A program made the translations under genes and the position numbers. From Candidatus Aminicenantota bacterium (GTDB taxonomy: Bacteria; Acidobacteriota; Aminicenantia; Aminicenantales; Aminicenantaceae): 32,542 bases of DNA. Of the stretch, positions 1 through 32,542 are shown one piece after another (position 1 is the first letter of the stretch; each line of letters begins with the position of its first letter). The notes under the pieces were generated by a model. The model worked only from the letters and a program-made list of their open reading frames with translations. It was not told the origin of the DNA and did no database searches. The DNA is taken from the NCBI GenBank assembly GCA_011042725.1, contig DQWD01000111.1, positions 1-32,542 of the forward strand, given 5' to 3'.

Positions 1-338
1 AAGATATGAAGCAAGTCAAGGTAAAATTGGTCACTTTTAATATTAATCCACCAGTTAGACTTCATCAGGACTATATTTGTTTTATTTTCGTACTTATTCG
101 TTAGGAATGTGGCCACTCTTGCAACTGATGAAGATACGCCAGCCAGAATGAGAAGCAAGGGCTGAAGGAACCATCTTTACTTCAGTTATGAGAATTGATG
201 GGTCTTCGACCGGTGGTAGAGAGAAGATATATCGAGCCGGAATCAAACAAACTTTTGGCGGGTTAAGCCTCGGATGTGAGGTTGTCATTTAAATTAAATA
301 TTTATGTTTGGATTATGAATGACGATTTTCCCCGGAAG
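1..338. other. Window edge without a convincing gene
   Basis: No recognisable gene lies between the window start and the EF-P stop codon. The only open frame of note is a 64-codon minus-strand ORF (94-288). Its translation is rich in Pro and Ser, carries no domain I recognise, and has no clear ribosome binding site. It may be spurious or a decayed remnant. I see no tRNA, and no clear terminator downstream of the EF-P gene, which ends here reading leftward. Confidence 0.5.
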
Positions 339-905
339 TTACTCGGATTGAACTCGCTCTAAGTACTTATTGTCTCTGGTGTCGATGCGGATGACATCAC
401 CTTCTTTGATAAATTGAGGAACACTGACCACTAGATTAGTTTCCAAGGTGGCTGGCTTATTACTGGCCGATTGAGTAGCCCCCTTAAGGTAAGGTTCGGT
501 TTTGATCACTTTTAAATCAATTGTTAAAGGGGGATTAACACCCACTGGATGGCCTTCATACATCTCAACCTGAAAAACAACATTGGGAACTAAATAATAG
601 GCCGCATCTCCGAGGATTTCCCGCGTCAATTTAATCTGCTCATACGTTTCCAGATTCATGAAGATGTGGTCATCCCCTTCAGCATAAAGATATTCCATTT
701 CTATGGTTTCGAGAAAAGCTTGTTCCACTTTGTCGATAGATCTAAATCGGATATCATGGAGGGTTTCGTCTCTTAGGCGACGAAGCTTGGTTTGCATCAG
801 AGCCTGCCCTTTTCCAGGGGTGATATGGGTTGCTTCCAGAACTTTATACAATTCATTGTCGACTTTAATAACCATTCCTTTTCGAATCTGGGTAGCTTTG
901 ATCAT
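339..905 (-). CDS. efp: Translation elongation factor P (EF-P)
   Basis: EF-P binds between the ribosomal P and E sites and relieves stalling at polyproline stretches in the cytoplasm. The 188 aa length is standard. The N-terminal KOW-like domain has the loop TPGKGQA with Lys32 at the tip, the residue that is post-translationally modified in many bacteria. The middle and C-terminal OB domains follow, and the end carries the family signature around GDVIRIDTRDNKYLERV. The ATG start is preceded by GGAGG at good spacing, and this site lies directly after the stop codon of the upstream GHMP kinase gene, so the two are almost certainly co-transcribed. No EF-P modification enzyme is visible in the window, so which modification is used cannot be said. 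Confidence 0.97.
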   Translation of the reverse strand: MIKATQIRKGMVIKVDNELYKVLEATHITPGKGQALMQTKLRRLRDETLHDIRFRSIDKVEQAFLETIEMEYLYAEGDDHIFMNLETYEQIKLTREILGDAAYYLVPNVVFQVEMYEGHPVGVNPPLTIDLKVIKTEPYLKGATQSASNKPATLETNLVVSVPQFIKEGDVIRIDTRDNKYLERVQSE

Positions 906-914
906 GAATCCTCC

Positions 915-1994
915 TTATATTTCTTTTTTTACTCCTTCATCAATGTGAATGATAAAAGGCTTGGTCTCTAATTTTTTCAAGGCCTCGGCTACTTCTTCTC
1001 CTCGACCAGGGCAATAAGCAAACATACATCCCCCTTGTCCCGAGCCATTTATTTTTCCTCCCAGAGCTCCGGCCTCAAGAGCCGCTTCCAGCATTGCTTC
1101 TATCTTAGGGGTAGAGAGATGCAGATAATCACGCATAATCTGGTGTTGTTCAGATAAAAATTGACCAAATTGGTGATGATCAAAAGGGCTGGCTCGAAAA
1201 AGTTCTTTCCCTTTTTGAGTTAATTCCCTGGTGAGCAGGGTGCCCATTAATAATTTCTGGGGAGTTTCTTCTAGTTTTTTTATTTCTTCGATAATTATTG
1301 GTGTAAGTGAAGAATGAAGATCAAATTCAGGTATCTTTTTTTGGATTATCTTCACGCCATTGAGGACATTATTTTTAATAAAGGCTAAGGTGCCGGTGGT
1401 ATCCTTTCTTTGGAGAGAATCGGCAATTACAAATTCTCCCAACGGGTTAGGGAGAAGTTCAAAAGAGAAGGGGCGGGAAAAAGAAATGAAAATGACGCCG
1501 CCAAAGGCAGAAGAATAATGATCCATTTTTCCGCCAGGTTCTTTGAATTCAGTCACTTCAGCCTCAAAAGCTAGCTCGGCAATTTTCTGGATGTTTTGAG
1601 CTTCTGGAGTCTGGCCGGCTTCGAGGAGAAATTTGACCCAAGCCACAACCAGGGCCGAGCTGCTGGCTGTACCGGAATTAATGGGAATAGTGCTTTTGAT
1701 TTGCACGTCCCAACCGTGAGGTAGGCGGTAACCCAACCGATGGATGATGTTCAGCGTGCTCCGCAAGTAGTCGCGAGGCTGACTATATTCTAAAGGAATA
1801 TTTAGGGGAATTTCTTGATAGTCATTTATATCCGGCAGAGAAAGGCGAATGATATCCTGGCTGTTGGGGCTTCCGGAAATGGTTAACCGGAGATCGATTG
1901 CCCCAGCTAAGATGGATAACCCAAAATAGTCCTGGTGTTCACCCAGAAGACAAATTCGCCCTGGAGCCGAAATTTTTAATTTTTGACCATTCAT
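915..1994 (-). CDS. GHMP kinase, galactokinase-like
   Basis: Small-molecule kinase of the GHMP superfamily (galactokinase, homoserine, mevalonate and phosphomevalonate kinases), likely phosphorylating a sugar or sugar acid in the cytoplasm. Motif 1 is APGRICLLGEHQDYFG, close to the galactokinase signature. The glycine/serine-rich phosphate loop is INSGTASSSAL, and the C-terminal motif 3 is GGKINGSGQGGCMFAY. The exact substrate cannot be read from sequence. The start is uncertain: I chose the ATG that leaves nine residues before the APGR motif, but the in-frame TTG at 2030 would add 12 residues and neither has an ideally spaced ribosome binding site. It is the first gene of a two-gene minus-strand operon with efp, with only the Shine-Dalgarno region between them. 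Confidence 0.85.
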   Translation of the reverse strand: MNGQKLKISAPGRICLLGEHQDYFGLSILAGAIDLRLTISGSPNSQDIIRLSLPDINDYQEIPLNIPLEYSQPRDYLRSTLNIIHRLGYRLPHGWDVQIKSTIPINSGTASSSALVVAWVKFLLEAGQTPEAQNIQKIAELAFEAEVTEFKEPGGKMDHYSSAFGGVIFISFSRPFSFELLPNPLGEFVIADSLQRKDTTGTLAFIKNNVLNGVKIIQKKIPEFDLHSSLTPIIIEEIKKLEETPQKLLMGTLLTRELTQKGKELFRASPFDHHQFGQFLSEQHQIMRDYLHLSTPKIEAMLEAALEAGALGGKINGSGQGGCMFAYCPGRGEEVAEALKKLETKPFIIHIDEGVKKEI

Positions 1995-2047
1995 CCCCTT
2001 CTTTTTGCCAAACAAATTTACTTCTGTCAACTTTCAATGTGTTTGGA

Positions 2048-2076
2048 TTGATTTTATCCCCTATTTTCTTTATAAC
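2048..2076 (+). promoter_or_regulatory. Predicted sigma-70-type promoter for MBL-fold hydrolase
   Basis: TTGATT (2048-2053) and TATAAC (2071-2076) are separated by exactly 17 bases. Four and five of six positions respectively match the -35 and -10 consensus. Transcription would start near 2083, leaving only about 11 bases before the ATG at 2094 and no good ribosome binding site, so the message may be nearly leaderless. The element overlaps the opposing promoter. Confidence 0.45.
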
Positions 2077-2078
2077 AA
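2051..2078 (-). promoter_or_regulatory. Predicted sigma-70-type promoter for GHMP kinase-efp operon
   Basis: On the minus strand TTGTTA (2078-2073) and TAAAAT (2056-2051) are spaced 16 bases apart, with 4/6 and 5/6 consensus matches. The predicted start near 2044 precedes both candidate start codons of the GHMP kinase. The same hexamer pair with the same spacing occurs upstream of the MacB-like permease operon. Confidence 0.4.
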
Positions 2079-2093
2079 TAGCGCTGGTTGATC

Positions 2094-2864
2094 ATGAAAA
2101 TTACTTTTCTTGGAACAGGCGGAGCAGTAGCTACTGAGGAAAGAGACAATACTTCTCTATTAGTTGCCCAGGGTAAATTTTTAGCTTTAGTTGATTGCCC
2201 TGGCGGAGTGGTTCAAAAGATAAAAAAAGCTGGTTATCTCCCTCAAAATTTGCAAGCTATCTTGGTTACTCATGTCCATCCTGACCACATTTATGGATTG
2301 CCTTCTTTAATTCATAGTTTAATGCTGGAAGACATGACCTTAGAATTGTATGGTTCTTCGGCCTCGATATTATTTTGTCAAAAATTATTGGATTTGTTTC
2401 AATTGCGGGAGAATAAAATAAAATGCAGGGTCAGGTTTAAAGAGCTTGAACCGGCAGAAGTAGTTTGGTTAACTCCTGAACTTTCCCTGACCTCGATGTC
2501 TATGAACCACCATCCGTCTTCGGTGAGCTTTTTCTTGGCTATCAATCAAGAAAAGAAAATTGCTTATTCCGGAGATACGCCACCCGATGAGAATTTTTTT
2601 CAAAGAGTCAAAGGTTGTGACTGTGTTATCCATGATTGTAGTGCTCCTTCTCGTTTTTTTGAGCTTTACCCTCAACTTCGAATGATGCATACCGATGCTC
2701 TGACTTTGGGGCGTCTAGCCGAAAAAGCAGAGATAAAAAGATTAATCCCTTGCCATTTTTTTGGTGAAGTTCAATTCAGTTTGACCGAGATTATTGAGGA
2801 AATTAGGGCTTTCTATCACCGAGAGTTGTTTGTTCCGGAAGATTTTTCTTCGGTGTGCATTTAA
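2094..2864 (+). CDS. Metallo-beta-lactamase-fold hydrolase (RNase Z-like)
   Basis: A 256 aa two-metal hydrolase of the metallo-beta-lactamase fold, of the subgroup resembling RNase Z and related phosphodiesterases. The metal-binding motif is THVHPDH (H60, H62, D64, H65). It is followed by a histidine pair in MNHHPSS, an aspartate in AYSGDTP and a final CHFFGE histidine, which together make a complete metal site. The N-terminus KITFLGTGGA is typical. Without the RNase Z exosite it could be a tRNA 3' processing enzyme, a cyclic-nucleotide phosphodiesterase or another esterase. I prefer the ATG at 2094 over the TTG two codons earlier in the ORF track. It is divergent from the GHMP kinase, with overlapping predicted promoters. 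Confidence 0.88.
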   Translation: MKITFLGTGGAVATEERDNTSLLVAQGKFLALVDCPGGVVQKIKKAGYLPQNLQAILVTHVHPDHIYGLPSLIHSLMLEDMTLELYGSSASILFCQKLLDLFQLRENKIKCRVRFKELEPAEVVWLTPELSLTSMSMNHHPSSVSFFLAINQEKKIAYSGDTPPDENFFQRVKGCDCVIHDCSAPSRFFELYPQLRMMHTDALTLGRLAEKAEIKRLIPCHFFGEVQFSLTEIIEEIRAFYHRELFVPEDFSSVCI

Positions 2865-2996
2865 TTTTCTAAGTAATAGTGAAAGAGAAATAGACAACTT
2901 TAAGCCGATGTGGAAAAATCTGAAGATGGATTTTAAGAAAAAAATTATGGATAAAACCCCTAAAAAAGAATTAATGTCCAAGACATAAAGAAGAAA

Positions 2997-4682
2997 ATGA
3001 GGTTTTTACTTCTTTTGATGGGAGTTTTGGTCTTTTTCATAGCGGGATGTCAAGTGGAAGATAAAAGAATCAAGGCTGATTTAGTCCTCAAAAACGGAAT
3101 TGTCTGGACTGGTGAGGCGGAAATGCCGGGGGCAGAAGCGGTAGCTGTTGCTCAGGGAGAGATTGTGAGGGTAGGTAGCAATGATGATGTTAAAGAGCTA
3201 ATTGGTCCGGAAACTCAACTTATTGACCTCCAGCAAAAGCTTCTTTTACCCGGTTTTATCGATAGCCACACCCATTTTCTAGATGGTGGATTTTCATTAA
3301 CGCGGATTAATCTTCAGGGAGTTACCACTAAAGATGAATTTATTGGCCGAGTGGAAACCAAAGCTAAGGAGCTAGCTCCTGGAGAGTGGATTCTCGGCGG
3401 TAACTGGGATCACCAAGATTTAAATCCTCCTCAACTGCCGCGAAAGGAGTGGATTGACCCGGTAACCACAGAGAATCCCGTTTGCGTTTTTCGTCATGAC
3501 GTCCATATGGTTCTAGTTAATAGTTTGGCGTTGAAAATGGCTGGTCTTACCTCTCAGAGTCCATCTCCTCCGGGGGGTGAGATTGTCAAGGATGAAACAG
3601 GGGCGTTAACCGGAATTCTTAAGGATGCCGCTATTAACCTTGTTACTCGATTAATACCCGAACCAAGTGAGGAGGAAAAAATAGAAGCTGCTCGCCGAGC
3701 TTTGGCGGAAGCCCGGCGATGGGGACTAACTTCCATTCATGATATGTCGGGATTAGATGCTTTTTATACTTACCATAACTTACTGGAAAGGGGAGAATTA
3801 ACAGCTCGAATCATTGTTTATCCTCCATTACGCTTAATAGATAATCCAGAGGAATTATTAAAGGCCAGAGCGCAGAGTAATGAATTTTTAAAAATAGGAG
3901 GAGTTAAAGGCTTTACTGATGGCTCTTTGGGTTCCGGAACAGCTTTATTTTTTGATCCCTATCTTGACCAACCAGGAAATTGTGGTCTTTTAGCCGAAGA
4001 TATGTTTCCCGAAGGAATAATGAAACAGAGATTGGCCAAAGCGGCTCAGGTGGGATTGCCGGTGGCTGTTCATGCCATTGGGGATCGTGCTAATCATCTC
4101 CTGTTGGATGTGTATCAAGAAATAAATGATGAATTTGGCTTTCAAGAGAGACGATGGCGAATCGAGCATGTTCAACATCTCCTTCCCGAAGACATCCCCC
4201 GGTTGTCTCAATTAGGAGTTATTGCTTCCGTTCAACCCTACCATCTTGTAGACGATGGCTGTTGGGCGGAGAAAAAGATAGGTCTTCAAAGATGCCAAAC
4301 AACGTATGCTTTTCATTCCTTACTGGAAAGAGGAGCTATTTTAGCCGGAGGATCAGATTGGCCGGTAGCTCCTCTTAATCCCCTGACAGGAATTTATGCC
4401 GCGGTGACGAGACAGACAGCTGATGGGCGTCACCCGCAAGGTTGGATTCCTCGGGAGAAAATTTCAATCGACCAGGCTGTTCGAGCTTATACCTGGGGTG
4501 GAGCTTGGGCCGAGAAAGCCGAGGAAAAGAAAGGAACAATAAAAAAAGGAAAACTGGCGGATTTAGTTGTTCTTAATCGCCCTATTTTTAAGATTGTCCC
4601 CGGGGAAATAAAAAGGGTAAAAGTTGACTTGGTGATCATTGCCGGAAAGATTATTTTTGAGAGAGAAGAGTCTAAAGAATGA
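2997..4682 (+). CDS. Lipoprotein amidohydrolase (YtcJ-like, amidohydrolase family 3)
   Basis: Metal-dependent amidohydrolase of the YtcJ/AepA-like group, 561 aa. The N-terminus MRFLLLLMGVLVFFIAGC is a lipoprotein signal peptide with a lipobox ending at Cys18, so the enzyme is probably anchored in the envelope, which is unusual for this mostly cytoplasmic family. The beta-sandwich start (ADLVLKNGIVWTG) precedes the barrel with DSHTHF (H91, H93), HAIGDRAN, RIEHVQH and the catalytic-aspartate motif GGSDWPV. The C-terminus returns to the sandwich domain with KGKLADLVVLNRPIF. The substrate is unknown; relatives act on amides, cyclic imides or N-acyl compounds. Its last codons overlap the start of the cation exchanger gene, indicating co-transcription and translational coupling. 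Confidence 0.9.
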   Translation: MRFLLLLMGVLVFFIAGCQVEDKRIKADLVLKNGIVWTGEAEMPGAEAVAVAQGEIVRVGSNDDVKELIGPETQLIDLQQKLLLPGFIDSHTHFLDGGFSLTRINLQGVTTKDEFIGRVETKAKELAPGEWILGGNWDHQDLNPPQLPRKEWIDPVTTENPVCVFRHDVHMVLVNSLALKMAGLTSQSPSPPGGEIVKDETGALTGILKDAAINLVTRLIPEPSEEEKIEAARRALAEARRWGLTSIHDMSGLDAFYTYHNLLERGELTARIIVYPPLRLIDNPEELLKARAQSNEFLKIGGVKGFTDGSLGSGTALFFDPYLDQPGNCGLLAEDMFPEGIMKQRLAKAAQVGLPVAVHAIGDRANHLLLDVYQEINDEFGFQERRWRIEHVQHLLPEDIPRLSQLGVIASVQPYHLVDDGCWAEKKIGLQRCQTTYAFHSLLERGAILAGGSDWPVAPLNPLTGIYAAVTRQTADGRHPQGWIPREKISIDQAVRAYTWGGAWAEKAEEKKGTIKKGKLADLVVLNRPIFKIVPGEIKRVKVDLVIIAGKIIFEREESKE

Positions 4683-5662
4683 TTCCCATTTATTTTATAG
4701 TCCTGATACTGGCCTTTGTTTTGATGTTTAAATCGGCTGATTTTTTTATCGAAGGCTCGGTGGGATTAGCGCAGGTTTTTGATTTACCCAAGTTGGTAGT
4801 TGGGATAGTTTTAGTTGGGCTAGCCACCACTGCCCCCGAGTTAGCTGTTTCAGTCCAATCAGCCTATCTTGGCCATCCTGAAATTGCCTTGGGGAATGCT
4901 ATCGGTTCAGTTATCGTTGATGATGGAGTAGCGTTGGCCCTAGCTGGGCTTTTAGCCGCGGGGCCAATTTTTGTTAATTGCCGATTAATTCGATTTGTTG
5001 GTGCTTTTTTACTAGGGATCGATCTGGCCGCTTTTCTTTTGGCTTTAAATGGAACCATCGGGCGACTGGAGGGATTGATTTTTTTGGTTCTCCTCGTAGT
5101 GTATTATATTATTTTAATCAAGAATAGAGATATTGGAGAAACATTTGCCGCTGAAGAGGAAAAGCTTCTCAAAGATATCAAAAAAGTTCGTTCCACCCGC
5201 TACCAACAATTAAAGAAATCTTCTTTTTATTTTGGCGGGGGGATTATAGGAGTCCTCCTGACCAGTCGATTAGTTATTTGGTCAGCCACGAATATAGCTC
5301 GTTCATTTTCAATCTCGGAAACAGTCATCGGTTTAACCATCATTGCCATCGGAACTTCTTTGCCTGAGATTAGCACCTGTATCGTTGCCGCGCGAAAGGG
5401 AGAGGGGGAAATAGCAGTTGGAGATATCATTGGGGCCGATATCCTTAATATTCTGTGGATTATCGGAGCCTCAGCTTTAGTCAATCCCATTGACGTGGAG
5501 TTGAAAGTTATTTATTTCTCCTTTCCGGCTATGTTAATCATCGTTACGACTATGCTTTTGTCATTAAATATAGGATGCCGCTTAACCAAGCCTCGCAGTG
5601 CTCTTCTCTTAGGGCTATATGTCATTTATTTCTTTTTAGTAATGAAATTTTTTGTGTTTTAA
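4679..5662 (+). CDS. CaCA-family sodium/calcium (cation) exchanger
   Basis: An inner-membrane cation:cation antiporter of 327 aa with about ten hydrophobic segments in two inverted halves. Each half has an alpha repeat. The first contains TTAPELAVS (Glu54) and GNAIGSVIVDD. The second contains GTSLPEIS and GDIIGADILNI. The paired glutamates of the ion site are present, but the usual GSN..N of repeat 1 reads GSV..D, placing acidic residues where archaeal NCX_Mj has Asn81, and repeat 2 has GD and GAD where GN and GSN are common. Ion preference is therefore uncertain (Ca, Na, K or H). A Lys/Glu-rich cytoplasmic loop sits between the halves. The ATG overlaps the amidohydrolase stop (ATGA). Confidence 0.88.
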   Translation: MIPIYFIVLILAFVLMFKSADFFIEGSVGLAQVFDLPKLVVGIVLVGLATTAPELAVSVQSAYLGHPEIALGNAIGSVIVDDGVALALAGLLAAGPIFVNCRLIRFVGAFLLGIDLAAFLLALNGTIGRLEGLIFLVLLVVYYIILIKNRDIGETFAAEEEKLLKDIKKVRSTRYQQLKKSSFYFGGGIIGVLLTSRLVIWSATNIARSFSISETVIGLTIIAIGTSLPEISTCIVAARKGEGEIAVGDIIGADILNILWIIGASALVNPIDVELKVIYFSFPAMLIIVTTMLLSLNIGCRLTKPRSALLLGLYVIYFFLVMKFFVF

Positions 5663-5723
5663 TAAAAAAATATTATTCTTAACAATTGTTTCTCCTGGAG
5701 AGATGACTGCCCAAGAATTCTTA

Positions 5724-5752
5724 TTGTTCTAAAAGGTTAATTCTGGTATATT
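5724..5752 (+). promoter_or_regulatory. Extended -10 promoter of the electron-transfer operon
   Basis: TTGTTC (5724-5729), a 17-base spacer, then TATATT (5747-5752) preceded by TGG, which makes an extended -10 element. The predicted start is near 5759, and the GGAGGG ribosome binding site and ATG (5778) follow at suitable spacing. No clear terminator separates it from the cation exchanger gene upstream, so some read-through is possible. Confidence 0.5.
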
Positions 5753-5777
5753 AACTCTTCTAAAATTGGAGGGTAAA

Positions 5778-6881
5778 ATGAATATTGGGATATTAAACGA
5801 AAGCAATAAGATCGAAAACAGGGCGGGGTTATCTCCCAGTAGTGTTTCGATGCTTGTTGAGAAAGGTCATCGGGTATATATCCAGGCTGGGGCTGGTTTG
5901 CGAGCTGGTTACGCCAATGAGGAGTATTCCAATTTGGGAGCTGAAATCGTCTTCACCAAAGATGAGATATTTGGTCGTTCCGATGTAGTACTCAACATTT
6001 CTCCTCTTGATGAGGAAGAGAGCCATTTAGCTAAGGAAGGACAGGTTCTTTTTGGATTTCACCACTTAGCGGTGGCGAAGAGAAATGTAATTGAAGAACT
6101 ATTGAGAAAAAAGGTGACGATTATCGGTTATGAAATAGTTCAAGACGACGAAGGTGAGCTTCCTTTCCTTGAAGGTTTAAGTGAAATTGCAGGCCAAATG
6201 TGCGTAGCCATTGCTGGTCATTATTTACAAACTACTTATGGGGGGCGAGGGATAATTCTAGGGGGGGTAGTGACCTGTCCTCCAGCTACAGTTGTCGTCG
6301 TCGGCAGTGCGGTTTTGGCCAAGAGCGCGATTAAAGCTTTTCTTGGTGCTGGAGCCCAAACCATTGCTTTAGGCCGGCACATGGATCGCATGAGAGCTCT
6401 TGAAGAGATAACTTCGGGTCAAGTAGTAACCATGATTGCTACTAGCTACAATTTAGCTCGCATGGTGAAAATAGCTGATGTGGTTATCGGAGCAGTTTTG
6501 CGACCAGGTGAGAAAGCTCCGATCATGATTACTAAAGATATGGTCCGATCGATGAATAAAGGAGCGGTCATCATTGACTTATCAATTGACCAGGGAGGCT
6601 GTATTGAAACAAGTCGGCCCACAACCCTTGAGCATCCCGTTTATACTGAGGAAGGAGTTATCCATTACTGTGTTCCCAATATTACTTCTGCTGTGAGCCG
6701 AAGCTCAACCAAGGTTCTTTCCAACATGGTTACTCCTTGGTTATTGGAAATGGGAGAGAAAGGCTTGGAAGAGGTTCTTAAATCCAGCCCAACTTTAGCC
6801 CGCGGAGTTTATGTCTATCAGGGAAATATTTCTAAGGAAAATATTGCTGAACGGTTTGGATTGCCGTATCGACCTCTTTGA
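5778..6881 (+). CDS. Alanine dehydrogenase-like protein with altered active and NAD sites
   Basis: A 367 aa member of the alanine dehydrogenase/transhydrogenase-alpha family, which normally interconverts alanine and pyruvate with NAD. Colinear with mycobacterial alanine dehydrogenase, it keeps Arg15 (ENRAGLSP), His96 (GFHHLA) and the aspartate of SIDQGGC (Asp271). The substrate-binding Lys75 position reads Ser (NISPL). The nucleotide loop that should be GxGxxG reads GSAVLA, with one of three glycines kept. The acidic residue that binds the adenosine ribose is replaced by a Gly-Arg stretch (ALGRHM). It may be inactive, use another cofactor, or have a structural or regulatory role. The ATG at 5778 follows GGAGGG and is preferred to the upstream TTG. 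First gene of the operon, 24 bases before the NuoE-like gene. Confidence 0.82.
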   Translation: MNIGILNESNKIENRAGLSPSSVSMLVEKGHRVYIQAGAGLRAGYANEEYSNLGAEIVFTKDEIFGRSDVVLNISPLDEEESHLAKEGQVLFGFHHLAVAKRNVIEELLRKKVTIIGYEIVQDDEGELPFLEGLSEIAGQMCVAIAGHYLQTTYGGRGIILGGVVTCPPATVVVVGSAVLAKSAIKAFLGAGAQTIALGRHMDRMRALEEITSGQVVTMIATSYNLARMVKIADVVIGAVLRPGEKAPIMITKDMVRSMNKGAVIIDLSIDQGGCIETSRPTTLEHPVYTEEGVIHYCVPNITSAVSRSSTKVLSNMVTPWLLEMGEKGLEEVLKSSPTLARGVYVYQGNISKENIAERFGLPYRPL

Positions 6882-6905
6882 AACCAAAGGAGAAAGGATG
6901 TAGTG

Positions 6906-7352
6906 ATGGAGCCCAGAAAACGCGGTCAACTTATTCATCTTTTACATCAGGCTCAAACTCAAGAAGGTTATATTTCGGCCGAGGCCATTGCCGCAATTGC
7001 CCGCAAGTTGAAAATTTCAGAAGGAGAAGTTTTTGGCGTGGTGACTTTTTACAAGGGGTTTTCTTTAAAACCGCAAGGAAAACACAAAGTTACGTTGTGC
7101 ATGGGAACGGCTTGTCATGTGCGCGGGGCCCCTTTAATCTTGGACGAATTGGAGAGAACCTTGCAAATTCCCGCTGGAGAGACAACCCCTGATGGTTTGT
7201 TTACCTTGGAAACTGTTAATTGTGTTGGTGCTTGTGCCTTGGGGCCGATTGTTATTGTGGATGGTGAATATCACGGACAGGTGAAGCCCCGGGAAGTCAA
7301 AAACCTTCTGGTTAAGGTGGATGAAAATTTAGATCGGTTAAAAGAACAATGA
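6906..7352 (+). CDS. NuoE/HydC-like [2Fe-2S] subunit
   Basis: A 148 aa thioredoxin-fold iron-sulfur protein equivalent to the 24 kDa subunit of complex I (NuoE) and the C subunit of bifurcating HydABC hydrogenases. A helical N-terminal region (GYISAEAIAAIARKL) leads into the ferredoxin part with Cys65-x4-Cys70 and Cys106-x3-Cys110, a full [2Fe-2S] ligand set. It would pass electrons to or from the flavin subunit encoded next. The start codon may be ATG 6906 or GTG one codon earlier; AGGAG lies upstream. Its stop overlaps the next start in ATGA, which favours stoichiometric co-translation. A larger out-of-frame ORF over the same bases is a shadow. Confidence 0.92.
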   Translation: MEPRKRGQLIHLLHQAQTQEGYISAEAIAAIARKLKISEGEVFGVVTFYKGFSLKPQGKHKVTLCMGTACHVRGAPLILDELERTLQIPAGETTPDGLFTLETVNCVGACALGPIVIVDGEYHGQVKPREVKNLLVKVDENLDRLKEQ

Positions 7353-9250
7353 AAATTACCAATATCGAAAAACTGAAGGAAAAGGTCATTAACTCTCGAG
7401 ATAAAACAAAGACCTGGGTAACGGTTTGCGGAGGGACAGGGTGTCATGCTTACGGCTGTATGAAAGTTGTCGAGGCTTTCCAAGAAGAAATTAAAAAGAA
7501 AAACTTGGTGGACACGGTGGGAGTAAGGACTACAGGCTGTCATGGATTCTGTGAACGGGGACCACTGGTGGTAATTCAACCCGAAGGTATTTTTTATCAG
7601 CGGGTGGGAGTGGATGATGTGCCTGCTATTGTTGAAGAGACGGTGGTCAATAAAAAGATTGTCGAGAAATTACTCTACCGGGATCCGCAAACCAAGCAGG
7701 CTATAATTCATGAACAAGATGTTCCTTTTTATAGCAAGCAAAAAAGGATTATTTTTGGCAACAATGGATTGATTGATCCCACCGATATTCGCGACTACAT
7801 CGCTGTGGATGGTTATCAAGCCCTGGCCAAAGTGCTCTTTGAGATGACGGCTGATGAAGTTATCAAAGAGATCAAAAAATCAGGTTTAAGAGGACGAGGT
7901 GGGGCCGGTTTTTTAACGGGGTTGAAATGGGAGATTTGCCGCCGAGAGTCAGCGCCAATTAAATACCTTATCTGCAATGCTGATGAAGGAGATCCAGGGG
8001 CTTACATGGATCGTAGTCTTTTAGAGGGTAATCCTCACTCCGTGATTGAGGGAATGATCATTGGGGCTTACGCCATCGGAGCAACAGAAGGATTTATTTA
8101 TGTTCGGATGGAGTATCCTTTAGCGGTCAAGAATATAACGATAGCCATCGAACAAGCGCGGAAGTTTGGCCTTCTGGGGGAATCCATCCTTGGCTCTGAG
8201 TTTAGTTTTGAACTCCATGTTTTCAAGGGAGCTGGTGCTTTTGTTTCAGGAGAAGAAACATCGTTGATGGCTTCCATCGAAGGGCGGCGTGCTTTTCCTC
8301 GACAAAAACCACCATTTCCAGCCCAAAAAGGATTATGGGGATATCCCACCAACATTAACAATGTGGAAACTTGGGCCAATGTGCCTCTCATTATTAATAA
8401 GGGAGCTGATTGGTATTCAAAAATTGGAACAAAGTCCAGTAAGGGGACCAAGATATTTTCTCTAGTGGGGAAAATAAATAATACAGGTTTGGTTGAAGTG
8501 CCGATGGGGATAAGCCTGCGAGAAATAATTTATGAAATCGGAGGAGGAATAAAAGATAATAAAAAATTTAAAGCCGTGCAAACAGGAGGCCCTTCAGGAG
8601 GGTGTATTCCTGCCGAAATGCTCGATCTACCAATTGATTTTGATACTTTGACCAAAGCCGGATCTATGATGGGCTCGGGAGGAATGATTGTCATGGATGA
8701 AGATACCTGCATGGTCGATGTGGCTCGCTATTTCCTCCAGTTTACTCAAGAAGAATCATGTGGCAAATGTGTTCCTTGTCGCTTGGGAACTCGCCAGCTC
8801 TATGAGATATTAACCCGGATAACCAAAGGACAGGGAGAACCTGAGGATCTTAAAAGATTAAAAGATTTAGCCAAGACGGTTAAAACCGGGTCTTTATGCG
8901 GTTTAGGACAAACAGCTCCTAACCCTGTTCTTACCACCCTTAAGTATTTTCGCCATGAATATGAAGCCCACATCTTTCGTCATGAATGCCCCGCTCTATC
9001 TTGTAAAGATTTAATCATTTATTACATTGAACCAGAAAAATGTGTGGGATGTTTGCTATGTCTGAAGAATTGCCCGGTGGGCGCCATTAGTGGGGAAAGG
9101 AAACAAGTCCACGTTATTGACCAGGAGCTATGTGTTAAGTGTGGAGCGTGTTTGGACGTTTGTCCTCCCAAGGTTCGGGCCGTGTCGAAGTATACAGGCA
9201 AGAAAAAACAGCAAATCTTAAATAAAGAGAAAAAGGCGAGAAGAAGATGA
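7349..9250 (+). CDS. NuoF/HydB-like NADH- and FMN-binding iron-sulfur subunit
   Basis: The 633 aa flavin subunit. An N-terminal thioredoxin-like [2Fe-2S] domain (Cys27, 32, 64, 68 the likely ligands, plus Cys37) is fused to the NuoF core. The core has the FMN/NADH motifs GLRGRGGAGF (about 179-188) and NADEGDPGAYMDR (about 210-222), the SLBB domain, and the [4Fe-4S] site CGKCVPC plus a distant Cys (471, 474, 477, 517). The C-terminus adds two bacterial ferredoxin [4Fe-4S] motifs (565-575 and 595-605). This N- and C-extended layout is that of HydB in electron-bifurcating hydrogenases and NADH-linked formate dehydrogenases, not of respiratory NuoF. Expected role: exchange of electrons between NAD(H) and ferredoxin or partner subunits in the cytoplasm. 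Overlaps both neighbours by ATGA. Confidence 0.93.
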   Translation: MKITNIEKLKEKVINSRDKTKTWVTVCGGTGCHAYGCMKVVEAFQEEIKKKNLVDTVGVRTTGCHGFCERGPLVVIQPEGIFYQRVGVDDVPAIVEETVVNKKIVEKLLYRDPQTKQAIIHEQDVPFYSKQKRIIFGNNGLIDPTDIRDYIAVDGYQALAKVLFEMTADEVIKEIKKSGLRGRGGAGFLTGLKWEICRRESAPIKYLICNADEGDPGAYMDRSLLEGNPHSVIEGMIIGAYAIGATEGFIYVRMEYPLAVKNITIAIEQARKFGLLGESILGSEFSFELHVFKGAGAFVSGEETSLMASIEGRRAFPRQKPPFPAQKGLWGYPTNINNVETWANVPLIINKGADWYSKIGTKSSKGTKIFSLVGKINNTGLVEVPMGISLREIIYEIGGGIKDNKKFKAVQTGGPSGGCIPAEMLDLPIDFDTLTKAGSMMGSGGMIVMDEDTCMVDVARYFLQFTQEESCGKCVPCRLGTRQLYEILTRITKGQGEPEDLKRLKDLAKTVKTGSLCGLGQTAPNPVLTTLKYFRHEYEAHIFRHECPALSCKDLIIYYIEPEKCVGCLLCLKNCPVGAISGERKQVHVIDQELCVKCGACLDVCPPKVRAVSKYTGKKKQQILNKEKKARRR

Positions 9251-11784
9251 CGATGAAAATTGTAATTAACGGACAAGCTTTGGAAGTTTCCCCAGATAAA
9301 ACTATCTTAGATATTGCCCGGGAAAATAACATTTTTATTCCCTCTCTCTGTGATCACTCTCTTCTTGAACCTTTTGCTGGTTGCCGATTGTGTCTAGTGG
9401 AGATCAAGGGGCGAAAAGCCTTTGTCCCCTCCTGTGCTACTTTTCCTGAAGAAGGGATGGAAGTGGTTACTGATTCTCCTAAGTTAAAAAAGATGAGGCG
9501 GGAAATTCTCGAGTTAATTTTGACCGAGCATCCGCATGCTTGTCTCATTTGTCAAGAAAAGGAGAATTGTGATGAGTTTAAGTCCACCATCCGAAAAGTA
9601 GGGGAAGTCACGGGTTGTGTTTTATGTCCTAACAATGGTCAATGTGAACTGCAAGAATTAGTGGAATATGTGGGTTTAAAGAAAGTTAGGTATCCCGCCG
9701 TTTATAGAAATGAAGAAATAAGAAAAAACGATCCTTTCTTCGAGAGAAATAATAATCTCTGTATTCTTTGTGGTCGATGTGTTCGAATTTGCCAAGAAGT
9801 CCGAGGAAATGGCGTATTAACTTTCATTTCTCGGGGAACCGAAACTATTATTGGGACGGTCTTAGACAAGAGTCTAATTGACTCTGGCTGTCAATTTTGT
9901 GGTGCTTGCCTTGATGTTTGTCCCACGGGAGCTTTAGAAGAAAAGGGCCGAAAATATGAGTTGCTTCCCGATGAGAAGAAACCAGGCTTTTGTGGATTAT
10001 GCAGCGTGGGATGTCAAGGAATTTATGAGCTGCGCCAAGGAAGAATAATTGGATTGAAACCAGAAGTAAATTCATTTAATCAAGGTCAATATTGTGTCCG
10101 CGGAAAGTTTGTTCTTCGTGAATTGATTAACTCTGAGCAACGTATCTCCTATCCTTATCGGCGCCAAGACCAGCAGCTGGAAAGAATTTCTTGGGAAGAG
10201 GCTGTTGATCAAATTGCCGAGAAATTAAAGTCTTACCGAGGAGATGAAATTGCCTGCATCTCTTCTCCTTGCTCAAGCGTAGAAAATCTTTTTGCTTTCT
10301 TTAAGTTTGCTCAAGAAGTTTTAAAGACGGTGAATTTTTATTCACCAAGTGTCTACTCAGCTCTTGCTCACTGGCCGCTAAGTAAAGGTGATGATGCGGC
10401 TGAGGTTTGGAACCATGTTCAAGATTTTAAAGAAATATTTGCCTGGGGAGCTGATTTAAGGGTTTCCCATCCCATCCTTTGGGTAAAAATACTGGAGGCA
10501 GTGAGAAACGGATCATCATTATTTGTTTTTGATTTTATCTCAAGCCCAGGCGATCGATGGGCCGAGAAAAAAGTAAATTTATTTCCTTTGACTTATCTAG
10601 GCTTCTTGGCTGAAATTGTTAATCAACTCCTTCAGATAAAGAAAGATAATGGTTCTCTTTCTGAGGAAGAAAATAATTTGCTTTCTGCAGGAGAGAAGAA
10701 ACTATTAGCCCAACGTCTTTCGGCCAAAGAAATGAGGAAGGCCAGGAAAGCGGCTGAGATCCTGGCTAAGTCCAGCTCTCGAGTTTTTATGATTGGCGAC
10801 CGAATGGTCATTAGTAAAAATGGAAGTCAAGCTTTATTACTTCTGGAGAAGATAGCTCGTCTTTGTCAGGCCAAGTTGGTAATTCTTCCTCAGGATAGCA
10901 ATTCCCGGGGAGAAAGAGAGTTGGCCGCTGTCCGAGGAATATCATTTAAACCTCTCTCGGATTTGTCTAAGAGGATTGTTAATCGTCAAGTCAAGGCGGT
11001 AATTAGTGTGGGGGCAGTGAGTGCCTCTTTATCAGGACCGCACCTAGAATTGCAGGTTGTGCTTGATTCATATTGGACGGAAGGAGCAAAGGAAGCTGAT
11101 TTTGTGCTTCCTATAAATAATTTTTGGGAAGAAGAGGGTAGTTTCCTTAATGCCGCCGCCCGATGGCAAATTTTTCCAGCCATCATCTCCCCACCAGACG
11201 AAGCTCTCCCGGAATGGGGAGTTTTTAATCAATTGGCTGAAAAAATGAGTAAATCTAAGTGGCAATGGACTTCGATCGACCGGGTTCGCCGAGATCTTAA
11301 GAAAGAAGTAAAAAGTTTAGCCAAGGTTTCTTTTCCAAAAATTAAGCAAGGGAGTGCTTTTATTTGGCAGCCTTTTGTCCAGGAAAAAGAATCCTTTTCA
11401 AAGGAAAGGGAACTCAAGCTGGAGATGGAAACTTTGGGAGCGGCTCAAGCGGAAGATTATTTTTTAATAACTTCTCCTTCTTCCGACCAGTATCGGAGCT
11501 TAGCTTTAGCCGAAGTCAGTCGAGGCTTAGCCCTTTTACGCCATCATCGCTGGGCCTATTTTCATCCCGAGGACCTGTCTTCTCTGCAGTTAAGTGAAGG
11601 AGATGAAGTGTTTCTTAGCTCATCAAAGGGAAAGATAAAAGCAGTGGTGAAGAGTTCGCCTTTTATTCCTTCGCGGACTGTCTATATGAGTTTTACTTGG
11701 GGAGGAGCGGAAGAGTCTAATCTAGCCGATTGGTTGTGGCCGGAGGGTTCGATGATTATTCCCATTAAGATAGAAAGAGGGTAA
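9247..11784 (+). CDS. NuoG/formate dehydrogenase-like iron-sulfur molybdopterin-fold subunit
   Basis: An 845 aa protein. Domains in order: [2Fe-2S] ferredoxin (Cys35, 46, 49, 63); a His-Cys [4Fe-4S] motif (His95, Cys99, 102, 108); a second CxxCx5C block (124, 127, 133); two ferredoxin [4Fe-4S] motifs (172-182, 215-225); the molybdopterin-oxidoreductase [4Fe-4S] domain (249, 252, 256, 283); a degenerate molybdopterin-fold body; and a C-terminal dinucleotide-binding-like barrel. At the place where formate dehydrogenases have Cys or Sec before His and PSV, this protein reads NFYSPSV, so the catalytic residue seems to be Phe364. There is no in-frame TGA and no H-cluster motif, so it is neither an obvious formate dehydrogenase nor an [FeFe] hydrogenase. 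It most likely acts as an electron wire or scaffold. Start at ATG 9247 or 9253. Confidence 0.88.
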   Translation: MTMKIVINGQALEVSPDKTILDIARENNIFIPSLCDHSLLEPFAGCRLCLVEIKGRKAFVPSCATFPEEGMEVVTDSPKLKKMRREILELILTEHPHACLICQEKENCDEFKSTIRKVGEVTGCVLCPNNGQCELQELVEYVGLKKVRYPAVYRNEEIRKNDPFFERNNNLCILCGRCVRICQEVRGNGVLTFISRGTETIIGTVLDKSLIDSGCQFCGACLDVCPTGALEEKGRKYELLPDEKKPGFCGLCSVGCQGIYELRQGRIIGLKPEVNSFNQGQYCVRGKFVLRELINSEQRISYPYRRQDQQLERISWEEAVDQIAEKLKSYRGDEIACISSPCSSVENLFAFFKFAQEVLKTVNFYSPSVYSALAHWPLSKGDDAAEVWNHVQDFKEIFAWGADLRVSHPILWVKILEAVRNGSSLFVFDFISSPGDRWAEKKVNLFPLTYLGFLAEIVNQLLQIKKDNGSLSEEENNLLSAGEKKLLAQRLSAKEMRKARKAAEILAKSSSRVFMIGDRMVISKNGSQALLLLEKIARLCQAKLVILPQDSNSRGERELAAVRGISFKPLSDLSKRIVNRQVKAVISVGAVSASLSGPHLELQVVLDSYWTEGAKEADFVLPINNFWEEEGSFLNAAARWQIFPAIISPPDEALPEWGVFNQLAEKMSKSKWQWTSIDRVRRDLKKEVKSLAKVSFPKIKQGSAFIWQPFVQEKESFSKERELKLEMETLGAAQAEDYFLITSPSSDQYRSLALAEVSRGLALLRHHRWAYFHPEDLSSLQLSEGDEVFLSSSKGKIKAVVKSSPFIPSRTVYMSFTWGGAEESNLADWLWPEGSMIIPIKIERG

Positions 11785-11786
11785 TA

Positions 11787-12623
11787 ATGGCCGAGATAAT
11801 AAAAAGAGAACGTTTAGTCCCCAATATCCATTGCGTAGAAATTGAGGCTCCTGAAATTGCTCGTAAATGTCAACCAGGTCAGTTCATCATCGTGATGCCG
11901 GATGAAAAGGGAGAAAGAATTCCGTTAACCGTAGCTGATTGGGATCGGGAGAGTGGGACCGTCACCTGTGTTTTTCTCGTAGTTGGAACTTCGACTCATA
12001 AGTTGAGCTTTCTTCAAGCAGGAGATGAGATCCCTGTTGTCGTTGGACCATTGGGCCGACCAACTAAAATCGAGAAATTAAACACAGTGATGGTTATCGG
12101 TGGTTGTTATGGAATTGGGGCCATTTATCCTTTAGCTCGAGCTTATAAGAACTTGGGTAGTAAGGTTTTGACTTTAATCGATGTTAAAGCGGATTATCTT
12201 TTTTACTGGAAAGAGAAATTTGAAGAAGTTTCCGATGAGATATTTGTTTCCTCAAGAGATTATGTCTATGATTGTCAGGGCTATGTTCCTCAGATCCTGA
12301 AGAAGATCCTAAGAGAAAGGAAGCAAAAGATAAACCGGGTTTATGCTAGCGGATGTACTTATTTGTTATATACCTGTGCTCAAGCTACTCAACCAGCCCG
12401 AATTGAAACTATAGTTGCTCTTAATCCCATCATGGTTGATGGCACGGGCATGTGTGGAGCTTGTCGCGTTACGGTTGGAGGGAAAACAAAATTTGCTTGT
12501 GTTGATGGCCCCGACTTTGATGGTCATCAAGTAGATTGGGAAGAGCTTTTTGCTCGACGAAAGTCATATTTTGATGATGAAATCCAATCTCTTTGTTATT
12601 GGGAGAGAAAAACTTTCCCTTGA
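11787..12623 (+). CDS. nfnA: NfnA/SudB-like FAD and [2Fe-2S] subunit
   Basis: A 278 aa ferredoxin-NADP reductase-type protein of the dihydroorotate dehydrogenase electron-transfer family. It matches the small subunit of NfnAB (NADH-dependent ferredoxin:NADP oxidoreductase), also called SudB or sulfide dehydrogenase subunit beta. The FAD-binding barrel contains QPGQFIIV and RIPLTVAD. The NAD-binding lobe starts with VMVIGGCYGIGAIYP. The C-terminal cluster site has Asp218, Cys223, Cys226 and Cys238 (DGTGMCGAC, then FACVDGPDFDGH), the Asp-plus-three-Cys pattern typical of this subunit. The glycine loop carries Cys107 where glycine is usual. It begins two bases after the upstream stop codon and is followed by the large subunit gene, the standard Nfn gene order. 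Confidence 0.92.
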   Translation: MAEIIKRERLVPNIHCVEIEAPEIARKCQPGQFIIVMPDEKGERIPLTVADWDRESGTVTCVFLVVGTSTHKLSFLQAGDEIPVVVGPLGRPTKIEKLNTVMVIGGCYGIGAIYPLARAYKNLGSKVLTLIDVKADYLFYWKEKFEEVSDEIFVSSRDYVYDCQGYVPQILKKILRERKQKINRVYASGCTYLLYTCAQATQPARIETIVALNPIMVDGTGMCGACRVTVGGKTKFACVDGPDFDGHQVDWEELFARRKSYFDDEIQSLCYWERKTFP

Positions 12624-12651
12624 GGATTAATTTGCGAAGAAAAGAGTAAAA

Positions 12652-14157
12652 ATGGTCGAGAAAAATCAATTATCACCAGATGTCAAAGAAAAACTAAAAC
12701 AGGAATATTTAAAAGGATGGCGTTTAGCCTTAAGAAAATCGATTCCAGTTAAAGAGAGGATGAAAATCCCTCGGCAGAAAATGCCCGAGAGAGAACCTGA
12801 GGAGAGGAACCGTGATTTTTGCGAAGTTAATCTTGGGTTGGCCGAAGAGGCAGCTCGTAAGGAAGCCGCTCGATGCCTTGATTGTGCTAACCCTCAGTGT
12901 GTACTGGGCTGCCCTGTGAGGATTGATATTCCCACCTTTATCAAATTAATTGAGAAAGGTGATTTCATTCAAAGTGCCCGGAAAATAAAGGAAACGAATT
13001 CTTTGCCAGCCATATGTGGCCGAGTCTGTCCCCAAGAAAGTCAATGTGAGGCCCTCTGTAATCTGAAAAAAGCCACAGGAGTTCCGGTAGCTATCGGAAA
13101 TTTAGAGAGATTTGTTTCTGACTATGAGCGCCTCCACGGGGAAGTTTATATTCCACCTCCAGCCCCGGCTACAGGTCATAAAGTAGCGGTTCTTGGAGCC
13201 GGCCCTGCCGGGCTAACAGTTGCCGGTGAACTTGTAAAAAAAGGACACCAAGTCACCGTGTTTGAGGCTCTCCATGTGGCAGGAGGAGTTTTGGTTTATG
13301 GGATTCCTGAATTTCGTCTGCCGAAGGGTATCTTGGAAGCCGAAGTAGATTATTTAAAAAAATTGGGCGTTGAATTTCGGATGAATTTTGTGGTGGGCTT
13401 AACCGCAACGCTTGATGATTTGCGCCAAGAGGGATACGAGGCTTTTTTCATTGGTACAGGAGCCGGCTTGCCCAATTTTATGCGTATTCCAGGGGAAAAT
13501 TTAATAGGTGTATATTCTGCCAATGAGTATCTAACCCGAGTTAACTTGATGAGAGCTTATGCTTTTCCTGAGTATGATACTCCTGTTTTTCGCGGAAAAA
13601 GGGCTGCCGTCATCGGCGGAGGAAATGTAGCAATGGATGCTGTTCGCACGGCGAAGAGGTTGGGAGCCGAGGAAGCCACCATCGTTTACCGTCGGTCTCG
13701 AAAGGAGATGCCAGCCCGGGAGGAAGAAATTAAACATGCGGAAGAAGAAGGGATTAAGTTTCATTTTCTAACAGCTCCCATTCGCTACTTAGGAGATGAT
13801 TGTTACCGGGTAAGAGCGATGGAGTGTATCCAGATGGAACTGGGGGAACCAGATTCTTCCGGAAGGCGTCGCCCAGTTCCTATTCCTGGTTCGGAGTTTA
13901 CCATGGAAGTTGACTTAGTTGTAGTAGCCATTGGTCAAAGCCCCAATCCTCTTATTCCCCAGACAACTCCAGAGCTCAAAGTGGGTAAATGGGGTAATGT
14001 GGAAGTTGACTGGGAAACCATGGCCACATCAGTCGAAGGAGTGTATGCTGGTGGAGACATCATTCGTGGAGGAGCCACGGTGATTCTAGCCATGGGAGAT
14101 GGACGAATAGCGGCCCGAGAAATTGATAATTATCTCAATTCATTGGAGAATAGATAG
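12652..14157 (+). CDS. nfnB: NfnB/SudA-like FAD and 2[4Fe-4S] subunit
   Basis: A 501 aa protein of the glutamate synthase small-chain family. It matches the large, bifurcating subunit of NfnAB, which couples NADPH to NADH and reduced ferredoxin. Two N-terminal [4Fe-4S] sites are visible: Cys75, 78, 83, 87 and Cys122, 126, 132, 136. The FAD-binding fingerprint is VLGAGPAGL (about 180-188). The NADP-binding fold has VIGGGNVAMDAVRTA followed by YRRSRKEMPA (about 320-355), whose arginines fit NADP rather than NAD. The C-terminal FAD motif is GGDIIRGGATVILAMGDG. GltD of glutamate synthase is the main alternative, but no large glutamate synthase subunit is nearby and the adjoining NfnA-like gene settles the pairing. 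Confidence 0.92.
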   Translation: MVEKNQLSPDVKEKLKQEYLKGWRLALRKSIPVKERMKIPRQKMPEREPEERNRDFCEVNLGLAEEAARKEAARCLDCANPQCVLGCPVRIDIPTFIKLIEKGDFIQSARKIKETNSLPAICGRVCPQESQCEALCNLKKATGVPVAIGNLERFVSDYERLHGEVYIPPPAPATGHKVAVLGAGPAGLTVAGELVKKGHQVTVFEALHVAGGVLVYGIPEFRLPKGILEAEVDYLKKLGVEFRMNFVVGLTATLDDLRQEGYEAFFIGTGAGLPNFMRIPGENLIGVYSANEYLTRVNLMRAYAFPEYDTPVFRGKRAAVIGGGNVAMDAVRTAKRLGAEEATIVYRRSRKEMPAREEEIKHAEEEGIKFHFLTAPIRYLGDDCYRVRAMECIQMELGEPDSSGRRRPVPIPGSEFTMEVDLVVVAIGQSPNPLIPQTTPELKVGKWGNVEVDWETMATSVEGVYAGGDIIRGGATVILAMGDGRIAAREIDNYLNSLENR

Positions 14158-14208
14158 TTCTTTTCCAATAGAAGGAAAGCTTAAGAAATTTGTTAAAGGA
14201 GGATAAAA

Positions 14209-15507
14209 ATGAGCTGGGTTGACGAGTATAAAAAGAAGCTTTGTTCTGCTGAAGAAGCAGTTTCGGTGATTAAGAATCATAATCGAGTTTATATCAGCGG
14301 CAATGCGGCCACTCCTTATACTTTAATGAGTGCATTGGCCCAGAGAAAGGATGAATTAATAGAGGTGGAATTAACCCATGTTCTTCTTCTGGGAGAAGAT
14401 CCTTTTTCGGCCCCCGAAATGGAAGGACATTTTCGTCATAATTCCCTTTTTGTCGGACCAGCGGATCGAAAGGCTATCAATGAAGGGCGGTCGGCTTATG
14501 TTCCTATCTTCCTTCATCAGATTCCGGATCTTTTTTACTCGGGGCAAATGCCGTTAGATGTGGCCATACTTCACCTTTCACCTCCTGATGAGCATGGTTT
14601 CATGAGCTTCGGAGTGGAGGTTTTAGCTTCCAAAGCAGCCGCCGAGACAGCTAAACATGTTATCGCTCAGGTGAATGATAAAATGCCTCGCGTTTTGGGA
14701 GATTCCTTTATTCATGTTTCCAGGGTGGATAAAATTGTTGAAATTTCGGAAGATTTACCTGAGTTAGCGAAAAAACCCTCGACCGAGGTGGAAAAGAAGA
14801 TTGGCAAGTTTATCGCCGATTTGATTGAAGATGGAAGTACCTTGCAGCTAGGAATTGGAGGGATACCCGATGCCGTTTTAGCTGAACTGAAGACCAGGCG
14901 GGACTTGGGAATTCATACCGAGATGGTGTCTGATGGGGTTATGGAGGGAATTCAAGAAGGGATAATTACGGGAGCCAGGAAGACCTTTCATCCTTACAAA
15001 GTGATCTTGACTTTTATGTTGGGTTCTAAAAAATTATATGAATTTTCCAATAATAACCCCATTTTCGAGGCTCATCCCACCGATTATACCAATCATCCTT
15101 TTAATGTCGCTCGTAATGAGAAAATGATTGCCATTAATTCGGCTATCGAAGTGGATATCACCGGTCAAGTTTGTTCCGATTCGATCGGGACTTACATTTA
15201 TAGTGGTTTCGGTGGGCAAGTTGATTTTATCCGGGGAGCAGCTCACTCCAGAGGCGGAAAACCAATAATTGCTCTTCCTTCCACCGCTAAGGGAGGCGAG
15301 TTATCGAGGATAGTCCCCTTTCTCAAACAAGGAGCCGGGGTGGTCACCACCAGGGCTGATGTTAAATATGTGGTCACCGAATACGGGGTAGCCTATCTTC
15401 ATGGTAAAAACCTTCAGGAAAGAACAGAAGCTTTAATTAACATCTCTCATCCCAAGTTTAGAGCCGATTTAATTAAAGAGGCAAAGAAACGGAATCTGCT
15501 TAAGTAA
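14209..15507 (+). CDS. Acetyl-CoA hydrolase/CoA-transferase (4-hydroxybutyrate CoA-transferase-like)
   Basis: A 432 aa family I CoA-transferase/hydrolase that moves CoA between acyl-CoA and a carboxylate, commonly acetate, in fermentation. The catalytic glutamate falls at Glu238 in GIHTEMVSDGV, as in characterised 4-hydroxybutyrate CoA-transferases. Other family motifs are LGIGGIPDAVL, DSIGTYIYSGFGGQVDFIRGA, ALPSTAKGG and VVTEYGVAYLHGK. The exact acyl acceptor cannot be inferred; acetate, butyrate or 4-hydroxybutyrate are all possible. It has a strong AAAGGAGG ribosome binding site, lies 51 bases after nfnB with no terminator between, and so probably belongs to the same operon, linking acyl-CoA turnover to the redox proteins. 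Confidence 0.92.
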   Translation: MSWVDEYKKKLCSAEEAVSVIKNHNRVYISGNAATPYTLMSALAQRKDELIEVELTHVLLLGEDPFSAPEMEGHFRHNSLFVGPADRKAINEGRSAYVPIFLHQIPDLFYSGQMPLDVAILHLSPPDEHGFMSFGVEVLASKAAAETAKHVIAQVNDKMPRVLGDSFIHVSRVDKIVEISEDLPELAKKPSTEVEKKIGKFIADLIEDGSTLQLGIGGIPDAVLAELKTRRDLGIHTEMVSDGVMEGIQEGIITGARKTFHPYKVILTFMLGSKKLYEFSNNNPIFEAHPTDYTNHPFNVARNEKMIAINSAIEVDITGQVCSDSIGTYIYSGFGGQVDFIRGAAHSRGGKPIIALPSTAKGGELSRIVPFLKQGAGVVTTRADVKYVVTEYGVAYLHGKNLQERTEALINISHPKFRADLIKEAKKRNLLK

Positions 15508-15530
15508 ACCTTTCCCTTAAGGGGAGTAAT

Positions 15531-16202
15531 TTGCCCGAACAAAATTTTCTGTTTCCCGGAGCTAAAGGTCATCTGGGAACCGACGAATCAGGCAAAGGGG
15601 ATTATTTTGGCCCGTTGGTTGTTGCCGGTCTGTTTTTACCTGCCGGGCAGGCAAGTGTTTTAGCTGAATTAGGGGTTAGGGATAGCAAGAAATTTGCTGA
15701 TAGCCGAGTTCAGGAATTAGCTCAGCTTTTAAAACAAGGTTATCATCACTCTTTAGTTGTTATCGGTCCGGAGAAATATAATGAATTGTACACCAAAATG
15801 AGAAATTTGAATCGACTGCTGGCTTGGGCGCATGCTCGGGTTATTGAAAATGTCCTAGAGAAAGTTGATTGTCGAAGAGTCGTAACCGACCAATTTGGCG
15901 ATAAGCTCTATGTTTTGAATGCATTAATGAAAAAAGGGCGGCAGATTGAGTTGATCCAGAGACCAAAAGCTGAGCAGGATATGGCTGTGGCGGCGGCTTC
16001 GATATTGGCCCGGGCGGAATTTTTGAGACGCCTATCTTATCTTTCCCAAGAAGTGGGAGTTGACCTTCCTAAGGGTGCTTCGCCTAAAGTACAGGAAGTT
16101 GGTTATCAATTAGTTAAAAAAAAAGGCCAAGAGATATTGAAGCGGGTGGCCAAAGTGCACTTTAAAACCACTCAAAAGATTTTGGCCTTGCTGGGGGATT
16201 AA
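15531..16202 (+). CDS. rnhC: Ribonuclease HIII, short form
   Basis: RNase HIII cuts the RNA strand of RNA:DNA hybrids in the cytoplasm. The catalytic residues fit the DEDE set: Asp18-Glu19 in TDESGKGDYFGPLV, Asp120 in VTDQFGD and Glu148 in RPKAEQDMAVAAASI. At 223 aa it is much shorter than the usual RNase HIII of about 300 aa, because the N-terminal TBP-like substrate-binding domain is absent. The upstream frame contains no start codon that could supply it before the CoA-transferase stop. The start is TTG with AAGGGGAG just upstream. It follows the CoA-transferase by 23 bases and may ride on that operon's transcript, an unrelated function tagged on. Confidence 0.9.
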   Translation: MPEQNFLFPGAKGHLGTDESGKGDYFGPLVVAGLFLPAGQASVLAELGVRDSKKFADSRVQELAQLLKQGYHHSLVVIGPEKYNELYTKMRNLNRLLAWAHARVIENVLEKVDCRRVVTDQFGDKLYVLNALMKKGRQIELIQRPKAEQDMAVAAASILARAEFLRRLSYLSQEVGVDLPKGASPKVQEVGYQLVKKKGQEILKRVAKVHFKTTQKILALLGD

Positions 16203-16262
16203 TTTAAGTGACGAAAAGAAGAAGCAATTGACTACTGGGTAACAAGCATTTACAATAACTTT

Positions 16263-16475
16263 GTGAGTAAAGATAAAGTAACGATCAAACTTCCTCGACC
16301 TCTATATAACCGGGTTAAGAATATCATTGAAGGTAGCGGTTTTGGCAGTGTTAATGAATTTGTGGTCTATGTGCTTAGAGACTTAGTTTCCATGCATGAA
16401 TCAAGTAGTTCGGAATTAACTAGAGAGGAAGTAGAAAAAATCAGGCAGCGCTTGAAAAACTTAGGTTACTTCTAG
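16263..16475 (+). CDS. Small ribbon-helix-helix-like protein
   Basis: A 70 aa protein whose first 45 residues look like a ribbon-helix-helix (CopG/Arc-type) fold: a short beta strand VTIKLPRPLYNRV, then two helices with SGFGSVNEFVVYVLRDLV. The second half is charged (TREEVEKIRQRLKNLGYF). Such proteins bind DNA as dimers, but no partner toxin or operator is evident, and similar proteins are often of unknown function. It starts with GTG and has only a weak ribosome binding site, so the start is less sure than the frame. Its target is not known. Confidence 0.75.
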   Translation: MSKDKVTIKLPRPLYNRVKNIIEGSGFGSVNEFVVYVLRDLVSMHESSSSELTREEVEKIRQRLKNLGYF

Positions 16476-16670
16476 GGCTTTTTCCCAAGATTTCTTTCAT
16501 TTTTAACTTGATTGTGGTCAAGAAGAGACAGACTAAGAAACTATAAAAAAATTAAATTTGAGTCATTCCTGACCAAACCTTGAATGAAGAACAGAAATGT
16601 TTTTTCCTATACAACTACTTATGGAGTTTAGTAAAATTTTATCCTTTTTTATTTAAACAGATAGGTTTCC

Positions 16671-17897
16671 ATGATGCTCTTGATGAAACTGCTTATCTTG
16701 GTTTTAGTTTTACTCGTTTTAATTAGGCTAAAGATAGAAATAAGTATTGTTCTTCTCTTGGGAACAGGGCTTCTTGAAATTCTTTTCCCCGTTCCCCTTG
16801 GTGTCTTCTGGCGAAACATTGGAGAGAGTATCTTTAACTCTCAATCCCTATCTTTGGTAGGAATTGTTGTCTTGGTGCTTTTTCTTGGGCGTTTTCTCCA
16901 GATCCAGGGTAATTTTAACCAGATGGTTCGCTCTCTTCAGCAATCCATAAGAGAACCTCGTTTAATTTTAGCGATTCCTCCTGCTCTCATCGGTCTTTTG
17001 CCGATGCTGGGAGGAGCCTTGGTTTCAGCTCCGATAGTTGAAGAGGCCAGCCGGAAGTGGTCGCTCTCGCCCGCTTGGAAAACCTTTTACAATTATTGGT
17101 TTCGCCACATTTGGGAGTATTGTTGGCCACTCTATGTCAATATGATTCTGGCAGCGGCAATTATTCAAGTGCCGATTATGAGAATTTCAATTTTTCAGTT
17201 TCCGTTTACCTTGCTGGCCGCGGCTTTGGGCTTATTTGTCCTTTTTCGCCAAGTTAAGCCTATTGACATTCCCGCAAAAAAATTAAAGCCCCGGGAAGTT
17301 CTCACCCATCTAGGGGAGAGTTTATGGGCTATTTGGCCGATCATCTTGATCATTATTTTTATTTTTATCTTTAAGCTCAGCATGCTTTTAGCTTTGGCCT
17401 TGAGTGTGGGATTAACCCAAGTTTTTTTCCGTTCCCCATTACCCAAAAGATGGCAAATTTTTAAAGAAAGTTTTTCGTGGAAAACCGTCCTTTTGGTTTT
17501 AGCCGTCATGATATTTAAAGGAATGCTGGAAAAGTCATCCGCTCTCACTGGATTGGAGCAGTTACTTCATACTGATGGATGGTGGGCTTATTTTTTACTA
17601 TTTTTCATTCCTTTTGTGTTGGCTTTTCTTACGGGTGTTAACCATGCTTACGTGGGGATTTCTTTTCCTCTTCTTCTGCCCATTATTGGTCAAGGCAATC
17701 CTGATATGATTTTGCTCATGTTTGCTTATGTGAGTGGTTTTGTGGGGATCCTTCTTTCTCCAGCGCATCTCTGTTTGGTTCTGACCCTTGATTATTTTCG
17801 AGCGAGCCTAAAGGATGTTTATCGAATCATGATTATTCCCGTTATTATTATTTTTATGGCTGCTTTTCTTGTCTTGCTTGTTTTCCGGATAGTTTGA
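16671..17897 (+). CDS. DUF401-family membrane permease
   Basis: A 408 aa integral inner-membrane protein with roughly ten or more hydrophobic helices, related to the DUF401 group of the ion-transporter-like permeases. The conserved loop after the third helix reads GLLPMLGGALVSAPIVEEA, followed by FYNYWFRHIWEYCWPLY. The second half repeats a hairpin-like region around FLTGVNHAYVGISFPLLLPII. Substrate unknown; relatives are loosely linked to gluconate- or citrate-type transporters. Three closely spaced ATG codons (16671, 16674, 16683) could serve as the start. It follows a 195-base A/T-rich gap in which I could not place a convincing promoter. Confidence 0.83.
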   Translation: MMLLMKLLILVLVLLVLIRLKIEISIVLLLGTGLLEILFPVPLGVFWRNIGESIFNSQSLSLVGIVVLVLFLGRFLQIQGNFNQMVRSLQQSIREPRLILAIPPALIGLLPMLGGALVSAPIVEEASRKWSLSPAWKTFYNYWFRHIWEYCWPLYVNMILAAAIIQVPIMRISIFQFPFTLLAAALGLFVLFRQVKPIDIPAKKLKPREVLTHLGESLWAIWPIILIIIFIFIFKLSMLLALALSVGLTQVFFRSPLPKRWQIFKESFSWKTVLLVLAVMIFKGMLEKSSALTGLEQLLHTDGWWAYFLLFFIPFVLAFLTGVNHAYVGISFPLLLPIIGQGNPDMILLMFAYVSGFVGILLSPAHLCLVLTLDYFRASLKDVYRIMIIPVIIIFMAAFLVLLVFRIV

Positions 17898-18082
17898 AAA
17901 GAAGCGGTAAGTTTAAAGATTGGTGTTCAAGCTTTCTCTAGAAGTTATAGACTTTAGTTTTATCCTAATCGGGTGGGACTGAAAATGGTAACATAAGTGA
18001 ATCTAAAAAGAGAAAAGTTGATCAGGATAATTTAATGAATAACAATAAAAAGAGAATCTAAACACTGTTGAGGAGGCCACTC

Positions 18083-19327
18083 ATGACTAACGATTCAACA
18101 ATCAGAATTTATTATGATGACCCTTACCAGATTGAATTTACAGCCCGAATAATCGACCAAGTTAAGCAGGGCGATAATTGGGGCCTAGTTCTGGATAGGA
18201 CTTGTTTTTATCCCGAATCGGGGGGACAACCAGCAGATAAAGGTTGGCTAGATGGAGTTCAGGTCATTTATGTCTCGGAAGAAAAGGATAAGATTTTTCA
18301 TTGGGTTACTCAACCACTCCCAGGGCCTCAAGTAAAAGGGAAAATCGATTGGTCGCGTCGTTTTGATCATATGCAACAACATGCTGGTCAACATGTGTTA
18401 AGTCAAAGTTTTTATGAACTTTATCAAGCCGAAACTCTTTCCTTTCATTTAGGAGAACAAACCGCATCGGTGGAAATAGATTTATCCCAAGCAAGTTATG
18501 AGCTGGTGCAAAGGGTTGAAGAGCGGGCCAACCAGATTATCTTTGAGAACAGGGAAATTAAAACTTACTTTGTTTCCCCTTCCAATCTTCATCAAATTCC
18601 GCTTCGTAAGCCCCCCAAAAAAACAGGAGACATCAGGGTGGTTGAAGTTGATAAATTTGACTATTCTGCCTGTGGTGGCACTCATCCGCGCCGGACCGGG
18701 GAGATAGGATTGATTAAAATAACTAGGTGGGAAAAAATTCGCCAAAATATTCGTTTTGAATTTGTGTGTGGCCGGCGAGCCCTAGCTGATTATCAACGGA
18801 AAACAATGGTTACCAGAGAATTGGTTAGCCTCCTCAATGTTCATCAAGAGGAAATAAAAGAATCAGTCCAGAAGACATTAGCCCAGGTGAAGCAAATCCG
18901 AAAAAAATTGAACAAAGCCAAGGAAGAGTTAAGCCGCTACCAAGCCCAGGAAATGGCCAGCCAAGCCCAAACTTTTTTTATCACTGAGTATTATCAGGAT
19001 AAAACTCCCGAGGAAGTTAAATTTTTAGCCCGCCAGATTATCCGCTGTGGGCCTTATGCTACTTTATTAGCCACGCGGGTAGGGGGGATGATCCATGTGG
19101 TCATGGCGGTGGCCGATGAGTTGGAGATTAATTTAAGAGAGTTTCAATCCTTAATTGGGGACATTATTAAGGGCAAAGGAGGCGGCAGTCCTACTCTTCT
19201 TGAATTTAGAGGAGAGAAACCAGATATGTTTTCGCAATTGGTTAAGGAAATAACGCAGAATTTTAAAAAGCGCTATCCAAATGTCTTAGCCGAAAAAGGT
19301 GAAAAAAATAATTTGACTTTAACCTGA
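18083..19327 (+). CDS. AlaX-type alanyl-tRNA editing protein with DHHA1 domain
   Basis: A trans-editing enzyme that removes wrongly attached serine or glycine from tRNA-Ala. This 414 aa version is the long AlaX form. It has an N-terminal barrel ending in CFYPESGGQPADKG, an editing domain with zinc ligands in QQHAGQH (His100, His104) and SACGGTH (Cys197, His201), a basic coiled-coil linker (about 260-300), and a C-terminal DHHA1-type domain with KGKGGGSPTLLEF. It lacks the aminoacylation core of AlaRS. The ATG at 18083 is chosen because GAGGAGG lies six bases before it; the ORF track's TTG overlaps that site. It is convergent with the permease pair downstream. Confidence 0.92.
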   Translation: MTNDSTIRIYYDDPYQIEFTARIIDQVKQGDNWGLVLDRTCFYPESGGQPADKGWLDGVQVIYVSEEKDKIFHWVTQPLPGPQVKGKIDWSRRFDHMQQHAGQHVLSQSFYELYQAETLSFHLGEQTASVEIDLSQASYELVQRVEERANQIIFENREIKTYFVSPSNLHQIPLRKPPKKTGDIRVVEVDKFDYSACGGTHPRRTGEIGLIKITRWEKIRQNIRFEFVCGRRALADYQRKTMVTRELVSLLNVHQEEIKESVQKTLAQVKQIRKKLNKAKEELSRYQAQEMASQAQTFFITEYYQDKTPEEVKFLARQIIRCGPYATLLATRVGGMIHVVMAVADELEINLREFQSLIGDIIKGKGGGSPTLLEFRGEKPDMFSQLVKEITQNFKKRYPNVLAEKGEKNNLTLT

Positions 19328-19350
19328 GATTTTTTCTTCTTGTTCCTTTT

Positions 19351-19374
19351 CCTCGGAGATAAAAAACCGAGAGG
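19351..19374. terminator. Possible weak hairpin between convergent genes
   Basis: CTCGG (19352-19356) can pair with CCGAG (19367-19371) around a ten-base loop, and one bulged A would let further pairing occur. A T-rich stretch lies on its left and an A-run inside the loop. It sits between the stop codons of the convergent AlaX and permease genes, the right place for a terminator, but the stem is short. Confidence 0.25.
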
Positions 19375-19414
19375 TGATTAGGACTATATTTGATTTGCTG
19401 GAGCAAGAAATTAA

Positions 19415-20662
19415 TTATTCATAACGAAGGGAGACGATGGGATCAGTCCGGGCCGCCTTCTGAGCGGGGAAGATACCAAAGAAAAGGCCGACGGAAATAG
19501 AGACTCCTAAGCCTAAAGCAACTGACCAGGCTGTTACCGAAGCAGGAAGGGGAGTGGCGGCTCGAACTAAAAAAGCGATGAGAAAGCCAAGGATGACTCC
19601 GATGGTTCCTCCCGTGCCGGTCAAAAAGACCGCTTCGATCAGGAATTGACGAAGAATATCGCCTGCTCGGGCGCCAATGGCTTTGCGAATGCCAATTTCT
19701 CTTGTTCTCTCTTTTACTGCTACCAGCATGATATTCATAACGCCGATGCCTCCCACCAATAATCCAATAGAAGAAATAGCAATCATCACCAAGTAGGCAG
19801 CCCCGGTGAGCTGGTTATAGAGATCTAGCAAGGTATCTTGGGTATAAATGGAAAAATCATTGGGTTTGTCGAAGGCGACTTTGCGCCTTTTACGCAGCAC
19901 AGTGATGATCTGGTCCATTGTCTCGGGAATATACCCATGCTTATGGGGGGTGATAATTATTTCTAGGCCGGATAAATCGTAGGGGAAATACTTCATTAAA
20001 GTGGTGATCGGGATCCCGACGATATTATCTCGACTTTGACCAAACATTTCTCCTCTTTTTTCCAGAACACCGATGACCCTAAACTTTTCCGCTCCGATAC
20101 GAATTTCCTTCCCCAGCGCCGAGGTGTGAGGAAAAAGAATTTCTTTTAACTCGGCCCCGAGAACACAAACTTTGGTCCGATGGAGAACATCTACAGAAGT
20201 TATAAACCGTCCTTCGCGCGGCAAATACACAGAGAGAACTTGAGGAAATTTTTCGTTAAGGCCAATGATCACCGAATTTTGGCTCTTTTTATCCTGATAT
20301 TTAACGGGGATATTTTCAAAAACATTGGCTACCAGATCGACAGCTACTGCTTTTACTAACGGACATTCTTCTTCGATGGCGGTAGCATCATCAAGAGTTA
20401 AATCTTTTCGTTGCCTTATTTCCTCCGATTCCCCCCCTATTTGAACACCTGGTTCTTGCTTGGAAACAATAATTACATCAGAGCCAACCGACTCCAGTTC
20501 AGCCATGAAACTCCGGTTGAGTCCCTGGATGATGGAGACCATGCCGATGACCGTCATCACCCCGATGAGAATGCCCAAGAGGGTCAGAAAAGAACGAAGT
20601 TTATGAGTTTTGATGGAATCAAAAGCCATCTGGGTGATTTCTTTAAATAGAGTCCACTTCAT
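19415..20662 (-). CDS. MacB-like ABC transporter permease (second of pair)
   Basis: A 415 aa permease of the MacB/FtsX type: one N-terminal membrane helix (LRSFLTLLGILIGVMTVIGMV), a large periplasmic MacB_PCD domain, then three C-terminal helices with the FtsX cytoplasmic motif RTREIGIRKAIGARAGDILRQF. Such proteins work with a separate ATPase and often a periplasmic adaptor to move lipoproteins, peptides or antibiotics by mechanotransmission. Its start overlaps the stop of the preceding permease gene by ATGA, so the two are co-translated and probably form a heterodimer. No ATPase gene is in this window. Confidence 0.9.
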   Translation of the reverse strand: MKWTLFKEITQMAFDSIKTHKLRSFLTLLGILIGVMTVIGMVSIIQGLNRSFMAELESVGSDVIIVSKQEPGVQIGGESEEIRQRKDLTLDDATAIEEECPLVKAVAVDLVANVFENIPVKYQDKKSQNSVIIGLNEKFPQVLSVYLPREGRFITSVDVLHRTKVCVLGAELKEILFPHTSALGKEIRIGAEKFRVIGVLEKRGEMFGQSRDNIVGIPITTLMKYFPYDLSGLEIIITPHKHGYIPETMDQIITVLRKRRKVAFDKPNDFSIYTQDTLLDLYNQLTGAAYLVMIAISSIGLLVGGIGVMNIMLVAVKERTREIGIRKAIGARAGDILRQFLIEAVFLTGTGGTIGVILGFLIAFLVRAATPLPASVTAWSVALGLGVSISVGLFFGIFPAQKAARTDPIVSLRYE

Positions 20663-21894
20663 TGTTCACTTCTTAGGGCATCGATAGGATTTAGTTTGGC
20701 GGCTTGAGAAGCCGGATAAAGGCCGAAAAAAAGTCCGACAGACATCGAGACGAAAAGAGCAATAATTATGGCGCCAGGTTCAATACTGGAGGGGAGAGAA
20801 GAAGTCAGGGTGACAATGCGGGCGATGATAAAACCGAGTAGAATCCCAATAGCTCCCCCTGTTGTGGCCAGAATACTTGACTCGATTAAAAATTGGAAGA
20901 GGATATCTTTTCGGCGGGCTCCGATGGCCATCCTAATACCTATTTCCTTGGTTCTCTCGGTAACGGAGACTAACATAATATTCATGATCACGATGCCCCC
21001 GACAATAAGGGCTATAGAAGAAATGGCAATCATGGCAAAATAAATTCCATTGGTGGCCGATTTATAAAATTGAATAAAAGAATCCGAGGTTCGAAAAGAA
21101 AAATCATCAGGCTCATTGAATCTTAAATGACGTTTGGCTCGAAGAACCGTTCGGACTTCTTCTTGCGCCTGGAGCATCTCTTCTTGAGAGAGAGTATGGA
21201 CATTGATGGTGATTGACCGCCGGGAGCCGTAGATTTTTAAAAAAGTGGTGATGGGAATTCGGACAAAATTGTCTTGGCTCATTCCCAGGATTTTCCCTTT
21301 TGGCTTAGCTACCCCGATAATAAGAAAATTTAGATGACCCACCTTAATCCACTTTCTTAAAGGATCAGTCTGGGGAAAAAGATGTTGGGCTACATCTGCT
21401 CCGATAATGGCTACATTGCGGGAGTGATCTTCGTCTTCCTTAAGCAGGTGACGACCACTGGTTAGCTCTTCGACGCTGCCGATAAGGTGGTCAACATGAG
21501 TTACGCCGCGAATAGTGACGTTTTTCAGCGAACGTGAACCATACTTTACTGTTCGGGAGGTGGAAGTTGAGGCGCCAACTAACCGGCAAGACTGGCATTT
21601 CTCTCTAATTATTTTCATGTCTTCTAAGGTTAGATCTTTTCTTTTTAACTGCTTACGAAATTCTTCCAAAGAGGTAGCTCCAAAAGAAAATTTACTTACA
21701 GCAAAATCGTTGGCTCCGTAGAAGGAAAATTTTTCATAGACGTAATTATTTAATCCTTGAATTATCGAAACCACAGCAATGATGGTCAAAACACCGATAA
21801 TAATACCTAGAAGAGTGAGGAATGAGCGTAACTTGTTGGCCCACAGGGAGCTGAGGGCCATGTTTAAAGATTCATTGAGGGGGAGCTTGGGCAT
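20659..21894 (-). CDS. MacB-like ABC transporter permease (first of pair)
   Basis: A 411 aa paralogue of the next gene with the same layout: an N-terminal helix (LRSFLTLLGIIIGVLTIIAVV), a periplasmic MacB_PCD-like domain containing a CxxC pair (EKCQSCRL), and three C-terminal helices with RTKEIGIRMAIGARRKDILFQF. The two proteins share clear similarity along their length, which suggests tandem duplication and a heterodimeric permease. The ATG has an AGGAAT-type ribosome binding site and a plausible promoter about 20 bases upstream. ATPase and adaptor partners must be encoded elsewhere. Exported substrate unknown. Confidence 0.9.
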   Translation of the reverse strand: MPKLPLNESLNMALSSLWANKLRSFLTLLGIIIGVLTIIAVVSIIQGLNNYVYEKFSFYGANDFAVSKFSFGATSLEEFRKQLKRKDLTLEDMKIIREKCQSCRLVGASTSTSRTVKYGSRSLKNVTIRGVTHVDHLIGSVEELTSGRHLLKEDEDHSRNVAIIGADVAQHLFPQTDPLRKWIKVGHLNFLIIGVAKPKGKILGMSQDNFVRIPITTFLKIYGSRRSITINVHTLSQEEMLQAQEEVRTVLRAKRHLRFNEPDDFSFRTSDSFIQFYKSATNGIYFAMIAISSIALIVGGIVIMNIMLVSVTERTKEIGIRMAIGARRKDILFQFLIESSILATTGGAIGILLGFIIARIVTLTSSLPSSIEPGAIIIALFVSMSVGLFFGLYPASQAAKLNPIDALRSEQ

Positions 21895-21914
21895 TATTCC
21901 TATTCCTTACCTAC

Positions 21915-21942
21915 ATTTTACATCAAGAATTACGAATAACAA
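21915..21942 (-). promoter_or_regulatory. Predicted promoter of the MacB-like permease operon
   Basis: On the minus strand TTGTTA (21942-21937), a 16-base spacer and TAAAAT (21920-21915). The predicted start is near 21908, giving a short leader that still holds the ribosome binding site before the ATG at 21894. Hexamers and spacing are identical to those found upstream of the GHMP kinase operon. Confidence 0.4.
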
Positions 21943-22032
21943 GAGAAAAGGTTCTGGAAATTAGAAGTTCTGGAAGGCAGATTTCTAGGTTAAGAAGATT
22001 TCTAAGATATGATTTAGGTGGAAGAATGGAGC

Positions 22033-22068
22033 AAAAAATCCGTTAGGGGGTGCCTAACTTGGTTTTTT
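22033..22068. terminator. Bidirectional Rho-independent terminator-like hairpin
   Basis: GTTAGG (22042-22047) pairs perfectly with CCTAAC (22053-22058) around the loop GGGTG. Two more C:G pairs and an A6/T6 pairing can extend the stem across small bulges (A-run 22033-22038, T-run 22063-22068). It would terminate transcripts on either strand. It is oddly placed, between two divergently oriented genes. Confidence 0.55.
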
Positions 22069-22102
22069 CTAGGGAGGCTTTAACGGGAAGTGGGGAAGTA
22101 AC

Positions 22103-22131
22103 TTGACAACTGCTGCTTGAGGCACGAAAAT
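22103..22131 (+). promoter_or_regulatory. Possible promoter of the zinc alcohol dehydrogenase gene
   Basis: A perfect TTGACA (22103-22108) is followed after 17 bases by GAAAAT (22126-22131), a 4/6 match to the -10 consensus. Transcription would start near 22138, only a few bases before the ATG at 22142, making the mRNA practically leaderless. The -10 weakness and missing leader keep confidence low. Confidence 0.3.
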
Positions 22132-22141
22132 TTAGGGCGGA

Positions 22142-23122
22142 ATGCGGGCATTATTGTTTACTGGCTCCCATCTTGAATTAAAAGCTGATTTTCCCGAGCC
22201 GAAAATCAAAAAAGGGGAAGCCAAGATCAAGGTTTTAAAAGCTGGAATCTGTAATACTGATTTAGAGATCACCAAGGGCTACCTAGGGTTTCGGGGAGTT
22301 TTAGGACATGAATTTGTCGGGGTTGTCGAAGAAGCAAGTTCCCCAGGTTTGCTTGGCCAGAGAGTGGTCGGTGAGATAAACCTACCTTGTGGGCAATGTA
22401 AATATTGTCTTCATGGTCAATCTCGTCATTGTCCCTCTCGTCAAGTTTTAGGAATCAAGGACAAAGATGGAGTTTTTGCCGATTATGTAACCTTGCCAGA
22501 AAAGAACTTACATTTGCTTCCGGATTCCTTAAGCAGTGATGAAGCTCTTTTTACCGAGCCCTTGGCTGCTGCCTTAAGGATTATTGAGCAATTGCCTCCT
22601 GATTTTGTCAAAAAAAAGGAAGAAATAAAGGCCTGTGTGCTAGGTGATGGGAAACTTGGCCTTTTGGCTGCTCAAGCCCTAAAGAAAGTTTTTCCCCAGG
22701 TAAGTTGCCTTGGCAAGCATGGAAATAATTTAACACTCCTTTCTTCTTGGGGCATTACCACCTATCTGAATACCGACCATGGAGGCCTCAAATTTGACTT
22801 AATTGTTGAAGCAACTGGAAATAAAGAAGGTCTTAACCAGGCCGTTAGTTTAGTTCAACCCGAAGGAATTATTTTTCTCAAAAGTACCCTTCAGGATGAC
22901 TATGAGGGTAATCTTTCTCCTTTAGTCATCGATGAGATTCAAATAATAGGTTCGAGGTGTGGACCGTTTCCCCAGGCCATTAAATGGCTGGAGAACAAAA
23001 GAGTTGAAGTATTGAAGATGATCGAAGCTGAATATACCTTGGAGAGAGCCAAAGAAGCGATGCAACGAGCAGCCCAACCAGGTGCTTTGAAAGTAATTTT
23101 AAACATCAACTCTCCGGATTAA
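22142..23122 (+). CDS. Zinc-dependent alcohol/threonine dehydrogenase-like protein
   Basis: Medium-chain dehydrogenase/reductase of 326 aa that would oxidise an alcohol or polyol with NAD(P). Likely catalytic zinc ligands are Cys37 (AGICNTD) and His56-Glu57 (LGHEFVG). The structural zinc lobe is complete with Cys83, 86, 89 and 97 (PCGQCKYC, then HCPSR). The Rossmann domain starts at CVLGDGKLGLLAAQAL. The protein is slightly shorter than typical members (about 340-350 aa). The substrate cannot be assigned; threonine, sorbitol-type polyols and simple alcohols are all served by related enzymes. The ATG has only a weak AGGG upstream. Probably the first gene of a short run with the pyruvate-kinase-like gene. 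Confidence 0.88.
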   Translation: MRALLFTGSHLELKADFPEPKIKKGEAKIKVLKAGICNTDLEITKGYLGFRGVLGHEFVGVVEEASSPGLLGQRVVGEINLPCGQCKYCLHGQSRHCPSRQVLGIKDKDGVFADYVTLPEKNLHLLPDSLSSDEALFTEPLAAALRIIEQLPPDFVKKKEEIKACVLGDGKLGLLAAQALKKVFPQVSCLGKHGNNLTLLSSWGITTYLNTDHGGLKFDLIVEATGNKEGLNQAVSLVQPEGIIFLKSTLQDDYEGNLSPLVIDEIQIIGSRCGPFPQAIKWLENKRVEVLKMIEAEYTLERAKEAMQRAAQPGALKVILNINSPD

Positions 23123-23254
23123 CGGCCAAAAAATAGGGAAGAAGTATTAGTTTCGATGGTGGAACGTAAAGAAAAAGAAGAACTTAAATTAGTGGAAAGA
23201 ATGGTTCAAGGCAAATTTAAGTAAATTATTTAAATCTATTCAGGGAGGATAGAG

Positions 23255-23854
23255 ATGACTGAAGACAGTAAATATAAACTCATAGAAAAGTCATGTCTTT
23301 ACTTTTTAACCCCTGGTCCTCATAATACGCTTATGACGCTGGAAAAGGCCGCTCAACGAGCCGATGAACTTGAAATAGCTGATATCCTTGTCTCTTCCAC
23401 TTCGGGTCGAACGGCGCTTGAGGCCGTGGAATATTTTAAAGGAAAAAACTTGGTGATTGTTACCCATTCCACCGGCTTTACTGGCCCTGATTACCAAGAA
23501 TTTTCCGGGAAAATTAGAAAAGAGCTAGTGAACAAGGGAATCAAGGTGTTGACTTGTCAACATGCCCTAGGGGGAGTAGGACGGGCTGTCCGCAAGAAAT
23601 TAGGCACCTACCAATTAGAAGAAATCATTGCTTATACCCTTCGCCTTTTTGGGGAAGGGACTAAAGTGGCCATTGAGATGGCGATGATGGCTGCCGATGC
23701 TGGGCTTGTTTCCAGCCAGAAACCTTGCCTATCTATCGGGGGAACGGGGAGGGGAGTGGACACTGCTCTGGTGCTTATACCCGCTCCTGCCCAGAATTTT
23801 TTTGATATTCGTATCTTGGAAATAGTAGCCAAGCCTCATTTTTGGCCGAAATAA
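23255..23854 (+). CDS. Free-standing pyruvate kinase C-terminal (alpha/beta) domain protein
   Basis: A 199 aa protein resembling the regulatory C-terminal domain of pyruvate kinase without the catalytic barrel. The region ILVSSTSGRTALEAVEYFKGKNLVIVTHSTGF corresponds to the nucleotide- or effector-binding fold of that domain. The second half (MMAADAGLVSSQKPCLSIGGTGRGVDTALVL) is conserved in stand-alone members of the family. Function unproven; it may bind a phosphometabolite and act as a regulator. A strong GGAGG precedes the ATG. It follows the alcohol dehydrogenase by 132 bases and precedes an outer-membrane-type protein; no catalytic pyruvate kinase is in the window. Confidence 0.85.
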   Translation: MTEDSKYKLIEKSCLYFLTPGPHNTLMTLEKAAQRADELEIADILVSSTSGRTALEAVEYFKGKNLVIVTHSTGFTGPDYQEFSGKIRKELVNKGIKVLTCQHALGGVGRAVRKKLGTYQLEEIIAYTLRLFGEGTKVAIEMAMMAADAGLVSSQKPCLSIGGTGRGVDTALVLIPAPAQNFFDIRILEIVAKPHFWPK

Positions 23855-23940
23855 TAAGCCCTTAATTAGGGATTGACCAGGATCGGAAAGATTCAAAAAT
23901 GGTTAGAATAAGCAAGAATAAAATAACCAAGGGAGGGCCG

Positions 23941-24510
23941 ATGAAGCGATTTTTAATTAATCTGGCAATAATAGGCCTGGTTATAGTTTCTCCAAGCCTG
24001 GTGAACGCCCAAACTGGCTTTTATTTAGGCTTGCTTGGAGGATATTCAGCTCAGAAGCCAAGCTTATCTAATTTCGAATTTGAATTCGACCGCGACCCAA
24101 GTTTTGTCTATGGAGCAAGATTGGGACTAAAATTCATGATGTTGGCTGTGGAAGGTGTTTTTTTTCAGGCCTCCCATTCCCTGACTACCGATGATCCAGC
24201 TTTTATTTTTTGGGCCAATCGCCAAGTAGATACTAATTTTTTAGGTGTGCAGTTAAAATATTTCTTGCCCCTGTTAATGCTCCAACCTTATTTTTCATTG
24301 GGTTATGGCTATTTTGGAGCCAATGTGGAAGCGATTGGTCAAGATCGTCAAGGAAGCTGGAATGCGGGAGTTGGAGTTGAGCTCCATCTAGGAAAAAAAT
24401 TTGCCCTATTGGGAGAAGGTCGTTACTTTTTTTCTCAATTAGAAATTGACAACGAGGAAATGAAATTCGGTCAGTTTGTTCTTTCGGGAGGATTTAATTT
24501 TTACTTTTGA
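23941..24510 (+). CDS. Secreted outer-membrane beta-barrel-like protein
   Basis: A 189 aa protein with a classic signal peptide (MKRFLINLAIIGLVIVSPSLVNA, cut after residue 23). The rest alternates aromatic and polar residues as in small eight-stranded OmpX/OmpA-type barrels: GFYLGLLGGYSAQ, GARLGLKFMMLAVEG, YFSLGYGYFGANVEA, and a terminal FNFYF ending in Phe, the C-terminal signal used by barrel assembly. No further domain is present. The ATG at 23941 is preferred over the ORF-track start 14 codons earlier because GGAGGG precedes it and the signal peptide begins there. Specific function unknown. Confidence 0.8.
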   Translation: MKRFLINLAIIGLVIVSPSLVNAQTGFYLGLLGGYSAQKPSLSNFEFEFDRDPSFVYGARLGLKFMMLAVEGVFFQASHSLTTDDPAFIFWANRQVDTNFLGVQLKYFLPLLMLQPYFSLGYGYFGANVEAIGQDRQGSWNAGVGVELHLGKKFALLGEGRYFFSQLEIDNEEMKFGQFVLSGGFNFYF

Positions 24511-24525
24511 CTTGAAGAGCGATAA

Positions 24526-25251
24526 GTGTTGATCCGCTTAAATAAATATTTAGCTCAGGCTGGTGTTGCTTCTCGCCGGGAAGCTGATGAGCTTATTCAG
24601 CAAGGCCGGGTTTTTATTAATGGAGAAGCCGTGACTTCTTTGGGGATTAAAATTGATCCCGATCAAGATACCGTTGAGGTTGATGGCCAGAAAGTAGCCC
24701 ATAAGAATCAATTTATTTATGTTTTACTTAATAAACCTCCAGGGTATTTGGTAACTCGAAATGATCCTTTTGGCCGCCAGACTATCTATAATTTACTTCC
24801 TGATTTTCCGGTTTGCATACATCCGGTAGGAAGATTAGATGCCCCAAGCGAAGGACTCCTCTTGCTAACCAATGATGGAGAATTAGCCTTTCGCGTGGCT
24901 CATCCCCGCTACCAGTTAGCCAAGACATATCTAGTCAAGGTGAAAGGCAATTTACCAAAGGAAGCTTTAACGAGGATGAAAAAAGGTATCTATTTAGATG
25001 GGCGGTGGACGAAACCAGATAAATTGCTGACTATCGCGGAAGGGAGAGCACAAAGCGTTTATCTAGTAGAAATCCATGAAGGACGAAAAAGAGAAATAAG
25101 GCGAATTTTTCAAGCTGTCGGAGCCTCAATTAAGCAGTTAAAAAGAGTTAGATTAGGCCCATTGAAATTAGGGGATTTAAAAAAAGGTCAGTGGCGCCAT
25201 CTTACTCCCCTTGAAGTCCAGAGGTTAAAAAAGGCGGTGGGACTTGTTTAA
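24526..25251 (+). CDS. RsuA/RluB-family pseudouridine synthase
   Basis: A 241 aa enzyme that converts uridine to pseudouridine in rRNA. The N-terminal S4 RNA-binding domain (RLNKYLAQAGVASRREADELI) is followed by the catalytic domain with Asp105 in GRLDAPSEGLLLLTNDGELA and the closing motif EGRKREIRRIFQAVG. Whether it acts on 16S rRNA (RsuA type) or 23S rRNA (RluB/RluE/RluF types) cannot be decided; the overall layout is nearest RluB. The start is GTG or the adjacent TTG, with GAAGAG upstream, 15 bases after the barrel protein stop. Confidence 0.92.
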   Translation: MLIRLNKYLAQAGVASRREADELIQQGRVFINGEAVTSLGIKIDPDQDTVEVDGQKVAHKNQFIYVLLNKPPGYLVTRNDPFGRQTIYNLLPDFPVCIHPVGRLDAPSEGLLLLTNDGELAFRVAHPRYQLAKTYLVKVKGNLPKEALTRMKKGIYLDGRWTKPDKLLTIAEGRAQSVYLVEIHEGRKREIRRIFQAVGASIKQLKRVRLGPLKLGDLKKGQWRHLTPLEVQRLKKAVGLV

Positions 25252-25287
25252 TCCCCCTAAGATTAAAATTAATAACGAGGAGGAGCA

Positions 25288-28200
25288 ATGAAAAAAAATA
25301 TGATTTGGGTTTTTATGCTTGTCTTCCTTTTAGGAGGATTAGCTCAGGCGAAGGAAGCAAGAGTGCTTCGTTTCCCAGATGTTAATCAAAATATGATTGT
25401 TTTTGTTTATGCTGGTGATATTTGGTCCGTCTCTATAAACGGGGGACCAGCTAAACGCTTAACTTCTCATTCAGGGTTAGAGTTATTTCCCAAGATCTCT
25501 CCCGATGGTCGCTGGATTGCTTTTTCCGCTGAATATTCAGGGAATCGCCAGGTTTATGTCATGCCGGCGGAGGGAGGCCTTCCCCGCCAACTGACTTATT
25601 ATAATGATGTCGGGGCGTTACCTCCTCGCGGTGGATTTGATTATCAGGTTTTAGATTGGACCCCCGATTCGAAAAAAATTCTATTTCGAGCCAATCGAAC
25701 TCCTTGGGGTCCAAGGATGGGGCGGTATTTTCTTGTTAATGTCAATGGTGGACTCGAACAACCCTTAGTAATTCCCGAAGCAGGCGGCGGTAGTTTTTCT
25801 CCCACGGGAGAACAAATTGTCTACACTCCCATTTCCCGGGAATGGCGGACCTGGAAAAGGTATCAGGGAGGTCGAGCGCAAGATATCTGGATTTTTGATT
25901 TAAAGAACAATGAAGCTAAGCGCTTAACCACTTATCCCGGCACAGATCAGCATCCTTTTTGGTATAAAGATAAGATCTATTTTGTTTCCGACCGCGATGT
26001 TATCTTAAATATTTTCGCCTATGATTTAAAGACAGGAGAGATTAAAAAAATTACCCATCATCAAGAATATGATGTGCTCTGGCCTTCTGGAGAAAATGGG
26101 AAAATTGTCTATGAGAATGGAGGTTACATCTATCTTCTGGATCTCGAAACAGAGAAATATAATCGGATTCCTATTGAACTAAATTTTGATAACCCTCATC
26201 TGCTGCCCTATTTCAAAAATGTTAAGGACAATATAACTCGTTTTGATATTTCACCAAGTGGGAAACAGGTTGTTTTTGAAGCTCGGGGTGAAATTTTCTT
26301 AGTCCCCGCTGAGGAAGGGGTGACTCGCAATTTAACCCAGACTCCTGGCCTTCGAGAAATTTTTCCTACTTGGTCACCAGATGGTCGTTACCTTGCCTAT
26401 TATTCAGATCGAACGGGCGAATATGAGCTTTATTTATATGACCGCCGGTCAAACCAAACTATTCAATTAACTACGGGGACTCAAACTTGGCGGTTTTCCC
26501 CTCTTTGGTCACCAGATTCCACCAAGCTTTTGTTTAGTGATAAAAAGCAAGGGTTACAGTTTATAGAGATCAAGAGTAAAAAAATTACTTTTGTTGACCA
26601 AGCCCGGCGCTTCGAGATCACGGATTATGAATGGTCACCGGATTCCCAGTGGATAGTCTACACTAAGGATGGAGAAAACGGTCAAGAAGCGGTGTGGGTT
26701 TATTCTTTGGAAAGAAAGACAGCTCAACAACTTACAGATGACCAGTATCAGGATTTCCAGCCCGTTTTTTCCTCTTGCGGTCAGTATTTATTCTTTTTGT
26801 CCAATCGAACTTTTAATCTTACCTTTTCCAGCTTTGAACAGGATTATCTTTATACTCGAGCCACCAAAATTTATGGCCTTCCTCTCACCAAGATGACCAA
26901 GCCGCTTTTCCAAGAAAAAAATATTGAGGAGGAGATAAAGGCAGGGCCAGAAGGCCAAAAAGCGAAAAAGGATTCATCTCGTGACTCTTGGCAAGAAAAA
27001 AAGGTTAGTATTGAATTTGATGGTCTTAACGGCCGCATTATTGCTTTTCCTCTTCCCGCCGGAGATTATCGTTGGTTAGAGGCGGTAGATGATGGAGTGA
27101 TTTATCTTAAAGATGGTGAACTTCATCATTTTAATCTGGAAAAGAAGAAAGATGAAGTGATTATAAGAGGAGTAAACGGAATAGCCCTTTCGGCCAACAA
27201 GAAAAAAATTCTATACCGCAGTGGTGATGTTTATGGAGTTATCGGCTTGAAACCCAACCAGAAAAAGGGAGATGGGGCCTTAAGTCTGGCGGATTTAACG
27301 ATGAAAATTTATCCTCAAGAAGAATGGAAACAAATGTTTGTTGATGGGTGGAGGATTTATCGCGATTGGTTCTATGTGGAAAATATGCACGGGGTTGATT
27401 GGGAGAAAGTTCGCCGCAAGTATGAATCCCTGGTTCTCTATTTAGGGCATCGGGCTGATTTAGATTATCTCTTTGGAGAAATGGTGGGAGAATTGAATGT
27501 TGGCCATGCCTATGTTAATTGGGGAGAATTTGACCGGCCAAAAAGAGTTGAGGGAGGCCTCCTTGGCGCTGCGTTTGAAGTCGATGAGCAGGCTGGTCGT
27601 TATCGAATTAAGAAAATTTATCAAGGGGAAAACTGGGATGAATCAACTCGTTCGCCTTTAACCGAGCAAGGAATAGAAGTTAAAGAGGGTGACTATTTAA
27701 TTAGTTTAAACGGGCATGAAGTTACCCTTGATGATAACCCTTATAAGTTTCTAGAAAATACAGCCGGTAAGAGAATTCCCATTGTGGTCAATTCTGTCCC
27801 CAGCAAGGAAGGAGCTCGAGAATACTGGGTTAAGCCTGTTCGGAGTGAATTGAATTTATTTTACTTAGATTGGGTTAGGGCACGGCGGGAACTAGTGGAC
27901 AAACTTTCCGGGGGGCGGATAGGATATTTTCACGTGCCGAACACTTCTCGAGAGGGCAACCGGGAATTGTTTAAAGGTATGTACGCTTTCGCCCATAAAG
28001 AAGCCTTGATTATCGATGAGCGGTACAACGGCGGTGGGTTTATTCCTGATGTAATGATTGATCTTCTTGACCGTCAAGTGCTTAATTACTGGGCCCGTCG
28101 AGGATTGGAGATGTTTCAAACCCCGGGCATCGCTCATCTGGGCCCCAAAGTTATGCTCATTAATCATTATTCAGCTTCCGGGGGAGATGCCTTTCCTTAT

Positions 28201-28548
28201 TACTTCCAAAAGCTTAACCTCGGGCTTTTGATTGGGACCAGAACTTGGGGAGGTCTGGTTGGTCTTTCGGGAAACCCGGGATTATTGGATGGTGGCTCCC
28301 TGGCTGTTCCAACTTTTGGTTTTGTTGATACCGAAGGCAATTGGGCGGTGGAAGGTATCGGCGTTTCTCCGGATATTGAAGTTTATGATCGGCCAGATTT
28401 AGTGATTAAAGGTCACGACCCTTCCCTGGAGAAAGCGGTGGAAGTTCTTCTTGATGAGTTAAGAAAGAATCCGCCTCGCCGGCCAAAAAAACCTCAAGAT
28501 CCCGACCGGTCCAAGTGGCACGAAAGGGTCAAAATTAAGAAAGATTAA
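25288..28548 (+). CDS. Secreted tricorn protease homologue
   Basis: A 1086 aa protein that would trim peptides, here outside the cytoplasm: it begins with a signal peptide ending near Ala21. The N-terminal two thirds contain repeated WD40-like/PD40 beta-propeller motifs (for example FSPDGRWIAF-, WSPDGRYLAYYS- and WSPDSTKLLFS-type repeats). The tricorn C1 core follows (about 660-760, with His701 in ENMHGVDW), then a PDZ domain (about 790-830), and the S41-type C2 domain with the nucleophile Ser964 in YSASGGDAF. A charged, low-complexity linker (about 545-570) separates propellers and core. Domain order and length match tricorn core proteases of bacteria. The GAGGAGG site and ATG are clear. It is convergent with the Lon-like gene. 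Confidence 0.95.
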   Translation: MKKNMIWVFMLVFLLGGLAQAKEARVLRFPDVNQNMIVFVYAGDIWSVSINGGPAKRLTSHSGLELFPKISPDGRWIAFSAEYSGNRQVYVMPAEGGLPRQLTYYNDVGALPPRGGFDYQVLDWTPDSKKILFRANRTPWGPRMGRYFLVNVNGGLEQPLVIPEAGGGSFSPTGEQIVYTPISREWRTWKRYQGGRAQDIWIFDLKNNEAKRLTTYPGTDQHPFWYKDKIYFVSDRDVILNIFAYDLKTGEIKKITHHQEYDVLWPSGENGKIVYENGGYIYLLDLETEKYNRIPIELNFDNPHLLPYFKNVKDNITRFDISPSGKQVVFEARGEIFLVPAEEGVTRNLTQTPGLREIFPTWSPDGRYLAYYSDRTGEYELYLYDRRSNQTIQLTTGTQTWRFSPLWSPDSTKLLFSDKKQGLQFIEIKSKKITFVDQARRFEITDYEWSPDSQWIVYTKDGENGQEAVWVYSLERKTAQQLTDDQYQDFQPVFSSCGQYLFFLSNRTFNLTFSSFEQDYLYTRATKIYGLPLTKMTKPLFQEKNIEEEIKAGPEGQKAKKDSSRDSWQEKKVSIEFDGLNGRIIAFPLPAGDYRWLEAVDDGVIYLKDGELHHFNLEKKKDEVIIRGVNGIALSANKKKILYRSGDVYGVIGLKPNQKKGDGALSLADLTMKIYPQEEWKQMFVDGWRIYRDWFYVENMHGVDWEKVRRKYESLVLYLGHRADLDYLFGEMVGELNVGHAYVNWGEFDRPKRVEGGLLGAAFEVDEQAGRYRIKKIYQGENWDESTRSPLTEQGIEVKEGDYLISLNGHEVTLDDNPYKFLENTAGKRIPIVVNSVPSKEGAREYWVKPVRSELNLFYLDWVRARRELVDKLSGGRIGYFHVPNTSREGNRELFKGMYAFAHKEALIIDERYNGGGFIPDVMIDLLDRQVLNYWARRGLEMFQTPGIAHLGPKVMLINHYSASGGDAFPYYFQKLNLGLLIGTRTWGGLVGLSGNPGLLDGGSLAVPTFGFVDTEGNWAVEGIGVSPDIEVYDRPDLVIKGHDPSLEKAVEVLLDELRKNPPRRPKKPQDPDRSKWHERVKIKKD

Positions 28549-28561
28549 AAAAGATTAAAGT

Positions 28562-31012
28562 TTATTCTTTATGGTCAACTGCGGTTTTTTCCGTGGGTTG
28601 GGCATAAGCTTTCCAGCTTTGGGCCAAACGACTTAGGCCTTGGTCAACAAGATAGTTGATGGTGCCTTCTTCCCAAGTGCCATCTTCTTTTCTCTGGCCC
28701 GCCTTGACGCCAGTTAAAATTTCAATTCCTTCATCGATGGTTTTTATGGGGTAAATATGAAATTGGCCACTCTTAACTGCCTCCACCACATCTTTGCGGA
28801 GCATTAAGTTCTGAACGTTTTGGGCAGGAATGATTACACCTTGGGTTCCGGTTAATCCCTGAGCTCGACAGACATCAAAGAAACCTTCAATTTTTTCATT
28901 AACTCCACCGATAGGTTGAATTTCTCCGTGTTGATTAAGAGAACCAGTAACAGCAATATCTTGGCGGAGAGGAAGTTTGGCTAAACTCGAGAGAATAGCA
29001 TAGACTTCGGTGGAAGAAGCGCTGTCTCCGTCCACCCCGGAGTAGGATTGCTCAAAAGCCAAGCTGGCTGAAAGGGCAAAAGGTTTATCCTGGGCATATT
29101 TTCCTCGGAGGTAACCAGCGAGAATAAGGACTCCTTTGTTATGAGTCCGACCGCTTAGGTCAGCCTCTCTTTCAATATTGATAACCCCCGCTCGCCCCAC
29201 TGAGGTTCGGGCTGTAATGCGGGTTGGTTTGCCGAAGGAAACATCTCCCAGAAAATAAACCGAAAGGCCGTTAACTTGACCGATGGCTGAACCTTGGGTT
29301 TCAATCAATAAAGTGCCTTCTTCAATCATTTCCTGGATTTTGTCTTCAATAAGGCTGACTCGTTCGAATCTTTCTTCGATGGCTTTTTCCACATGGTGGC
29401 GGCAGACAACTTTTTCTCCTTCAGAAGAAGCCCAATAGCTGGCTTCCCGGATTACATCGGATATAATGTGAAATCGCGTTGAAATTTTTCGCTGCCTTCC
29501 GGCTAATCTAGTTCCGTACTCGATGATGGCCGCTATTCCCGATTTGTCAAAAGGGAGAAGATTATCTTCATCAGTTATTTTCTTAATGAAGGAGGTGTAC
29601 TCGAGAATTGTTTTATCTGTTTTTTGCATTTCGGAGTCAAACTCGGCTTTGACTTTGAATATTTTCTTGAAATCTTCGTCAAGGGAGTAGAGAAGTGAAT
29701 AGATGTAGTTGTCTCCGATTAAAATAACTTTAACATTAATCTCGATAGGTTCTGGTTTGAGACGACCGGTTGAAACGAGATAATAAGGAGGATAATTTTG
29801 GATTTCCAGTTTTTTATATTTAAGAGTTCTTTTGAGAGTAATCCAAACTCCTGGCTCAATTAAAGCATCTAAAGCGTTGATTACTAAATAGCCTCCGTTG
29901 GCTTTCAAAAGTGAGCCGGCTTTAATCTTAGTGAAATCAGTCTGAAGAATGCCTCCCCGGGTCATAGTGGCTTCGATGGCTCCGAAAAGATTAACGTAAT
30001 TAGGGTTGGTTTCGGTTACCACGGGAGCCCCTTTTTGGTCGGCATTATCGATAAGAAGGTTGACTCGGTAAGGGATGAAAGGATCCTCAACTAATTTATC
30101 TCTCTCGGGAGTTTCCTTTTTCTGACCTTTGAAAAGATTAATATTCTGGATAAGATGTTTTTCAACATGCTCTAAATAAGATATTACCTTAGAGTTTGTA
30201 AATTGTTCTCGAATACCCGAGATGGCTCCCTTAATCATGGGAGTAATTGATTCCTCATCCCATTGGTGGAGTAGTTCTCGAGTGTGCTTTTCCAAAGCTT
30301 TGAGTTGTTCAAAGACTTCTTCCAGTTTATCGGTCAATTCTTCATATTTTTTCTTTAATTCCTCGAGCTTTGGTTTGGGAAATTTGTTCTCTCTAACCAT
30401 AGCTTCTAGTTTGTTAAAGGGAGTGGGCTGACCGTCGATAACAGGAATTAAGTCGGGCTTAACAAACACACCCATTTGAACTTGAATAACAGAAAATCCT
30501 TCTTGAGCAACTTCTTCTTCAAATTTGCTCAAGATTTCTTTTTGTTTTTTTTGTTGGCTCTCGATAATTTCATCTTTTTTTTCTTTGTAATACTTGCTCT
30601 GAAGGAGTTGGGGAATATTGACCTTGAGCATCTCAATTAATCGATCCATAGCTTTTTTAAAGGCTCGTCCTTGGCCGGCAGGGAGAATAATAAGGGTTGG
30701 TTCGTCATGGTTTTTAAAATTGTGGACATAAATAATATCTTCAGGATTTTTTTCCTCTTGACTGATCTTTTCTAGAAATTTTTTTATGGTCGTGCTACGA
30801 CCGGTGCCGACTAAGCCGGTGACAAAGATGTTATATCCTAGGCTTTTTATATTTAAACCTGTTTGGATGGCTTTCAGCGCTCTTTGTTGACCAATTATCT
30901 CTTCACACACCACGCAGTCATTGGAAGTCTCATATGGAATTTTGTTTTCGTCCAGTCGCCAAGTTAAATTTCCGGCTGGCAACTCTTTAATCATGGGGGC
31001 TTTCTTGAGCAT
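28562..31012 (-). CDS. Lon-like protease (AAA_32 type)
   Basis: An 816 aa serine protease of the Lon superfamily with the AAA_32 layout: an N-terminal AAA part, a long charged coiled-coil insertion (about 150-290), and the C-terminal Lon protease domain. The catalytic dyad is Ser664 (VDGDSASSTEV) and Lys707 (GGVNEKIEGFF), 43 residues apart as in E. coli Lon. The Walker A segment reads GLVGTGRST, with Arg in place of the usual Lys, so ATP use may be altered. It lacks the classical LAN substrate-binding domain. The ATG at 31012 is chosen because AAGGAGG precedes it; the ORF-track TTG lies upstream of that site. Cytoplasmic protein quality control is the likely role. Confidence 0.93.
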   Translation of the reverse strand: MLKKAPMIKELPAGNLTWRLDENKIPYETSNDCVVCEEIIGQQRALKAIQTGLNIKSLGYNIFVTGLVGTGRSTTIKKFLEKISQEEKNPEDIIYVHNFKNHDEPTLIILPAGQGRAFKKAMDRLIEMLKVNIPQLLQSKYYKEKKDEIIESQQKKQKEILSKFEEEVAQEGFSVIQVQMGVFVKPDLIPVIDGQPTPFNKLEAMVRENKFPKPKLEELKKKYEELTDKLEEVFEQLKALEKHTRELLHQWDEESITPMIKGAISGIREQFTNSKVISYLEHVEKHLIQNINLFKGQKKETPERDKLVEDPFIPYRVNLLIDNADQKGAPVVTETNPNYVNLFGAIEATMTRGGILQTDFTKIKAGSLLKANGGYLVINALDALIEPGVWITLKRTLKYKKLEIQNYPPYYLVSTGRLKPEPIEINVKVILIGDNYIYSLLYSLDEDFKKIFKVKAEFDSEMQKTDKTILEYTSFIKKITDEDNLLPFDKSGIAAIIEYGTRLAGRQRKISTRFHIISDVIREASYWASSEGEKVVCRHHVEKAIEERFERVSLIEDKIQEMIEEGTLLIETQGSAIGQVNGLSVYFLGDVSFGKPTRITARTSVGRAGVINIEREADLSGRTHNKGVLILAGYLRGKYAQDKPFALSASLAFEQSYSGVDGDSASSTEVYAILSSLAKLPLRQDIAVTGSLNQHGEIQPIGGVNEKIEGFFDVCRAQGLTGTQGVIIPAQNVQNLMLRKDVVEAVKSGQFHIYPIKTIDEGIEILTGVKAGQRKEDGTWEEGTINYLVDQGLSRLAQSWKAYAQPTEKTAVDHKE

Positions 31013-31041
31013 CTTTCCTCCTTGTTGCTTCAAGTTCTTAA

Positions 31042-31071
31042 ATTATTAGCACAATTTCAGGTGGAAGACAA
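31042..31071 (-). promoter_or_regulatory. Possible promoter of the Lon-like gene
   Basis: On the minus strand TTGTCT (31071-31066) and AATAAT (31047-31042) are separated by 18 bases. The predicted start near 31035 leaves a short leader containing the AAGGAGG site used by the ATG at 31012. Confidence 0.35.
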
Positions 31072-31325
31072 ACTGGGTAGTTAAGAAATCTTTTTTTCTA
31101 GCTTCAAAATGAAAGAACAGCCCTAATTAAAATATTTGAATTAAACTTTAGTGTAGGGATTGAAGATAGTCAGTCAATTTTTTGTCCCAGGCTATTAATT
31201 CCTCTAGTTGTCCTGGCGGCTAATTTTGACCATCCTTTCTTCTGGCCTAGTTTAAGCCTAAGAAGCACATTGGTAACTCCCACCAACCATTAGGTAAACT
31301 GCCAGCGCTTATTCAGAAATAAGAG

Positions 31326-31343
31326 AAGGGAAATTGTTCCCTT
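31326..31343. repeat. Perfect 7-base inverted repeat upstream of the GNAT-like gene
   Basis: AAGGGAA, a four-base loop ATTG, then TTCCCTT, followed by an A/T-rich tract. It could be an operator half-site pair or a weak hairpin. It lies about 35 bases upstream of the predicted -10 element, around the position of upstream regulatory sites. Confidence 0.45.
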
Positions 31344-31375
31344 TATATATTTTACGTGCAAAAATGATAGCTCTC

Positions 31376-31384
31376 TGATAAAAT
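31376..31384 (+). promoter_or_regulatory. Possible extended -10 element of the GNAT-like gene
   Basis: TGATAAAAT fits an extended -10 (TGn followed by a 5/6 match to TATAAT). No good -35 lies at 16-18 bases, which an extended -10 can tolerate. The predicted start near 31391 leaves about 29 bases with the strong ribosome binding site before the TTG start. Confidence 0.35.
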
Positions 31385-31419
31385 GGGTAGGATTCTCCCC
31401 AAAAGGAGGTAAGTAAAAG

Positions 31420-32529
31420 TTGGAAATTAGAAAAGTTTCCTCAAGAAGGGACCAGAAAGAATTTATTTTATTTCCCTGGAAAGTTTATCAAAATGACCCT
31501 TATTGGGTTCCTCCGTTGATAATTGATATGAAGGAAAAGCTGAATAAGAAAAAACACCCTTTTTTCGAACATGCTGACCTTGAGTTATTTTTGGCGGTTA
31601 AAGATGGTGAAGTTCAGGGCCGGATTGCCGCTATTCTTGATGAGCGACACAATGAATTTCGCCACGAAAAAGTTGTTTTTTTTGGTCTTTATGAGAGTTT
31701 TAATGACCCCGAGGTCGCCCAACAATTATTGTCCACGGTGGCTAATTGGGGGAAGGCAAAGGGGATGAACATCTTGCGTGGCCCCATGAATTTGTCGATG
31801 AATGATGAATGTGCTTTTTTACTCGAAGGTTTTGATTCATCTCCGGTGATAATGATGACTTATAATCCTCCCTATTATAATGATTTAATGACGCAATGTG
31901 GGCTGGTTAAAGCTAAGGATCTCTATGCTTTTTATATGACCAAAGATCATCAAGAAAAAGAGAAAGTGAGATTAATAGTCGAGAAGGCCAGGCGAGATCT
32001 CTCGGTTACTCTGCGAACGGTGAACATGAAAGATATCGTCAACGAAGCCAGGAAAATTGCTTTTATTTACAATGAAGCTTGGAAAGGCAACTGGGGTTTT
32101 GTTCCCTGGACGGAACATGAAATGATTCATATGGCTAACAAGTTAAAACAGTTCGCTGATCCAGATCTAGTTATATTTGCCGAAAATAAGGGCCAGACAG
32201 TGGGCTTTGCTTTTGGTCTTCCCAATTATAATGAAATCCTGAAAAAGCTTAATGGGCGGTTAACTCCGTGGGGAATTCTTTATTTCCTTTTGAATCGAAA
32301 AAAAATAAAAGGGATGAGAGCTGTGGTTTTCGGAGTCTTAAAAAAATACCGTATGACTGGTTTGAGTTATTTATTATATAATCAGTTGGAAAAGAATGCT
32401 CTCCGCAAGGGATATGAGTGGTGTGAAACATCTTGGCAGTTGGAAGACAACCAGGCCATTAATAAATTTACTGAATCTTTAGGGGGTAGGATTTATAAAA
32501 AATATCGTATCTATGAAAAAGAGATTTAA
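31420..32529 (+). CDS. GNAT-like acyltransferase family protein
   Basis: A 369 aa protein of a conserved family distantly related to GNAT N-acetyltransferases. The N-terminal part (FILFPWKVYQNDPYWVPPLI, then FLAVKDGEVQGRIAAILD) looks like a GNAT-like half that may bind acyl-CoA poorly, followed by RGPMNLSMNDECAFLLEGF, a segment characteristic of this family. The C-terminal half has a second GNAT-like core with FAENKGQTVGFAFGLPNYNE and YLLYNQLEKNALRKGYEWCETSWQLEDN. Substrate unknown. The start is TTG, supported by a strong AAAGGAGGT ten bases upstream and no better ATG nearby. The gene is complete, ending 13 bases before the window edge. Confidence 0.8.
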   Translation: MEIRKVSSRRDQKEFILFPWKVYQNDPYWVPPLIIDMKEKLNKKKHPFFEHADLELFLAVKDGEVQGRIAAILDERHNEFRHEKVVFFGLYESFNDPEVAQQLLSTVANWGKAKGMNILRGPMNLSMNDECAFLLEGFDSSPVIMMTYNPPYYNDLMTQCGLVKAKDLYAFYMTKDHQEKEKVRLIVEKARRDLSVTLRTVNMKDIVNEARKIAFIYNEAWKGNWGFVPWTEHEMIHMANKLKQFADPDLVIFAENKGQTVGFAFGLPNYNEILKKLNGRLTPWGILYFLLNRKKIKGMRAVVFGVLKKYRMTGLSYLLYNQLEKNALRKGYEWCETSWQLEDNQAINKFTESLGGRIYKKYRIYEKEI

Positions 32530-32542
32530 TTTTAGGGGGGAG

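Follow-up and report, generated by a model that had tools for sequence, protein, structure and literature searches.

The window, a 32,542-nucleotide stretch of Candidatus Aminicenantota DNA, holds at positions 5778-6881 a gene for a protein resembling alanine dehydrogenase (Ald), which, from sequence and gene context, we favour reading as a partner subunit of a CoA-transferase, with a dinucleotide site that has been rebuilt, perhaps for NADP(H). The protein is a variant within a known fold and, judging from the tree described below, is a member of a distinct and well-supported clade of Ald-like proteins that extends across Acidobacteriota and lacks the lysine K75. The features concerned are:

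5778..6881, + strand: Ald-like protein of the K75-less, CoA-transferase-linked subfamily, 367 aa (Pfam, TIGR00518, alignment to M. tuberculosis Ald)
6303..6320, + strand: codons of the rebuilt dinucleotide loop, G-S-A-V-L-A, residues 176-181 (translation, alignment)
6369..6380, + strand: L-G-R-H codons, residues 198-201, replacing the ribose-binding L-D-x-x (translation, alignment)
6906..7352, + strand: NuoE/HoxE-like [2Fe-2S] subunit (profile matches)
7349..9250, + strand: NuoF-like NADH/FMN/FeS subunit with N-terminal 2Fe-2S and C-terminal ferredoxin domains (profile matches)
9247..11784, + strand: NuoG-like FeS / molybdopterin-fold subunit, fast evolving (profile matches, dN)
11787..12623, + strand: NfnA-like FAD/NAD-binding FeS subunit, sulfide/dihydroorotate dehydrogenase-like (profile matches)
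12652..14157, + strand: NfnB/GltD-like NADPH-binding FeS flavoprotein subunit (profile matches)
14209..15507, + strand: CoA-transferase of the 4-hydroxybutyrate / butyryl-CoA:acetate CoA-transferase family, the inferred partner (family match; best PDB hit 9vag/9wns/9wnu, 613 bits)

The open frame at 5778-6881 (+) is translated without a stop into 367 amino acids, and a ribosome-binding-like sequence, GGAGGG, lies 5' of the ATG at 5778. Both AlaDh_PNT domains of Pfam span the full length of the protein (PF05222, 120.6 bits; PF01262, 210.4 bits), and its AlphaFold model (mean pLDDT 86.9) matches alanine dehydrogenase 2vhx with a TM score of 0.92, which indicates that the fold has been kept. Identity with M. 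tuberculosis Ald (Rv2780, PDB 2vhx), whose residue numbering is followed here, is about 37%, and the alignment of the two proteins bears out the residues that the preliminary description had read by eye. In particular, R15, H96 and the catalytic Asp (D270, in 'IDQGGC') remain, together with E118 and N300; KVKEP is replaced by NISPL, so that K75 reads Ser and, in addition, K73 reads Asn; the GxGxxG loop, GAGTAG, reads GSAVLA, a form specific to the source genome, most of the clade keeping the second Gly, usually as GSGVLA (GxGxxA); and LDIN reads LGRH, the ribose-binding D198 having given way to Gly followed by Arg. The protein thus resembles the L-alanine dehydrogenases (TIGR00518; Rv2780, 2vhx; Thermus 2eez) in fold, domain order and the five retained residues, whereas it differs from them at K73/K75, at GxGxxG and D198, and in scoring 342 bits against TIGR00518, below the family cut-off of 391.85. 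PntA, the domain I protein of proton-translocating transhydrogenase, shares the superfamily fold (TM about 0.83) but was rejected as an identity, the scores of 103-131 bits lying far from the family cut-offs of 444 and 383.

Homologues were gathered from 247 Acidobacteriota genomes and 119 Aminicenantia genomes, and residues were compared among 45 K75-having, 32 Aminicenantia-clade and 34 other K75-less sequences, where 'canonical' refers to the presence of K75 in the first 45, which also form one clade. All K75-less proteins fall into one clade (SH-aLRT 99) opposite the canonical clade (99); nested within the former is the Aminicenantia clade, to which the proteins of genomes G060 and G120 are the nearest branches. 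The substitutions, for which clade status had been raised as a question, do define a clade (SH-aLRT 99). K75 is absent from 66/66 sequences of the subfamily, and outside the Aminicenantia clade no single residue has become fixed in its place; R15, E118, D270 and N300 are invariant in the same 66, while H96 is invariant in the 32 Aminicenantia-clade proteins and missing in 8 of the 34 other relatives. The NAD site is intact outside the Aminicenantia clade (G175, G177, G180 and D198 in 34/34) and is likewise retained in the G060 and G120 proteins. Inside the clade, K73 has become Asn in 32/32 and K75 Ser in 31/32; the third glycine of the fingerprint is Ala in 31/32; D198 is replaced by Gly (30/32) or Ser (the other 2), with Arg as the next residue in 21/32; and the second glycine is kept in 24/32, usually within GSGVLA, being otherwise Thr (6), Ser (1) or Ala (1).

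Since the K75-less relatives, including the nearest branches, keep the NAD site, tree and alignment point to a history of two steps, in which a widespread branch first lost K75 and the NAD site was changed later, in Aminicenantia only. The earlier idea of a selective loss of cofactor and substrate residues as one event is therefore set aside on the residue counts and the tree, as the loss of K75 is older and common to relatives with an intact NAD site. Five other K75-less members score 353-377 against TIGR00518, below the same cut-off, and a canonical one (L039) scores 552. Both types occur in the same genome in several cases (e.g., G132, G144 and G156), which makes them paralogues that probably have different jobs. 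Two members call for separate mention: a contig titled candidate division Zixibacteria (SM1_73; L003) carries the whole Aminicenantia operon and a protein that groups within the Aminicenantia clade, and is probably mislabelled or mis-binned, and in another clade member (L076, G334:C11) a TAG codon interrupts the reading frame of the Ald-like gene, reflecting a sequencing error or a broken copy.

K75-less genes are closely linked to a CoA-transferase gene. Direct adjacency was found by script at 27 of 37 K75-less loci, and at 30 of 37 once three loci that the script had missed owing to long open frames (G161, G011 and G144) were added by coordinates, in contrast to 0/43 canonical genes. Of the seven loci without adjacency, five come from Aminicenantia genomes that carry the transferase within the operon or at another locus; a sixth (G211) is cut off by a contig edge, and the seventh (G231:C76) is an extra copy, the genome's other Ald-like gene being adjacent to the transferase. 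In the window five genes separate the Ald-like gene, first in the run, from the transferase, which comes seventh. The 119 Aminicenantia genomes hold both genes in 29 cases, the Ald-like gene only in 2, the CoA-transferase only in 2 and neither in 86, counts that take no account of relatedness, with joint absence seen in several families (f1, f2 and f4). The transferase is hence present in 29 of the 31 genomes with an Ald-like gene; in one of the two Ald-only genomes, G338, the contig breaks off within NfnB, short of where the CoA-transferase would lie. Both genes are likewise retained in G060, where they occupy different contigs, and in G120, where 10 kb separates them. Behind the Ald-like gene these two genomes (L046 and L047, respectively) carry a ResB-like and a cytochrome c assembly-like gene, of which Pfam identifies the second only in G120; NuoE comes directly after the two genes only in G120.

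The window's transferase is about 55-71% identical to the transferases beside K75-less genes elsewhere in the phylum, and its Glu238, in 'GIHTEMVSDG', occupies the family's catalytic position, a role that we take over from 4-hydroxybutyrate CoA-transferase. Its closest solved relative is the '4-hydroxybutyrate coenzyme A transferase' of PDB entries 9vag, 9wns and 9wnu (613 bits vs 462 for the next), a highly similar protein, while 'alanine dehydrogenase' chains are listed in 9vae, 9wns and 9wnu, which means that 9wns and 9wnu each contain an Ald chain and a CoA-transferase. In the partial sequence available for it, this Ald chain has Ala at position 75 ('LKVARP'), so it too is without K75, and shares the 'GYEL' pocket motif with the window's protein. 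These entries were not among the best 50 matches of the fold search, and literature searches found no paper on the complex of 9vae/9vag/9wns/9wnu and nothing relevant on the physiology of the Aminicenantes CoA-transferase. The Ald matches listed from a plasmid collection were all <40% identical, and two CoA-transferase regions examined there (Deinococcus) had no Ald neighbour. Adjacency, joint distribution and the solved entries make it very likely that the Ald-like protein is a partner of the CoA-transferase. No constant third gene was found among the neighbours of the pair, so the substrate is not readable from gene context.

The Ald-like gene had been described as the first gene of a redox operon, and indeed it stands ahead of NuoE-NuoF-NuoG-NfnA-NfnB, in a run that ends with the CoA-transferase, a gene left unnamed in that description. 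It might then be a dedicated subunit of a NuoEFG-NfnAB redox complex, as the preliminary description suggested among other roles; the gene heads this operon in most clade members, and in G331 an NfnB gene is all that separates the Ald-like gene from the CoA-transferase gene (L157, G331:C102), NuoEFG and NfnA being on another contig (L156) with an NfnB of their own. However, NuoE-F-G-NfnA-NfnB is kept without either flanking gene in at least seven Aminicenantia genomes (G311, G303, G320, G072, G267, G271 and G309), in several of which the outer neighbours, amidohydrolase and RNase HIII, are still in place; NuoG-like matches are found in 100 of the 119 Aminicenantia genomes (42-43% identity in G303/G311/G320) vs 31 with the Ald-like gene; and no such block lies beside the K75-less gene in relatives from the rest of the phylum. 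This distribution rejects an obligate NuoEFG-Nfn subunit and renders a dedicated one very improbable, the constant partner being the CoA-transferase. As to the rest of the locus, the NuoG-like gene (9247-11784) has a dN of 0.309, compared with 0.04-0.12 for its operon neighbours, and 55-60% vs 80-93% identity to congeneric genomes. Metallohydrolase, amidohydrolase and antiporter-like membrane protein genes before the operon (2088-5662) and RNase HIII, DUF401 and alanyl-tRNA editing-like genes after it (15531-19327) are conserved in most clade members, and some persist in genomes that lack the Ald-like and CoA-transferase genes.

The nature of the rebuilt site can be approached from its conservation. 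Between the window and an 89%-identical relative, the Ald-like gene has a dN of 0.059 with saturated synonymous sites, and the lowest value, 0.040, falls in the NAD domain; such strong purifying selection excludes decay, in which the site would be free to vary, and a pseudogene was rejected on these grounds. A sequencing error in GSAVLA is likewise unlikely, because the second glycine varies in 8/32 clade members (GST, GTS, GSA). GxGxxA together with loss of the acidic residue is a textbook NADP signature, and a GxAxxG loop is also present in the NADP-dependent 6-phosphogluconate dehydrogenase. Alanine dehydrogenases have been engineered to use NADP through Shewanella D198A and B. subtilis D196A/L197R (reviewed in PMC5817062); the same acidic position is removed in the Aminicenantia clade, often with the next residue Arg, whereas the clade is natural and its glycine loop and K75 are changed too. 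With the second glycine being Thr, Ser or Ala in 8/32, including the protein of the window, and position 199 not always basic, it is uncertain whether the site takes NADP, and it may accommodate no dinucleotide at all. On balance, the residues suggest NADP(H) as a tentative assignment for the cofactor of the Aminicenantia protein, with slightly less than an even chance. Of the new role proposed earlier, a changed function with a possible NADP preference stays reasonable, while a place in the redox complex is unsupported by the distribution.

In the favoured reading, the Ald-like protein and the 4-hydroxybutyrate-family CoA-transferase (14209-15507) would most likely form one protein complex. 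The cleft lined by R15, H96, E118, D270 and N300 may still bind a small carboxylate, though not in the alanine/pyruvate geometry that requires K75, and the ligand could be handed between the two subunits in either direction. In the Aminicenantia branch the dinucleotide site would have given up NAD, with NADP(H) as the simplest replacement, and NADPH might be exchanged with NADH and ferredoxin via the operon's NfnAB and NuoEFG proteins. Whether the Ald-like protein is still a hydride-transferring enzyme is an evenly balanced matter. The furthest extension, in which an NADP(H)-dependent Ald-like dehydrogenase channels its product into the bound CoA-transferase with the pair docked on NfnAB/NuoEFG, is improbable; if true, it would bring amino-/oxo-acid oxidation, CoA-ester formation and electron confurcation into one Aminicenantia assembly.

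The main rival to this enzymatic partner is a non-catalytic regulatory or structural subunit, which would serve the CoA-transferase as scaffold or ligand sensor and carry out no redox chemistry; the relatives would sense NAD(H), and the Aminicenantia NAD site would have been lost or turned to another ligand. The complete absence of K75, whose replacement varies outside the Aminicenantia clade, the absence of H96 in about a quarter of the non-clade relatives (8/34), the two or three altered fingerprint positions in the Aminicenantia clade and the joint presence of an Ald chain and CoA-transferase in the PDB are all in line with it. However, the invariance of R15, E118, D270 and N300, and of H96 in the Aminicenantia clade, exceeds the needs of a scaffold, and constraint on the protein is strongest in its NAD domain, so that this explanation is on the whole unlikely. 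An ordinary alanine dehydrogenase with compensating residues is a still weaker candidate. It would agree with the shared fold (TM 0.92 to 2vhx), with the retention of most active-site residues and with the gene being the sole Ald/PNT match in the source genome, which is 89% complete. Nevertheless, K75 and K73 are lost and the NAD site is altered; the protein, like every K75-less protein scored, falls below the curated TIGR00518 cut-off that a canonical member passes; and genomes such as G132, G144 and G156 hold both types, whose K75-less protein is not simply their alanine dehydrogenase. All this makes an ordinary alanine dehydrogenase highly improbable.

Collectively, the 'alanine dehydrogenase' label is, on sequence grounds, probably wrong for the product of 5778-6881 and for its K75-less relatives. 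Many would-be 'alanine dehydrogenase' genes in Acidobacteriota seem to fall into a second branch, which lacks the substrate lysine and is linked to a CoA-transferase, and the same mislabelling of K75-less genes probably occurs beyond this phylum, where sampling was uneven (one contig scan, 12 loci). Position 75 and the gene neighbour provide a residue test that separates the two Ald branches, and the link to the CoA-transferase makes the function of the pair testable. The Aminicenantia clade may also offer a natural example of an NAD site that has moved towards an NADP-like form. Metabolic reconstructions of uncultured Aminicenantia, which by default would include an NAD-dependent alanine dehydrogenase, are corrected once the K75-less branch is recognised.
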